Origin: an uncultured SAR116 cluster alpha proteobacterium
GTDB lineage: Bacteria > Pseudomonadota > Alphaproteobacteria > Puniceispirillales > Marisalimonadaceae
DNA: 59,497 nucleotides
NCBI GenBank assembly: GCA_902619485.1
Contig: CACNEF010000005.1
Span: 1 to 59,497 of the forward strand
Reading direction: 5' to 3'
Position 1 is the first letter of the stretch, and each line of letters starts with the position of its first letter. Positions 1 through 59,497 of this stretch are shown in pieces. The position numbers were made by a program, and so were the translations under genes. A model generated the notes under the pieces. That model saw nothing but the letters and a program-made list of their open reading frames with translations. It did not search any database and was not told the origin of the DNA.

Positions 1-1283
1 TTGGAAAGATTAGTATTAAATATTTTTCCACAACTCATTATAGGAAGTTGATAATCAACATTTGGTACATGATCACCTTTACCAATAATTTTTATACCAT
101 CAAATGATTTGAACAAACCAACAAGTGGTCTTTGAACCTCAAAAATAACTTCTGCCCCTAATTCTACAAATGATTTGATATATCTTGAAAATTGAATTGT
201 ATCGCCAAGACCTTGTTCACAATAGATTAATATTGTCGAACCATTAATCTGTTCCTTGGACGTAAGCTCTGGGAACTTAAAACCTCTTTCTACCCAAAAA
301 TATCTTTTCTTCCTACATTCGTAATTTAACCAACCTAACTCAAAATCACCTACTAGTAATTGACAGTTTGCTTTATTCCAGATTATTTTATATTTTTTTG
401 GCTCATACGTTAGCGCTATATCATAATTTTCTATTGCATCTTTTAAGTTCCCAATTCTATTTAGAATTACACCACGTATAAAATAAGATAGATAATTTTT
501 TGTGTCATTTGCAATAGCTGTATTAATGTAGCTTAAAGCTAAATTAAAATCACCTAATTCTTCATAAATAGAACTTAAATTAGCATGTGCTTCAGAAAAA
601 TTTTTCTCAATAGAAATTGATTTTTTTAAACATTCAATAGCACCCTTTTTATCGTTTTTAAATCTTAAAATATTTCCTTTGTTAAACCATGCCTTATAAT
701 AGTTAGGATTGAATTTAATGGCTAAATCAATATCTACATTTGCTGCTTCAATATCTTGAAGTTTTAGAAAAGTATTAGATCTATTAGAATAACTTTCTGA
801 AAACTCAGGATTTATTTCTATGGCCTTAGAGTAAGTTTCAAGAGCTTCTTTAAATCTCTCTAAATTGAAATACAAGTTTCCTAAATTGTTAATAGCTTCT
901 ATATAACGTGGATTAATTTCAATTGATTTTTTGAAGTAAGAAATTGCATTATCATAGTCACCTAAATTTTTAAGAGATATTGCCATAAAGTGATTTATGG
1001 TCGATGAATTTCTATAAATTTCAATATTTTTTCTTATTAAACTATTAAATTTTAAGTGATCATTATTTGAATATAGAAAAATCAGATTATCAATGAGTTC
1101 TTGTGGCTCTTCGATTGAATAATTACTACTAACTTTATCTTTAATTTTTTTTTTTGTTTTCTTTGCATAAAAATTATTTGGTTGAAAAGACAGAACTTTA
1201 TTCAAAACAACCAAAGCATCATCATAATTTTGATTTCTAATATATCTTTTTGCTTGTGAAATATTTTGTTTAACTATTTCCAT
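1..1283 (-). CDS. TPR-repeat glycosyltransferase-like protein (C-terminus off the window)
   Basis: Reading the minus strand from the ATG at 1283 gives an open frame of about 427 codons that runs off the left edge. Residues ~5-40 and ~90-290 are tetratricopeptide repeats (for example NPRYIEAINNLGNLYFNLE and NPNYYKAWFNKGNILRFK). After the TPRs comes a segment (GDFELGWLNYECR, then YCEQGLGDTIQFSRY) that is characteristic of TPR proteins with a C-terminal GT41/GT9-like glycosyltransferase domain. The start lies 24 bp after the fliD stop and has a GGA-containing ribosome site, so the two are probably co-transcribed. A TPR-glycosyltransferase in a flagellar operon resembles Caulobacter FlmG, which glycosylates flagellin. 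The flagellin role is inferred, and the catalytic C-terminus is not visible. Confidence 0.85.
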   Translation of the reverse strand, partial: MEIVKQNISQAKRYIRNQNYDDALVVLNKVLSFQPNNFYAKKTKKKIKDKVSSNYSIEEPQELIDNLIFLYSNNDHLKFNSLIRKNIEIYRNSSTINHFMAISLKNLGDYDNAISYFKKSIEINPRYIEAINNLGNLYFNLERFKEALETYSKAIEINPEFSESYSNRSNTFLKLQDIEAANVDIDLAIKFNPNYYKAWFNKGNILRFKNDKKGAIECLKKSISIEKNFSEAHANLSSIYEELGDFNLALSYINTAIANDTKNYLSYFIRGVILNRIGNLKDAIENYDIALTYEPKKYKIIWNKANCQLLVGDFELGWLNYECRKKRYFWVERGFKFPELTSKEQINGSTILIYCEQGLGDTIQFSRYIKSFVELGAEVIFEVQRPLVGLFKSFDGIKIIGKGDHVPNVDYQLPIMSCGKIFNTNLS

Positions 1284-1306
1284 TAGTCTATTTATACTTT
1301 CCTAAA

Positions 1307-3937
1307 TTAATCATCATCATTCATGGCCTCAAATAAATTTGTAAGATATTCACCAGTTGATTTTAAACTTGTTACAGCTTGTTCCATACTTGTGAATTGT
1401 TGAATATATCTATTTCTGAGAGATTCCATCTGAGAATTTAAATCAACTAATAATGCTGATTGATCTGTCACTTCTTGATTAATCGTAGTTTCCCTCGTTG
1501 CAAGTTGTCCATTCGAGGTATTCAGGGTGTCAGTCAAAAATGAAGTTAGTTTTTCAATCAAACTTTGACCAAAGTAAATTGTTGCATCTGCACCAAGACC
1601 AGAATACTCCACTTTTAATCCTGCTGCATTTCCTGATGAAATAGTAAAAGTATTATTATTAATATCTGCTGACATTGAAACACCGTCCAATGTTGCCGAA
1701 CCTGTAACACCAGTAGTTGTTATCCCAGCTCCTGTAAAACCTAATGTCACAGATCCTGAAGTGTTAGCTGATGGAGTAATTGATGAAATTGTTTGAAATG
1801 TTTTAGAACCAATGACTGTTGCATTAGCCGCTGGTCCTGTAATAACTTCAGTTTGTGCGTTACCAGATAAATCAGTTCCAACAACAGTGAAAGTTTTGCC
1901 ACTTTCATCACCGCCAGCACTTACGATTGATGGTCGTTTTCCTGTAAGATCAACAAAAGCTGATTTTGTACCAATATTTACTCCTGAAGCAGATGCATTT
2001 GAAGAAATCTGTGTAATATCTTTAAAAATTTTTGTACCAACAACAGTATTTCCAGCTGTAGGACCAGTTATAGTTTCAGTTTGAGATGTCCCATTAATAT
2101 CTGTTCCTGTAATGGTGAATGTTACTGATGATAAATTATTTGAACTTTCTATAGTTACAAATGAATTTAAATCAGTAGCTGATCTAGGAGATGTTGAAGT
2201 TGTTTGTGCACCATCAAGTGTAAAATTACCTGAACTGCCTCGTGTTTCATTATCTACTAATCCATCGGGATCAGTTGCTGTAACTGACGCACCATTTAAT
2301 GTTAAAGCAGTGCTAGCTGTTCCAGCTTGAGAGGTTCCAATATTATCTGCATCGGTTGAACCTACAAACTTAAGAAACCCGTCTAGGTTACTTCCTATTG
2401 CATTTATAACCATTGAAGATGATGAACCAATAGATCCTGACTTAATCGAATAGCTACCATTTGCGTGAGTGACAACAACTGATTTCCCAGCAGCAATAAG
2501 TGTACTGTCTGCGTTTATCGCAGTTTGAATTGCAGTAGCAAGTGCTGCTTCAGAAGTATAATGAGCCGCAGGAACAGTTACTGATCCTGATTGAGTACCA
2601 TCAACTGTTATTTGAATAGTATTATTAGAGGCAGTTACTTCTGGTGATGTGTCGTTACTTACAAGACCTGTAAAAGCTCCTGACACATATGCTGTCATTG
2701 CAAAAGCATAAGATCCTGCTACAGGTTTAGAGTTTGTACCCCCACTTACTGATAATAAACTTGAAGAAGAAGAATACATTGAATTAAATATAGCATCTAA
2801 GGATGATGGATTATTTTTTAGTTCATTTTCCAATACAGTAGTATTCAGGCTAAGTAATCCATCTTTTTCAGTTCTGACTCCCAAATTGGAGAGATATACA
2901 CCATTTGCACCAAATCCCGTTAATTGAGAAGAAGTTAGTGATTCTAGTTGATTTTGAATACTTTTTACTACTGGATCGTCAGATAATTCACCAGCCTCTT
3001 TTGAAGCTGATCCTCTAAAAGTTTTTTCATTTAATAATGTTCTTGCATCATTAACTGCAGTTACAAAAGTTTGTAAGTTAGTTGTTGCAGAAGTTGTATC
3101 TACAGAGGCATTTAGATTTGCTGGAGTATCTACTCCATTAGATGAAGTAGATGCAAGTAAGCTTACATCATAACCCGTAAAAAGATCCGAAATATTATTT
3201 GATGACCTGGTTAATGAAATACCATCAACGGTAAAAGAAGCATCAGTTCCAGCAACTTTTTGTTTTGATCCATTCGTTGACGTATTATCAATAGTAGATA
3301 ATCCTGATCCTGATGGACTTTCTGAGGCTGTAACTCTTAACGCATTTTCTTTTCCGTTCTGTGATTTTAAAACAAGTGTATATGTATCGTCACCTGCGCC
3401 TAAAACACTTGCTGTTACACCATAGTTAAGTGCATTTATTTTATCCTTTAGTGATTCTAAAGTATCAGTTTCTGTAACTGTAAGTGTTTTTGACGTTACA
3501 GTTGAACTAGCAACGAAACTTCCTGACGACCAATCTCCTCTTTCTAAAACCAAGCTTCCTGCGCCAACAAGTGAAGTATTTGATGCGTAATCCTCAAAAG
3601 CTAATGTTTGGCCTTTTGCAAGTGATGAGATGCTTATACTAGAATTTATAGCTACCGCGGTGGATGGATCTGAAATACTTGCATTTACTGCTGAACTAGT
3701 TGAGCTTACTTTTAAAGAAGTGTTCCCAGTCAGAGTATTTAAAGACGTAGAAAGTTTAGATAAAGCACTTTTTATTTCACCAATTGCAGAAATAGCGGTA
3801 TTTCTTGCATCAATTTTGGACTGAATGTGGTTTTCTTGAGGAACCTGTTCAGCTTGTACAAGACTATCAACAATTTGGGTTATATTTAAACCACTACCAC
3901 CTTGATTAATTGCACTCAAATAATCTACTACAGCCAT
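1307..3937 (-). CDS. fliD: Flagellar filament cap protein FliD, enlarged
   Basis: FliD (HAP2) caps the growing filament and drives flagellin folding at the tip. The N-terminus (LNITQIVDSLVQAEQVP, ~18-34) and the C-terminal helix (residues ~835-872, including LRNRYIQQFTSMEQAVTSLK) are the FliD_N and FliD_C signatures. At 876 aa it is nearly twice the usual ~450-500. The excess lies in the middle: a DPDGL acidic linker at ~565, then two copies of the ~70-residue module B (~591-661 and ~671-740), which also occurs eight times in FlgK. A sigma-54-type promoter lies upstream at 3984-3999. The TPR-glycosyltransferase gene follows directly. The identity is secure; the role of the insert is unknown. 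Confidence 0.95.
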   Translation of the reverse strand: MAVVDYLSAINQGGSGLNITQIVDSLVQAEQVPQENHIQSKIDARNTAISAIGEIKSALSKLSTSLNTLTGNTSLKVSSTSSAVNASISDPSTAVAINSSISISSLAKGQTLAFEDYASNTSLVGAGSLVLERGDWSSGSFVASSTVTSKTLTVTETDTLESLKDKINALNYGVTASVLGAGDDTYTLVLKSQNGKENALRVTASESPSGSGLSTIDNTSTNGSKQKVAGTDASFTVDGISLTRSSNNISDLFTGYDVSLLASTSSNGVDTPANLNASVDTTSATTNLQTFVTAVNDARTLLNEKTFRGSASKEAGELSDDPVVKSIQNQLESLTSSQLTGFGANGVYLSNLGVRTEKDGLLSLNTTVLENELKNNPSSLDAIFNSMYSSSSSLLSVSGGTNSKPVAGSYAFAMTAYVSGAFTGLVSNDTSPEVTASNNTIQITVDGTQSGSVTVPAAHYTSEAALATAIQTAINADSTLIAAGKSVVVTHANGSYSIKSGSIGSSSSMVINAIGSNLDGFLKFVGSTDADNIGTSQAGTASTALTLNGASVTATDPDGLVDNETRGSSGNFTLDGAQTTSTSPRSATDLNSFVTIESSNNLSSVTFTITGTDINGTSQTETITGPTAGNTVVGTKIFKDITQISSNASASGVNIGTKSAFVDLTGKRPSIVSAGGDESGKTFTVVGTDLSGNAQTEVITGPAANATVIGSKTFQTISSITPSANTSGSVTLGFTGAGITTTGVTGSATLDGVSMSADINNNTFTISSGNAAGLKVEYSGLGADATIYFGQSLIEKLTSFLTDTLNTSNGQLATRETTINQEVTDQSALLVDLNSQMESLRNRYIQQFTSMEQAVTSLKSTGEYLTNLFEAMNDDD
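1715..2165 (-). repeat. Two tandem module-B copies inside fliD
   Basis: Two ~70-aa copies of the pattern FT(I/V)xGTDxxGxxQTExITGP ... VGxKxFxxIxxI ... V(N/T)xG follow each other. The same pattern recurs in FlgK (8960-12670). This is protein-level repetition; the DNA is diverged. Confidence 0.8.
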
Positions 3938-3983
3938 AAAAAACCTAAATAATAATTATAACTTTATAATACGGCAGTAATAC

Positions 3984-3999
3984 TGCAATTTTTATGCCT
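3984..3999 (-). promoter_or_regulatory. Sigma-54 promoter for fliD
   Basis: Read on the minus strand the site is AGGCATAAAAATTGCA. GG (-24) and GC (-12) are separated by exactly 10 bases, as RpoN requires. It lies about 50 bp upstream of the fliD ATG. The first base differs from the TGGCAT seen at most of the other sites. Confidence 0.65.
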
Positions 4000-4091
4000 T
4001 TAATTAAGAAAATTTTCTTAGATTAATAAATTTCAATTAAATTAAAATGACAATCAATTAAAATTATGTAGTAATTCTATTGGAGCTCATA

Positions 4092-5804
4092 ATGTTTAAA
4101 AAAATAAACATAAAAGAGATTAAAGAAAGCTTAGCTTTATTAGTTATTGCAGCAATAGTAGGTACTATTATTTCTTTTGTTGCGCAACTTTTTATTATTA
4201 GTGCAAAAAATATATATGATTTCTTATTTAATAATGAAAATTTTATCGTAGCAATAGATATTGGAAATTTATCACTTAACTTGGTGCCATTATTGATATG
4301 TGTCCCAAGTTCTCTTTTAGTTGGACTATTAATGTATAAACTCAAACTACCCAGGTGGTTTGGTCCTGCTGATACAATTTACGCTGCACATCACCATGCT
4401 GGTATTTTAGATTTAAAGGGTGGTTTTGGATCAACATTAGCGTCATTTATATCAATAAGTGGCGGTGCTTCAGTAGGTATTTATGGTCCTCTTGTACATT
4501 TTGGTGCAACTGTTTCATCATATATTAGACGACAACAATTTATACCTAAAATTCCCCATGATATTATAATTGGCAGTGGTGTTGCGGCGGCTATTTCTGC
4601 AGGATTTGGTGCTCCTTTAGCAGGTATAATTTTTGCTCATGAGACAGTATTAAGACATTTTTCAATGAAGGCAGTAGCTGCTCTGGCAATTTCATCAATG
4701 GCAGCCAATTTTTCTGCAACAGAAATTGGAATCGTAAGCCCTCCACTTCTACTTACTGCTATTCCTTTTGATATGGGTGACATAATAATAAGCTTAGGGA
4801 TTATTGGCCCATTAGCTGCAATTGTAGCAATACTTTTTATGAAACTAGTACTATTTACGGGTACCATTCCAACCAAAATTAATATTAAAAATTGGCAAGC
4901 TCCAATAATAGCTGGATTTGCTTGTGGTCTATGTGGAATGGTTTTTAGTGAGGTTTTGGGTTTGGGAACTGATGTTCTGATGTCTGTAATAACAAGCCAG
5001 CTATTATTCGGACATCTCTTAGCTCTTTTATTAGGAAAACTAATCCTAACTTCTATTTGTGTAGGATTTGGGTTTTTTGGTGGATTATTCTCGCCTGCGC
5101 TTTTTTTAGGTGGAGTTTTAGGTGCAATAGTATTTCAATTGCCTGTGACATCAGCCAACCCAGATTTACTTTCTGTACTTGCAGTCTCTGGAATGGCTGC
5201 TGTATCTAGTTCAGTGATTGGAGCACCTTTGACTGCTATAATTTTAGTTCTAGAGCTCACTGGATCTTATGAATATGCAATAGCTGCAACTTTCCCAATT
5301 GTGGTTTGTTCTTTCATAACTAGTAGAGTTTTTGCAAATAGCGTGTTTGACAAACAACTCATTTCAAGAGGAGTTGAAATTACAAAAGGTCGAGAACAAA
5401 TTCGCTTAAATGAAGCTTTGATAAAAAATTATGTTGATAGTCAATATACAAAATTAAAACTTACAACTTCTACGCAAAACGCTATCAAATTATTAACCAA
5501 ATCTAATACAACTGAAGGATATATAGTATCAGATGAAAACAAATATATTGGTAAGATCAGTCTATTAAATTTAATTAATAAAAAAAGTTCTAACCTTATA
5601 GATTTAGTAGAAAAAAAGCCTTTAATTATAGATCCTAATTCCAACTTAATTTTTGTAATAAAAAAATTATCGAAGTTTGTCGGTGAAAGTATACCAATTG
5701 TTAATAAGAAAAATAACGAAATGGTTGGCATAATATCAGAAAATGATGTTTTACAAGCATATCTTGATATTTCTGAAGAAATTAATCAGATAGAAAAACA
5801 TTAA
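4092..5804 (+). CDS. ClC-family chloride channel/transporter with C-terminal CBS domains
   Basis: This polytopic membrane protein of about 570 aa carries the ClC selectivity motifs: GGASVGIYGP (GxxGPxxH-like region, ~119-130), GFGAPLAG (GKxGPxxH-equivalent, ~165), and GGLFSPALFLGG (GxFxP, ~337). The last ~130 residues are hydrophilic and contain a pair of CBS-like segments (for example VGIISENDVLQAYL near the end). ClC proteins conduct Cl- or exchange Cl- for H+. The ATG at 4092 was chosen because GGAG lies 6 bases upstream; the in-frame TTG at 4080 would place that ribosome site inside the gene. It sits as a lone metabolic/transport gene between flagellar genes, divergent from fliD, with no visible link to motility. 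Confidence 0.92.
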   Translation: MFKKINIKEIKESLALLVIAAIVGTIISFVAQLFIISAKNIYDFLFNNENFIVAIDIGNLSLNLVPLLICVPSSLLVGLLMYKLKLPRWFGPADTIYAAHHHAGILDLKGGFGSTLASFISISGGASVGIYGPLVHFGATVSSYIRRQQFIPKIPHDIIIGSGVAAAISAGFGAPLAGIIFAHETVLRHFSMKAVAALAISSMAANFSATEIGIVSPPLLLTAIPFDMGDIIISLGIIGPLAAIVAILFMKLVLFTGTIPTKINIKNWQAPIIAGFACGLCGMVFSEVLGLGTDVLMSVITSQLLFGHLLALLLGKLILTSICVGFGFFGGLFSPALFLGGVLGAIVFQLPVTSANPDLLSVLAVSGMAAVSSSVIGAPLTAIILVLELTGSYEYAIAATFPIVVCSFITSRVFANSVFDKQLISRGVEITKGREQIRLNEALIKNYVDSQYTKLKLTTSTQNAIKLLTKSNTTEGYIVSDENKYIGKISLLNLINKKSSNLIDLVEKKPLIIDPNSNLIFVIKKLSKFVGESIPIVNKKNNEMVGIISENDVLQAYLDISEEINQIEKH

Positions 5805-5878
5805 TTAGATAATTTCTAAACATTTATGACATACATCCGTTTTAAATATTAAGACACATATTACTGTTGGAGTTTTAA

Positions 5879-6262
5879 ATGAATTATAACGCGTCTATGA
5901 GACAATATTTGAATGATGACATTAATGCTAAAACCACTGGCTTAGATCCTCATAAAATAATTGAAGAGGTTTTGAAAGATCTTAAGAAAAATATGGAAAC
6001 TTTAGCATATTCAATAGATCATGAACCTGTTATATCATCAATAAAATCTACTAGTTTTTCAAAATCCTTAACGGCAATATATATTTTGCAATCAAGTTTA
6101 AACTTTGATGAAGGAAGTGAAATAGCTGAAAACCTTTATCGTATTTACGATTTTGCTAAGGATGGAATTATGAAAGGTTTTACAAAAAGGGATTCCAAGC
6201 TTATTTATGACGCAATACCTCCAATTGATGAAATTTTGGATGGATGGAAACAAATTAAATAA
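5879..6262 (+). CDS. fliS: Flagellar export chaperone FliS
   Basis: FliS binds the C-terminus of unfolded flagellin in the cytoplasm before export. The 127-aa protein has FliS hallmarks: an all-helical prediction, an early Tyr-containing segment (MNYNASMRQYLND), the helix SLTAIYILQSSLNFDEGSEIAENLYRIYDF interpretable as the conserved L-x-x-L-D/G-x-I-A-x-N-L-x-x-L-Y block, and a terminal Trp (DGWKQIK). The length matches the family. A GGAG ribosome site precedes the ATG. Sequence is diverged but the pattern is clear. Presence of FliS rather than FlaF/FlbT suggests the non-Caulobacter style of flagellin handling. Confidence 0.8.
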   Translation: MNYNASMRQYLNDDINAKTTGLDPHKIIEEVLKDLKKNMETLAYSIDHEPVISSIKSTSFSKSLTAIYILQSSLNFDEGSEIAENLYRIYDFAKDGIMKGFTKRDSKLIYDAIPPIDEILDGWKQIK

Positions 6263-6341
6263 TATTACTATTGATTTAGCTACAAAAAGGTATATTTATC
6301 ATATATATTGATACCGTGCTTTCGTATTTATAGGTGATAAA

Positions 6342-6824
6342 ATGTCAAAATTTTGCCCTGAATGGATTTTTTCTACATTTGCTGCACAGACCAGCAAAGA
6401 ATTTTTATCTTCAAATAATTCTATTGCTGCCATTTCAAGGAAATATTCAATAGCAATTTCAGAACGATTTAATGAAGTAAAGTTTGAAGAAATTATGGAT
6501 TTAGCTGAAAAAATCCTACAATTTTTGTCTGAAATAAATGCTGGTGAGGAGGCAGTTAATTACATAAATGACTTTATTCATTATAGAGTTAAATATGAGT
6601 CAGGTGGAAGTGAAAGAAAACTATCTGGAATGTTCTCGTCGGCTTTTAATCCGACAAAAGTTAAAGACTATGGTTCAGATAAATGCTTTAAGATATTTAA
6701 AGCTACGGTTTTTAGTATTAGAAATGAAGCACTTCCTAAAGCAGAACCAGGATGGTTAATCACAGATGTAGAAGATATTGACTGGATTGGTGAAATTATC
6801 AATCAAGAAACTGATTTATTTTAA
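6342..6824 (+). CDS. Conserved-looking hypothetical protein in flagellar cluster
   Basis: This 160-aa protein is not recognised. It is soluble, with no signal peptide or membrane segment, and largely helical in its first 100 residues. It contains several Trp/Asp-rich stretches near the end (GWLITDVEDIDWIGEIINQ). It lies 79 bp after fliS on the same strand and ends 8 bp before the convergent flgL stop. Position suggests a flagellar assembly or secretion accessory role, but nothing in the sequence proves it. Confidence 0.75.
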   Translation: MSKFCPEWIFSTFAAQTSKEFLSSNNSIAAISRKYSIAISERFNEVKFEEIMDLAEKILQFLSEINAGEEAVNYINDFIHYRVKYESGGSERKLSGMFSSAFNPTKVKDYGSDKCFKIFKATVFSIRNEALPKAEPGWLITDVEDIDWIGEIINQETDLF

Positions 6825-6832
6825 ACTTTTAA

Positions 6833-8113
6833 TTATCTTAAATAATCAAATAAATTAAGTTGTGAAATTTTTACAAATGATTGCTGACTTGCTTGCATAG
6901 ACGTCAACATACTTTGTAAATTAGTTACTAATGATGCAAGATCTGCATCCTTTAAATCACTTACATCTTTTTCAACCCCTAATCTTCGGTTAGCTAAAAG
7001 CTCTATTTGCCTCTCAAGAGAGTTAGTTCTAGCTCCAATTTCACCTCTATTATTCGCAATATGTACCTGAGTTGAAGCTACATTATCTAATTGTTTTGAT
7101 GGTAATTGATCATTATCATATAACTTTTGAACACCACCTATGTTGTTTCCAATTCCATCTGTAGGTTGAACTTTAAAAAATGAAGTAGGATCTTTTTGTG
7201 CAGTTTCAATTCCATAAACAGAAAGATTCTTAATTTCCATTGGACCGTTGACTGAGTCAGTTAATTTAATTGTTTTTCCATCATCCATTATAGTTGCAAC
7301 AACCCCAGTGTTCCCAAGATTAATTTGCCTTACAAACTCTGCAGGATCTTCACCTGTAATTTCAGCTGTAATTGTTGCTGTACCCAAATTTCCTGTTAGA
7401 TCGAAAGTCCATGTGCCAGGGTTTTTATTCTCAAAAGTAAGTTCCGCTACACCTGTTGATTTTACTGAATCGACACCTCCAGAAGCCGTCCTTATTGAAT
7501 AGCTAATATCTTCTAACATTTGGAAAATTGAGACATTCTTTCCTGATGGTCCCTTTACAGCTTGAAATAAAGTTCCTCCATCAAGTGTTGTCTCTATTAC
7601 TCTAGACTCAGAAATAGATAAAGATGCTATACCCCTATCTCCTTTATAATTTATTTTGCCAGCTAAATCTTTGACAAAAGGAATAGTATTTGTTTTGTAG
7701 CCACTGAATAAAAAACTTCCATTACTATCTTGTGCATTAGCTAAACTTAATATTTCTTCTTTCATCTGATCAACTTCAATAGCAATTGCTTCTCTATCTG
7801 ATGCACCTAAAACGTCACTTGAAGCCTGGATGATCAATTCCTGAACTCTTATAAAAACATTTGATAAGTTTTCTAAATTTTTATCTATTAATGATAATCT
7901 ATCATCAGCTGAATTTACGTTTCTCTCATATTGTTCAATTTGCTTTTTAACAACAATTAGGCCTGATAACTCAACAGATCCAACTGGATCATCTGAAGCC
8001 CGTAAAATATTTTCACCAGTAGCAATTTTATTCTGAAGATCTTGAAGTTCTTCAGTTGTTGATGAAAATTGTTTTAATTGCTGTTGATTAAATAATTTTG
8101 AACTAATCTGCAT
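6833..8113 (-). CDS. flgL: Flagellar hook-filament junction protein FlgL
   Basis: FlgL (HAP3) joins the hook-side FlgK layer to the filament. The 426-aa protein has the flagellin-like N-terminus (TGENILRASDDPVGSVEL, ~32-49) and a helical C-terminus (residues ~375-426) related to flagellin D0/D1. It is moderately longer than the usual ~310-400 aa and, unlike its neighbours FlgK, FlgE and FliD, does not carry obvious phage-like modules. It follows flgK by 18 bp and is the last gene of the flgG-H-I-J-K-L run. Confidence 0.93.
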   Translation of the reverse strand: MQISSKLFNQQQLKQFSSTTEELQDLQNKIATGENILRASDDPVGSVELSGLIVVKKQIEQYERNVNSADDRLSLIDKNLENLSNVFIRVQELIIQASSDVLGASDREAIAIEVDQMKEEILSLANAQDSNGSFLFSGYKTNTIPFVKDLAGKINYKGDRGIASLSISESRVIETTLDGGTLFQAVKGPSGKNVSIFQMLEDISYSIRTASGGVDSVKSTGVAELTFENKNPGTWTFDLTGNLGTATITAEITGEDPAEFVRQINLGNTGVVATIMDDGKTIKLTDSVNGPMEIKNLSVYGIETAQKDPTSFFKVQPTDGIGNNIGGVQKLYDNDQLPSKQLDNVASTQVHIANNRGEIGARTNSLERQIELLANRRLGVEKDVSDLKDADLASLVTNLQSMLTSMQASQQSFVKISQLNLFDYLR

Positions 8114-8131
8114 TTTAAATAACTCTAATTA

Positions 8132-11100
8132 CTAAACAACCTCTATTAGAGATTGGAACATTTCTTTAGCAGTTTGCAAAATTCGTGCCGAAGCTTGATA
8201 TGCTTGTTGAAACTCGAGTAAGTGTGCAGCTTCTTCATCAAGATTAACTCCAGCAAATTCACTTTGACTCGCCTCTGCTGCATCTAATGTGCTTGATGCT
8301 GAATCGAGAGATAACTTACTTGCTTGAACATTTGATCCTACTTTAGCAACAGTAGTATTAAAAATTTCTTGAAAATTTCCTTTATTGCCACCTGATTTGT
8401 CTGACCCTTGAAGACCTAAAATATTTACAATGTTTCTGTTGTCTCCAAAACCATCCTTATTACTTGAAAAATCAAAGCTATTATTAACTATAGTCTCATC
8501 AGAGAATTGAAATTTCGTATTATTTATTTCAAAAACTCTGTTAACGTCTAAAATTCTTGATGCAATCGAATGACCAGAAACTTTATCAAAAATTTCAACT
8601 TTATTGTTATTTGATGAATCTACCTTAATTGTAAGTTCAGGTATATCTTCTGTATATTCGCTCTCTGAAAATTTGTCATATTCAGCACTAATTTTTCTAG
8701 CACCACCTCCCATAACAAAGGTAATCAAATCCTCTGGTGGTAAATTTGTTAAACTTATTTTTTCTGCAACTGAATTTTGAATTGAACCAGATGGTACATC
8801 AACTTTTACTGGCTCACCTGAGAACGATGAAACCTTAAGACTATCATTATCAATAACAGCTCTAATGTTTTGAGTTTTTAAGCCATATACAAAATCGGCA
8901 TTAGGACTGCTTTCAATTTTAAAGTCAACTTTATCAATAGTATTGCTTAATGATAATCTACCAACTTTTTGAGTACCTACCTTTACTGTTGAAGCAGATG
9001 CACTTGTAGGCACTATAGATGAAATCTGAGAAAACACTTTGGTTCCTGTTACAGTCTCAATAGCGGCTTTTGCAGTTAAAACTTCAGTTTGTGCGTTACC
9101 AAATTGATCCAAACCCGTAATTGTATATTTTTCTCCAACATCAGACCCTGCTGGTGTGATTGTAATTACCTGTGGCTCCATAACAACCTGAGTTGCTTGT
9201 ATTCCAACCTTAATAGTACTTGCTGAATTGTTGGCGACAGTAATAGATGAAATTTCATTAAAAGAAATTGTACCAGTTGCTGTAGAGTTGTTAACTCCAG
9301 AAATTGTCTCAGTTTTAAAAACACCAGATGTATCGTAACCTGAAACCACAAAAGAGTTACTAGTTTCATTTCCATTACAAAAAATAGTTACTTTGCCATT
9401 TAATGATTTAGATTTTGCCAAGGCCCCTTCTAAATATAAATCACCTGCTGTAACTGATTGACTTGTTAACAAGCCATCATCGTCAGTGGTTGATAAAATA
9501 CCATCAGTAATTATACCAACTCCTGCTAACATATTACCATTATACAGAGAATCATCATCAGTTGTGCCTGATGATTCATTCCATGACAAGGTTATAGAAC
9601 TTGGTGGTGAACCACTAATTGCTGAGCCATCACTATTAAAAAATACTGGAACATTTTTAGTATCAAATTTTATAGTATAATTTGACTTTACATTGTTTTC
9701 CGTAACTTCAATACCAATTGCTGGACTTGATGTTGTGGGTTGAACAACAAAATTTCCAAGCATTGTAGTTGTTCCTTCTTTTAAACCAAATGTTTCTGCA
9801 TTAGCCGTATTTGCAGTATTAGAAACTAACTTAAGTTGAGCACCTTCAATTGTACCTTCTGCTGTTGCTATAAGCTCGTATCCAGATGCTGTTCCAATTT
9901 CAATGTTACCTGTGGTATTTAATGTTGGAGTAATTGAGTGAATTGTTTTAAATAAACCTAAAGATACAGCAGTTTTTCCAGAATTTGGGCCAAAAATAGT
10001 TTCAGTTTTACTTAAACCATCTGTACCTGTACCAACTATTGTAAATGAATTACTACTTTCGTCTGCAGTCGCAGTAATAGACACTCTTGTGCCTAATGAT
10101 GAAACAAAGGCTGGTGTCGTTCCAATTTCAACATCGCCATGGTCACCATCAACTCTTACTTCAGTAACTGTTTTAAAAACTTTAGTTCCTACATTAGTTG
10201 CATTGTTGCCATTCACACCAGTAATTTCATCTGTAATTACATTACCGTCTAGATCAGTACCAGTAATAGTGATTTTAAAAGCAGTATTATCATCGTTGTC
10301 GGTATTTTTAATTGTTATTCTAGAATTAAGAGATGTGCTATCTTTGAGTGCTCCAGTAAGTGGAATTACCGGAAAATTAGCATTTGATGGGTCTGGATTC
10401 ATATCTTGAACAATCCCATCACTATCTGCTGCTGTAGAATTTAAACCATTAATAGTTACAGGTGTGGCTGCAGTACCAGTCTGGGATACTGCAATCAAAT
10501 TATTTATATTTTCTGATGTTCCATTAAAGCGTGCTTTAATTCTATTTGTTTCAGGTCCTTCAACTAATACTTCTCCTGATACCATTTTAAGAGTATAGAC
10601 TTGTCCTTCAAAACTTAAATCTACAGATTTACCATCTTGAGGTAGTGCATTTAGGACAACACTTTTTACTTGAGATGTTGGCGATTGAGATCTAAGTGAT
10701 GTAAGCAATGCAGTAGAAATTTCTTTTTGTGTATCAATGTTTAATTCATTTGCATCGATGGTTGTACCCCAATTTCCGTCAGCTGCTTTAGTTCCAATCT
10801 TAATTTGTCCATTACTAGTTCCTGAAGAATTTATAGAAGTAACAGACTTAAAAATATTGGTTGTAGTTACAACACCACCATTTGATCCAACTATACTTTC
10901 TGAAATAACTTCGTTATTCAGACCCAACCCAGCAATCACAAATGTTGTTCCTGTTGTGTCTTCCCTACTCTTAATTTGAATTTTTGCTCCAAGATAATTA
11001 GACGTGCTCAATACACCATTCATTGAAATGGCACCTGAAGAAAAATTTGTTAATTGAACCAAGCTATCATCGTCATTAATATCATTATGACCAACTGTTC

Positions 11101-14100
11101 CAATATTTATATTACCACCTGGTCTAACAGTAGAGCTTATAGAACTTATAGTAGTAAATTTTGTAGAACCCGCGGCTGTATTGGCTACTGTTCCAATCTT
11201 AATGTTGCCACTTGGAGTAACTGAAGTCGTAATTGAAATTATTTTACTAAATTTTTTTGTACCTTCAGCTGTATTATTAGCTGTCTTACCTGTAATTTGT
11301 TCTGTAATAATAGTACCACTTGAGTTATATCCAGTAACTGTAAATGTGTTTTTACTTTCATCCGCAGAAGAGAAAATGGTTACAGCTGCATTTAAATTGT
11401 CGACACTACTTAAAGAACCATTTAGTGAGATAGCCCCTGCAGAACCAGGATTTCCTATAGTGAATAAGCTATCATCATCAGTAGCTCTCGCACCTGTAAT
11501 TTGTTCTGTAATAGTTGTACCACTTGCGTTTGTTCCAGTAACAGTAAATGTGTTTCCGCTTTCATCCGCAGAACAATAAATGGTTACAACTGCATTTAAG
11601 TCATTAGCATCTTTTAATGCTCCATCAAGTGTAATAGTTCCCGAAGAAGCAGGTCTATTTGAGGTGAACAAACTATCATCGTCACTCACGAATAATTTAT
11701 AATCTTTTTGATTTAAATCAATTCCATACTTTGATAACCCAACAATAGCCTTTTTACCATTAGGAGATCCAACACTATTATCTAAGTCATCAAAGATCTC
11801 GGGTTTAACAGTAACAACTTCGCCTGTTTTACTCCTATCAATATTTATATATCCATTAGTTAATGAGTCTATAACTGCTACTTTAGAAACTCCTGAATTT
11901 ATTTGTGTTGTAAAAGTTTCACTAGATGTAAATTTTATCTCACCCTTGATATTTGCTGATACTTTTTTTGTATTACTAATGTCTATTAATAATTTTGAAT
12001 TTAATTGAGAGTCGTTTTCACTAAATTTTTCAAAATCTTTTCCATATCCTTCAAGATAAAAATCTGAGGGTGCAGTTATATTTTTTAAATTAATGTCATA
12101 TCCATCTTTAGATTCAATGATTATTTTCTTAAAATCAGACGTAACTGTTGCTAATAAACCTGTCTGTGAAGAATACTCATTAATTCTTTTTGCAAGTGCT
12201 GAAATATCGCTGGCATCGATACTTGCGTTGATTGATACTGCATCAGAGTTTTTACCCTTTAAATCGAATGTTATTGCGCCACTAACACCATCATCAAACG
12301 GACCAAGTAAAACTCTTGTATTTGCTGATACATTTACTCCAGTACCCGCTAACTCGGTATTCAATTTATTAGCTAAATAAAAAGCACTAGAACCCACGGG
12401 TACATTTGTAGTTTTTTCTATATTATCATCATTAATAACTTTAAGAGTGTAGCCAACAGCTTCTGTTCCTATAGTGATCTTGCCAGCTAAATCACCATCT
12501 ATACTTATATTTCTTACCCTGCTGAAAACTTTACTACCAACTGCTGTAGTTGCATTACCACCAGGAATAGTTTCAGTTTGATATAATCCATCTAAATCAT
12601 AACCTGTAACAGTAAATGTTCTTCCTGATTCATCTTTCTCACATGCAATTGAAATATATGAATTAAGTTCTTTTGAATGTATTTTTGTTCCATCAAGCGT
12701 TATAATTCCGGAAGAAAAATCTTTTATTGAGGCGCCATTTGCGTGTGCTGCTGCTGTAGATGTAAGATTGTTAACTGTTGTTCCCCTAACTACACCTGTA
12801 AAAGAAGTTGCAGTTACACCAGTGTAAGTCACATATTCTGATCCAATTAATAATGTACCAGCTGCAGGATATCCTGTTGTACTTGCGACATTAATGGTAG
12901 TAGCCGTTGGGTCTAATGCTTGAGAAATGGTTGTATTTCTATCATGTTTTGCAGCTGTTGTACTACTTACTGCTCTGGTTACCCCAGTAAAAGTTGTTCC
13001 TGTTTTACCTGTGTACGTAAAAAGCTCGTCACCAATTTGAATAGCACCAGCAGAAGCAAATGATGAAGTGTCTGCTACAGTTATTGTTCCTGAACTAGAC
13101 ATGATGTCGCCACTTCCAATAACTAAATTTACAGCAGCGCTATGTGCATGATCCTCAGCAGTACTACCTTCTTGAGCCCTGGTTACACCTGTTAGATTAT
13201 TTCCACTGACACCTGTATATGTGAAATATTCAGAACCAATTTTAATTGTTCCTCCGGCACTAGGAAAACCTGTAGTAGACTGAAGTGGTATTTGAGTAAC
13301 AGCGCTAGTACCTAATGTTCCACCAGAGTTGTTGTAAGTTGACTGTGCACCTGTAACAGTAGTTGCAGCAGTATAATTTAATGATGTTTCTCTTAGTGTA
13401 GTTTCAATCAACGATACAGTCTTGGAAGTTAACAAACCATCCATATCAGTTTCTTGTTCATTATAACTAAGGTTTGATCCAAAACTGCTTACAAAATCTC
13501 CACTTGCTGTTTTCCTTATTATGTTTGTACCTCTATAATTATTGTTCAAATAATCATTTCTATATTCAGCACTCTCTAAAAATCCATTTTCTTTTTTTAT
13601 TAATGAAGCTATTTGAATTGCATTAAGAGATGTTCCAGATACATGCCTACCATCCCTTGTAAAAACCTGTAAATTACTAGCTGCTGTCTCACCAGCTGTT
13701 AAATTCGTAATTGAGGGAGTAAAGGAATTGCCTCTAGACAAAATTGAAGAACTCTCAATATCTAAAGAAGATGAAGCAATTGTAAGATAACCATTTGATC
13801 CAGTAGCAAATAAACCTAATTTTTTAAAATCATGTTGACTTTTCCCGTCTAACGTTAAACCAGAATTTAGTAATTTAGCAAATTCTTCAACTGATCTAAT
13901 TCCATCTCCAGGATCTGTAGCTGCAGAGCTTATTGTGATTTCTTCATCATTGCCACCATCTGTAAGTTTAATACTAAATGATGAAAAACCTTTAATATCT
14001 GCATCTGAAATTGTAAATGTAGCTGATGATTGGTTTCCAAGAGAACTTAAATTGATTGATTTTGTGGTTGAAGGAATTGTAGTCACAGGACCATCTTTTA

Positions 14101-15541
14101 AAAAAGTTGTAGCAACCAAAGGGTTTCCACTAGAAGAAAAAACTTCATCAATAGTAGAAGGATAATCTATATCAGCTTGTGTTGTTGTACCTATGATATT
14201 TAATTCTACATCACCTACATTAGATGCACTTTTTGAGACTAAATTTTTTGAAGCAGCTGCAAAATCTTCAGGATTTTGAAGATGAAATTTCATAGCTCCT
14301 GCTTTTGTTAAAGATGGAGATATTTGAAAACCATCACCATCTTGGGGTTGACCAATAATTTCAACTTGAAATCCATTAAAATTAATTTTATTTCCTACAG
14401 CCTTAGACAAACCCTTGGAATCTCTTATTTCCCAGTTATTATTTATTTTTGAATAATTAACTAAAATTTTCTCTTGGGTAATTTTACTTGGATCACCCTC
14501 AATTATATTAAATTTTAATTGTGATTTATTATTAAAATTGGCTTGTGGTAACATTGAATTCACGGAAAACATAGCTTTTCCGGATTTGCCATTTAGATCA
14601 ATTCCAGAAATTTGAATTTCGTTTACATCATTTGAAAATTGTTCTGCAAGTTGATTTATTTCGCTACTCACTGAATCAACTAAATTATAAAAATTGGAAA
14701 TCCCATATATAATACCTGAAGAAAAAATACCTGGATTTTTTCTCCCACCACCTTCATTTATAACTAGTGAAACATTTTTATCATCATATGAAGATGAAAT
14801 AGTTGAGCCTTTAGCTCTGTTGACTAAAAAAGCTCCATTACCTGAGTCACCTAATCTTACTATTGCCTCTCCCGTACCTGCGTAATCAACAGTAAAATTT
14901 AAAAGTTTTGATAAATCTATAAGCAACTTGTCTCTTGCATCTAAGACATCGTTTGATGCGTCACTTGAACCACTAGTAGCAATGAGTTTATTTATTTCCA
15001 CCAACTGATTTATATATAAGTTAGCTTCTTCAATTTTGATATCTATTTGCTTTATTGAGTTTGTTTTAAAATTTTTAAATTGATCATCATAACTATTAAA
15101 AGCAGAAGCTAATGCTTTACCAGCTTCTAAAGATACTGTTCTTGCAGAAATGCTATCAGGATTACTTGCTACATCTTGAAGAGTATCAAAAAATCTACCT
15201 ATGAAAACACCTAAATCACTTCCTGAAGGCAATAACATGTTTTCTAAGTCACTTAACTTAGAAACGAAATCATTTAACATTTCATAATCAGATTGTGAGG
15301 TTCTCGTTTTATCTGCAAGATAAGCGTCAAACGATCTACGAACATTGTTAACCCTGACACCCAAGCCTGTGCTATCTGAAACGTTTGTTGGTCCACCTGT
15401 CACACCAGCAACTTCACTGATGTCTGCACTTCTTTTATTGTATCCATCAGTGTTTATGTTAGCAATATTCTGGCCTGTTACTGATAAAGCCTGTCTATAT
15501 GCTTGAACACCTGTTTTTCCAATTTCAAATAAGGAGGCCAT
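8132..15541 (-). CDS. flgK: Flagellar hook-associated protein FlgK, giant (2469 aa)
   Basis: FlgK (HAP1) forms the ring between hook and filament. The ends are canonical: SLFEIGKTGVQAYRQALSVT with NIANINTDGYNKR at the start, and NLDEEAAHLLEFQQAYQASA at the end. FlgK is usually ~450-650 aa; here roughly 1,850 extra residues lie between ~435 and ~2300. They comprise three module-A copies (~745-935), eight module-B copies (between ~957 and ~2194), and acidic DDDSL/DxDG linkers. The frame is open throughout, so this is not a fusion artefact from a frameshift within the visible sequence. The start overlaps the flgJ stop (TAATG). The gene alone is 7.4 kb, a large cost in an AT-rich genome. Family identity is secure; the function of the insert is unknown. 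Confidence 0.95.
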   Translation of the reverse strand: MASLFEIGKTGVQAYRQALSVTGQNIANINTDGYNKRSADISEVAGVTGGPTNVSDSTGLGVRVNNVRRSFDAYLADKTRTSQSDYEMLNDFVSKLSDLENMLLPSGSDLGVFIGRFFDTLQDVASNPDSISARTVSLEAGKALASAFNSYDDQFKNFKTNSIKQIDIKIEEANLYINQLVEINKLIATSGSSDASNDVLDARDKLLIDLSKLLNFTVDYAGTGEAIVRLGDSGNGAFLVNRAKGSTISSSYDDKNVSLVINEGGGRKNPGIFSSGIIYGISNFYNLVDSVSSEINQLAEQFSNDVNEIQISGIDLNGKSGKAMFSVNSMLPQANFNNKSQLKFNIIEGDPSKITQEKILVNYSKINNNWEIRDSKGLSKAVGNKINFNGFQVEIIGQPQDGDGFQISPSLTKAGAMKFHLQNPEDFAAASKNLVSKSASNVGDVELNIIGTTTQADIDYPSTIDEVFSSSGNPLVATTFLKDGPVTTIPSTTKSINLSSLGNQSSATFTISDADIKGFSSFSIKLTDGGNDEEITISSAATDPGDGIRSVEEFAKLLNSGLTLDGKSQHDFKKLGLFATGSNGYLTIASSSLDIESSSILSRGNSFTPSITNLTAGETAASNLQVFTRDGRHVSGTSLNAIQIASLIKKENGFLESAEYRNDYLNNNYRGTNIIRKTASGDFVSSFGSNLSYNEQETDMDGLLTSKTVSLIETTLRETSLNYTAATTVTGAQSTYNNSGGTLGTSAVTQIPLQSTTGFPSAGGTIKIGSEYFTYTGVSGNNLTGVTRAQEGSTAEDHAHSAAVNLVIGSGDIMSSSGTITVADTSSFASAGAIQIGDELFTYTGKTGTTFTGVTRAVSSTTAAKHDRNTTISQALDPTATTINVASTTGYPAAGTLLIGSEYVTYTGVTATSFTGVVRGTTVNNLTSTAAAHANGASIKDFSSGIITLDGTKIHSKELNSYISIACEKDESGRTFTVTGYDLDGLYQTETIPGGNATTAVGSKVFSRVRNISIDGDLAGKITIGTEAVGYTLKVINDDNIEKTTNVPVGSSAFYLANKLNTELAGTGVNVSANTRVLLGPFDDGVSGAITFDLKGKNSDAVSINASIDASDISALAKRINEYSSQTGLLATVTSDFKKIIIESKDGYDINLKNITAPSDFYLEGYGKDFEKFSENDSQLNSKLLIDISNTKKVSANIKGEIKFTSSETFTTQINSGVSKVAVIDSLTNGYINIDRSKTGEVVTVKPEIFDDLDNSVGSPNGKKAIVGLSKYGIDLNQKDYKLFVSDDDSLFTSNRPASSGTITLDGALKDANDLNAVVTIYCSADESGNTFTVTGTNASGTTITEQITGARATDDDSLFTIGNPGSAGAISLNGSLSSVDNLNAAVTIFSSADESKNTFTVTGYNSSGTIITEQITGKTANNTAEGTKKFSKIISITTSVTPSGNIKIGTVANTAAGSTKFTTISSISSTVRPGGNINIGTVGHNDINDDDSLVQLTNFSSGAISMNGVLSTSNYLGAKIQIKSREDTTGTTFVIAGLGLNNEVISESIVGSNGGVVTTTNIFKSVTSINSSGTSNGQIKIGTKAADGNWGTTIDANELNIDTQKEISTALLTSLRSQSPTSQVKSVVLNALPQDGKSVDLSFEGQVYTLKMVSGEVLVEGPETNRIKARFNGTSENINNLIAVSQTGTAATPVTINGLNSTAADSDGIVQDMNPDPSNANFPVIPLTGALKDSTSLNSRITIKNTDNDDNTAFKITITGTDLDGNVITDEITGVNGNNATNVGTKVFKTVTEVRVDGDHGDVEIGTTPAFVSSLGTRVSITATADESSNSFTIVGTGTDGLSKTETIFGPNSGKTAVSLGLFKTIHSITPTLNTTGNIEIGTASGYELIATAEGTIEGAQLKLVSNTANTANAETFGLKEGTTTMLGNFVVQPTTSSPAIGIEVTENNVKSNYTIKFDTKNVPVFFNSDGSAISGSPPSSITLSWNESSGTTDDDSLYNGNMLAGVGIITDGILSTTDDDGLLTSQSVTAGDLYLEGALAKSKSLNGKVTIFCNGNETSNSFVVSGYDTSGVFKTETISGVNNSTATGTISFNEISSITVANNSASTIKVGIQATQVVMEPQVITITPAGSDVGEKYTITGLDQFGNAQTEVLTAKAAIETVTGTKVFSQISSIVPTSASASTVKVGTQKVGRLSLSNTIDKVDFKIESSPNADFVYGLKTQNIRAVIDNDSLKVSSFSGEPVKVDVPSGSIQNSVAEKISLTNLPPEDLITFVMGGGARKISAEYDKFSESEYTEDIPELTIKVDSSNNNKVEIFDKVSGHSIASRILDVNRVFEINNTKFQFSDETIVNNSFDFSSNKDGFGDNRNIVNILGLQGSDKSGGNKGNFQEIFNTTVAKVGSNVQASKLSLDSASSTLDAAEASQSEFAGVNLDEEAAHLLEFQQAYQASARILQTAKEMFQSLIEVV
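8960..12670 (-). repeat. Eight module-B repeats in flgK
   Basis: Each copy follows the pattern xxTFTVTGxDxxGxxxTExITG ... xGTKxFxxIxSI ... SGxIxIGT. Approximate copies are at 12670-12440, 11600-11460 (truncated), 11400-11090 (with an extended tail), 11000-10770, 10330-10110, 10095-9885, 9400-9180 and 9175-8960. Several are preceded by an acidic linker (DDDSL) and a short GxIxLxGxLxxxxxLN strand pair. Similar modules are known to me from tailed-phage virion proteins (recollection, not a search). Confidence 0.8.
12735..13310 (-). repeat. Three module-A repeats in flgK
   Basis: Three adjacent ~55-60 aa units share the pattern (T)xxFxxxGxIxIGxExxTYTGxxxxxFTGVTR...A..H, for example GTLLIGSEYVTYTG and GAIQIGDELFTYTG. 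The same module occurs three times in FlgE. Confidence 0.85.
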
Positions 15542-15873
15542 TATTTATCCTTCTTTGGATGCACATGGGATTGAAATTGTTTTATTAATGCCTCAGCAAT
15601 ACCAAAGTTATTCTTTTTGGATAAAATTTCTGAATATTCCATATCAAGCATATTATTGAATGTATCTTGTGCTTCAGAACTAAATATTCCTTCTGCTAAC
15701 TTACTTTGCCTTGCTTGTTTAAGCATTTGATAAACAAAAATAGACTCAAACTGATCAGCAACAATTCCTAAATCATTATTACTATGTTTTTGCAATAAAT
15801 TGATCTTCTTTTCATCTACTGATTTTGTAGCTAAATGACTAATTTGATTAACTTTAGATAATGAATTATCCAT
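15541..15873 (-). CDS. flgJ: FlgJ-type rod-binding protein (N-terminal domain only)
   Basis: FlgJ caps the growing rod in the periplasm. The 110-aa protein has the Rod-binding signature: DQFESIFVYQMLKQARQSK (~38-56) and the AQDTFNNMLDMEYSEIL segment. It lacks the C-terminal muramidase domain found in enterobacterial FlgJ, as is usual for alphaproteobacteria, where a separate lytic enzyme opens the peptidoglycan. No lytic enzyme gene is visible nearby. It sits between flgI and flgK and overlaps the flgK start by one base. Confidence 0.88.
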   Translation of the reverse strand: MDNSLSKVNQISHLATKSVDEKKINLLQKHSNNDLGIVADQFESIFVYQMLKQARQSKLAEGIFSSEAQDTFNNMLDMEYSEILSKKNNFGIAEALIKQFQSHVHPKKDK

Positions 15874-15884
15874 TAACTCATCCT

Positions 15885-17009
15885 TTAAATTATAATCATT
15901 TGGGCTCTTAACGCACCAGCGGCTCTTAAAGCTTCTAGGATTGCAACTAAGTCAGAACTTGTGGTTCCAATTGCATTGATTGCGTCAACAACATCTGCTA
16001 GGGAAGTTCCCGCATCAAAAACAAATGCAGATGCTGTATCTGCACCAGCTTTTATTTCTGTATCGTTTTGTGTATTGGCATCTGTTGCTTGAGTAATATT
16101 TCCAGCATCATCAAATAATGTTTGTCCTGGAGTAGTATTTGTATCTTCATTAACCTTAACAGTTAAACTTCCATGACTTACTGCAGCTGGGGTTACTCTT
16201 ACATCACCTCCAATAACAATTGTTCCAGTTCTTGCATTCACAACAACTTTTGCAATTGGGGATGCAGGATCTACCTCAATATTTTCTAATAAACTCATAA
16301 AACTAACTTTTTGAGAAGGATCTTTGGGAGCTCTTACAGAAATTGAAGTGTGATCTAAAGCTTTAGCAACATCAGGACCAAATACTTTATTAATTTCTTC
16401 GGTAATTCTATTAGCAGTTGTAAAATCTCCTTGATGTAAATTCATTACAAAATTATTAGAATTAATAAAAGGCGCTTCAACCATTCTCTCAACCGTTGCA
16501 CCATTTGCAATAGTACCAACTGTAGGAATATTTACTGATAATGAAGAACCATCAGCACCTTCAACACCAAAACCTCCTACAGCAAGATTACCTTGAGCAA
16601 TGGCATAGGTTTTACCATCCGCCCCCTTCAAAGGTGTCATTAACAGAGTACCACCTCTTAGACTTTTAGCTTTTCCCATTGATGATACAGTCACACCAAT
16701 TTTTTGACCTACTTTTGTAAATGGATCTAAGTCTGCAGTAATCATAACAGCAGCAGAATTTTTCCCACTTAAGCTACCTGCATCTACATTCATTCCAAAT
16801 TGTGATATTGTTGATTGCATACTTTGAAGTGTTACTGCGAGTGATGAGTCACCCGTTCCATCTAAACCCACAACAATTCCATAACCCATTAATTGGTTTG
16901 ATCTAATTCCAGCAAAGCTAACCATATCTTTCAATCTATCTGCAAAAACAGCTTGAGTTATTGTAGACAAAAGAAAAATAAAGAAAAAATGTAGTTTAAA
17001 ACTTTTCAT
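15885..17009 (-). CDS. flgI: Flagellar P-ring protein FlgI
   Basis: FlgI polymerises around the rod in the peptidoglycan layer. The 374-aa protein has a Sec signal peptide (cleavage near VFA/DRL, ~24), the family start [20 protein letters not shown] followed by [10 protein letters not shown], and the C-terminal segment [20 protein letters not shown], all typical. Length is usual for FlgI. It lies between flgH and flgJ with short gaps. Confidence 0.97.
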
Positions 17010-17020
17010 AATTAAATTCC

Positions 17021-17683
17021 TTAAAATGGTGAAATGGCTCTAAAAATTTTGCTACCCCAACCTGGTTTTGAAGCACTATCAAGTATTCCTGCACCTACAT
17101 ACTCTATTTGTGCCTCTGCAATCTTTGCAGAAGAAACAGTATTAGTAGTAGATATATCCTCTGGTCTTATAATGCCACTAAGACGAATATATTCAGTACC
17201 CTCAGTGATTCTTAACTTCTTTTGACCTTTAATTTCTAAGTTACCATTTGGGAATACTCTGACTATTGTAGCTGACAGTGTTCCACTTAAACTATTAGAC
17301 TGATTTGTAGCCATAGATCCAGCAAATGAATTAGTTTTTTGAGCACTTCCACCTAATCCCGCAAAATTTCTTAAAATACCTGTTGGTCCAATCTCAGCTC
17401 CGATAACATCAGCTTTGGCAGAAGAATTTGTAACAGCTTTATTAGATGAAAAAGTTTCACTTAAAGTAACTGATAAAATGTCTCCAACTTTTTTTGCTCT
17501 TCTATCTGAAGAAAAAAGTCCTGATGAGCTAGTGCTATATATTGATCCATTAGATGGTTCGGCTCGTTCAAATTCTTCAAATGATGGTTTTAGTGGTTTG
17601 AACTGTTGATTATTTACTTCTTCAACATAACTCGCACAACCACCTAGTATAAAGAGAGGTATAAGAAAAATTATTATTTTCAT
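17021..17683 (-). CDS. flgH: Flagellar L-ring lipoprotein FlgH
   Basis: FlgH forms the outer-membrane bushing of the basal body. The 220-aa protein starts with a lipoprotein signal and lipobox LGGC (Cys16). Family features include [18 protein letters not shown]-type beta core (~55-75), [12 protein letters not shown] and [11 protein letters not shown]. The L and P ring genes together prove an outer membrane and thin peptidoglycan architecture. Confidence 0.96.
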
Positions 17684-17698
17684 TGTAGATCCTACAAA

Positions 17699-18484
17699 TT
17701 AAAGATTTTGACTTATAAATCTAAGCATGTCGTCAACTCCTGAAATTGCTTTTGAGTTAACTTCATATGCTCTTTGTGTTTCAATCATGTCAACTAATTC
17801 TTGAACAACATTTACATTTGAACTTTCAAGCGCACCCTGAACTAAACTTCCAAATCCATTCTCAAATGGATTGGCTATTACAGCTGGACCACTTGCAGGT
17901 GTTTCAACTAACATTGATTGCCCGATTGGTTGTAAACCCCTTGCATTAGCAAAATCTGCTAACTGGAACTGTCCAACCTCTTCTTCTTCAACTTCTCCAG
18001 GATTTTGAACTGATACAATACCATCAGCTGATATGTTAATGTTTGTCACTCCCTCAGGAATTTCAATTTCTGGTTGAATAACATAACCAGAAGCCGTAGT
18101 TAGAAGACCTTCAGCATTTCTTCCAAAAGCACCATTTCTTGTAAATCCAATTCTTCCATCTGGCATTAGAACTTGAAAAAAACCAGAACCATCTATTGAT
18201 AAATCTAATGCATTGTCTGTTGATACAATGTTGCCCTGTGTAAATAGTTTATCTGCATTTATAATACGTACACCTGTTCCTACAGAAAAAGCAGAATTAG
18301 TTCTTGTTTCACCGGATGTCTGGGCACCTGACGCTTTTATAACTTGATATAATAGAGTTTCAAAATTTGCTCTGTCTCTTTTAAAGCCAGTAGTATTAAC
18401 GTTTGCAAGGTTATTTGCAATTACTTGCATTCTACTATTTTGAGCATTTAAACCAGTTTTGGCCACGTGCATTGCATTAGACAT
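17699..18484 (-). CDS. flgG: Flagellar distal rod protein FlgG
   Basis: FlgG forms the distal rod. The 261-aa protein has the flagellar rod signature NNLANVNTTGFKRDRANFE (~26-44), the central SIDGSGFFQVLMPDGR, and the C-terminal LESSNVNVVQELVDMIETQR motif. Length matches the usual ~260. It is the first gene of the flgG-H-I-J-K-L run and has its own sigma-54 promoter (18518-18533). Confidence 0.97.
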   Translation of the reverse strand: MSNAMHVAKTGLNAQNSRMQVIANNLANVNTTGFKRDRANFETLLYQVIKASGAQTSGETRTNSAFSVGTGVRIINADKLFTQGNIVSTDNALDLSIDGSGFFQVLMPDGRIGFTRNGAFGRNAEGLLTTASGYVIQPEIEIPEGVTNINISADGIVSVQNPGEVEEEEVGQFQLADFANARGLQPIGQSMLVETPASGPAVIANPFENGFGSLVQGALESSNVNVVQELVDMIETQRAYEVNSKAISGVDDMLRFISQNL

Positions 18485-18517
18485 ATTCTACTCCTTCTTT
18501 TGAATATAGAATAATAA

Positions 18518-18533
18518 TGCAATTGATATGCCA
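18518..18533 (-). promoter_or_regulatory. Sigma-54 promoter for flgG-flgL
   Basis: On the minus strand the site reads TGGCATATCAATTGCA, an almost perfect RpoN -24/-12 element with correct GG-N10-GC spacing. It lies in the 64-bp gap between flgF and flgG, about 34 bp upstream of the flgG ATG. Confidence 0.82.
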
Positions 18534-18548
18534 ATGTCTTAAGGAAAA

Positions 18549-19301
18549 TTAGCTAGGCATTCTCATTAAAGATGCACTAGCTTCGTCTATTTCTTGGGCG
18601 GTACTAATAAATTTTACATTTATTTCATAGGCTCTTGATTGATCGATACCAGTTACTAATTCATCGACTGAACTTACATTAGACCCTTCTAAAAAACCAC
18701 TTAAAAGTCTAGTTCTATTGTCAAGTTCAGGGATTGTCCCATTAACAGTTCTAACAAAACCATCAGTAGATTTTGCCAGTGGCACCTCTGATCCTAGAGT
18801 AGTACCAAGCTGCCCTACTCTAACCTTTTCTCCTAATGGAGCATTAAGTGGTTCAATTTCGACAATCCCATCACCAGATACAAATATTTTCCTGTGAGGT
18901 GGTATCGTTATAGGTTCAAGATCTACACTTAGTGGTTGTGATCCAGATCCATCTCTAAGAGTTCCATCAGCTGATACTGTGAAATCACCTCGTCTAGACA
19001 GTGCTAATTTACCATTAACTGGTTTTACTACAAAATATCCATTACCATCTATAGCAAGATCTAATGGTACTCCAGTAGGTTGAGTTGGGCCAGGTGTTGT
19101 ATCAAAGCCACCTATATCTTGTAATGCCATAACTCGTGGATCAATACCCTTATCTCTATCTAAATATACGGATTCAAAGTTAATTTGAATATCTTTTTGG
19201 AAACCAGTTACATTTACGTTTGCTAAGTTTTGTGCTGTAACAGATTTATTATCTCTTAGGATATTCATACTATTAAGAGCTGTATAAATACTTCGATCCA
19301 T
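18549..19301 (-). CDS. flgF: Flagellar proximal rod protein FlgF
   Basis: FlgF is a proximal rod subunit. The 250-aa protein has the rod-family N-terminus (SVTAQNLANVNVTGFQKD, ~20-37), the central LAIDGNGYFVVKPVNG and the C-terminal LEGSNVSSVDELVTGIDQSR. It follows flgE by 29 bp and closes the flgB-C-D-E-F run. The partition between FlgF and FlgG rests on gene order and length. Confidence 0.93.
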   Translation of the reverse strand: MDRSIYTALNSMNILRDNKSVTAQNLANVNVTGFQKDIQINFESVYLDRDKGIDPRVMALQDIGGFDTTPGPTQPTGVPLDLAIDGNGYFVVKPVNGKLALSRRGDFTVSADGTLRDGSGSQPLSVDLEPITIPPHRKIFVSGDGIVEIEPLNAPLGEKVRVGQLGTTLGSEVPLAKSTDGFVRTVNGTIPELDNRTRLLSGFLEGSNVSSVDELVTGIDQSRAYEINVKFISTAQEIDEASASLMRMPS

Positions 19302-19330
19302 ATTATTTACCCCTTAAGTTACTTACTCAC

Positions 19331-22300
19331 TTATGTTCTAATTTGTATAATCGCTTGTGTTAGACTTGTATTAGTCTCAATTGTTTTAGCATTCGCTTGG
19401 AAGTTTCTTTGCGCAGTAATCAAGTTAACTAACTCTTCAGTAATATCAACATTTGATCTTTCTAAAGAACCAGATAAGATTGTACCATAACCATCAGCAC
19501 CAGCTTCCCCAACTGCAGCAACACCTGAAACTGAAGTTTCAACATATGTTGCGTTACCAATTTGTTTCAATCCGTTTTGGTTATTAAAATTAACCATAAC
19601 TAATCTTCCAAGAGCAATGTTCAAACCGTTAGTATAGTTAGCACTAACTAATCCGTTAGCAGCAATGTCCAAACCATCTAACTTACCAACTGTTTGTCCA
19701 TCTTGAGTAACCGTCCTAACATTAAAGTCAGATGCAAATTGAGTTGATCCATCAAAATCTAGATCTAAATCAATCGATAGAGCGTTAGTACCTGCTGCTG
19801 CGTCTGCTGCAAAATCACCTTTATAATTCACTTTTTGTGTTGGACTTACCAAGTTACCTTGAGTATCAAATGTTAGTTCTCCTGGTCTTAAAAATACTTT
19901 TGCAAAAGTACCATCAGTAGTTGGTGTCCATGCATTATCTGGTGCAAGAGTTGTTGTTGTTCCAGCATCATTAACATACAAAGACTGACCAGTATCTGAT
20001 TTAGCAATCGTATTAGCCATATTAACAAATGAAGGTGTAGTGCCTGTTTGCAGTTCAAGATCATTTAATCCCATACGAGCACTTGCTGATACAAATATTT
20101 TACTATTTAACCCTGTTGTTCCTGTAGTAAATGTAAATGAATTGCTTGTTGTATTGTATACTACAGTCACACCGTTGACAGTGTTGCCTGAAGAGTCTTC
20201 CATCTGATTAATTCTTGATTGCAATGCCGTTGCCAAAGAGGTTCCGTTATATACTCCTTCAGGCACTTTAATAGCAGCAGTTATATCATTTACGTTTACA
20301 ACAAAAATTGTTTCTTCAGCGGCGTCTGATAAAAAGAAATCTTCAGACAAATCTTCGTTTGAAGTTTTTCCATTTAAAACTGCAGCTTCTGATTGTAAAC
20401 CTTTACCAGAAGTATCTGCAGTAACAGTGGTAATTTCGTTAGTGGCATTTATTCCTAGTAAAGCACTTGTACCACCAATACCTGCAGCTGAGGCTGTTGC
20501 CACGCCATCTACTATTGCTAATCTTCCAATTTCTATATTTGATGAAGCCTGACCTGCATCTCCAACACCTACAGCAGAGTTTGCAGGTATATTTTCACCG
20601 GTAGTTCCACTAGCAATACTAAATTTTCTAGTCAGGTTGTTATAAGATACTTCTACACCAAAAGCTTGCTGAGTATCTGCAGCAATCTGGTCACCAGTAA
20701 ATAAAACTGATTCAGCTTTTAAAACTGCACCACCACCAATATTTGAAGATGCCTTATTACTTAACGTTTTTAAACCAATAGCGTTGGTACCACTACCTTC
20801 ACCTGGTCCATATGCTGAAAATGAAAACATTTTACTTGAAGTAGATGTACCAATTTTTGAAGGTATGCCCTGTAAAGTAAAGTTTTGTCCAGATATATCA
20901 TAAGCTATCCTTAATGCTGGGTCATCTTCATCTACCCAGTCATCAGTGTTAGAAATTTCTTGTGTAATAATAGCATCATTCGTGTGACTAGTTGCAGTTG
21001 TTCCCGCAACACCTCTTGTTAACCCTGTAAAGCTTGTTGCGGTTTTACCCGTATATGCAATCACTTCATTACCTATTCTGATAAAACCACTATCCTCAAA
21101 ATCTGCAGTAGAATCTACAGTAATAGTTGTTGCTGTAGCATTTACATCTGTGTTAACGTCAGTCGTTCTATTAGATAATCCTAGGTTAACTACACTATCA
21201 AATAAACTTACGGAAGCTCCAACCGCAAGTGCCTTACTTTCGCTATTGTCAACACTTCGAGTGATACCGGTAAGACTTGTAGCAGTTTTTCCAGTGTAGG
21301 TAATAATCTCATCGCCAAGCTTGATTTTTCCTGGTGCATCAGCCGTTGCATCAGTAAAACCTGCTGTTGATCCAACATTTAACACTTCAGAGTCTGCCGG
21401 TAAAAAGGTTATTGAGGTATCATCTGCTATAGCAGCAGTCGTAGCTGCACTTATAGTTATTGTATTTGCATTAACGTTTGTAACTGTAGTACCAGCAGTT
21501 ACGCCAGCAACTTCAACAATGTCACCTACTGAGATATTTGTGTTAGCATCTACTACAATAGTAGTTGCTCCAGCAGCTACTGCACCATCATTAAGAACTT
21601 GAGCACCTAAACCATCAGCGTCAACAAAATTTATCTCATCACCATTAATATCACCACCATTTACATTGGTAGCTGCATCCTTTGATAAAGTAATTACATT
21701 ACCGTTGATTGCGCTTACAGTTGTAGCTGAGTCAATATTAGTGCCATATACAGAATCTCCTACTGTAATGCCGGTTACATCTGCAACAGTAAGGCTTCGT
21801 CGATTTGCTGAATAATCAAGAGTTCCAGTAGTATGACTACTCGACAAAAATGTAACTTTAGTTCCAGCAACAGTTGAAGTTGTAGCTGTAAGTGCTGCAG
21901 TTGTGTTTGCACTTAAAGTTACAGTAGAAGTACTATGATTAATGACAGTAACCCTTGTATTAGCTGGTATACCAGCACCAACAACCATATCACCTACTCT
22001 TATACCTTTAGTTCCTCCATCTACAACTAAAGAGTTACTGTTTTGTCCTGCCGCACCTGTTGTTTCTCTAATTATATTTGTTGCTGCAGTGGTTGATGTA
22101 TTTCTTAAAATATCCTTAAAACCACTCATAATACCATCCGTAAAAGTTAATAACTTTATTGAGGCATCATCAAGATGTGCAGCAGGATTAGTACTATTAG
22201 CACCTCTTGTTATTCCAGTAAAAGTTGTTGCTGTAGTTCCAGTATATGTTATTTGCTCTGTTCCAATCAATAAAGTACCAGATATTGGGAAACCTGCTGT

Positions 22301-24445
22301 TGTGTCTACAGTTAGTGCTGCACCAGTAGCTGGAGAACTGTTAGTAACTGAAGAGCTATTTAATAAAGTATCTGGCTGCTGAATATTTTTGTTTATATAT
22401 GAATGTTTATTAAGTTCTTTTAATACAATTCTATTACTTCCAAAATGCTCAGTCTGACCAGAAAAAACATCTGTTCCGCCCTCAAATTGTGCTGATATAT
22501 CTTTAGATTCTGAATATAAAACTTTGATCTTAGTATCAGTTATATTTATTGCTGCAGTTGAATCAGATTTAAGGTTTAAAAATTCATTACCATTTGCATC
22601 CGTTCCTGCACTTGATACAGAAAACTTTGCACCATTATATTTTAAATTGTTTACTGTTGAAACAGTGGTATCAAATTCTCCAGCAAGAAAAACTTCAGTA
22701 GGAAAACTTGTTGAACTGATTGTATTAGTAGTATCATTTATATAAACTTTTAATGTACCACTAGCATCTTGTACCATTGTGTTTCCACCAACAGCAGTGA
22801 CGTCTACAGCTTTATCAAACACCTTTAAAGTAGGTGAAGAATTATAATAACTATGAAGTAGAAATTTTTCTTCAGTAGTTACATTATTTTCATCCGTTAA
22901 ATCGGTTGTTGGATGTTTATAATTAAAACTTAAAACTTCAGTTTCTTTAATAGCACCTGTAAGAGCCTTTCCAGTTACTCTATTAAATAATTGCGAACTT
23001 ACACCATATGTTGATGAATTATTTGTATTTCCATCAGCCGATACAGCTGCCCTATTTAGTGCATCGTTAATTCTCAATTGTGCATGAGATAAAAACTCTT
23101 CTCTAGTAAAGTTTGGTGATGCAACGTTTTCAATACCATTTGTACCTGCAAAAAGCTTTTCAGTTACAAAACTGTCTTTCATCAAATCAACGTTAATTGC
23201 TGTCAAAGTTTGAATTTCATCATTATTATCAAGTTGGTTAAACTGTATTGAAAAACTTCCGTCTGTTACCGGGTCAATTGCTAATTTTGAATCGTCTGAC
23301 AAACCTGCATTTATTGCTCTTTGAACTTCAGATGCAAGAGTAGTAGCAGTGTAAGTACCTGGTCTTATATCTATACTTTTAAAACTAGCACTACCGGTTG
23401 TATCATCAACACGAACTGTTAAAAAATCTTTTCCCCAATATGTTGATTTATTTAATGTCGGATTAGCTTCATACGTGGTATAGTATTGTAATGGATCAGT
23501 TACCACTGTAATGGAAGGAGCCGTTGCAGTAAAGGCAGCATCCTCCAAAACTGTTGACTCAACTGTTGCTGCCTTAGACACAGTTTTGTTAGATAAATCA
23601 TCTAAGAAAAATAGTGGTTGTGTTTGAGCAACTGAAATAATCTGTGGCTTTTCATTAATTGGAATGATTTGACCAAAACGGTCAACAACTAATGTCTGAC
23701 CTGTAGGAGAAATGGCTTCTGTTAGTGATGGTTGAACTTCTCTTCCGTCAACAATAAACTTAGTTTGATATTTATGTGTTACTTGATCTCCAGATGCAGC
23801 CTGAGTTTTTATAAAAAAAGCAGTTGCAATAACTGGATTACCCAAGTTATCAAAGATTGTAACAGAAGTAGATGAATTAAATGTTGCTGGATTTTTAGGA
23901 TCAAAATCAGCGGCAGATTCAAAAACTGTTGATGAAGCTGGTAAGTTAACAGCTAATTCCAGATTATCTGTTTTCTTAGCTTCACCAGCTTCTAATTCTA
24001 ACTTTAATGGTTTAGCGTCCGCAATTTCACCACCCTGTACAGAACCATCATCTGACACCGGTAGTGCAAGAACAAACTGGCCAGCTGAGTCAACAACAAA
24101 TCTGTCATTATTAACTGAGAATGAGCCGTTTCTTGTATAAACAGTTTGGTTGGTAGTTAATGATGGCTTAAGCGCAAAAAATCCTTGCCCAGAAATAGCC
24201 ATATCTAATGCATTAAGTGATGAGGAGACGTTTCCTTGAGTAAACTGTTGTTTGATACCTTTCAAAATTGTTCCAGAACCAATAGAAGATGAGGCATTTT
24301 GTAATGGGGATGTCGCAAATATATCACCAAATTCAGCTTTACTTCTTTTGTAACCTGTTGTCGCAACGTTAGCTATATTGTTTGAAGTCGCTGAAATATC
24401 TGCTTGTGATCCGTTAAGTCCTGTAAGAGCAGTGTAAAATGACAT
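19331..24445 (-). CDS. flgE: Flagellar hook protein FlgE, giant (1704 aa)
   Basis: FlgE builds the flexible hook. N-terminal TSNNIANVATTGYKRSKAEF (~21-40), MAISGQGFFAL (~82) and C-terminal LERSNVDITEELVNLITAQR are canonical, and the gene follows flgD. Hook proteins are usually ~400-800 aa; here the central region carries about 1,000 extra residues. I see three module-A copies (~702-765, ~1019-1082, ~1106-1162) and three copies of another module C (~800-870, ~882-940, ~957-1015). There are also two hook/flagellin-type insertion domains (GTYTATTLASEVQRAINAG near ~365 and GVYNGTSLATALQSRINQ near ~1400). As the hook has ~120-130 subunits in well-studied species, the added mass would be large. Confidence 0.95.
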   Translation of the reverse strand: MSFYTALTGLNGSQADISATSNNIANVATTGYKRSKAEFGDIFATSPLQNASSSIGSGTILKGIKQQFTQGNVSSSLNALDMAISGQGFFALKPSLTTNQTVYTRNGSFSVNNDRFVVDSAGQFVLALPVSDDGSVQGGEIADAKPLKLELEAGEAKKTDNLELAVNLPASSTVFESAADFDPKNPATFNSSTSVTIFDNLGNPVIATAFFIKTQAASGDQVTHKYQTKFIVDGREVQPSLTEAISPTGQTLVVDRFGQIIPINEKPQIISVAQTQPLFFLDDLSNKTVSKAATVESTVLEDAAFTATAPSITVVTDPLQYYTTYEANPTLNKSTYWGKDFLTVRVDDTTGSASFKSIDIRPGTYTATTLASEVQRAINAGLSDDSKLAIDPVTDGSFSIQFNQLDNNDEIQTLTAINVDLMKDSFVTEKLFAGTNGIENVASPNFTREEFLSHAQLRINDALNRAAVSADGNTNNSSTYGVSSQLFNRVTGKALTGAIKETEVLSFNYKHPTTDLTDENNVTTEEKFLLHSYYNSSPTLKVFDKAVDVTAVGGNTMVQDASGTLKVYINDTTNTISSTSFPTEVFLAGEFDTTVSTVNNLKYNGAKFSVSSAGTDANGNEFLNLKSDSTAAINITDTKIKVLYSESKDISAQFEGGTDVFSGQTEHFGSNRIVLKELNKHSYINKNIQQPDTLLNSSSVTNSSPATGAALTVDTTAGFPISGTLLIGTEQITYTGTTATTFTGITRGANSTNPAAHLDDASIKLLTFTDGIMSGFKDILRNTSTTAATNIIRETTGAAGQNSNSLVVDGGTKGIRVGDMVVGAGIPANTRVTVINHSTSTVTLSANTTAALTATTSTVAGTKVTFLSSSHTTGTLDYSANRRSLTVADVTGITVGDSVYGTNIDSATTVSAINGNVITLSKDAATNVNGGDINGDEINFVDADGLGAQVLNDGAVAAGATTIVVDANTNISVGDIVEVAGVTAGTTVTNVNANTITISAATTAAIADDTSITFLPADSEVLNVGSTAGFTDATADAPGKIKLGDEIITYTGKTATSLTGITRSVDNSESKALAVGASVSLFDSVVNLGLSNRTTDVNTDVNATATTITVDSTADFEDSGFIRIGNEVIAYTGKTATSFTGLTRGVAGTTATSHTNDAIITQEISNTDDWVDEDDPALRIAYDISGQNFTLQGIPSKIGTSTSSKMFSFSAYGPGEGSGTNAIGLKTLSNKASSNIGGGAVLKAESVLFTGDQIAADTQQAFGVEVSYNNLTRKFSIASGTTGENIPANSAVGVGDAGQASSNIEIGRLAIVDGVATASAAGIGGTSALLGINATNEITTVTADTSGKGLQSEAAVLNGKTSNEDLSEDFFLSDAAEETIFVVNVNDITAAIKVPEGVYNGTSLATALQSRINQMEDSSGNTVNGVTVVYNTTSNSFTFTTGTTGLNSKIFVSASARMGLNDLELQTGTTPSFVNMANTIAKSDTGQSLYVNDAGTTTTLAPDNAWTPTTDGTFAKVFLRPGELTFDTQGNLVSPTQKVNYKGDFAADAAAGTNALSIDLDLDFDGSTQFASDFNVRTVTQDGQTVGKLDGLDIAANGLVSANYTNGLNIALGRLVMVNFNNQNGLKQIGNATYVETSVSGVAAVGEAGADGYGTILSGSLERSNVDITEELVNLITAQRNFQANAKTIETNTSLTQAIIQIRT
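20955..22340 (-). repeat. Module-A and module-C repeats in flgE
   Basis: Module A (GTLLIGTEQITYTGTTATTF type) occurs at about 22340-22150, 21390-21200 and 21130-20960. Module C (pattern Ixx...xI.VGDxVxGxxIxxxTxVxxIxxxxITLSxxTxAA) occurs at about 22045-21840, 21800-21625 and 21575-21400. A is shared with FlgK; C was seen only here. Confidence 0.8.
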
Positions 24446-24478
24446 CTCTAATTTCTCCTAGTATTATAATATAAATTC

Positions 24479-25171
24479 TTAATTTTTAAATCTGACAACT
24501 TGAGAAGGATCAATTGTTCCATAATCCTCAACCTCTAACATTACTCCAGTATCAGTTTTTGAAGTTCCTGAAACGTGAGCAAAAACTTGAGTTGGCAACT
24601 CACCAGTATCACCTGTATTACCAGTAAATGCTCTAATTGTTACTGGAGTGCCTGACTTTTTAATATCATCTGGTAAATCCTTCCATTCAAAACCAACTAA
24701 ACCTGCCTTTTGCATCCCTAATGTATCTTGATGCAAGACCTCACCTTCACTATTTTCGAAAATAATATTTAAGTTGGATGCTGTGTCTGGTAAATCTACC
24801 ACACCACTAATAACACCATCTTTGTCAGGTCTTGCGAACTTTCCAGGAACTAATACGGAATGTCCCATCAACTGCGTTGTTGAAGCAATTCTCATCTCAG
24901 ATAGTTGTTGACTAACTGACTTCATGGTTTGATCCATTGAAGTTATGCCTGTTACAGTCGAAAATTGTGCCATCTGCGCTATAAAATCGGCATTATCAAC
25001 CGGTGCAAATGGATCTTGGTTTTGCAACTGTGTTGTCATTAATTTTAAAAAATCTTCTTGACCAAGTTGATCTTTAGCTTCTTTAGGTGCAAATTTCTCT
25101 TTAGCTGAATTTATACCTAATTTATCTAAAATTTTGGTTAATGATTGATTTGATGAATTAATTTCAGACAT
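24479..25171 (-). CDS. flgD: Flagellar hook assembly (capping) protein FlgD
   Basis: FlgD caps the growing hook and is later discarded. The 230-aa protein has the conserved N-terminal LGQEDFLKLMTTQLQNQDP (~32-50) and a following NADFIAQMAQFSTV segment. The C-terminal half is FlgD-like beta domain. It lies between flgC and flgE as usual. Size is ordinary despite the giant hook protein it must chaperone. Confidence 0.96.
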   Translation of the reverse strand: MSEINSSNQSLTKILDKLGINSAKEKFAPKEAKDQLGQEDFLKLMTTQLQNQDPFAPVDNADFIAQMAQFSTVTGITSMDQTMKSVSQQLSEMRIASTTQLMGHSVLVPGKFARPDKDGVISGVVDLPDTASNLNIIFENSEGEVLHQDTLGMQKAGLVGFEWKDLPDDIKKSGTPVTIRAFTGNTGDTGELPTQVFAHVSGTSKTDTGVMLEVEDYGTIDPSQVVRFKN

Positions 25172-25180
25172 TTTATTTCC

Positions 25181-25594
25181 TTATTTACCAATATTAATTG
25201 TTCTCATAGTTAAAGCTCTCAATGTTGAGATAACTTCAACATTATTTTGATACTGTCTTGAAGCTTCAAGCATATCGACCATTTCTTCATCAACATTTAC
25301 AGCAGCTTTATAAACATATCCTTGTGCGTCTGCTGCTGGATGATTTGGCATATATTGTTTAATTGGTTCCCTACCTATTTCTCTAACTTCAACAGCATCG
25401 ACAGTAGCTACACCATTTTTTTTAACTAAATCACTGTATTGTGTCTCAAATACAGGCTTTAATGGTTTATAAGTTGTTTTGGGGTCTCCTGTAGTAGAGC
25501 CAGCATTAGCAAGATTAGATGCAACCGTGTTTAATCTGACCAACTGAGCAGCCATGGCTCTTCCTGCAATGTCATAAACTGATTTAATATCCAT
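25181..25594 (-). CDS. flgC: Flagellar rod protein FlgC
   Basis: FlgC is a proximal rod subunit. The 137-aa protein shows the family N-terminus RLNTVASNLANAGSTTG and the C-terminal NVDEEMVDMLEASRQYQNNV. Length is typical. Its ATG overlaps the flgB stop by one base (TAATG), indicating translational coupling. Confidence 0.96.
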   Translation of the reverse strand: MDIKSVYDIAGRAMAAQLVRLNTVASNLANAGSTTGDPKTTYKPLKPVFETQYSDLVKKNGVATVDAVEVREIGREPIKQYMPNHPAADAQGYVYKAAVNVDEEMVDMLEASRQYQNNVEVISTLRALTMRTINIGK

Positions 25595-25980
25595 TATTCA
25601 CCCTTTATTGCTGAAATTATTTTATTAATTTTTCCATTTAGAAAATTTACAGTAGTTGTGTATCTCATTGAGTTTTCTGCAAATTGCATTTGCTCAACAG
25701 CAAGCTCTACCGTGTTTCCATCTAAAGAAGTTATTAATGGTTCTCTATAAGAGGTCTCGTGTATTGATTTACCTGAATTTTGAACAATATGATTATTATG
25801 CGTTGTTAATATTGGACCATTTTTATCAAATTTTTTTATTTCATCCTCAAAACTTATGTCTCTTGCTTTATAATTTGGTGTAGCTGCATTAGCTATATTT
25901 GATGCTAATATATTATTGCGCTTCCCTCTCAACTTTAGAGCTGAGGAATAAAAAGATATTTGATCCTTAATTGTATCCAC
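25594..25980 (-). CDS. flgB: Flagellar rod protein FlgB
   Basis: FlgB is a proximal rod subunit at the base. The 128-aa protein contains RNNILASNIANAATPNYKAR (~21-40) and ends in the EQMQFAENSMRYTTTVNFLN helix. It is the first gene of the flgB-C-D-E-F run and lies behind a sigma-54 element at 26022-26038. Confidence 0.95.
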   Translation of the reverse strand: MDTIKDQISFYSSALKLRGKRNNILASNIANAATPNYKARDISFEDEIKKFDKNGPILTTHNNHIVQNSGKSIHETSYREPLITSLDGNTVELAVEQMQFAENSMRYTTTVNFLNGKINKIISAIKGE

Positions 25981-26021
25981 TTTTTTTAAACTCTTTTAAT
26001 TATTAGTATTTTAAATACTTC

Positions 26022-26038
26022 TGCAAATTAAATGCCAA
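26022..26038 (-). promoter_or_regulatory. Sigma-54 promoter for flgB-flgF
   Basis: On the minus strand the site reads TTGGCATTTAATTTGCA, with GG-N10-GC spacing and both halves near consensus. It is ~42 bp upstream of flgB. Confidence 0.8.
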
Positions 26039-26107
26039 TTTAATTTCTAAAAAAACTTTAGTTTTTTTTATATTGTCGTATTAGATTTATCATGTAGGAT
26101 ATTTAAT

Positions 26108-26560
26108 ATGGACTTATCTGAAAAAATCATTGATAAAAAAGAAGAGCTTTTAGATGAGTTTGAAAATTTGTCACTTGATCAAATTGCAAAAAAAATAAAA
26201 GAAATTGAAAAACGAGACGATGATGTGATTTTTAAAATTGCATACTTAGCTGCAAGAATTTCAGTTTTAAATCAAAGAATTCAAGCCTTAATTTCTGAAA
26301 ATTCTGCAAATGATAATTTAATTAGAGAAACCAATGATGATGCGAGTAATATTGTTGAAAAAATTATTAAAAGTTCAAAAAAACCTAAAGATGTTCCTGT
26401 TGAATGGGTAAGAGTACAAATTAAAGAAACAACTGAGGTTAATGGAGTAAGGTTTCCATCTGGAATACAAATTGACGTAACTGACGAAGATGCTAAGCAA
26501 ATGATAGAAGGCGATAAAGCAATATTACTTGAAGAAGCTGAGAAAAAGGAAAATGAGTAA
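26108..26560 (+). CDS. Hypothetical coiled-coil protein
   Basis: This 150-aa protein is not recognised. The first ~85 residues are charged and helical with coiled-coil character (for example DQIAKKIKEIEKRDDDVIFK). The C-terminal part (EWVRVQIKETTEVNGVRFPS) looks like a small beta domain, and the tail is acidic. There is no signal peptide or membrane segment. It is transcribed away from flgB and converges on a membrane-anchored small gene. A flagellar role is only suggested by position. Confidence 0.75.
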   Translation: MDLSEKIIDKKEELLDEFENLSLDQIAKKIKEIEKRDDDVIFKIAYLAARISVLNQRIQALISENSANDNLIRETNDDASNIVEKIIKSSKKPKDVPVEWVRVQIKETTEVNGVRFPSGIQIDVTDEDAKQMIEGDKAILLEEAEKKENE

Positions 26561-26565
26561 ATTAC

Positions 26566-26982
26566 TTATTTTTTATAATAAGTGTATAAAGCTTCTACTT
26601 CATCCTCTCTTAAACCTGTTTTATCAATAATTTCTTCCTTTCTATTACCTTGTCTAACCATATTAATAGCTACATTAAGAACATCTTCAGATCCTTTAAT
26701 ATTTCCTAATCTATTAATTTCTCTTTCTATAAACACTATTTTTTCAGAAATATTTACTATTTCTTTTTTTTGATGTTCTAACAAATTTCCAACTACTATC
26801 AAATACTCCTTAATTTCTTTGGAAGTATTATTAATGCTTTGAGCATATTCAATAATTGAATTTTTATTAGATTTAAAATTTTGAATTTGAAGCAAAAATA
26901 ATAATATAAAAGCAACTACAATAAATAAAATTGATAAGAATATAAAAATCTCAAAATTTGATAATAATAAGTCAATAAACAT
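26566..26982 (-). CDS. Membrane-anchored protein with C-terminal DUF2802-like segment
   Basis: The 138-aa protein has one N-terminal membrane helix (~9-32), a coiled-coil stretch (~40-90) and a C-terminal helix-turn-helix-like tail (NMVRQGNRKEEIIDKTGLRE ...). The tail resembles DUF2802, a domain often encoded in flagellar operons of polar flagellates. The assignment is by pattern only. It ends 5 bp from the convergent 26108-26560 gene. A role at the inner membrane near the flagellar base is possible but not shown. Confidence 0.7.
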   Translation of the reverse strand: MFIDLLLSNFEIFIFLSILFIVVAFILLFLLQIQNFKSNKNSIIEYAQSINNTSKEIKEYLIVVGNLLEHQKKEIVNISEKIVFIEREINRLGNIKGSEDVLNVAINMVRQGNRKEEIIDKTGLREDEVEALYTYYKK

Positions 26983-27033
26983 AATTCATATATTCATGAT
27001 TTTATGAAAAATTGCTATAAATAATTTTAGAAA

Positions 27034-27309
27034 TTAAGATTTTGACTTAGAAAATGAATCTAATAAATTTGCTTTGGGTAAAATTTTTGCTTCAAGCATA
27101 TCTATTTTATTTAATATGTTGTTAAAAATATTTATATATTCTTGAGAAGATTTATTTATCTTAAGTGTTTCTTCATTAGATTTTAATTCCAATAATATTT
27201 TTTCAAATTGGGAATTAACTTCTTTAAAGCTTTCAGATGAAAAACGCTTATTATTAATATTATCTAATGAATTAAGTGTTTCATCAAGAATTTCAAGTTT
27301 CTGTATCAT
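27034..27309 (-). CDS. FlgN-like small helical protein
   Basis: This 91-aa, entirely helical protein follows flgM by 14 bp. FlgN, the export chaperone for FlgK and FlgL, usually sits immediately after flgM and is a ~140-aa helical protein. Position and fold type suggest FlgN, but sequence identity is not recognisable and it is short. If it is the FlgK chaperone, it would serve an unusually large client here. Confidence 0.65.
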   Translation of the reverse strand: MIQKLEILDETLNSLDNINNKRFSSESFKEVNSQFEKILLELKSNEETLKINKSSQEYINIFNNILNKIDMLEAKILPKANLLDSFSKSKS

Positions 27310-27323
27310 AACATTCAGTAGAT

Positions 27324-27617
27324 TTAAGATTTCATTTCTCTATAAGCTTGCATAAGTGCGTCAGACAATTTGTCTAAATCCAAAGGATACTTGCCACTTG
27401 AAATAGCTTCTTTAATTTTTGCAACCTTATCGACATCTATTGGAGCAGATTGAGCAATTTCTCTAACTAACTCTTTAGTATCCTTAATGTCTACTACGTT
27501 AGAGGACATACTTTTATCTGATGTAACTATATCCACCTTATCACTAACAGATAGATTTGAGTCCTTAACACCTTTTTTAGGTATGTTATTTAATATATTA
27601 TTTGTTACTTTATCCAT
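27324..27617 (-). CDS. flgM: Negative regulator of sigma-28, FlgM
   Basis: FlgM binds and inhibits FliA until the hook is complete, then is exported. The C-terminal ~45 residues carry the FlgM signature: VDVDKVAKIKEAISSGKYPL-like (sequence APIDVDKVAKIKEAISSGKY) followed by LDLDKLSDALMQAYREM. ATG at 27617 was chosen over the in-frame GTG at 27632 because the GGAG ribosome site lies between them, 9 bases before the ATG. The cognate fliA is in this window at 34937. Confidence 0.9.
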   Translation of the reverse strand: MDKVTNNILNNIPKKGVKDSNLSVSDKVDIVTSDKSMSSNVVDIKDTKELVREIAQSAPIDVDKVAKIKEAISSGKYPLDLDKLSDALMQAYREMKS

Positions 27618-27663
27618 TTTACTTAACTCCACAGTATCAATAACGACAACTTGTTAAATTATT

Positions 27664-28410
27664 TTAGCGAAAAATTCTAATTTTTTTATCTTTTTTAATA
27701 TAACCTTTAATTATCTTACCACTTTTTAAATTTTTGACTTTAATTAAATCCCCTAAGTTACCAGAATCCTGGGCTTCACCTGAAACAGTAACCGAAACAT
27801 TACCAAGATTTGAAACTATTGAAATAACATCTCCATTATTAATTTCAAAACTTTCAAACAAATGCCTAGGATGCAAAATCTGTCCCATTTTCAGATTTTT
27901 TTTTAATTTTCTTCCAACTAAATCCTTTTTATTAGAAAAAAAAGATGTTTGATGTTTTTTTTCTGTTGAGACGACTTCAAGATCATCCAATTCTAGAATA
28001 TCATTTTTTTCTACTGACTTTTTTAATTTTATGATTTTAAGTAATTTATTTTTCTTTTTTGGTATTTTATTTTTAATAGAGGCTTTAGACACCATTTTAG
28101 GCTTAGTTGTCTTTTTATTTTCATCATTTTTTAGAGTTTGCACTCTCATTATTAACTTAAACCCATTAATATCTGAACAATTGACTTTTATAGTATTGTA
28201 ATTTTGAAACATTCTTTTAATTTCAATTTCTTTGTTACAATCTTTATAAAAAGTATTTTTTGAAAAAACTGGAGTTCCCTTTACGCCCTCATTAGTTAAC
28301 CATTGAGAAACTTTTGTAGAAATTTCTTCCCCGGAAATCGCAATTGCTTGTTTATTTATTATTGAAATTAAAATAACCAATAAAAAGTTTTTTATTATCA
28401 CTTTAAACAT
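27664..28410 (-). CDS. flgA: Flagellar P-ring assembly chaperone FlgA
   Basis: FlgA is a periplasmic chaperone for FlgI. The ~248-aa protein has an N-terminal signal peptide and the C-terminal SAF-type domain: VKKNDILELDDLEVV-like (SVEKNDILELDDLEVVSTEK), KDLVGRKLKKNLKMGQIL and NNGDVISIVSNLGNVSVTVS. A lysine-rich linker separates the N-terminal domain from the SAF domain. The ATG at 28410 is taken instead of the adjacent TTG. It lies between the LysM protein and flgM. Confidence 0.92.
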   Translation of the reverse strand: MFKVIIKNFLLVILISIINKQAIAISGEEISTKVSQWLTNEGVKGTPVFSKNTFYKDCNKEIEIKRMFQNYNTIKVNCSDINGFKLIMRVQTLKNDENKKTTKPKMVSKASIKNKIPKKKNKLLKIIKLKKSVEKNDILELDDLEVVSTEKKHQTSFFSNKKDLVGRKLKKNLKMGQILHPRHLFESFEINNGDVISIVSNLGNVSVTVSGEAQDSGNLGDLIKVKNLKSGKIIKGYIKKDKKIRIFR

Positions 28411-28413
28411 CAA

Positions 28414-28854
28414 TTATCCCCCAAAAAAATAAATTTGTGACTTAATTGATAAATTATTTTTATCTTTATTTTCAGTATTTTTATCTTTCTTGATAATCAA
28501 ATTTTTAATTTCATTAATACTTGGCAGATATAACTTTTTGCCTGAATAAAGAAAGTTAGGATTATTTCTAACAAATGCTTTCTTATTAAAATGAACAATT
28601 GCCATACTCAAAATTCTATTATTAAATGCACTAGAACCATAGTAATTTAGCATAATGTCACTTAATGTTTCGTTTTTTAAAACTACGTGATTTGTATTAT
28701 AATTTAAATCTTTTAAGAATAAATTATCAGAACTAAAATTTCCACGATCTGAATTACCTCTATACTCTAAAACAACAAAGGGTTCTGAAAATGATAATTT
28801 AGAAAGAGAAATAATAAATAGTATAAAAAAGAACAATATTTTAGATTTTTTCAT
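28414..28854 (-). CDS. Periplasmic LysM-like (FimV-type) protein
   Basis: The protein of about 146 aa has a signal peptide (MKKSKILFFFILFIISLSKL) and a LysM-like domain (~55-110): VVLKNETLSDIMLNYYGSS ... NPNFLYSGKKLYLPS. LysM domains bind peptidoglycan. It lies between flgT and flgA in the flagellar ring operon, so I infer a peptidoglycan-binding accessory of the basal body. ATG 28854 is preferred over the TTG at 28869 because GGAG falls between them. The closest type I can name is the N-terminal LysM of FimV-like proteins. Confidence 0.8.
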   Translation of the reverse strand: MKKSKILFFFILFIISLSKLSFSEPFVVLEYRGNSDRGNFSSDNLFLKDLNYNTNHVVLKNETLSDIMLNYYGSSAFNNRILSMAIVHFNKKAFVRNNPNFLYSGKKLYLPSINEIKNLIIKKDKNTENKDKNNLSIKSQIYFFGG

Positions 28855-28858
28855 TATA

Positions 28859-30013
28859 TTACTCCACAAATTTAACTATCTTGTCATTCAAGTTTGTTAA
28901 TTTAACATTATCATTTAAAGGTAACAAAGTACTGTAATTATCAAAAACATCTTCGGTATGAACTATTAATATACTGTCATTTAACATAGAATTTTGAATT
29001 TTTATTCCATTAACCAGACCAATCTGTTTTTGTTTAAGACCTTGTTTGCTTCCTAAATCTACTTGGAGTTTACCTTCATTTACAGTTAATTTGCCTTCTA
29101 AGGGTATGCAATTAATATCATAAAAAAAACTATTGATTGACTTTGATAAATGATTATGTACATTTCGGTTGATTTTATCTATGTGCAATGTGGAAATATT
29201 TCTTAAGAACTGGAATTTGCTCTCAATTTGATAATTTATTAGTAAATTATAGCTTTTTGATGTCTCTAACTTAATTTTCTGCCCTTTGTATAAATCAAAT
29301 GAAATTGTTAATAAATAATTAGCAAAATTATTTTCATTCGTTTTTGTTAGAGCTATTTTGGGAACAAGGCTATAATTACCAGGATGTATTGTCGGTATAC
29401 CTTTGGTAATTGCATTATAATCAAAAGCAGGATTTTGGGATGATTTAATAATTTGATTAAGTGGTCTATTTTGAAAGTTATTTATATCAACGTTTGGCAG
29501 TATAGATATAAGTTCATATGTTTTGTTGTACCATAAGGAAGTATACCTAGCTAATTCTGATTGAACGTTTGTATCAACTGTAATTGACCCTCTAAATAAA
29601 TTGATATTTAGAGGTCTAATTTTACAATTCTGTTCAGATAATTCACTTCCTACAATAGCGCTTATTTTTATAGTCAGGTATTCTCTATTTTGTGTCTCAG
29701 ATAAAATTTTAAAATCAAGTACTCTATTTGTAGGTTTTATAATTGATTGATCATTAATTATTGTATTTGAGCTAATAGCCGAAAATCCATTAACATTAGC
29801 ACCACCTTTTAAAGCAGCTAAGTAAATTGCATCTTCTAAAGCTCTTTTTCTAGAAGTTTCAATATTTTCAGGTAGTAAAATTGACCTGCCCGTTGCTTCA
29901 ACTTGTTTGAAATTGGAATTATCTTGCGCATATAACGCAAAATTAAACGTAAACAACGCTATAAAAATATAAACTTTATATATATTAATAAATTTTAAAA
30001 TAATTTTATTCAT
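28859..30013 (-). CDS. flgT: FlgT-like flagellar outer-ring protein
   Basis: FlgT forms the H-ring around the LP ring in Vibrio polar flagella. The 384-aa protein has a signal peptide and an N-terminal FlgT-like domain: VEATGRSILLPENIETSRKR followed by ALEDAIYLAALKGGANVNGF and the E-x-x-Y-x-x-x-I element. The middle (residues ~130-290) fits FlgT_M, and a C-terminal beta segment (GKLQVDLGSKQGLKQKQIGL) fits FlgT_C. It lies directly after the flgP-like lipoprotein gene, as in Vibrio. Sequence is diverged; the call rests on the N-terminal motif plus synteny. Confidence 0.8.
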   Translation of the reverse strand: MNKIILKFINIYKVYIFIALFTFNFALYAQDNSNFKQVEATGRSILLPENIETSRKRALEDAIYLAALKGGANVNGFSAISSNTIINDQSIIKPTNRVLDFKILSETQNREYLTIKISAIVGSELSEQNCKIRPLNINLFRGSITVDTNVQSELARYTSLWYNKTYELISILPNVDINNFQNRPLNQIIKSSQNPAFDYNAITKGIPTIHPGNYSLVPKIALTKTNENNFANYLLTISFDLYKGQKIKLETSKSYNLLINYQIESKFQFLRNISTLHIDKINRNVHNHLSKSINSFFYDINCIPLEGKLTVNEGKLQVDLGSKQGLKQKQIGLVNGIKIQNSMLNDSILIVHTEDVFDNYSTLLPLNDNVKLTNLNDKIVKFVE

Positions 30014-30022
30014 TATAAATTT

Positions 30023-30544
30023 CTAAGTTCTTCTTGCACTTTTTAACATCATAAGCATCATATCTTTATCAATCTCTAAAACAGTTTCATAAGTATCTAC
30101 ACCTGTAGGATTAATTCTTACAGTTTTAGCACCTCTAATAATTCCTTTAACAACAGCTCTAAATGTATCGTTTTGGACCATTAGATCTATTACGGTTGTA
30201 TTAGAATCAACTTGAATACCATGGATTTGTTCTGCTAATTCTCTCATTGCTGCCATTCTAGCAGATCTAATGGCCATCAATCTTTTTTGTGCATCTGTTC
30301 TTCCCGGTTGACTGGAAACAACAGCATAACCTACAGCTGATAGAGTTGGTATTTTTTCAACAGAACTATCAAATACTTCTTTTAAAGCAACTATCCCATC
30401 ACTTTCAGAGTTAATTTGTTTTGAGTTAAAACTACTTGTTGGTGAAAAATTTGAGTTAGCTAAATTCTGTATGCATCCTGTACTTACAAATAGTGCACAA
30501 GTTGTAATACCAACTAAAAGATTTTTACGTTTAAAAATTGACAT
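30023..30544 (-). CDS. flgP: FlgP-like LPP20-family flagellar lipoprotein
   Basis: The 173-aa protein has a lipoprotein signal with lipobox STGC (Cys24) and the LPP20 domain: AVGYAVVSSQPGRTDAQKRL ... MAIRSARMAAMRELAEQIHG and the ending TVRINPTGVDTYETVLEID. FlgP forms outer-membrane-associated rings at the flagellar base in Vibrio and Campylobacter. It heads the flgP-T-LysM-A-M-N operon and has a sigma-54 promoter at 30580-30596. Confidence 0.9.
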   Translation of the reverse strand: MSIFKRKNLLVGITTCALFVSTGCIQNLANSNFSPTSSFNSKQINSESDGIVALKEVFDSSVEKIPTLSAVGYAVVSSQPGRTDAQKRLMAIRSARMAAMRELAEQIHGIQVDSNTTVIDLMVQNDTFRAVVKGIIRGAKTVRINPTGVDTYETVLEIDKDMMLMMLKSARRT

Positions 30545-30579
30545 GCAATACTCCTGAATAAATTATTTCGAGACATTTA

Positions 30580-30596
30580 TGCAGAATACATGCCAA
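30580..30596 (-). promoter_or_regulatory. Sigma-54 promoter for flgP operon
   Basis: On the minus strand the site reads TTGGCATGTATTCTGCA, with GG-N10-GC spacing. It is ~36 bp upstream of the flgP ATG and back-to-back with the flhA promoter in the 229-bp divergent gap. Confidence 0.78.
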
Positions 30597-30663
30597 CAAT
30601 ATTATTAATTTATTTTATTGAATAACGAGAAAACAGAATAATGTTTATTAATAATTGTTATTC

Positions 30664-30681
30664 TTGGCATTCTTTTTGCTT
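30664..30681 (+). promoter_or_regulatory. Sigma-54 promoter for flhA-flhF-flhG-fliA
   Basis: The site reads TTGGCATTCTTTTTGCTT, a near-consensus RpoN element with GG-N10-GC spacing. It lies ~93 bp upstream of flhA, leaving a 5' UTR of about 80 bases. Confidence 0.8.
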
Positions 30682-30773
30682 CCTTATTTTTCGATTATTA
30701 TTTTAAAACTCAAATTAAATAACATATTGTTTTTATTCTATAATTTATTTGAGCTTAGAATTAAGGAGATGTC

Positions 30774-32894
30774 ATGAATTTGACAAATACATTAGCTGCA
30801 CAATTTTTTGCATCAGATAAATTAAAACCATTTGGATTACCTATAGCTATTTTAATGTTAATGGTTATGATGGTTATCCCACTTCCATCTATATTATTAG
30901 ATGTTTTTTTTACAACAAATATTTTACTATCATTATTGATATTAATGGTTTGTATTCATACTTTCAGACCTTTAGATTTTTCTAGTTTTCCAACAGTTCT
31001 CTTATTTGCAACAATTTTAAGATTAGGTTTAAATGTAGCTTCTACCAGAATAGTTTTAAGCGCTGGCCACACTGGCCCTGATGCAGCTGGAAAAGTTATC
31101 GAAGCTTTTGGCGAATTTGTTATTGCTGGTAATTATGTTGTTGGTATTTTTGTATTTGCAATATTAATTATAATAAACCTAGTCGTTATTACAAAAGGAG
31201 CTGGAAGAGTTTCTGAAGTTTCTGCAAGATTTACATTAGATGCAATGCCCGGAAAACAGATGGCTATAGATGCTGACTTAAATGCAGGTCTATTGACTAG
31301 TGAGGAAGCCAAACAAAGAAGAGATGATATTGCAAAAGAAGCAGATTTTTATGGGTCAATGGATGGAGCATCTAAATTTGTAAAAGGTGATGCAATTGCT
31401 GGAATTTTAATTCTCCTGATTAATATTATAGGGGGTCTTGTTATCGGAATTGCTCAACATGATTTACCTGTTTCAATTGCTGCTGAAAACTATATTATTT
31501 TATCTGTAGGAGATGGGTTAGTTGCTCAAATACCTTCTTTGCTGTTAGCAATAGCAACTGCGATTATAGTTACCAGAGTATCAACTAGCCAAGATTTATC
31601 TAAACAGATTGGTTCTCAAATAGGAGTTAAGCAAGCATGGTTGCCTAGCGCATGTGTTTTATTTCTTTTAGGTTTGATACCTGGCATGCCAAACACACTA
31701 TTTTTACTTGGTTCCGCTCTAACTTTTTCAGTTTGGTGGATTCTCAGAAAAAACGATGAAAGTTTTGATAATGGTGATACGAACTTTTCTGAAAATAACA
31801 AGGATATTAAAAACACAGAAAATGAAGAAGATGATAATATTATTTCTCTATCAGAAATTGCTGATAATTCTTCAATATCAATGCAACTTGGTTATGGACT
31901 AATTCAACTTGTTGATGATGAAAATGATGGTCCATTGATAGCTAGAATAACTGGTGTAAGGAAACAAATTTCAAAAGAATTAGGTTTTATTATACCTCAA
32001 GTAAGAATTAGAGATGATTTAACATTAGAATCAAACCACTACAGAATTAGAATTGGACAAGAAATTGTTGCAGAAGACAAAATTTTTCCCCAGTTACTTT
32101 TAGCTATTCCGGGAGATAATGCTCAAACAAAAATTGAAGGAACTGACGTCAAGGATCCAAGTTTTAACATGGATGCAACATGGATTGAGCCTCATCAACA
32201 AGCTAGAGCTGAAAATTTAGGATATATGGTAGTTGAACCTGAGGCTGTTATTGCAACTCATTTAAATCAAATTCTTTCCAAACAAGCTGCCGAATTACTT
32301 GGTCAAGATGATGTTCAATTACTTTTGGACAATTTAGCAAAATCGTCACCTCAATTAGTTTCTTCAACTGTACCCAAATTGGTTCCATTAAATATTCTGA
32401 CAACAATATTAAAAACCTTACTAGCCGAGAAGATGCCAATAAGCGATCTAAAACGTATATTAGAGGTTCTAGCTAGTCAAAATGTTAAAAATATGACACC
32501 TATAGAATTAGCTGAGGCAATAAGACCAACAATTTCAGGATTATTAATACAACAAATTGCGCCCTTAAATAGCGCTCTTCCAATAATAACATTCTCTGCA
32601 GATTTAGAACAGCTTATAGTAAATGTTGCAAAACAAACAGGTGCAAATGGCCTTATATTAGAAGCTAATCTTATTCAAAAAATAGTCTCAGCAATAAATA
32701 CAGTTATGGAAAAAATGCAAAGTGAAAATAGAAAGGCTGTAATGATCACGGCACCTGTAATTAGAAGAGATTTATCACACATGCTTAGACAACATATCCC
32801 ATCTTTAGATGTCCTTTCATTTACTGAATTGCCAGATAATAAAAAAATAGAAGTAGTTGCTAATATTGGCTCAGAAGAAGAAGAAAAAAATTAA
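30774..32894 (+). CDS. flhA: Flagellar export gate protein FlhA
   Basis: FlhA forms the nonameric inner-membrane export gate. The 706-aa protein has the expected N-terminal membrane domain of eight helices (~15-325) with the FHIPEP region: DFSSFPTVLLFATILRLGLN, TKGAGRVSEVSARFTLDAMP and DADLNAGLL. The C-terminal cytoplasmic domain (~365-700) docks export chaperones. Length is typical (~690). The start has AAGGAG upstream. It leads an operon with flhF, flhG and fliA. Confidence 0.97.
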   Translation: MNLTNTLAAQFFASDKLKPFGLPIAILMLMVMMVIPLPSILLDVFFTTNILLSLLILMVCIHTFRPLDFSSFPTVLLFATILRLGLNVASTRIVLSAGHTGPDAAGKVIEAFGEFVIAGNYVVGIFVFAILIIINLVVITKGAGRVSEVSARFTLDAMPGKQMAIDADLNAGLLTSEEAKQRRDDIAKEADFYGSMDGASKFVKGDAIAGILILLINIIGGLVIGIAQHDLPVSIAAENYIILSVGDGLVAQIPSLLLAIATAIIVTRVSTSQDLSKQIGSQIGVKQAWLPSACVLFLLGLIPGMPNTLFLLGSALTFSVWWILRKNDESFDNGDTNFSENNKDIKNTENEEDDNIISLSEIADNSSISMQLGYGLIQLVDDENDGPLIARITGVRKQISKELGFIIPQVRIRDDLTLESNHYRIRIGQEIVAEDKIFPQLLLAIPGDNAQTKIEGTDVKDPSFNMDATWIEPHQQARAENLGYMVVEPEAVIATHLNQILSKQAAELLGQDDVQLLLDNLAKSSPQLVSSTVPKLVPLNILTTILKTLLAEKMPISDLKRILEVLASQNVKNMTPIELAEAIRPTISGLLIQQIAPLNSALPIITFSADLEQLIVNVAKQTGANGLILEANLIQKIVSAINTVMEKMQSENRKAVMITAPVIRRDLSHMLRQHIPSLDVLSFTELPDNKKIEVVANIGSEEEEKN

Positions 32895-32921
32895 ATTAAT
32901 TAAGAAATAATGGAGAAAAAG

Positions 32922-34115
32922 ATGACACAACATAAAGTAGTTGCAGAAGATAGTTTATCAGCAATGGATGAAATTTCAAGAGTTCTTGGCAAAGATGCTG
33001 TAATACTGAAAACTCAAAAAATTAACGGAAAAATTGAAATATTGGGTTCTAATAGTATTGAAGACATAGCATCATCCAATGCAAAAAAAATTAATAAGAA
33101 AAAAAATAATTTTAGTCACTTATTTTCGAACCATAATTTAGAAAATGATAATAAAATTAGAAAAATTAATACAGTCATAAAAAATCAAAATATAAAAAAT
33201 GATTCCAGTCTACAAAATCTTAATGAGGTTAAGAATGATAATTTGGATAAAAATTTTGTTGATATTGAGACTTTTAAGACATTCACAACTAAAATAGAAA
33301 ACTTGCTAAAAAATATGATTATCTCAGATATTGACGATTTCAATAAAGATAAAAATAATTCATTAACAATTAATTTATTAAAAAAAGGTTTTTCAAAAAA
33401 AGTTATTTCTGAGTCTCAAGAAAAAATAATTAACAATAAAGAAATTGAAGATTTAGAACTATATTTTTATCATAACTTAGCAAAAAAATTGGTTTTTCCT
33501 TATGAGGAACAAATTATAAACTCTGATGTATTGTTTTTAAACGGCCCAACGGGCTCTGGAAAAACAACTTTATGCGCAAAGATTTCTTCATATATTTTAG
33601 ATAATTTACTTTCTGCAAATGAAAAACATAAATTATCAATAATAAACTTTGGTCCAAAATCCTCGGATTATTCTGAACTCTTAAATTTTGGAAAGCTATT
33701 AAATTTAAATGTCGGTTCTATCTCATCATTAAATGACTTAATTCAATTTATTGAGGAAAATAAAACTAAAACAAGATTAATAATAGATGTATCTCAAGAA
33801 AATAGAAATTTTTCAGGTTTTTTAGATTATCTTGAAAAAATGTCTCTAAATAAAAATTGTTCTAATTTATTAACTATACCCGCAAGTACAAATAAAAATA
33901 TGATCAATTCAATGATGAATTTTTATAAAAATTCATTTCCTACTATTGCACTTACAAAATTAGATGAGTCACACATAAGTGCTGAAGAGTTATCAATTTT
34001 TGCAGAATTAAATTGTAAAATTGGTATTTTATCTGGCTCTAGATCAATTATTGGTTCAATTGCTTTTGCCAAAAGTGAAGTTTTGGCACAATATATGAAA
34101 GATATAAGTATATAA
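32922..34115 (+). CDS. flhF: Polar flagellum placement GTPase FlhF
   Basis: FlhF is an SRP-type GTPase that places the flagellum at the pole. The ~397-aa protein has a FlhF N-terminus (AMDEISRVLGKDAVILKTQK), a long low-complexity Asn/Lys linker (~50-130), and a G domain with P-loop NGPTGSGKTT at ~207. The later motifs are degenerate: ALTKLDES is recognisable as the TKxD box, while the DTAGR box is replaced by IIDVSQENR, so GTP hydrolysis may be altered. ATG 32922 has GGAG six bases upstream; the ATG at 32910 would overlap that site. Confidence 0.88.
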   Translation: MTQHKVVAEDSLSAMDEISRVLGKDAVILKTQKINGKIEILGSNSIEDIASSNAKKINKKKNNFSHLFSNHNLENDNKIRKINTVIKNQNIKNDSSLQNLNEVKNDNLDKNFVDIETFKTFTTKIENLLKNMIISDIDDFNKDKNNSLTINLLKKGFSKKVISESQEKIINNKEIEDLELYFYHNLAKKLVFPYEEQIINSDVLFLNGPTGSGKTTLCAKISSYILDNLLSANEKHKLSIINFGPKSSDYSELLNFGKLLNLNVGSISSLNDLIQFIEENKTKTRLIIDVSQENRNFSGFLDYLEKMSLNKNCSNLLTIPASTNKNMINSMMNFYKNSFPTIALTKLDESHISAEELSIFAELNCKIGILSGSRSIIGSIAFAKSEVLAQYMKDISI

Positions 34116-34135
34116 ATTAAAAATTAGGATTATTT

Positions 34136-34912
34136 ATGACTACAACAATTGCTATAACTTCCGGAAAAGGGGGGGTAGGTAAAACTACAGTTGCCGTCAA
34201 TCTTGCATTAAGCCTAGCTTTGCAAAATAAAGAAATTCTTCTTTTAGATGCTGATTTAGGAATGGCGAATGCACATATATTACTCGGTATAAATCCAAAA
34301 TATTCTTTAGAGGACTTTGTAACTGGCAATTCGTCAATGGATAAAGTAACCACATCAATAAATAAAAACTTGAAATTTGTTTCAGGTGGTAACGCTATAA
34401 ATAACCTTTTAAATTTAAGTGATCTTGAGCGTCATAAAATTATCAAAAGCTTCAATGATCTCAAGAAAAAACCTGAATTCATGTTAATTGATGTTGGCGC
34501 TGGTGCAGAATCTTCATCCATGACATTTATGGCATCATCAGACAAAATTATCGTTGTTATTACTGGTGAACCTACAAGTTTCATTGACGCATATACTCTA
34601 ATAAAAACTTCTTATTTAGATTATAAAATGGATAATTTTGGTATCATAGTAAATTTGGCATCATCACCAATGCAAGCCAAATTGAACTTTGACAAATTTC
34701 AATCAATTACTCAAAAATTTTTAGATGTTAACTTAAAATACGTTGGACAAATCCCAAACTCTCAAAAAATTAGAAATTCAATTATTTCGAGACAAGCCAT
34801 AGTTTCTTCAACCAACAATAATGTTGAAACTAAAGCTTTCAACGAACTTTCGTCCAAACTATTGCTAGTTGAAACAAATAAAACTGGTACAATTAAATTT
34901 TTTGATAATTAA
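34136..34912 (+). CDS. flhG: Flagellar number regulator FlhG (MinD-like ATPase)
   Basis: FlhG (FleN/YlxH) is a MinD-type ATPase that limits flagellar number and counteracts FlhF. The 258-aa protein has the deviant Walker A SGKGGVGKTT (~9-18), switch I/II-type segments LLLDADLGMANAHILLG and LIDVGAGAESSS, and ends without a clear MinD membrane-targeting helix. It lies 20 bp after flhF, the usual order. Confidence 0.93.
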   Translation: MTTTIAITSGKGGVGKTTVAVNLALSLALQNKEILLLDADLGMANAHILLGINPKYSLEDFVTGNSSMDKVTTSINKNLKFVSGGNAINNLLNLSDLERHKIIKSFNDLKKKPEFMLIDVGAGAESSSMTFMASSDKIIVVITGEPTSFIDAYTLIKTSYLDYKMDNFGIIVNLASSPMQAKLNFDKFQSITQKFLDVNLKYVGQIPNSQKIRNSIISRQAIVSSTNNNVETKAFNELSSKLLLVETNKTGTIKFFDN

Positions 34913-34936
34913 AAATATTGTAATGAAAGTATAAAT

Positions 34937-35641
34937 ATGAACAATTATTCAAAAATTATAAAACCTTCAATTAATCAATTAATTAATGATAATACCAATT
35001 TAGTAAAAAAAATTTCTTGGCATTTACATGGACGAGTGAATTCTATTGTTGATATTGAAGATATTATTCAAATTGGGATGTTAGGTTTAATTTCTGCTGC
35101 ACAAAATTATGTCCCTCAAAAAAATGCATCTTTTGCTTCATATGCTAGCATTAGAATTAAAGGTGAAATTTTAGATTATTTAAGAAAGAGTTCTAATTTA
35201 GATAGATCAACAATTTTAATTAAAAAAAATGCCGAAAAAGCTACTAATCATCTAAGAAACAAATTAGGGCGAGATCCCTATCAAAATGAAATAGCCAATG
35301 AACTTGGTATATCCTCTGAAAAATATCAAGAGTGGTCTCATGCTTTTGAAGCAAGTGTTGTAAAAAGTTTGGAGGATTCATACGATGATTATTCTAATTG
35401 GTTTGTTACTAGTGATTTAAACCCCGAAGAACAAATAAATGATATAGAACTAAGAGATAATTTAAAAAATGCTTTAAAAGAATTAGAAGGTAAAGAGGCT
35501 CTTATTATACAATTATATTTTGTAGAAGAGCTAAACATTTACGAGATTGCTGAAGTAATGCAAGTTACAACTGGAAGAGTATCTCAAATAAAAACTTCTG
35601 CAATTAGAAGAATAAGAGAAGAACTTAGAAAAGATAATTAA
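34937..35641 (+). CDS. fliA: RNA polymerase sigma-28 factor FliA
   Basis: FliA directs late flagellar transcription. The 234-aa protein shows region 2 (IEDIIQIGMLGLISAAQNY; FASYASIRIKGEILDYLRKS), region 3 (RNKLGRDPYQNEIANELGIS) and region 4 (LYFVEELNIYEIAEVMQVTT then GRVSQIKTSAIRRIREEL). Length is typical. It follows flhG in the usual flhA-flhF-flhG-fliA order, and flgM at 27324 is the likely anti-sigma partner. Sigma-28 target promoters were not found in the window by eye. Confidence 0.95.
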   Translation: MNNYSKIIKPSINQLINDNTNLVKKISWHLHGRVNSIVDIEDIIQIGMLGLISAAQNYVPQKNASFASYASIRIKGEILDYLRKSSNLDRSTILIKKNAEKATNHLRNKLGRDPYQNEIANELGISSEKYQEWSHAFEASVVKSLEDSYDDYSNWFVTSDLNPEEQINDIELRDNLKNALKELEGKEALIIQLYFVEELNIYEIAEVMQVTTGRVSQIKTSAIRRIREELRKDN

Positions 35642-35648
35642 TTTTACA

Positions 35649-36029
35649 ATGCAAAAATTAGAAATGCTAATGAAGACAGTAGATGCGCATTATGATTCCA
35701 AGCATCAAATACAATGTTTTTATTTATCTTGCAGTCTTATTAACATTGCAAGGGGCACATGTAATCTAATTATAGCTAATGAAAAAAGTAATTTTCAAAA
35801 TAAAATAACAATAAAATATGAAAGAGCGGTAATGTCAGGCTCAATAAGAGTAAATGATGATTATTTTAATGCGTTGCAGAATCAATTATCAATAAAAAAT
35901 GAACGGCCAGCTAGGCTAGAATTAATTATTAATGATAAGTTAAATATTAACAAAAATGGAATTTTATTTCTTGAAAAGGAATTAATTTCAGAAATATTAG
36001 AATATAAATTTTTTATACCTTTACTATAA
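35649..36029 (+). CDS. Hypothetical protein after fliA
   Basis: This 126-aa protein is not recognised. It begins 7 bp after the fliA stop, so it is probably in the same operon. It appears to be a soluble alpha/beta protein with no signal or membrane segment. An in-frame ATG six codons downstream is an alternative start. In other polar flagellates, motor or chemotaxis genes follow fliA, but this protein does not resemble CheY, CheZ, MotA or MotB. Confidence 0.7.
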   Translation: MQKLEMLMKTVDAHYDSKHQIQCFYLSCSLINIARGTCNLIIANEKSNFQNKITIKYERAVMSGSIRVNDDYFNALQNQLSIKNERPARLELIINDKLNINKNGILFLEKELISEILEYKFFIPLL

Positions 36030-36042
36030 GAAAATTTTACTG

Positions 36043-36846
36043 TTAACCATCAATTAATCTTTTTGTGATATCAACTTCTGTTTGAAGTAGTCTTGAAACA
36101 CCCGAAAATGCTTGTTGTGCTTTGAGCATAGTGATCATCTCTGAAGTCACATCTACATTTGATCTTTCTAAATTACCAGATTCAATTTTACCAAATGCTC
36201 CATTCATTGGGATACCATAATTAGGTAATCCTGATTTTGAATTAGTTTGATAACGATTATTACCAACTTGCTTTAATCCTGTTTCATTGGGAAATGAAGC
36301 AAGAATGAAATTTCCTATAACTTCTTCATCGTCAAATCCATAAGTAGCAGTAATTTTACCCGTGGAATTTACATTTATATTTGATAGCAGAGATATAGTT
36401 TGATCCTCATTTATTTTTCTAGGAGGTATGACTAGATTTTTTATAATCTCATTATCTTGACCAAGGTAACCCATAACTTTTAATCCATCATTAGTAACCA
36501 CTTCGCCAGTTGCGGTGATATTAAATGATCCATCCCTTGTAAAAAAAGGAGTATCAATAGCATTTTCATTAATAACTTGGAAAAAACCTAATCCCGTAAC
36601 AGCTAAATCTAAAGCACCATTGGTTGTCTTAAGGGATCCTTGACTCATTTGTAAAAGTGGATCATTAACACCCACCCCTTGACCAGAAAATTTACTTGGT
36701 GATGATGATCTATCTCTTGAGTATATATGCTCAAAATTTGTCTTACTTTTTTTAAATGCAGTACTATTTACATTTGCGATATTATTGGAAACTATGCCCA
36801 TCTCTTTGGTGTTTGCATTAAGGGCACTTTTTAAAATTGATAACAT
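36043..36846 (-). CDS. Additional flagellar hook/rod-family protein
   Basis: The 267-aa protein belongs to the FlgE/FlgF/FlgG family: VSNNIANVNSTAFKKSKTNF (~18-37), LAVTGLGFFQV (~82), and LERSNVDVTSEMITMLKAQQ near the C-terminus. flgF, flgG and flgE are already present in the main runs, so this is a fourth member. It is FlgG-sized and lacks module inserts. Its C-terminal LERSNVD block resembles FlgE more than FlgG. It has its own sigma-54 promoter and stands alone, converging on the fliA operon. It could be a second rod protein, a minimal hook protein or an adaptor. Confidence 0.88.
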   Translation of the reverse strand: MLSILKSALNANTKEMGIVSNNIANVNSTAFKKSKTNFEHIYSRDRSSSPSKFSGQGVGVNDPLLQMSQGSLKTTNGALDLAVTGLGFFQVINENAIDTPFFTRDGSFNITATGEVVTNDGLKVMGYLGQDNEIIKNLVIPPRKINEDQTISLLSNINVNSTGKITATYGFDDEEVIGNFILASFPNETGLKQVGNNRYQTNSKSGLPNYGIPMNGAFGKIESGNLERSNVDVTSEMITMLKAQQAFSGVSRLLQTEVDITKRLIDG

Positions 36847-36871
36847 TTTGTATCTCCTATATGTTTAATTT

Positions 36872-36888
36872 AGCAATATTTATGCCAT
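36872..36888 (-). promoter_or_regulatory. Sigma-54 promoter for the extra hook/rod gene
   Basis: On the minus strand the site reads ATGGCATAAATATTGCT, with GG-N10-GC spacing. It is ~26 bp upstream of the ATG, which has an AGGAG ribosome site. Confidence 0.8.
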
Positions 36889-36983
36889 TGACTTTATGCA
36901 TAATAAAATTTTATAAACATATTATTAATGAGTACGTAATTGTGTTTAATTATAAAATATAAGAATCTGGGGTTTTAGTTAAA

Positions 36984-37382
36984 ATGAATGTTCCTTCTAA
37001 AAGTACAGATTTAGTTAAATTCAATGAAAAAAAATCAAAACTTCCTACAAAGTTTAAACCAAATCAGTTAACACAAGCTTTAGAGTTAGTTGATAGTGAC
37101 TTAATACTAAAAAATAGAGAAGAAGTTAAAAAATATTTACCCGATATTTTAGGAAGAGTTCTAGCAAGAATATGGATTGATAAATCATTTAAAGAAAGCT
37201 TCAAATTAAACCCTAGACAAGTTCTTAATGATAATGGTGTTTTTTTACCTGATGATATGATTTTAGAATTTCAAAAACCAAATTCTGATAGACCAAAAAT
37301 CATAGTGTATGAAAAAAAACAAGATTCTAATTTTAAAATTAGAGTTGTCCAATTACAATTGGTAATGCTAGCAGGTAGATAA
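36984..37382 (+). CDS. NHLP / nitrile-hydratase-leader-like protein
   Basis: The 132-aa protein has a basic N-terminal ~55 residues followed by a segment resembling the nitrile hydratase alpha-derived leader (NHLP) fold: LARIWIDKSFKESFKLNPRQ, VLNDNGVFLPDDMILEFQ, and the terminal LQLVMLAGR. In NHLP RiPP precursors this leader ends in a Gly-Gly cleavage site before a core peptide. Here the terminal GG is GR and there is no core. It is therefore more likely a stand-alone protein using that fold than a peptide precursor. No maturation enzymes are nearby. Confidence 0.7.
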   Translation: MNVPSKSTDLVKFNEKKSKLPTKFKPNQLTQALELVDSDLILKNREEVKKYLPDILGRVLARIWIDKSFKESFKLNPRQVLNDNGVFLPDDMILEFQKPNSDRPKIIVYEKKQDSNFKIRVVQLQLVMLAGR

Positions 37383-37414
37383 TAGTATTTCTTTTCTAAA
37401 AGTAATTAAAATTT

Positions 37415-38014
37415 ATGAAAAAATTATTTAAAATTATTATTGTATGTCTTTTATTTGTTCCATATTATTTGTCAGCAAATGAGATAAAGCCAAGTCTTCA
37501 AAATATTTATATACTATTACAAGAAAAAAAATTTGAAGAAGGAATTAAAAAATTAAAAATTTTATCAGAAGAGAATGATATAAACGCTCAACTTTTATAT
37601 TCGAAAATTTTGTTTTCTGGAGACTTAACACCACAAGATTTTGAAAACTCATATTTTTGGGGATTTTCTGCACTACTTGGGGGACTAAAAAAATCTTCTA
37701 ATATTTTAGAAAAATTAAGTGAATACTTAACAGATGAACAAATTGGCGAAATTATAATAAAACTTAGAGAATTTTTGGAAAAAAGAGCTTTTGCGAAAAA
37801 TAAACTGGCAATTATCCAAATAGCAAAAATATATGAAGATTTTACTGAACCTCCAGATTTAGTTAATGCCTATACTTGGTATAATATTGCTGTAGCTCAA
37901 GGAATAAAAACTGCAAAACCTAAAAGAGATGAAGTTTTAAATAATCTTAATGAAAAAGATTTACTTGATGCACAATCCTTATCGATTAAACTATTTGAGA
38001 AAATTAATAATTAA
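37415..38014 (+). CDS. Secreted Sel1/TPR-like protein
   Basis: The 199-aa protein has a signal peptide (~1-21, ending YLSANE) and helical repeats. The last repeat, DLVNAYTWYNIAVAQGIKTA, is Sel1-type and is followed by LNEKDLLDAQSLSIKLFEKI, a common ending of alphaproteobacterial Sel1 proteins. Residues ~20-70 also look like a TPR hairpin. The family mediates protein-protein contacts in the periplasm. The Vibrio T-ring protein MotX is also a Sel1 protein, but no specific similarity is claimed. It lies 32 bp after the NHLP-like gene. Confidence 0.8.
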   Translation: MKKLFKIIIVCLLFVPYYLSANEIKPSLQNIYILLQEKKFEEGIKKLKILSEENDINAQLLYSKILFSGDLTPQDFENSYFWGFSALLGGLKKSSNILEKLSEYLTDEQIGEIIIKLREFLEKRAFAKNKLAIIQIAKIYEDFTEPPDLVNAYTWYNIAVAQGIKTAKPKRDEVLNNLNEKDLLDAQSLSIKLFEKINN

Positions 38015-38025
38015 TGGAGTTTTTT

Positions 38026-38220
38026 ATGAAATATAAGGTTCATTGGTTGATAGACGGTCTAATTGAAATAGATGCAAATGATGTTAATGCAGCAGAAAAT
38101 ATAATCAAAAACAAAATTGAAAATTTTATAAAAGATAATGCAAAGTTTTTTGAAGATGTGGGGGCAAAAGCTGTGCAAGGTCAAGCGTATCTACCTGGCT
38201 CAGACGAAAAAGAAGTGTAG
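38026..38220 (+). CDS. Small hypothetical protein (64 aa)
   Basis: This small soluble protein begins MKYKVHWLIDGLIEIDANDV and is not recognised. The ATG at 38026 follows a GGAG site; the ATG at 38014 would contain that site. It is in line with the Sel1-type gene upstream and the Cys-rich secreted protein downstream (10-bp gap), so probably one operon. Confidence 0.65.
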   Translation: MKYKVHWLIDGLIEIDANDVNAAENIIKNKIENFIKDNAKFFEDVGAKAVQGQAYLPGSDEKEV

Positions 38221-38230
38221 AGAGGTTCAA

Positions 38231-38521
38231 ATGTCTAAATACAAAAATATAATTTTATTTAATGCAATTATAGTTTTAGGTATTTATGTGACACCATCTT
38301 ATTCCAAGGGAAAAATTTATGGTCAATCTAAAACTTTGTCTAAAGAATATATTAAATATGAAAATTGTAGATTAAGGAAAACAGAAATTAATATGAAAGA
38401 TGGAGTTAAAGACGGATATAAGTGCATATTTAAAAGACAAGGCAAAGGAAAAGATGTTACAGTTTTTCAACCTTCACCAATATGTCAAAAATCATTTAAA
38501 TGCAAAAGTGAAACACAATAA
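38231..38521 (+). CDS. Small secreted cysteine-containing protein (96 aa)
   Basis: The protein has a signal peptide (~1-25, MSKYKNIILFNAIIVLGIYV...) and a short basic mature part with four cysteines (ENCRLRK, GYKCIF, PICQK, FKCKS) that could form two disulfides in the periplasm. The start at 38231 is chosen because AGAGG precedes it and it gives a clean signal peptide; an upstream in-frame ATG at 38138 lies inside the previous gene. Not recognised by family. Confidence 0.65.
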   Translation: MSKYKNIILFNAIIVLGIYVTPSYSKGKIYGQSKTLSKEYIKYENCRLRKTEINMKDGVKDGYKCIFKRQGKGKDVTVFQPSPICQKSFKCKSETQ

Positions 38522-38650
38522 AGAATTTACTACATACAATATATTATTTTTGAATACTGAAAAACTACTACATATTGTTTAATTTAAAAAAAATTACAAT
38601 AATTTCAATTATTTATAGCCAAATCCTATATTTTTTTTTAATATCATAAT

Positions 38651-39001
38651 ATGGAAGATTATGAAATAAACATTCTAAGAAGAAACGGAAACTGGAAAAA
38701 AGTTAAACCGAATGATCTAATTATTGATGAAATTAATAATAATTCAATAGATGATAATGAACCTAATCAAAAACAATCACAAAATGATTTTCTTTCCTAC
38801 GTCGTTAAGGTTGAGTCAATTATTTCCAAATTAGAATCTTTAGAAAATGAAAAAAGTGCATTAAAAGAAGAACTCAAAGAATTTGAAGATAATTTTTTAA
38901 GAAAAAAGAAACTAGCTGAAGACGAAATTAATAAGATCTCTCAAGAAAAAGATATGATTGAGAAAACTATAAATGTAATTAAGAATCTAAAAAGTTTTTA
39001 G
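38651..39001 (+). CDS. Coiled-coil hypothetical protein upstream of parA-like gene
   Basis: The 116-aa protein has a short N-terminal segment (INILRRNGNWKKVKPNDLII), an acidic Asn/Gln-rich linker, and a C-terminal coiled coil (~60-110; KLESLENEKSALKEELKEFE). It lies 15 bp upstream of the ParA-like ATPase on the same strand. Small coiled-coil partners are common for orphan ParA ATPases, so a partner role is possible. No family recognised. Confidence 0.7.
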   Translation: MEDYEINILRRNGNWKKVKPNDLIIDEINNNSIDDNEPNQKQSQNDFLSYVVKVESIISKLESLENEKSALKEELKEFEDNFLRKKKLAEDEINKISQEKDMIEKTINVIKNLKSF

Positions 39002-39016
39002 TTTGGAGGAATAAAA

Positions 39017-39781
39017 ATGCCAAATAACAAATCAAAAGCTAATACTAGAGCCGCTAAATCTATCTTTGTTGCAAATGTTAAAGGTGGGGTAGGTAAAAGC
39101 ACTCTATCAATCATGCTTGCAAGATCTTTAGCAGAGAAGATACCACCTCAAAACATTACTGTTATTGATACGGATCTTCAAAGAACAGCAACTGAATTTT
39201 TATCAAAAAGCAACCCTGAAATTAACGTTGAATTTATTCCAATTACGCCTGCATTTGAACATACTAACATATCTCTTGTTCAACAATTTATTAAACAAAA
39301 TGAATTTCGACCAGGACATGTTGCAATTGTTGATACACCTGCAGGTAGTTCACAAAGATTATGGAATCTGGTTGCAGAAGGTTATTGTGTTCTAATTCCA
39401 ACCACACTTAGTAATGCAGATTTGTATCCAACTGAAAATTTTATAAGGAGCATGGATAAAGTTAAAGCAAGATATGGCAAATCGTATCCACACTTAATTG
39501 TCTGCCCTAACAAAATTCCTTTTGGTCAAAAAGATTTTTCTGTAATGGCTGAAAGATTAAATAATCACGATGTTGTTATTGGTCCAGCCTTAAGAGATTT
39601 AGCTAGTGTCAGACACTTTTATAATGGAAAAGTAGAAACCTGGGAAAAGAAAAAAAATATAAATGCTCAAAATGATTTCAAACAATTTGGATCTTTTGTT
39701 GAAAAATTTGTTTTAAATGAAGAGTTAGATAAAATATATTCTCAAAATGACATTCCTAAAAATGTTGTACCAATTAGGTAA
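39017..39781 (+). CDS. Orphan ParA/MinD-type ATPase
   Basis: The 254-aa protein has the deviant Walker A KGGVGKST (~25-32), DTDLQRTATEFL (Walker A' region) and IVDTPAGSS (Walker B, ~97). ParA-family ATPases position chromosomes, plasmids or polar machines by nucleotide-dependent dimerisation. There is no parB or parS-like repeat nearby, so chromosome segregation is unlikely. Closeness to flagellar genes suggests positioning of a polar structure, which is inference. A GGAGG ribosome site precedes the ATG. Confidence 0.9.
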   Translation: MPNNKSKANTRAAKSIFVANVKGGVGKSTLSIMLARSLAEKIPPQNITVIDTDLQRTATEFLSKSNPEINVEFIPITPAFEHTNISLVQQFIKQNEFRPGHVAIVDTPAGSSQRLWNLVAEGYCVLIPTTLSNADLYPTENFIRSMDKVKARYGKSYPHLIVCPNKIPFGQKDFSVMAERLNNHDVVIGPALRDLASVRHFYNGKVETWEKKKNINAQNDFKQFGSFVEKFVLNEELDKIYSQNDIPKNVVPIR

Positions 39782-39784
39782 ATT

Positions 39785-39961
39785 TTAAGAGTTTATTTGT
39801 AACCTACTACCAAGCTGGTTTATCCATTTTTCGGTAGGTATATAAGGAAGGAATTGTTTTTTTCTTTTATCTTTATTAACAATAATATTTTTTACAAATA
39901 AGTTATCCTCAACCTTATCTTTTTTAAACAATTCACTCATCTGATCTACTAACAAATTCAT
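39785..39961 (-). CDS. Small hypothetical protein (58 aa)
   Basis: The minus strand holds an ATG-started 58-codon frame (begins MNLLVDQMSELFKKDKVEDN; ends with a Lys/Arg run then FLPYIPTEKWINQLGSRL). The composition looks protein-like rather than random, with a Trp and Pro-containing C-terminus. There is no obvious strong ribosome site. It converges on the parA-like gene with a 3-bp gap. It fills what would otherwise be an empty 257-bp gap. Confidence 0.5.
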   Translation of the reverse strand: MNLLVDQMSELFKKDKVEDNLFVKNIIVNKDKRKKQFLPYIPTEKWINQLGSRLQINS

Positions 39962-40038
39962 AAATTAATTACGTCCTAAATAAAACTTTGTTTAATTCTT
40001 CCGTAAATAAATTATATAACTTTTAGGAAAATGAGCTT

Positions 40039-40251
40039 ATGTATACACTTACTGAAGTTGAGAAAAGTTTAATTTACAAAATTAATGAAATCTTGAATGA
40101 CTTTGAAGGTTTTGAAAAACCTTTTAAAAATCATAATGGTGACATTATTATAAGGAAAAAATTAATTAAAAAAAAAGCTAATGATTCATCTATTTTAACG
40201 AATATTTTTAAAGAGATGATTAAGAATGATGTAAAAAAAAACAGGGTTTAA
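40039..40251 (+). CDS. Small hypothetical protein (70 aa)
   Basis: A lysine-rich helical protein (MYTLTEVEKSLIYKINEILN...), not recognised. AGGA precedes the start at moderate distance. It ends inside a strong inverted repeat (40239-40261) that probably terminates transcription. Divergent from the 58-aa gene. Confidence 0.6.
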   Translation: MYTLTEVEKSLIYKINEILNDFEGFEKPFKNHNGDIIIRKKLIKKKANDSSILTNIFKEMIKNDVKKNRV

Positions 40252-40261
40252 AACCCTGTTT
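40239..40261. terminator. Inverted repeat, probable intrinsic terminator
   Basis: A perfect 11-bp inverted repeat, AAACAGGGTTT then AAACCCTGTTT, is separated by one base, preceded by an A-run and followed by a short T-rich stretch. It overlaps the stop codon of the 70-aa gene and could act in both directions. On the minus strand it would sit behind the 26-codon ORF. Confidence 0.65.
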
Positions 40262-40286
40262 CGTATTTAATAGAATTAATGAAGCA

Positions 40287-40367
40287 TTAAGATACAAATT
40301 TTATCAGAGATTGCTCTGACAAATTAAAAACCTTAAAAAAATCATTCTCATATAAAATACTAGACAT
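40287..40367 (-). CDS. 26-aa micro-ORF with perfect Shine-Dalgarno
   Basis: On the minus strand ATG at 40367 opens a 26-codon frame that begins MSSILYENDFFKVFNLSEQS. The sequence AGGAGGT lies at 40374-40380, six bases upstream of the ATG, the strongest ribosome site seen in the window. A short stem (TCAGAG/CTCTGA) lies in its second half, and the inverted repeat at 40239-40261 follows downstream. It may encode a micropeptide; the alternative is a leader peptide or chance. Confidence 0.4.
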   Translation of the reverse strand: MSSILYENDFFKVFNLSEQSLIKFVS

Positions 40368-40490
40368 CAGACCACCTCCTTTTCTTTTAATTGAAAACAT
40401 TATATAATTAATTTATTTACTATATTTTATATATTTACAAGTTTTTATAAAAGAATTAAGGATTTTTCTACTCTAATTAGGCAAATACAT

Positions 40491-40880
40491 ATGAAAACGA
40501 GCAATCAAGAACCTAAACCATACAAAGCTGGAGAAATTATTTATTCACATAATGATCCTGCTGAATTTATATTTTTAATTCATAGTGGGAAAGTTAGAAT
40601 TGAGTCTAAACACGGATTAGAACTAGGAGTACTTGAGACAGGAGAAATATTTGGAGAAGTTGGTCATATAATTGAATCTCCAAGAACAGTTACTGCTGTA
40701 GCTATGACTAACTCACTAATTCGTGTAATTGATGAAAAAACAGTAAAAGAAAAAATGAACAAAGCTGACCCTGTTTTAGCAGCTATAGTAAGAGGTTTAT
40801 CTCTTAGAATAGGAGATGCAAATGCTCTGGCTGAAAAACATTGGTTAGAATTAAATGTTTATAAATCACTTAAAAAGTAA
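40491..40880 (+). CDS. Cyclic-nucleotide-binding-domain protein
   Basis: The 129-aa protein is essentially a single CNB (cNMP-binding) domain: YKAGEIIYSHNDPAEFIFLI (~11-30), HSGKVRIESKHGLELGVLET, GEIFGEVGHIIESPRTVTAV (phosphate-binding cassette region) and a C-terminal helix. There is no DNA-binding domain, so it is not a CRP-type regulator. The Arg of the PBC (SPRTVTAV) is present, consistent with nucleotide binding. The domain could act as a small sensor or adaptor. It is followed by the FliL-like gene. Confidence 0.9.
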   Translation: MKTSNQEPKPYKAGEIIYSHNDPAEFIFLIHSGKVRIESKHGLELGVLETGEIFGEVGHIIESPRTVTAVAMTNSLIRVIDEKTVKEKMNKADPVLAAIVRGLSLRIGDANALAEKHWLELNVYKSLKK

Positions 40881-40909
40881 ATTGGTATAATTTTTTATAT
40901 GTTTTTATT

Positions 40910-41521
40910 ATGGCTGATCAAAAAATCTCATTAAAAAATAAATTTATGAATATAAGGCATTTGTATGCGTATTTAATTGCATTTATTTCATCTGTTTTAA
41001 CTTTCATGTTTTTTTATTTTAGTAACGAAATAATTAAAGAAGAAAAAATAGTTAAAAAAGAAATAGATATTTATGAAGTTGCAAAAGAAGAAGCAATTAA
41101 ACTTGGTAGAATGGAACCAGATGAAAAACCTATAGTACAAGAAATAGGGGCTGATGGAAAAGTTATAGTTCCTTCTTTAAGTTATTGGGATATAGGTGGT
41201 ATGGGTGACAATGCAAACAAAAGTTTTTGGACAAATGTACCTAATTCAAATTCATTTATAAGTTTTGATTTGGTATTTTCTTCTTATAAAGGTGAAATGC
41301 TAATGGATTTTTTAACAGACTATGATGTTGATTTCAGAAAAATTGTCTATGATCAAATCAGTAAAACTAGTTATGAAAAACTTCAGGGAAGTGAAGGTAA
41401 AAATAAATTGCTTGAGGATATTAAAAATGAATTTAATTCATATTTAGATGAGAAAAAATTGGATCCAATAATATTTGGTGTTCACTATAAAAAATTTGCA
41501 ATTACAACTAGGGGTAACTAA
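40910..41521 (+). CDS. FliL-like membrane protein
   Basis: The 203-aa protein has a single membrane helix (~19-41) with a basic cytoplasmic start, a proline-containing linker, and a C-terminal periplasmic domain (~112-203). That domain follows the FliL pattern: FISFDLVFSSYKGEMLMDFL, DVDFRKIVYDQISKTSYEKL, then the terminal FGVHYKKFAIT. FliL surrounds the stator MotAB and supports motor torque. The match is by pattern, so FliL-like rather than fliL. No good ribosome site precedes the ATG; an internal ATG at 40946 is possible. The end overlaps the convergent threonine-synthase-like gene by 14 bp. Confidence 0.65.
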   Translation: MADQKISLKNKFMNIRHLYAYLIAFISSVLTFMFFYFSNEIIKEEKIVKKEIDIYEVAKEEAIKLGRMEPDEKPIVQEIGADGKVIVPSLSYWDIGGMGDNANKSFWTNVPNSNSFISFDLVFSSYKGEMLMDFLTDYDVDFRKIVYDQISKTSYEKLQGSEGKNKLLEDIKNEFNSYLDEKKLDPIIFGVHYKKFAITTRGN

Positions 41522-42743
41522 TAAAAATTTTATAGTCTATCTCATTATTTTTATCTATTTTATTTGAAACTTCTGGAAGTGGGTATTTTAATGCCGTAGC
41601 ACAATTAAAAAGCACAACTTTATCGTCTTTGGATATTAAATTTAAAGATAATGCTCGTTCGTAGGCTGTCATTGTTGCAGCACCTTCAGGACATAAAAAA
41701 CAACCATCTTTTGAAGCAACTCGGTCTCTAGCTTCAAATATCTCATCTTCTGAAACGGAAATTGCAAATCCTCTACTTTCACGAATTGCTCTTATAATAA
41801 GGAAATCTCCCACAGCTATCGGAACTCTAATTCCTGCAGCTTTAGTATATGCATTTTCCCATAAGGGCGCATGCTCATCTCCATTTTCCCAAGCTTTGAC
41901 AATAGGAGCGCAACCATTAGCCTGCACAGCAACCATTTTTGGTAATTTTTCATTTATCCACCCAAGTTCTTTTAATTCTAAAAAGGCTTTCCACATTCCA
42001 ATTAAACCAGTACCACCACCCGTAGGATAAAATATTACATCTGGCAATTCCCAATTAAGTTGCTCTGCTAATTCAAGACCCATAGTTTTCTTTCCTTCAA
42101 TCCTATATGGCTCTTTAAGTGTTGAAACATCAAACCACCCTACTTTTTCTTTACCTTCGCCTACTATCTTTCCACAATCATTTATCAAACCGTTGACTAA
42201 AAAAGTTTCTGCTCCGAGTGATTGAATTTCTCTAATATTTATGTCTGGAGTGTCTTCAGGGCAGAATACAGTTGATTTTATACCTGCATTTGTTGCATAA
42301 GCAGCCATAGCAGCACCTGCATTTCCATTTGTGGGAATAGCTAAATGTTTTAACTTAAATTGTTTTGCCATTGAAACTGCCAAACATAATCCCCTAGCTT
42401 TAAACGAACCAGTGGGAAGCCTTCCTTCATCTTTGACTAACACAAAACCCTTATCGTTTGAAGAATAGTTAACGGTTTTATTCAACTTAATCAATGGAGT
42501 AATCGTTTCGCCTAGTGTAATCCTGTCTTTAGGATCTGAAACTGGTAATAGTGGTGAATATCTCCAAAGACCATTTACTTTGGAATTTGTAATATCATTT
42601 CTTGAGATTTCCTTTTTCAAAGTTTGTAAATCATATCTAACCAATAATGGTCTTCCAGCATCTGACAAACCATGTATTTTATTTGCTTCATATTTCTTGC
42701 CAGTTATTGAGCACTCAAGATGACTTACATAAATTTTTTCCAT
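41508..42743 (-). CDS. Threonine-synthase-like PLP enzyme
   Basis: The 411-aa fold-type II pyridoxal-phosphate enzyme carries TGSFKARG with the Schiff-base lysine at K115, the phosphate/substrate loop PTNGNAGAAMAAYA, and the glycine-rich FYPTGGGTGLIGMW. The N-terminal HLECSITGKKYEANKIHGLS is typical of the class Ib threonine synthase group (Cys/Gly motif). It converts O-phosphohomoserine to threonine, or is a related lyase such as threonine dehydratase-like or diaminopropionate-type. Tandem with the downstream dehydrogenase gene in the same direction (18-bp gap), so a catabolic role is also possible. Confidence 0.85.
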   Translation of the reverse strand: MEKIYVSHLECSITGKKYEANKIHGLSDAGRPLLVRYDLQTLKKEISRNDITNSKVNGLWRYSPLLPVSDPKDRITLGETITPLIKLNKTVNYSSNDKGFVLVKDEGRLPTGSFKARGLCLAVSMAKQFKLKHLAIPTNGNAGAAMAAYATNAGIKSTVFCPEDTPDINIREIQSLGAETFLVNGLINDCGKIVGEGKEKVGWFDVSTLKEPYRIEGKKTMGLELAEQLNWELPDVIFYPTGGGTGLIGMWKAFLELKELGWINEKLPKMVAVQANGCAPIVKAWENGDEHAPLWENAYTKAAGIRVPIAVGDFLIIRAIRESRGFAISVSEDEIFEARDRVASKDGCFLCPEGAATMTAYERALSLNLISKDDKVVLFNCATALKYPLPEVSNKIDKNNEIDYKIFISYP

Positions 42744-42761
42744 ATTTAATCCTGCTTTTTA

Positions 42762-43832
42762 TTAACTATTCTTACCTAAAATAATATCTATCATTGCTTT
42801 GGTAATTTGTTTTGTAGAACTTATTCCACCAAGATCTCTTGGTAAATATTTTTTGTCTGATGTAAGCTTTTCAATTGCAGACATTAACTTTTGTGCAGCT
42901 TTAATTTCACCTAAGTTTTCTAACATCATCACAGCTGACCAATAAGATCCTATAGGATTTGCAATTCCTTTTCCTATTATATCAAAAGCAGATCCATGAA
43001 TGGGTTCGAACATCGATGGATGACGCCTTTCAGGATCTAAATTTCCTGTAGGAGCAATTCCCATCGACCCTGATAATGAAGCTGCCAAATCTGTTAAAAT
43101 ATCAGCATGTAAGTTTGAAGCAACAACTGTATCAATACTTTTTGGATCTAGAACCATTCTAGTGGTCATTGCATCAACAAGCATTTTATCTGTATTAACG
43201 TCCCTGTAATCTTGTGATATTTCATCAAATATTTCATCCCACATCACCATACCATGTCTTTGAGCATTAGATTTAGTTACTAAAGTTAATAATTTTCTTG
43301 GTCTGGATCTGGCTATCTCAAACGCAAACGTTTGTATTCTCTCTACACCCTGCTTTGTAAATAGAGTAACGTCCATAGCAGTATCGTGACTATAACCTCT
43401 ATGGCTTCTACCACCAATTCCTGAGTATTCTCCTTCAGAATTTTCTCTTATAAAACTCCAATCAATATCTTTTTCATCAACATTTTTTAGAGGAGATGTT
43501 ATTCCAGGTAAAAGGCGTACTGGTCTCAGATTTGCGTATTGGTCTAATCCTTGGCATATTTTTAGCCTCAGCCCCCAAAGTGTTATATGATCAGGAATTT
43601 CAGGAACACCTGCCGATCCAAAATATATTGCACTAAAACTCTTTAGTTCTTCAACGCCTTCATCAGGCATCATTACACCATGTTTTTTGTAGTACTTTGC
43701 TCCCCAATCAAATTGATGAAATTCTATTGGTAAATTTTGGACTGACTTTGAAAGAGCTTTTAAAACCTCAACTCCACTATCTATTACTTCTGTGCCAATC
43801 CCATCACCAGGAATAACTGCAATTTTGTACAT
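42762..43832 (-). CDS. Tartrate/D-malate dehydrogenase-type beta-decarboxylating dehydrogenase
   Basis: This NAD-dependent enzyme of 356 aa belongs to the isocitrate/isopropylmalate dehydrogenase family. It begins IAVIPGDGIGTEVIDSGVEV and has the substrate Arg-rich helix NLRPVRLLPGITSPL, IRENSEGEYSGIGG and HGSAFDIIGKGIANP. YFGSAGVPEIPDHITLWGLR fits the TtuC/DmlA subgroup (tartrate dehydrogenase/decarboxylase, D-malate dehydrogenase). It would oxidise a 2-hydroxydicarboxylic acid in the cytoplasm. It lies upstream of the threonine-synthase-like gene, same strand. Confidence 0.88.
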   Translation of the reverse strand: MYKIAVIPGDGIGTEVIDSGVEVLKALSKSVQNLPIEFHQFDWGAKYYKKHGVMMPDEGVEELKSFSAIYFGSAGVPEIPDHITLWGLRLKICQGLDQYANLRPVRLLPGITSPLKNVDEKDIDWSFIRENSEGEYSGIGGRSHRGYSHDTAMDVTLFTKQGVERIQTFAFEIARSRPRKLLTLVTKSNAQRHGMVMWDEIFDEISQDYRDVNTDKMLVDAMTTRMVLDPKSIDTVVASNLHADILTDLAASLSGSMGIAPTGNLDPERRHPSMFEPIHGSAFDIIGKGIANPIGSYWSAVMMLENLGEIKAAQKLMSAIEKLTSDKKYLPRDLGGISSTKQITKAMIDIILGKNS

Positions 43833-43924
43833 CTTTTGCCTTCTTAAATAAATAAATATAAATAATAATAAAAATAGTTTATCTATTAATAACTTAATTA
43901 TTTCAATATTTAAAAAATTGTTAA

Positions 43925-45574
43925 ATGGTAGCTATCTCTAAACTATTAAATCAAATATTAAACTCGCATTTAAAAATCATAAGTATAATTATAATTTTCT
44001 TACTTCTCTCTCCAGTTATTTCTATAATTATATCAAGTTTTCAAAACACATATGATTTATGGCTGCATCTTATAAATTCACGTTTAAAATATTATTTATA
44101 CAACACTTTTATGTTAATGTTAGGTGTTTGTTTAACTACCTTTGTGATTGGAGTTTCTCTTGCCTGGTTAGTTTGCCGATATAATTTTTACATGAAAAAT
44201 ATAATTGAGTGGGCACTACTTTTGCCTCTAGCATTACCATCATATATAGTTGCGTATTGTTATACTGATTTTTTTGAATATAGTGGTGTTGTTCAGACAA
44301 TATTAAGAGATTTATTTAATTTTTCTTCACCAAGTGATTATTATTTTCCAGAAATAAGATCTCTTGGAGGAGCAGTGTTTGTAATATCTTTTGTCTTATA
44401 CCCTTATGTTTATCTAATTACCAAAGTTGCTTTTAAATCTACTCCTTCATCTTTAATTGAGTTTGCTGAGATCTCTGGAAAAAATATTTTCTATTTTGTT
44501 TCTTTACCTCTGGCTAAACCTGCAATAGTTGCTGGATTGTCATTAGTGTTGATGGAAACAGTTTCTGATTTTGGTACAGTAGATTTTTTTGCAGTTGAAA
44601 CAATTACTCTGGGTATTTTTAACCTATGGCTTGGAATGAACAATCTAGCCTCAGCATCACAGCTAGCTTTGGTAGGATTTACATTTGTGATTGTTTTGCT
44701 TGCACTAGAGCTTTATGCAAGAAAAAAACAAAAATTTAACGATCCTAAATTCAACACTCACAATTTTTTTAATATTCAAGTATCTAAATCTAAAAATATT
44801 ATAATTTTTTCAATATGCGTTATGCCAATATTATTTGGGTTTTTGATTCCAGTGCTTATTTTAATTGAGAATTCTCTAAATTATTTCCACCTTGAAAATT
44901 TTAATCACTTAGTAACAATTGCTCAAAACTCTTTTTTTATTAGCTTCACTACTGCAACAATCATAATATTATTATCTATAATTTTAACTGTAAGTATTAA
45001 ATATCAAAATTTTAAAGGCTTTAATTTTTTATCTACAATAGCAGGTATTGGATATGCTTTTCCAGGCATAATTATAGCTCTAGGGACATTATTTTTTATT
45101 TCTTTTATTGAAAAATTTGTAAATTTATCATTAGAAATCTTTTCTATTGATCTAAATTTAATCTTAATTGGTTCATACTTTTTATTAATTTTTGCCTATA
45201 TATCAAGATTTAATGCTGTTTCATTTGGGGCAATTAATAGCGGAATAAATAGATTACCTCCTAATTTGCTTGAAGCTAGTAGATCACTTGGTAATCCGTT
45301 TTGGTATAGCTTTAGGAAGGTTATATTACCGTTATTAAGACCATCTATTTTAACTGCATTTATTCTGGCTTTTGTTGATATTATTAAAGAACTTCCCATA
45401 ACATTGTTATTAAGACCTTTCAATTTTGAAACTTTAGCCACATACGTATATCAATATGCAAATGATGAAATGCTTGAAAGAGCATCAAGCGCAGCTCTTC
45501 TTATAGTAATTATAGGACTTTTACCTATTTTGTTTATCAATAAAATAATGAATATAAATAAAAAAATAATTTAA
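43925..45574 (+). CDS. fbpB: Fe3+ ABC transporter permease (FbpB/AfuB type)
   Basis: The 549-aa protein has about 12 membrane helices in two homologous halves, each with an EAA-type loop (EFAEISGKNIFYFVSLPLAK near 180; LEASRSLGNPFWYSFRKVIL near 450). That is the arrangement of the fused iron(III) permeases FbpB/SfuB/AfuB. It probably works with the substrate-binding protein at 46991. No ATPase gene is in the window. It lies upstream of fur on the same strand. Confidence 0.9.
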   Translation: MVAISKLLNQILNSHLKIISIIIIFLLLSPVISIIISSFQNTYDLWLHLINSRLKYYLYNTFMLMLGVCLTTFVIGVSLAWLVCRYNFYMKNIIEWALLLPLALPSYIVAYCYTDFFEYSGVVQTILRDLFNFSSPSDYYFPEIRSLGGAVFVISFVLYPYVYLITKVAFKSTPSSLIEFAEISGKNIFYFVSLPLAKPAIVAGLSLVLMETVSDFGTVDFFAVETITLGIFNLWLGMNNLASASQLALVGFTFVIVLLALELYARKKQKFNDPKFNTHNFFNIQVSKSKNIIIFSICVMPILFGFLIPVLILIENSLNYFHLENFNHLVTIAQNSFFISFTTATIIILLSIILTVSIKYQNFKGFNFLSTIAGIGYAFPGIIIALGTLFFISFIEKFVNLSLEIFSIDLNLILIGSYFLLIFAYISRFNAVSFGAINSGINRLPPNLLEASRSLGNPFWYSFRKVILPLLRPSILTAFILAFVDIIKELPITLLLRPFNFETLATYVYQYANDEMLERASSAALLIVIIGLLPILFINKIMNINKKII

Positions 45575-45598
45575 TTTTTTGTAAACTTGTATTAGTTT

Positions 45599-45618
45599 AG
45601 AATGATTATAAATCTTTC
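45599..45618. promoter_or_regulatory. Fur-box-like element upstream of fur
   Basis: The sequence AGAATGATTATAAATCTTTC is closely similar to one upstream of the SDR gene (46088-46107). Both resemble half-degenerate Fur boxes (GATAATGATAATCATTATC). It sits 12 bp upstream of fur and could mediate autoregulation. Confidence 0.4.
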
Positions 45619-45630
45619 TAGGAAAAAAGA

Positions 45631-46035
45631 ATGGCTCAACTTTATGAGAAATGTATAAAAAACGGTCTGAGAATGACACTGCCTAGAAAAATTATACTAG
45701 AAGTAATTGAGGATTCAGCTGATCACCCTGATGTGGATGAAATGTATAGAAGAGCTGTTGAAAAAGATCGTTCAATCTCAATCGCAACTGTTTACAGAAC
45801 AATCAAATTATTTGAAGAGGCTGGAATAATTGAAAGATTAGATATTGGTGACGGCAGATCTCGATATGAAGAAGCTGGCGAACATCATGAACATTTAATT
45901 GATGTAGAGAGTGGTGAAATCATTGAATTTCAGAACGAAGAACTAGAAGAAATGAAAAGGCAAGTAGCTCTTAATATGGGATATGAACTAGTAGATCATA
46001 GATTAGAGTTATTTGGAAAAAAAATAAAAAAATAA
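45631..46035 (+). CDS. fur: Ferric uptake regulator Fur (alphaproteobacterial type)
   Basis: Fur represses iron-uptake genes when Fe2+ is bound. The 134-aa protein has the winged-helix domain (NGLRMTLPRKIILEVIEDSA; SISIATVYRTIKLFEEAGII) and the metal site DHPDVDEM and EAGEHHEHLIDVESGEIIEF. It lacks the CxxC zinc pairs, with only Cys8 present. This matches alphaproteobacterial Fur/Mur. It lies between the permease and an SDR gene, with Fur-box-like sites around the locus. A GGA ribosome site precedes the ATG. Confidence 0.95.
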   Translation: MAQLYEKCIKNGLRMTLPRKIILEVIEDSADHPDVDEMYRRAVEKDRSISIATVYRTIKLFEEAGIIERLDIGDGRSRYEEAGEHHEHLIDVESGEIIEFQNEELEEMKRQVALNMGYELVDHRLELFGKKIKK

Positions 46036-46087
46036 CATTCATGCTTATTTAATTTCTTTGATTTCAAAGTTACATAATGTATTATTA

Positions 46088-46107
46088 AGAATGATTATCA
46101 ATTTCTC
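46088..46107. promoter_or_regulatory. Fur-box-like element upstream of SDR gene
   Basis: The sequence AGAATGATTATCAATTTCTC contains the Fur core ATGATTATCA and matches the element upstream of fur. It lies ~13 bp before the SDR start. Confidence 0.45.
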
Positions 46108-46119
46108 GAAAATTTAAAA

Positions 46120-46860
46120 ATGGAAGAAAAAGATAAAATTATAATTCTTACAGGAGGTAGCAGAGGCATAGGTCACGCTACTTCAAAAAAATTTTGGGAT
46201 GATGGATGGACAGTAATTACATTTTCACGATCTGAAGTTGCACCAAAATGTCCTTGGTCTAACAATAAACAATTTCACTTTCAAGTTGATCTTGAAGATG
46301 AAATTTCTTTAAACAATAAACTTAAAGAGTTATCTGAATTTTTAAATGGGAGGCCAGTAAAAGCACTCATTAATAATGCTGCAATATCTCCAAAAGACAA
46401 AAAAAATGAGAGACTAAGTTTTAATGACACATCATTAGAATTATGGCGTAAAGTATTTAATGTTAATTTTTTTGCTCCAATCATTATATCAAAAGCTATT
46501 GTTAATAATCTAAAATCAGCCAATGGTATGATAATTAACGTGACATCTATTGCCAGTGATAATGTTCACCAATTTGCAGGACCTGCTTATGCAACATCTA
46601 AAGCTGCTCTAAAATCACTAACAAGAGAAATGGCATCAGATCTTGCCAAAGATAATATAAGAGTAAATGCTATAGCTCCTGGAGAAATTGAAACATCTAT
46701 GGTTACTCCAAGTAGTAAAAAATTACTCACAGAGAAGATACCTATGAAAAGATTTGGAACACCCGATGAAGTTGCAGGTGTAATTCTTTCAATGTGCTCA
46801 GAAACTTTCTCATATGTTAATGGAACAGAGATCCAGATTAATGGCGGTCAAACTGTCTAA
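46120..46860 (+). CDS. SDR-family oxidoreductase
   Basis: The 246-aa classical short-chain dehydrogenase has the cofactor motif TGGSRGIG (~11-18), NNAA (~84), catalytic Ser and Tyr-x-x-x-Lys (SIASDNVHQFAGPAYATSK), and the C-terminal NGTEIQINGGQTV. It probably uses NAD(P)H to reduce or oxidise a small carbonyl or alcohol. The substrate cannot be told. It lies inside the iron locus and may be iron-regulated through the upstream element. Confidence 0.92.
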   Translation: MEEKDKIIILTGGSRGIGHATSKKFWDDGWTVITFSRSEVAPKCPWSNNKQFHFQVDLEDEISLNNKLKELSEFLNGRPVKALINNAAISPKDKKNERLSFNDTSLELWRKVFNVNFFAPIIISKAIVNNLKSANGMIINVTSIASDNVHQFAGPAYATSKAALKSLTREMASDLAKDNIRVNAIAPGEIETSMVTPSSKKLLTEKIPMKRFGTPDEVAGVILSMCSETFSYVNGTEIQINGGQTV

Positions 46861-46990
46861 ATATCTAGATTATATAAAAATTTCAAAGATAAATATAAAA
46901 AAAACAGGAATTGTTTTGTTCCTGTTTTTTTTATTTAAAGGTATAGCTTGGCTATTAGTTGGTTATTTTGGTATTAGTTATTTCTTTTAA
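46841..46990 (+). CDS. Small membrane protein (49 aa) overlapping the SDR end
   Basis: An ATG at 46841, inside the last codons of the SDR gene in another frame, opens a 49-codon ORF. It starts MAVKLSKYLDYIKISKINIK and continues with one hydrophobic helix (GIVLFLFFLFKGIAWLLVGY) and FGISYFF at the end. The basic N-terminus, single helix and KGxAWL-type core resemble real small alphaproteobacterial membrane proteins. It stops exactly one base before the fbpA stop on the other strand. The start ribosome site is weak, and a terminator-like hairpin lies inside the ORF. Confidence 0.5.
   Translation: MAVKLSKYLDYIKISKINIKKTGIVLFLFFLFKGIAWLLVGYFGISYFF
46897..46932. terminator. Intrinsic terminator hairpin
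   Basis: Left arm AAAAAAAACAGGAA and right arm TTCCTGTTTTTTTT flank an 8-base loop, with U-tracts on both sides, so it could work in both directions between the SDR and fbpA. It overlaps the possible 49-aa ORF. Confidence 0.75.
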
Positions 46991-48028
46991 TTACCAACCC
47001 ACCTGATCGATTATCATTTGTGCTTTTTTTGCATTTTTTGCAATCTCACTTATTGGTAAGCTATCTGACTTAAATGTACCCCATTCCATTATTTTGCCAT
47101 CAAGTTTAACTTTAGGATTTACTGGATATTCAAAATTAACATTTGCATAAATTTTCTGTGCTTTTGGCATAGTAAGCCATTCAATAAATCTTAGAGCTTC
47201 TTCACTATTTTTTGAATATTTTGCAATAGCCGCACCTGAAATGTTAACATGTTGTCCTCTATTACCTTGGTTATAGAATATTACTTCAGTAGCTCGTGCC
47301 CAATTTTTTTGTTCAGGTTTCTTTTCATTAAATTTCATTAATGCAAAATAATACGTGTTCATTAAAACTATATCACACTCACCTGAGTAAATTCCTTTTG
47401 CTTGTGCTCTGTCATTACCTTTTGGTTTTCTAGCAAAATTTGAAACTAACCCCTCTGCCCATGATTTTGCTTTTGCCTCACCTTTATGAGCAATTATTGA
47501 AGCTAATAATGCTCTATTATATGGGTGACTTCCAATTCTAGTACAGATTTTACCCCTGAACTTGGATTTTGCTAAATCTTCAATATCATTAATTTCATTT
47601 TTATTAACTCTTTCTTTGGAAATACCTATTATTCGGGCTCTAGTGGATAAACTAACCCATTTTTTATTTATATCTCTTAAATGATTTGGAACATTTCTAT
47701 TTATTATGTCTGAGTTAATTTTTTTAACTAAATCCATATCCGCAAGCTCAGATAATCTTGAAATATCAACGGTAAGAATCACATCCGCAGGAGAATTTTT
47801 TCCTTCGGATTTGAGCCTTTGCGCGAGGCCTTTCTTAGCGTGTAAAACGTTAAATTTTACGGAAAATTCTTTTTCATACTCTTTAGTAAATGGTTCCAAA
47901 AGAGCAGGGCTTCGATAAGAGTAAATATTTATCTCATTTGCACTAGCGCGTTGAATGCCAAAAATTAAGATAGATAAACAAAAAATTAAGTTGAAAATAC
48001 AAAATAATAAAGATTTAAGACTTTTCAT
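46991..48028 (-). CDS. fbpA: Fe3+ ABC transporter substrate-binding protein (FbpA type)
   Basis: The ~345-aa protein has a signal peptide (MKSLKSLLFCIFNLIFCLSI...ASANE) and the ferric-binding protein fold: INIYSYRSPALLEPFTKEYE, GKNSPADVILTVDISRL, GSHPYNRALLASIIAHKGEA and the tyrosine pair region MNTYYFALMKF. It captures Fe3+ in the periplasm for FbpB. ATG 48028 is used, because the longer frame to 48100 would translate the AT-rich Fur box. The downstream gene end touches the terminator region. Confidence 0.93.
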   Translation of the reverse strand: MKSLKSLLFCIFNLIFCLSILIFGIQRASANEINIYSYRSPALLEPFTKEYEKEFSVKFNVLHAKKGLAQRLKSEGKNSPADVILTVDISRLSELADMDLVKKINSDIINRNVPNHLRDINKKWVSLSTRARIIGISKERVNKNEINDIEDLAKSKFRGKICTRIGSHPYNRALLASIIAHKGEAKAKSWAEGLVSNFARKPKGNDRAQAKGIYSGECDIVLMNTYYFALMKFNEKKPEQKNWARATEVIFYNQGNRGQHVNISGAAIAKYSKNSEEALRFIEWLTMPKAQKIYANVNFEYPVNPKVKLDGKIMEWGTFKSDSLPISEIAKNAKKAQMIIDQVGW

Positions 48029-48050
48029 ATAAAACACCATTATGTAATTA

Positions 48051-48072
48051 GGAATCATTATCATTATTATTA
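48051..48072. promoter_or_regulatory. Fur box upstream of fbpA
   Basis: On the minus strand the stretch reads as ATAATAATGATAATGATTCC, a good run of the GATAAT hexamer repeats recognised by Fur. It lies ~23 bp upstream of the fbpA ATG and follows a microsatellite-like (ATT)n tract. Confidence 0.65.
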
Positions 48073-48111
48073 TTATTACTATAACTATTATCAATGTCAA
48101 ATTAATTTTTT

Positions 48112-49086
48112 TTAACCTCCACCTATCAATATACCAGCAGCTAGAACTAGTGATCCACCAAAAACTACTTGAAACACGGCTTTTGTAAATTTAATTTCCA
48201 TATACTTAGCTTGTATCCACGCAATAGCCCAAAGCTCAACTAGAACAAAAAACATTGCAATCACTGTTGCAACATAAAAGTCAGAAATCAAATATGGGAG
48301 TGCATGACCTAACCCACCTATTGTGGTCATAATACCTGAGGCAAACCCTCGTTTTATTGGTGAACCTCTCCCTGATATTACTCCGTCATCATGTACAGCT
48401 TCTGTAAAACCCATTGAAATTCCAGCTCCTATAGATGCTGCTAAACCAACTAATAATGTTGTATGACTATCTTTTGTTGCGAAAGCAGTAGCAAAAATTG
48501 GAGCTAAAGTTGAAACTGATCCATCCATAAGACCGGCAAGACCTGGCTGAACCCATGTTAGAATAAACTGTCTTTTATCTTTAGTAACTTCCTCTTTGGC
48601 ACTTCGTGATTTTTTAGCATTCAATAATATCAATTTAGCATTATCTTTCTGCTCTCTACTCATTAATGCTAAGTCAATAAGTAAATTTCTAATTTCAATA
48701 TTTTGGGATTTTTTAGCAAAGGAATTATAAAATTTAGCAGACATAGTTTCCATTTCAATAATTTCATTTCTAACTTTTTCAATAGAATTCTTTATTACCA
48801 ACCATTCAGGTTTTCTTTTGAAATAATTAGCAATTTCTTTTTGGTTAGTAATGCTTAAAGTCTCACCAAATTTTTTTTTATGTAATTCAACTAATTTTTT
48901 TCTATTTTTATTTTTTAAAATAGACATTTGTTTAAACATTTTTGATGTTACTGGGTAATTTATAAGAAAATGGGAAGAATACTCATCATATAATTTTATA
49001 TCTTCTTCTAAACTATCAATTGCTAGAGATAATATTTCATTATCATTTAAGTCTTGAAATTTCTTTTTTATCAAAGATTTGTACAT
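48112..49086 (-). CDS. mbfA: Er-VIT1 (MbfA-like) ferritin-domain iron exporter
   Basis: The 324-aa protein has an N-terminal erythrin/ferritin-like four-helix domain (~15-165) with candidate Glu metal ligands (LAIDSLEEDIKLYDEYS; EIIEMETMSAKFYN; ALMSREQKDNAK). A C-terminal VIT1/CCC1 membrane domain (~176-324) follows, with GLAGLMDGSVSTLAPIFATA and GFASGIMTTIGGLGHALPYL. This matches MbfA, which exports Fe2+ and protects against iron and peroxide stress in rhizobia. It lies upstream of fbpA on the same strand, so an exporter and an importer component are adjacent. Confidence 0.92.
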   Translation of the reverse strand: MYKSLIKKKFQDLNDNEILSLAIDSLEEDIKLYDEYSSHFLINYPVTSKMFKQMSILKNKNRKKLVELHKKKFGETLSITNQKEIANYFKRKPEWLVIKNSIEKVRNEIIEMETMSAKFYNSFAKKSQNIEIRNLLIDLALMSREQKDNAKLILLNAKKSRSAKEEVTKDKRQFILTWVQPGLAGLMDGSVSTLAPIFATAFATKDSHTTLLVGLAASIGAGISMGFTEAVHDDGVISGRGSPIKRGFASGIMTTIGGLGHALPYLISDFYVATVIAMFFVLVELWAIAWIQAKYMEIKFTKAVFQVVFGGSLVLAAGILIGGG

Positions 49087-49160
49087 AATGCATTCCCAAA
49101 GAGTTTTTTAATATATTAGTTTAATTAATAAGTCATTGAATTTATTATTTATTTTTGCAA

Positions 49161-49180
49161 ATGATAATAATTATTAAAAT
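49161..49180. promoter_or_regulatory. Second Fur-box-like palindrome
   Basis: The stretch ATGATAATAATTATTAAAAT contains the palindrome TAATAATTATTA. It lies ~20 bp from the stronger box at 49199-49220, on the mbfA side. Confidence 0.4.
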
Positions 49181-49194
49181 AATTAAATATATTA

Positions 49195-49223
49195 TTGACA
49201 ATGATAATGATTATCATTATTGT
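49195..49223 (+). promoter_or_regulatory. Fur box inside a sigma-70-type promoter
   Basis: A perfect 8-1-8 inverted repeat, ATAATGAT-T-ATCATTAT (49204-49220), is a near-ideal Fur site. It fills the spacer between TTGACA (49195-49200) and TATTGT (49218-49223), 17 bases apart, a plausible -35/-10 pair directing rightward transcription from about 49230. Confidence 0.7.
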
Positions 49224-49229
49224 TAATAT

Positions 49230-49316
49230 ATGGATGAACTCAATATATATCTCCCAAGATTAATTAAGTTCATCCACATTTCATTTAAAAATGTATAACT
49301 ATAAAAGATTTTTTTT
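49230..49316 (+). ncRNA. Candidate Fur-controlled hairpin RNA or 5' UTR
   Basis: A rightward transcript from the Fur-box promoter would begin at a 10-bp perfect stem: TGGATGAACT (49231-49240) pairs with AGTTCATCCA (49267-49276). The 26-base loop contains the C-rich AUCUCCCAAG. A second small stem (ACATTT/AAATGT, 49276-49294) and a run of eight T (49309-49316) follow. This fits a ~90-nt small RNA, with the loop able to pair with GGGAG-type ribosome sites. Alternatives are the leader of the 49398 gene or a 22-codon leaderless ORF from 49230. Confidence 0.35.
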
Positions 49317-49397
49317 ATAAATTACAAATATCTATTAAATCATTGTAAATGTTAATCGACCAAAGTAATATTTTATTAAAAAAATTTGGTATCACAC

Positions 49398-50525
49398 ATG
49401 AATAATAATGAATTTCAGATAGCTACCGTACCTGGAGATGGGATAGGTAAAGACATAGTAAATTCAGCTATTTCAATTGTTGACTTGTCTTCAAAAATAA
49501 CAGGTGGATTTAAATGTGAGTGGCATATGATCAAAGCAGGAGCTGAATATTATTCTTTGACTGGAAAAGATGTTGAGCCAGGAGGAGAAAAAAAAGTTGA
49601 TGAACTCGATAGCATTTTTTTAGGTGCAATTGGGTTACCTACTGTTCGTCATAAAGATGGAACTGAAATATGCCCTCACCTAAGATTTAGAGAAATGTTT
49701 GGTTTGTATGCAGGTGTAAGACCAGTAAAAGCATACAAAAACATACCAAATAGATTAAGTAATAAATTATCAAGTAATATAGATTTAATTATTTTAAGAG
49801 AATCTACTGAAGGATTATTTTACACTGCTGCTGTTCACAATAGATGTCCTGTTGAAAATGATCAAGAAGTGCAAGATGTAATGAAAATAACTAGAGCAAC
49901 TACTGAAAAATTACATGATTTTGCATTTAAATTAGCAAGGCAAAGAAAGAAAAAAGGTAAGCTTGGAAAAGTTACTTGTGTAGATAAAGCTAATGTTTTC
50001 AGATCACAGGCATTTTTCAGGAAAATATTTGATGAAAGAAAAATTAAATTCAAAGATATAGATGCTGACCATTGCTATGTTGATGCAATGGCACTCAACT
50101 TGATTAGAAATCCTTGGGAATATGATGTAATGGTGATGGAAAACATGTTTGGTGACATATTATCTGATTTAGGAGGAGGCCTGATAGGAGGCATGGGTAT
50201 GGCCTCATGTGCTGAAATAGGTGATAATCACGGGTTATTTCAACCTGCCCATGGAAGTGCGCCTGATATACAAGGACAGAATAAGGCTAATCCGCTAGCT
50301 ACTATTTTAAGTGCATCTCTGATGCTCGAATATCTATCTGATAAAACAAGTTGTAAAAGTACTTTGTTAGGTTCCAGATTAATTGAAACTGCAATTGAAA
50401 TTGGTTTTGAAAGAAATGAATTAAGACCAATAGAATTTGGAGGTGATATGGAAACAACAGCGATAACCGAAACTTTAAGTGATTTATTAAAAGATAATGA
50501 AATTCAAAAACAAATATTAACTTAA
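49398..50525 (+). CDS. Isopropylmalate/isocitrate dehydrogenase-family enzyme
   Basis: The ~375-aa protein begins IATVPGDGIGKDIVNSAISI and has YAGVRPVKAYKNIPNRLS, the catalytic/cofactor blocks LRESTEGLFYTAAVHN, VMENMFGDILSDLGGGLIGG, and HGSAPDIQGQNKANP. These are typical of beta-decarboxylating NAD-dependent dehydrogenases. It is a distinct paralogue of the gene at 42762. The next genes (ABM, DUF1537 kinase, RraA-like aldolase) suggest oxidation of a 2-hydroxy (sugar) acid instead of leucine synthesis. ATG at 49398 is used rather than an upstream TTG. It may lie under the Fur-box promoter region. Confidence 0.9.
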   Translation: MNNNEFQIATVPGDGIGKDIVNSAISIVDLSSKITGGFKCEWHMIKAGAEYYSLTGKDVEPGGEKKVDELDSIFLGAIGLPTVRHKDGTEICPHLRFREMFGLYAGVRPVKAYKNIPNRLSNKLSSNIDLIILRESTEGLFYTAAVHNRCPVENDQEVQDVMKITRATTEKLHDFAFKLARQRKKKGKLGKVTCVDKANVFRSQAFFRKIFDERKIKFKDIDADHCYVDAMALNLIRNPWEYDVMVMENMFGDILSDLGGGLIGGMGMASCAEIGDNHGLFQPAHGSAPDIQGQNKANPLATILSASLMLEYLSDKTSCKSTLLGSRLIETAIEIGFERNELRPIEFGGDMETTAITETLSDLLKDNEIQKQILT

Positions 50526-50543
50526 AAGGAGATTAATAAATTA

Positions 50544-50834
50544 ATGTTTGTAATTACAGTAAAATTCGTAATCCACGAAAAAGATATTGATAAATTTAGA
50601 ACTAGAATTTTACAACAAGCTAGAGACTCTCTTGAACTTGAAAAAGAATGTCATGAGTTTGATGTATGTCATGATCCAAATGACCAAAATGTAGTTTTTT
50701 TATATGAGACATATACTGATAAAGATGCTTTTGATATTCACCTTCAAAGCGATCATTATTTAGCTTTTAATGAAGAGGTTACACCTTGGGTTAAAGAAAA
50801 AATTGTCACACAGCTAGAAAAACAGAAACTATAA
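50544..50834 (+). CDS. Antibiotic biosynthesis monooxygenase (ABM)-domain protein
   Basis: The 96-aa ferredoxin-like dimer subunit has the ABM pattern: MFVITVKFVIHEKDIDKFRT, ARDSLELEKECHEFDVCHDP, FLYETYTDKDAFDIHLQSDH. Members include YgiN quinol monooxygenase and LsrG-type isomerases acting on phosphorylated sugar derivatives. AAGGAG lies upstream. The gene is in line with the dehydrogenase (18-bp gap) and the kinase (12-bp gap), so LsrG-like isomerase action in the same pathway is possible. Confidence 0.88.
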   Translation: MFVITVKFVIHEKDIDKFRTRILQQARDSLELEKECHEFDVCHDPNDQNVVFLYETYTDKDAFDIHLQSDHYLAFNEEVTPWVKEKIVTQLEKQKL

Positions 50835-50846
50835 AGTTGATTAAAC

Positions 50847-52124
50847 ATGATACTTGGAATTATAGGAGATGACTTTACAGGGTCATCTGACATAGCAAAT
50901 AATTTAAAAAAATCTGGAATGCAAGTTTCTATGTTTGCGGGGGTTCCCTCCTTTAAAAACAAAGTCTCACTAACCAATGCTGATGCTGCTGTAATTGCTC
51001 TAAAAACAAGGACAATTCCAATAAATGAAGCTGTATCAGAGAGTCTAAAAGCCTTGGAATGGTTAAAAAATGCTGGTTGCAGTCAATTCATATTTAAATA
51101 TTGTTCTACATTTGATTCAACAAAAGAAGGAAACATAGGTCCAGTTACTGATGCTATAATGGAGGAATTAAATGTTGATTTCACCATAGCCTGTCCTTCT
51201 TTTCCAGATGCAGGAAGAACAGTGTTTTACGGACATATGTTTGTAAATGGAAAACCACTTAATGAATCAGGGATGGAAAAACACCCTTTAACACCCATGA
51301 TTGACCATAATTTAGTTAGATGGCTGGACCATCAGACTAAACATAGTGTTGGATTAATTGATTATAAAACAATAAATAATGGTTCACAAAGTGTTAAAGA
51401 TAAAATTAACAAATTGAAAATTGAAGGTTGCAAATACGCAATAGTCGATACAACCAATAATGAAGATTTTGAAATTATTTGTAACGGAGTAAAAGATTTA
51501 CAATTTTTAACTGGTGGATCGGGAATTGCCTTAGGTTTACCAAAAATTTATAAAAAAAATGGTTTACTCTTGGATAAAAATTTTCAAATTCCTGAAAATT
51601 CAACAAATGCAGTAATTCTATCAGGCTCTTGTTCATCTGCTACTTTGAGTCAAATAGAGGTTTATAAAAAAGATAATCCATCATATTTTATTTCTGCCGA
51701 CGAAGTAATGAATAACGAAAACTTAATTGAAGATGTTATAAAATGGATTAGAAACAATGAAACTCTATCACCTTTAATTTATTCATCTGCAGATCCAAAA
51801 ATTGTTAAAGAAAAACAAATTCAGTATGGACAAGAAGTATTAGCGAATAAGATTGAAAGTATTTTTGAGAAACTATCGAATAAACTTTTAAATCATACTT
51901 TTGGTATTTTTATATCTGCTGGTGGAGAGACATCAGGTGCTGTAGTTAATGGATTAGGGCTACAAGAATTAAAAATTGGAAAAGAAATTGCTCACGGAGT
52001 TCCTGCTCTTTGGTCACCAAATTCAAATTGTAACAAACCTGTTTCAGTTACTCTAAAATCAGGAAATTTTGGTCAAGCTGATTTTTTTAAAAGAGCTTTG
52101 CAAATTCTTAGAGGAAAAACTTAA
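50847..52124 (+). CDS. Four-carbon acid sugar kinase family protein (DUF1537, OtnK-like)
   Basis: The 425-aa protein begins LGIIGDDFTGSSDIANNLKK, the N-terminal sugar-binding signature of DUF1537. Residues ~95-130 carry FKYCSTFDSTKEGNIGPVTD, and the C-terminal ATP-binding domain includes ILSGSCSSATLSQIE and the terminal GGETSGAVVNGLGLQELKIG. The family (OtnK, LtnK, DtnK) phosphorylates 3-oxo-tetronates or D-threonate. It ends in a 4-bp convergent overlap with the RraA-like gene. Confidence 0.92.
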   Translation: MILGIIGDDFTGSSDIANNLKKSGMQVSMFAGVPSFKNKVSLTNADAAVIALKTRTIPINEAVSESLKALEWLKNAGCSQFIFKYCSTFDSTKEGNIGPVTDAIMEELNVDFTIACPSFPDAGRTVFYGHMFVNGKPLNESGMEKHPLTPMIDHNLVRWLDHQTKHSVGLIDYKTINNGSQSVKDKINKLKIEGCKYAIVDTTNNEDFEIICNGVKDLQFLTGGSGIALGLPKIYKKNGLLLDKNFQIPENSTNAVILSGSCSSATLSQIEVYKKDNPSYFISADEVMNNENLIEDVIKWIRNNETLSPLIYSSADPKIVKEKQIQYGQEVLANKIESIFEKLSNKLLNHTFGIFISAGGETSGAVVNGLGLQELKIGKEIAHGVPALWSPNSNCNKPVSVTLKSGNFGQADFFKRALQILRGKT

Positions 52125-52771
52125 ATTTTTGAAAATTTCTTGAGTGCTTCTCTAAAAGTCAGACCATTTTTCATCTCTTGCATAGCCTTTTTATCATCAG
52201 CAGTAAACTTTTCAGCTTCCTCAGTTATTTTTTCAACATGTTCAATTGGCAAACACAAAACTCCCGTTCCATCTCCAACAATAATATCTCCATGTCTAAC
52301 CCTAACTCCTGCACAAATGATTGTCTCATTGATTGAAAGGACTTTTATTCGAGTTTTACCAGGTGTTGGAACCATGTGTTTTGAAAAAGTTGGAAAAGAA
52401 AATTCTACTATTTCTTCTCGATCCCTAACTCCACCATCAACTACCAGACCAGCTATACCCTTTAATTTTGCAGAGTAAGAAGCCATTCCACCCCAGGTAG
52501 ATACTTGTGCTCCATTATTTGCAACTACTATAACGTCACCTGGACTAGCGGCGTCAATCATATGCCCAACTTTGAATTCTTCTGTTGAAAAACTTCCATA
52601 TGGCCCCGTAACCTCCTGTACAGTTACTGCCCTACCAACTATTTTCATACCCAGACCTGCAGGATGTAGATTATTCATAACTCCATTGAAACCAATATCA
52701 TCAAGTGCATTCGCTAATGTGGGTGTTGCTATATTTCTTAATCTTTGCAAGATATTTTCATCAATCGACAT
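52121..52771 (-). CDS. RraA-like / HMG-CHA aldolase family protein
   Basis: The 216-aa protein has the class II pyruvate aldolase-type fold of RraA and the 4-hydroxy-4-methyl-2-oxoglutarate/CHA aldolases: STWGGMASYSAKLKGIAGLV followed by VDGGVRDREE with Arg116 and Asp117. The Arg-Asp pair is the metal/substrate signature of the active aldolases, so an enzyme rather than an RNase E inhibitor is favoured. It is divergent from the acyl-CoA dehydrogenase genes and convergent with the DUF1537 kinase. A GGAGG ribosome site precedes it. Confidence 0.9.
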   Translation of the reverse strand: MSIDENILQRLRNIATPTLANALDDIGFNGVMNNLHPAGLGMKIVGRAVTVQEVTGPYGSFSTEEFKVGHMIDAASPGDVIVVANNGAQVSTWGGMASYSAKLKGIAGLVVDGGVRDREEIVEFSFPTFSKHMVPTPGKTRIKVLSINETIICAGVRVRHGDIIVGDGTGVLCLPIEHVEKITEEAEKFTADDKKAMQEMKNGLTFREALKKFSKI

Positions 52772-52913
52772 TTCTACCTCCTTAATCGTAAAAAGATTAA
52801 ATTATGAAATTCTTAATATCAATAATTAAACTTATTAATATTCTATTAATTCTATTGACGTTTACCTTTAATTATTTACTTTAATTGTAGTAACCAACTG
52901 TAAAGAAGTATTA

Positions 52914-54068
52914 ATGTCAAAATTCAATTTTCCATTTATAAAAGAAACAAACGAACTCTCAAATCTTAGAAAAGAAGTAAGAGAATTTATAACAACCTGT
53001 ATAAATAATAATGAATTTACACCATCTCCAGATGCCTGGGTTTTTTCAGCTGATCCAAGCTTTAGTAAAAAACTTGGATCTAAAGGCTGGCTTGGGATGT
53101 CATTTCCTAAAGAATATGGCGGACATCAAAGAACGGCTTTAGAAAGATACGTAGTAACAGAAGAACTCTTATCTTTAGGAGCTCCTGTAGCAGCTCATTG
53201 GATAGCTGATAGACAGAGTGGAAGTCAAATCTTAAGATATGGAAATGAAAAACAGAAATCTTCTATTATTCCTCGAATAACAGCTGGCGAGTGTTTTTTT
53301 GCTATTGGAATGAGTGAACCTGACTCTGGTTCGGATTTAGCCTCAGTAAAAACGAAAGCCACCAAAACTAAGAATGGCTGGAAACTTGAGGGAAGAAAAA
53401 TATGGTCTACCGGCGCTCATTTAGCACATTATATGATTGTTCTAGCTAGAACTAGTCCAGCATCTGAGAAAAACAGGCATGAAGGTCTTTCTCAATTTCT
53501 TGTTGATTTGTCTCTTCCAAACGTAAAAATTACTGGGATTCCTGATATGACTGGTCAAAGACATTTTAATGAAACTTTATTTGACAATGTTGAATTGTCA
53601 GATGATTCCCTTTTAGGAGAAGAAGGCAAAGGCTGGAAACAAGTTGTTGGTGAACTTGCCCTAGAAAGATCTGGTCCAGAGAGATTTCTCTCTCATTTCA
53701 CATTATTAGATAGTTTTATAAATGAATTCAGAAACTCACTCATTCATTCAGGCACTAAGATAGTTGGTAAATTAATATCTGAAATACAAACATTAAGAAG
53801 AATGAGTTTTTCGGTTGCTTCAATGCTTCAAAGTGGTGAATCTCCTGAGACACAAGCAGCATTTGTAAAAGAATTAGGTAATAAATTTGAAAAGATGATG
53901 ATAGAAACATTAAGAGAATTTTCAAATATCGTTCCGCTTCATGAATGGCCAAATCAATTACAAAATCTATTTGAAGATGCAACATTAAGAATTCCATCAA
54001 ACTCTCTAAGAGGAGGCACAACTGAAATAATGAAAGGTATAATTGCTAGACAGTTAGGCCTAAGATGA
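52914..54068 (+). CDS. Acyl-CoA dehydrogenase (large subunit-like)
   Basis: The 384-aa FAD enzyme has KGWLGMSFPKEYGGHQRTAL, the FAD/substrate motif MSEPDSGSDLASVKTKA, and the C-terminal LRGGTTEIMKGIIARQLG. The position of the medium-chain catalytic Glu (Y-E-G-T) is Gly here (GGTTEI). The alternate Glu near LALERSGPERF probably serves as base, as in steroid and long-chain type enzymes. The stop overlaps the next acyl-CoA dehydrogenase gene by 4 bp (ATGA), as in heteromeric alpha2beta2 enzymes. Confidence 0.93.
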   Translation: MSKFNFPFIKETNELSNLRKEVREFITTCINNNEFTPSPDAWVFSADPSFSKKLGSKGWLGMSFPKEYGGHQRTALERYVVTEELLSLGAPVAAHWIADRQSGSQILRYGNEKQKSSIIPRITAGECFFAIGMSEPDSGSDLASVKTKATKTKNGWKLEGRKIWSTGAHLAHYMIVLARTSPASEKNRHEGLSQFLVDLSLPNVKITGIPDMTGQRHFNETLFDNVELSDDSLLGEEGKGWKQVVGELALERSGPERFLSHFTLLDSFINEFRNSLIHSGTKIVGKLISEIQTLRRMSFSVASMLQSGESPETQAAFVKELGNKFEKMMIETLREFSNIVPLHEWPNQLQNLFEDATLRIPSNSLRGGTTEIMKGIIARQLGLR

Positions 54069-55093
54069 TTGAAGAATTAGAAATAATTTTAGAAACAACT
54101 TCTAAAATTTTACAAAAACACATAAATCATAGTTTAAGACAAAATATAGTTTCTGAAAATACTGATATATTAAATTTGTGGAATGAAATTGAAAAAAACG
54201 GACTTCCAAAAATATCAGTGAAAGAAAAGTTTGGTGGTTATGAAATACCATTTTTTTCAATTTTACCTTTGATTAAAATTGTAAATAATCATGGAACTCC
54301 TTTACCCTTATCTGAAACAATTTTATCAAATTATATATTATCTGAATCCGATATAAATCCACCAAACGGCATAGTAACTTTTGCTACTGACACAAAAAAT
54401 TTACAAATTAAAAACAATATGATTTCTGGGGAGCTTTTATCAGTACCATACCTTAACCTCACTAAAAATTTATTAATTGTTCATGAATTAAACAATGTCA
54501 AAAAAGCAATTTTAATCGATGAAATTAATGGAGAAATTATAAATAAAAAAAACTTTTTAGCTGAACCAAGGTACGATATCAAGGTAAAGAATTTAAATAT
54601 TGCTGAAATTAGACCCATTAAAAATAATATTGATTTCAATTTTTTAGGTGCAATTCTTAGATCTGCTCAAATGATCGGTGCAATGGAAAAGGTTATTGAT
54701 TTGTCAATAAAATATTGTTCAGAAAGAAAACAGTTTGGTAGAGCTTTGTCAAAGTTTCAAGCTATACAGCACCAAATTTCAGAAATGGCAGTTGAACTGT
54801 CAGCCTCGTCTGCAGCCCTGTCTACAATCACCAAACTAGGTTTAAGTGAAAAAAATTCTAACGATACAGCGATATTAAAAATTAGAGCAGGTTTTGCTGC
54901 TGGGAAAATTATAGCTATTTCTCATCAGGTTCATGGAGCAATTGGATTTACCAAAGAGTATGAATTATCTTATTTTACAAAAAATTTAAATAGTTGGAGA
55001 AATGACTTTGGAAATGAATCTTTTTGGGAGGAATTTTTAGGCAAAAGATTTCTTGAAAAAAACAATAAAAACTTATGGGAATATTTAACTTAA
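54065..55093 (+). CDS. Acyl-CoA dehydrogenase (small, partner subunit-like)
   Basis: The 342-aa protein is acyl-CoA dehydrogenase-like but short, with a degenerate central beta domain and a recognisable C-terminal domain (CSERKQFGRALSKFQAIQHQ; SHQVHGAIGFTKEYELSYFT). Canonical FAD-binding middle motifs are weak, fitting a partner subunit of a heteromeric dehydrogenase with the overlapping gene before it. Such pairs act on steroid side chains and branched or cyclic acyl-CoAs in other bacteria. Confidence 0.88.
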   Translation: MIEELEIILETTSKILQKHINHSLRQNIVSENTDILNLWNEIEKNGLPKISVKEKFGGYEIPFFSILPLIKIVNNHGTPLPLSETILSNYILSESDINPPNGIVTFATDTKNLQIKNNMISGELLSVPYLNLTKNLLIVHELNNVKKAILIDEINGEIINKKNFLAEPRYDIKVKNLNIAEIRPIKNNIDFNFLGAILRSAQMIGAMEKVIDLSIKYCSERKQFGRALSKFQAIQHQISEMAVELSASSAALSTITKLGLSEKNSNDTAILKIRAGFAAGKIIAISHQVHGAIGFTKEYELSYFTKNLNSWRNDFGNESFWEEFLGKRFLEKNNKNLWEYLT

Positions 55094-55118
55094 TTTCAAA
55101 GAAAACTTGAGGTGAAAT

Positions 55119-55916
55119 ATGTCAAAATCTGTTTTATATGAACAAGATGATAGAATTGTCAAAATTACACTTAATAGACCTGATACGAGAAATGCACTTT
55201 CAGGGGACATTATAGAAGGCTTAGTAGAATATATACAAAAAGCTGATAAAGACAAAAATGTTGGGTGTGTTATTTTAACCGGAGCTGGAAAAAGTTTTTC
55301 TTCTGGTGGCAATCTTCAAGAAATAAAAGACATGACTACAAAAGATCAAATGACTCAAGCACAACTTGAAGATTGGTACAGATTTGGTATTCAAAAAATT
55401 CCTTTAACTATGAATTCTATAGATGTCCCAGTTATAGCCGCAGTTAACGGTCATGCTATAGGTGCAGGCAATGATCTATGTACAATGTGTGATATTAGAA
55501 TAGCTGTTGAGGATGCAAAATTTTCAGAGAGTTTTCTAAGGATAGGCATTATACCAGGAGATGGAGGATCTTGGTTCCTGCCAAAAATAATTGGTTTGGC
55601 AAGAGCTAATGAAATGATCCTGACTTGTGATGTTCTAGATGCTAACAAAGCTCTAGATTGGGGTCTTGTTTCAAAAGTAGTACCCAACGAAAATTTGATA
55701 GTAGAAGCTCAACAAATAGCTAAAAAAATTGCCGCCCAACCTCCAGAAGCATCAAGACGAGCCAAACGTTTACTAAGAATGTCACAAAACGTTCCTTTGC
55801 AAGATGCATTAGAAATGGCCGCTAGCCAACAAAGCATGTTACAACAACTTGACGATCACAGAGAAGCAATAGACGCGCTACTAGAAAAGAGAAAACCTAA
55901 TTATAAAAACTCATGA
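55119..55916 (+). CDS. Enoyl-CoA hydratase/isomerase family protein
   Basis: The 265-aa crotonase-fold protein has ILTGAGKSFSSGGNLQEIKD (oxyanion-hole region), AAVNGHAIGAGNDLCTMCDI and FSESFLRIGIIPGDGGSWFL. The Glu in FSES is a candidate catalytic residue. It hydrates or isomerises an enoyl-CoA. It follows the acyl-CoA dehydrogenase pair by 25 bp, giving the first two steps of a beta-oxidation-type route. An AGGTG-type ribosome site precedes the ATG. Confidence 0.93.
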   Translation: MSKSVLYEQDDRIVKITLNRPDTRNALSGDIIEGLVEYIQKADKDKNVGCVILTGAGKSFSSGGNLQEIKDMTTKDQMTQAQLEDWYRFGIQKIPLTMNSIDVPVIAAVNGHAIGAGNDLCTMCDIRIAVEDAKFSESFLRIGIIPGDGGSWFLPKIIGLARANEMILTCDVLDANKALDWGLVSKVVPNENLIVEAQQIAKKIAAQPPEASRRAKRLLRMSQNVPLQDALEMAASQQSMLQQLDDHREAIDALLEKRKPNYKNS

Positions 55917-55958
55917 TGCAATTAAAAAATTAAAATTATGAATCATCAAAAATATTTT

Positions 55959-57125
55959 CTAGCGTAATCTTTCTAAAATTGACACATAATTTGCAACAGA
56001 AGCACCACCCATATTAAATATACCCGCTAAATTTGCTTTATTGATTTGCATATCTCCAGCTTCTCCAGTCAATTGCATTGCAGACATAACATGTTGAGAC
56101 ACTCCAGTTGCACCAACGGGATGCCCTTTTGACTTCAGTCCCCCAGAGGGGTTTATGGGCAATTTACCAGTCTTCTGAACCCAACCCTCTTCAATAGCTT
56201 TATAGCCCTCACCTATTTTAGTTAACCCCATCGCTTCATATTCAATAAGCTCGGCAATCGTAAAACAGTCGTGGGTTTCAACAAATGATAAATCATCCAA
56301 GGTTATCTTGGCATCTTGAAGAGCATGTTGCCAAGCTTGACGCGCACCTTCAAATTCAGTTTTTTCTCTCTTACTAAGTGGAAGAATATCGTTAACATGC
56401 CTTCTTGCTCTAAATGCAATAGCCCTTTTTGCAGAAAGCGACAAATCAAAGTCTTGTATTATTAGTGCCGCCGCCCCATCAGATACCATAGAACAATCGG
56501 TTCTTCTTAAAGGTGCAGCAACATAAGGATTTTTTTCTGAAATAGAATTACAAAATTCAAAGCCAAGATTTTTTTGCATATGTGCTAGTGGGTTTGAACA
56601 ACCATTTTCATGATTTTTAGCTGCAATTTTTGCTAGTATATCAGATTTATCACCATATTTTTGAAAATAAGACTTAGCAATAGATGCAAAAACTCCAGTG
56701 AACCCACCTTTTGTACTACCTTCTTCAGGTCTATAACTTGCACCTAGTAAAATATCGCCAACTTTTTCAGAAGATACATCAGTCATTTTTTCTATACCAA
56801 CTACTAGAGTAGTTTTTGCTTTTTTTGCTTCAATTGCATTCATTGCGGTATGTATGGCAGCAGAACCAGTAGCGCATGCATTTTCAACTCTCATCGCGGG
56901 AACGTATCTTAAATCAGATTGTGAAACAGCAGGTAGTGCACCGTGAAAATCTTGTTTTTGAAAGCCATTATTGAATGTTCCAACAAAAATAGCGTCTATT
57001 TCCTTAGGTGATATTTCTGCGTGTTCGATAGCTTTTTCAACAACATCTGCAATCATATTTTCAGATGTTTGTTCTGAATTCACTCCAAATTTACTATGAG
57101 CCCACCCAGTTATACAAGCTGACAT
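55959..57125 (-). CDS. SCP2-type thiolase (acetyl-CoA acetyltransferase)
   Basis: The ~388-aa thiolase has the nucleophile Cys84 in VENACATGSAAIH, the ETHDCFTIAELIEYEAMGL block with the HDCF motif of SCP-x-type thiolases, and GHPVGATGVSQHVMSA near the end. The C-terminal Cys of classical degradative thiolases is replaced by the HDCF arrangement. It cleaves or forms beta-ketoacyl-CoA and completes the pathway with the acyl-CoA dehydrogenases and hydratase. ATG at 57125 is preceded by GGAGG. Confidence 0.93.
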   Translation of the reverse strand: MSACITGWAHSKFGVNSEQTSENMIADVVEKAIEHAEISPKEIDAIFVGTFNNGFQKQDFHGALPAVSQSDLRYVPAMRVENACATGSAAIHTAMNAIEAKKAKTTLVVGIEKMTDVSSEKVGDILLGASYRPEEGSTKGGFTGVFASIAKSYFQKYGDKSDILAKIAAKNHENGCSNPLAHMQKNLGFEFCNSISEKNPYVAAPLRRTDCSMVSDGAAALIIQDFDLSLSAKRAIAFRARRHVNDILPLSKREKTEFEGARQAWQHALQDAKITLDDLSFVETHDCFTIAELIEYEAMGLTKIGEGYKAIEEGWVQKTGKLPINPSGGLKSKGHPVGATGVSQHVMSAMQLTGEAGDMQINKANLAGIFNMGGASVANYVSILERLR

Positions 57126-57147
57126 TGTAACCTCCAAAATTTATATT

Positions 57148-57870
57148 TTAGTTACAAATTTTCATAAGTAAATTTAAAGTTTCTTTTGGATGAGTTAGCA
57201 TGGCGTCATGCCCAGCATTTAGCTCAAAAATTGGCCATTTCATTTTACGCACAACCTCTCTTGAACTCTCAAGACTTTTGTAAACGGGTTTCGTACAAAA
57301 AATGTAGGAAAGAGGGATCCCATTACCAACTTCATTTTTAAGAATAAGTTTTGATTGAAACGCACTTAGAGGATGTGGTGTAAGTTTTTCTTCTAGTAAC
57401 AATGACTTTTTAATATCGAAAACACCGAATGCATCTGCGCTAGGAGCTGGTATTGATATGTTGTTTCCAAATTTTTTTGCTAATTCAATTCTTTGTTCAA
57501 CTGTTTCTTTTGGAGTAATATCAAAAGGTTTTTGACCATCTATTAAAATCATAGCATCAAAATAAATTAATTTTTGTATTCTATCTTTTAATCTATCTGC
57601 AACTCCACTTATTACACTTCCGGCGAAGCTATGACCAACTAGTATTATATTGTTAAGATTTTCAAAAATAATATGATTAACAACATCTTCAATAAATGTT
57701 TCAATTGTAATTTTTGACGATAATAAATGTTTTTTTTCACCTAAACCCGTCAAAGTTGGGGTTGAAACACTATACCGCTGATATCTCAAAATATCAGATA
57801 TTTCGTTCCAAACCCATCCTCCATGCCAAGCTCCATGAATTAGTAAGAAATGAGGTTTATTATTTTTCAT
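57148..57870 (-). CDS. Alpha/beta hydrolase
   Basis: The 240-aa protein has the oxyanion motif LIHGAWHGGWVWNEISDI, the nucleophile elbow GHSFAG with Ser81, and the catalytic His in NAGHDAMLTHP. It resembles plant-type methylesterase/hydroxynitrile lyase and pyrethroid esterase-like hydrolases. It is upstream of the thiolase on the same strand (22-bp gap), possibly releasing a carboxylic acid that is then degraded. Confidence 0.92.
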   Translation of the reverse strand: MKNNKPHFLLIHGAWHGGWVWNEISDILRYQRYSVSTPTLTGLGEKKHLLSSKITIETFIEDVVNHIIFENLNNIILVGHSFAGSVISGVADRLKDRIQKLIYFDAMILIDGQKPFDITPKETVEQRIELAKKFGNNISIPAPSADAFGVFDIKKSLLLEEKLTPHPLSAFQSKLILKNEVGNGIPLSYIFCTKPVYKSLESSREVVRKMKWPIFELNAGHDAMLTHPKETLNLLMKICN

Positions 57871-57963
57871 ATATAACTCTTTGTATTTAATTATAAGATG
57901 ATTATATCTACCGGATAAACTATAACGATTAATAATTCAATTATAAGAACAAAAGTTTATATA

Positions 57964-58662
57964 ATGACAAATCTAAATGTAGCTATTTTTGGATGCTCTG
58001 GTGCAATTGGAAAGGCACTATGTATTGAATACACAAAAAAACAAAATATTGATAATATCATTGCGTACTCAAGATCAGGTGAAAATTTTGAAAATGATCT
58101 TATAAAATCAATAAAGGTTGATTATTGCAATGAAGAAAGCCTATCAAATGCATCTTCATCTCTACAATTTAAATTAGACATAATAATAGTTGCAATTGGT
58201 GCGTTAGAAAATCCAGAGAAATCAATTAAGGATTTATCTGCTCAAAAATTTTTAGATATGTTTAATGCTAACACAATACCAACTGCATTAATTGCAAAAT
58301 ATTTTTTACCTTGCCTACATAGGGATAAAACAACAAAATTTGCATCAATTTCTGCGCGAGTAGGAAGCATTGAAGACAATGAACTTGGTGGTTGGTATTC
58401 CTATAGAGCTTCGAAATCTGCATTAAATATGATTTTAAAAGGACTATCGATCGAACAAAAAAGATCTAATAAAAATAGTATTATTTTTGGTCTTCACCCA
58501 GGCACAGTTAATTCAAAATTATCTAGACCTTTCCAGAAAAAAGACAAGGAATATTTCTCTCCTGAATTTTCAGCTAACAAATTGATTGACGTTATTGATA
58601 CTAAAACGACTGATGATAACGGCAAAATATTTGCTTGGGATAACAAATCAATTCCATATTAA
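57964..58662 (+). CDS. SDR-family oxidoreductase (CsgA/C-factor-like)
   Basis: The 232-aa protein begins NVAIFGCSGAIGKALCIEYT (GxxGxxG cofactor motif) and has GGWYSYRASKSALNMILKGL with the catalytic Tyr and Lys, then FGLHPGTVNSKLSRPF. This fits the small C-factor/CsgA-like branch of SDRs. Substrate unknown. It ends in a 4-bp convergent overlap with the membrane protein gene. Confidence 0.9.
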   Translation: MTNLNVAIFGCSGAIGKALCIEYTKKQNIDNIIAYSRSGENFENDLIKSIKVDYCNEESLSNASSSLQFKLDIIIVAIGALENPEKSIKDLSAQKFLDMFNANTIPTALIAKYFLPCLHRDKTTKFASISARVGSIEDNELGGWYSYRASKSALNMILKGLSIEQKRSNKNSIIFGLHPGTVNSKLSRPFQKKDKEYFSPEFSANKLIDVIDTKTTDDNGKIFAWDNKSIPY

Positions 58663-59497
58663 GAATTTGGTTTATATTCTGGTATATTGTAATTAGTAAG
58701 ATGTTTTTGCCAAAATTCCTGGGTGAAATTAGCACCTAATCTCATAAAAATATAAACAATACAAAGTGTTAATATAGCCCGAAGAAATAATGTTATTATT
58801 ATATTTGCTCCAATAAGTGATACAACTGCGGTATCTTCTATAATACTATGAAGCATTCCCACTAATACTAATACACCAAAAACGTCTTTATAGTGAAGTT
58901 TTCCAGTTTTAACTTCTTTAATCAAAAGCCCAGCTCCAAATCCAATTCCTAATGTAACTCCTACAACTGCTATTGTAGATGCCTTCTCACCAACACCTAA
59001 AAAATTTAAAAATGGTTTTAAAGCTTTTTCAATAAGTTTTTCAACACCAATATATTTCAAAAAATCCAAAATAATGACTAATGCAACAATTATGATGAAA
59101 ATCATTCCAAGCCCTTTTAATTGAGAAATTCCCCAACTTAAAAGATCAGGTGCACTCTCAAGGCTTGGCAATAAAATAGTAGCGGGATAATTCATATATC
59201 CTGTAAATTCAAAAAACAAATTCAAAAAATAACATGATAATATCCCCAAACCTAATCTAATAAATATCATCGCACGTGCTCTTACACCTGCTTTTCGGCA
59301 AATAATAACTTCTATTGGTAAAGAATGTGTAAATAAAATAAGAAGCCCAAGAACACTTGCTTGAGCAGCAGTAAATGGCATATCAGCTGGAAGTCCTGAG
59401 AATACTATTAAACCAGCATAAGGACTAGTTAACATTGAAGTGGTAAAAACTAATGAAATAGCTTCTGGTAATCCTAACAAAAACATTAAAGGTGCAA
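58659..59497 (-). CDS. Nucleoside-recognition (Gate) domain membrane protein, partial
   Basis: The frame is open to the right edge, so the N-terminus is probably outside the window (an ATG at 59486 exists, but residues before it also read as protein: APLM...). At least seven hydrophobic helices are visible. Two related elements, THSLPIEVIICRKAG and LHSIIEDTAVVSLIGAN, look like the paired Gate domains of the nucleoside-recognition family. The transported substrate is unknown. Confidence 0.8.
   Translation of the reverse strand, partial: APLMFLLGLPEAISLVFTTSMLTSPYAGLIVFSGLPADMPFTAAQASVLGLLILFTHSLPIEVIICRKAGVRARAMIFIRLGLGILSCYFLNLFFEFTGYMNYPATILLPSLESAPDLLSWGISQLKGLGMIFIIIVALVIILDFLKYIGVEKLIEKALKPFLNFLGVGEKASTIAVVGVTLGIGFGAGLLIKEVKTGKLHYKDVFGVLVLVGMLHSIIEDTAVVSLIGANIIITLFLRAILTLCIVYIFMRLGANFTQEFWQKHLTNYNIPEYKPNS

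Follow-up and report, generated by a model that had tools for sequence, protein, structure and literature searches.

Small modules common to flagellar axial proteins of a SAR116-cluster alphaproteobacterium and to proteins of tailed phages

The outer domains of flagellins can form sheaths and alter motility, as described in PMC8931119, and selection by phages and immune systems is proposed for the variable outer flagellin regions in PMC7018530. Among the described systems closest to ours, the giant flagellins of Bermanella and Oleibacter (PMC6248924) also combine, in marine bacteria, large insertions and internal duplication between conserved ends. For one giant flagellin of that report, the extra insert gives significant hits in related flagellins only, and the word “phage” does not occur in the text, whereas in the system presented here the insert has relatives among phage virion proteins and is common to the hook, junction, cap and filament. 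Flagellinolysin (PMC5595980) is similar in being a foreign domain placed centrally, in the exposed region of an axial protein. It is a metallopeptidase residing in flagellin, unlike our modules, which are distributed over several axial proteins; Pfam revealed no peptidase family in FliD, FlgK, FlgE or the scanned flagellins. A further parallel is represented by the flagellin-remodelling prophages, whose genes alter the host flagellum; according to PMC13418256, they carry their own flagellin isoform and a regulator, while in our case single modules are located inside the bacterium’s own axial genes.

Foreign domains in flagellin are already known. For the phage virion origin which we propose here, extending across hook, junction, cap and filament, no precedent was found among the papers listed by searches of the open library. 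The foreign outer domains of flagellins are otherwise largely without a known source, and phage virion modules would represent a nameable and testable one, serving several axial proteins at once. On the phage side, the Ig-like decoration domains of tailed phages are small beta modules present in many unrelated virion proteins. The modules A and B described below would resemble them as small, putative beta modules, and they differ from them in falling below all Pfam cut-offs.

Modules A and B in the axial proteins

The DNA analysed belongs to an alphaproteobacterium of the SAR116 cluster, a group of abundant marine bacteria; its genome comprises 1.62 Mb in 43 contigs (~78% complete), and the window, i.e., the whole stretch under analysis, has 59,497 nucleotides. 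Three axial genes of the window, all on the minus strand, encode the filament cap FliD (876 aa, positions 1307–3937; Pfam FliD_N 2.6e-13, FliD_C 3.6e-33), the hook–filament junction protein FlgK (2469 aa, 8132–15541; NCBIfam TIGR02492 7.2e-71, Pfam FlgK_D1 1.2e-44) and the hook protein FlgE (1704 aa, 19331–24445; Pfam FlgE_D2 8.7e-17, Flg_bbr_C 8.7e-16). The termini of all three match Pfam above the curated cut-offs, and FlgK also exceeds the cut-off of NCBIfam flgK_ends; FlgK and FlgE are very large, yet their terminal domains are ordinary. The matches of FliD, at 85–97% identity in the best segment, come from single cells and assemblies of SAR116-cluster and other alphaproteobacteria (first 11 of 29 public-genome loci). 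In the flagellar cluster, fliD adjoins a 574-aa ORF (4080–5804) that by inspection resembles a CLC-type chloride channel with CBS domains.

According to the initial annotation, one repeat (B, ~68 aa) is common to FliD and FlgK and another (A, ~59 aa) to FlgK and FlgE. Profiles built from seed alignments of the stretches it had pointed out bear this out. Module B was detected in 16 places of the genome: eight in FlgK, one of them partial, two in FliD, and three in each of two flagellins (FliC1 and FliC2), so that the sharing among axial proteins is wider than first noted. Module A occupies seven places, namely three in FlgK, three in FlgE (20963–22330, beyond the interval which that annotation covered) and a weak one in a 452-aa open frame. 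The latter (L054 4956–6296, contig 3 of the same genome) is situated beside a purM-like gene, as judged by inspection, and gave no Pfam family at 0.01. FliC1 and FliC2 are encoded on contig 3, and the profile scan found neither A nor B in a third flagellin (664 aa) or in FlgL (426 aa).

All module copies of the window were located with the profiles on the minus strand. FliD carries B copy 1 at 1967–2167 and B copy 2 at 1736–1933. In FlgK, A copies 1, 2 and 3 (13127–13306, 12923–13099 and 12722–12910) precede B at 12464–12664, the partial B at 11468–11596, and further B at 11189–11392, 10790–10990, 10118–10327, 9890–10093, 9200–9400 and 8972–9175. The A copies 1, 2 and 3 of FlgE are at 22154–22330, 21206–21397 and 20963–21139; a third repeat, module C, is present in three copies between two of them (21392–22039, minus strand), and among 250 candidate stretches from viruses it was confirmed in 12.

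The modules are positioned between the conserved tube-building ends of the axial proteins and, judging from the known architecture of flagella, would therefore be in the exposed part of the hook, junction, cap and filament. The size of FlgK alone is not fully accounted for by the modules: this protein is large elsewhere in the order too (1114–2031 aa in 37 of the 43 matched open frames outside the family), and since giant FlgK occurs also in those parts of the order where A was not found, the modules represent one of several routes of FlgK growth.

The number of B modules varies among FliD orthologues, which have two copies or one in proteins differing by ~100 residues; the shorter ones align with copy 2 and lack copy 1, indicating that the units come and go. 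In two relatives (L159 and L164), a flagellin of 981 aa contains the arrangement A-A-A followed by B modules. These proteins, as well as FliC1 and FliC2, are bacterial flagellins with both Flagellin_N and Flagellin_C. Between the A-A-A block of the L159 and L164 flagellins and its counterpart in five FlgK proteins, the identity amounts to 82–87%; compared with these flagellin and FlgK blocks, A-rich blocks in two viral ORFs and in a phage-like ORF from another bacterium reach 38–50%. A whole cassette of ~385 residues, A-A-A-B with its flanks, is common to our FlgK (12299–13450, minus strand) and the L159 flagellin: FlgK residues 699–1082 and L159 residues 398–804 are 56% identical over 419 positions (E 4e-101). 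Copying between the genes of two axial proteins is the simplest account of this cassette, which indicates that modules are exchanged between axial proteins.

Relatives of the modules in viruses and in other bacteria

The initial annotation had pointed to very similar modules in virion proteins of marine tailed phages. Among 600 listed candidate stretches of viral contigs for each module, tblastn led to confirmation of A in at least 513 and of B in at least 514; in later viral scans B was confirmed in 47 of 99 and A in at least 455 among 600 listed stretches. The profile search of viral proteins which that annotation had recommended found both modules: among 6029 viral ORFs from the 160 loci retained after the first two scans, profiles made solely from bacterial copies recognise A in 99 and B in 92, with best E values of 7e-24 and 1e-23, while the same ORFs reversed or shuffled gave 0 matches for either module. 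Since the 160 loci were fetched for carrying module patterns, these counts say nothing about prevalence, and it is the strength of the matches and the controls that count. Significant hits, with E to 1e-23 in viral ORFs, are thus not confined to flagellar proteins. Near-complete copies of A and B are present in 150 and 124, respectively, of the 282 viral loci fetched in four scans.

The viral carriers of A fall into 15 ORF clusters. Their representatives match PHROG families of tail sheath, baseplate wedge, tail fibre and tail protein, and one is a major head protein with A inserted, while several others have a PHROG match solely via the module itself; in the bacterium, phrog_4406 matches FlgE (1e-13). 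The carriers of B belong mostly to one cluster (80 of 92), the usual one being a protein of ~211 aa, two examples of which gave no PHROG match when scanned. In the viral contig L217 and in the isolate phage HTVC023P, the B protein is encoded by the second gene after the capsid gene, and from this gene place we would guess that B serves as a capsid decoration. Major head, portal and baseplate genes occur among the 76 neighbouring ORFs of 12 viral loci. In the seven stretches of isolate phages that were scanned, A was detected in CRP-902 only (E 7e-12) and B in HTVC023P only (E 1e-8). The similarity pointed out in the initial annotation therefore stands for viral contigs of unspecified habitat and, in the cases examined, for virion proteins. 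Such an occurrence suggests that bacteria and viruses draw surface building blocks from one common stock.

It is hardly credible that the modules are generic T/G-rich beta repeats that look alike by chance, without common descent. Although the modules are compositionally simple and B finds its best PDB matches among common beta folds, conserved G, D, E and F positions together with similarity upstream of the modules, the empty reversed and shuffled controls and the rarity of the modules in the class and phylum samples (see below) speak for homology. No Pfam family covers A or B above its curated cut-off in FliD, FlgK or FlgE. At a threshold of 0.1, 15 B stretches gave just two chance-like rows, and 45 B rows from FliD and viruses gave weak scattered matches, the best to LCCL (0.003), including a weak match of two viral rows to a bacterial Ig family (E 0.033).

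Within the bacterium’s own family, module B is present in 47 and module A (E up to 1e-3) in 46 of 58 genomes; many of these genomes are incomplete, and absences within the family therefore mean little. Elsewhere, B was found in one of the 78 other genomes of the order, in one of 288 others in the class sample and in one of 397 others in the phylum sample, and A in none of the 78, none of the 288 and six of the 397, the class and phylum samples consisting partly of the same genomes. One outsider genome has a B-bearing ORF adjoining a capsid-like ORF, and another alphaproteobacterium has B twice in an ORF of 9496 aa (G698 contig 2, L287 and L288). The outsider carriers of A comprise an ORF of a tail-fibre family (phrog_11439, 1e-116), ORFs of four genomes with just weak tail, sheath or baseplate matches, and, with a weak A, an ORF that is prepilin-like by inspection (G442 L294 1090–2748) and adjoins similar ORFs.

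One can imagine a third source, for example giant adhesins or other proteins that are secreted, from which the modules passed independently into phages and into flagella. This would agree with the two B copies in the 9496-aa bacterial ORF, one of which pairs with a FliC1 copy, and with the A-like stretches in the prepilin-like ORF and in the 452-aa ORF of our genome. We nevertheless consider such a pool unlikely: its carriers are few, and outside the order B occurs in two genomes of the class and phylum samples, in one of them beside the capsid-like ORF.

Phylogeny of the modules and probable direction of transfer

For the trees, copies covering less than 80% of the profile were excluded and the remainder collapsed at 72% identity; the loci of isolate phages, scanned at a later stage, are not among the rows. 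The “flagellar” rows are copies from own-family or own-genome loci, whose proteins were checked individually only for the window, L038, L159, L164, L009, L031 and the FliD set. In the A tree (76 rows, 59 columns), the flagellar rows need nine changes, at least three of them by starred branches, and FlgK A copies 1 and 2 are placed within phage clades (98/88 and 97/83). In the B tree (80 rows, 67 columns), eight changes are needed, again at least three by starred branches; among the FliC1 copies, the one at 787 is grouped with phage rows (100/89) and also with a copy from the 9496-aa giant ORF, and the one at 673 with phage rows (98/85). Constraining the flagellar rows to one clade costs 50 (A) and 26 (B) log units and is not rejected (p-AU 0.069 and 0.213). 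With regard to the nesting of module copies within phage clades, named in the initial annotation as a sign of transfer, four flagellar copies are grouped with phage copies on starred branches, while the AU test on these short alignments (just 59 and 67 columns) allows a single flagellar origin.

A phage copy is closer than the own-genome paralogue for six of six A and nine of 15 B copies; in size-matched random draws, the share of copies with a closer phage neighbour is 0.83 (A) and 0.25 (B). This comparison is biased, as the viral copies were fetched by similarity to the flagellar ones. By these shares, A seems to have been drawn several times from a phage stock, and B seems to have been drawn less often and to have duplicated more within the flagellar genes.

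We suppose, with a probability of about 0.6, that exposed domains of the flagellum took up modules of phage virions, which were later duplicated and spread by copying among the axial genes. According to this scenario, A and B would be small beta domains that move as units from one virion protein of tailed phages to another. They may have entered an ancestor of the SAR116 family, probably in more than one event, and become part of the outer, surface-exposed regions of hook FlgE, junction FlgK, cap FliD and filament FliC, while the tube-building ends of these proteins would have stayed intact. Tandem duplication and the copying of cassettes from one axial gene to another would subsequently have raised the number of copies.

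The reverse flow, in which the modules arose in flagellar or surface proteins and were taken by phages as decoration or as mimicry of the host surface, appears quite improbable to us. It would be in line with the many flagellar copies in most sampled genomes of the family, with the same modules in a tail protein of SAR116-phage relatives and with a weak match of the FlgD Tudor-like family (PF13861) that overlaps B in one flagellin (FliC2 residues 601–634, L038 5115–7670). The latter match would agree with B having arisen in the inner flagellum; it has an E value of 4e-4 and 21 bits against a cut-off of 26.9, and a scan confined to the 15 B stretches did not reproduce it. However, viral A is distributed over 15 ORF clusters and several unrelated virion families, and two FlgK A copies are nested inside phage clades. 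Moreover, the modules are rare in sampled bacteria outside one family, which makes capture from phage the likelier direction. Of the module exchange between phages and flagella envisaged in the initial annotation, the homology thus stands, and phage capture is favoured short of proof at the AU values given above.

Putative function and the gp44 region of SAR116-phage relatives

Exposed modules on phages are thought to give bulk and weak adhesion. By analogy, the captured modules would most likely act as a surface decoration of the flagellum, adding bulk and weak adhesion to glycans, particles or other surfaces, and this is the most economical function that we can predict. The initial annotation had considered phage evasion, adhesion or shielding; in the case of shielding, the modules would act as a shield or decoy against phages seeking the flagellum. 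We know of no phage of this SAR116 family that uses flagella, and phages that carry the same modules themselves would not obviously be repelled by them. A shield or decoy is therefore rather doubtful as an explanation, although it would agree with the phage and immune selection thought to act on variable outer flagellin regions (PMC7018530).

The gain and loss of modules can be followed in the relatives of Puniceispirillum phage HMO-2011; among isolate phages, its gp44 gives the best match to one of the A-bearing tail proteins. The host of HMO-2011 is a SAR116 member. No module was found in gp44 itself, and neither A nor B in the 37.5 kb of the 55.3-kb HMO-2011 genome that were scanned. A gp44-like ORF is present in 48 fetched viral loci. 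In 45 of them the alignment covers at least 250 residues, and these comprise 30 ORFs with A and 15 with B; that none is free of modules reflects how the loci were selected. Six of the 30 A carriers give two separate gp44 alignments, one on either side of A, interrupted at gp44 residues 91–98; in L132, the two flanks are 74% and 79% identical to gp44. In most other A carriers, the gp44 alignment passes through A or spans one side of it. Nothing before the module aligns to gp44 in the 15 B carriers, so that B can be assigned to the same region without an exact junction. The gp44 region is hence a site of modular gain and loss in relatives of a SAR116 phage.

Since these relatives carry the modules at a gain-and-loss site, whether surface domains pass between phage and host can be tested directly in this system. 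We would also put forward, tentatively and as a less likely possibility, that the whole outer flagellum of the SAR116 family, from hook to cap, was rebuilt through repeated capture of tail and head modules of the HMO-2011-type phages that attack these cells, with the stock common to host and phage. If so, the cell would use a common stock of surface domains to bind, disguise itself or compete at the surfaces that phages use.

In the B-bearing contig L187, the encoded coat protein shares 72% identity with its HMO-2011 counterpart. In another viral contig (L196), a gene resembling homing endonucleases (4203–5078) is located close to the B gene.
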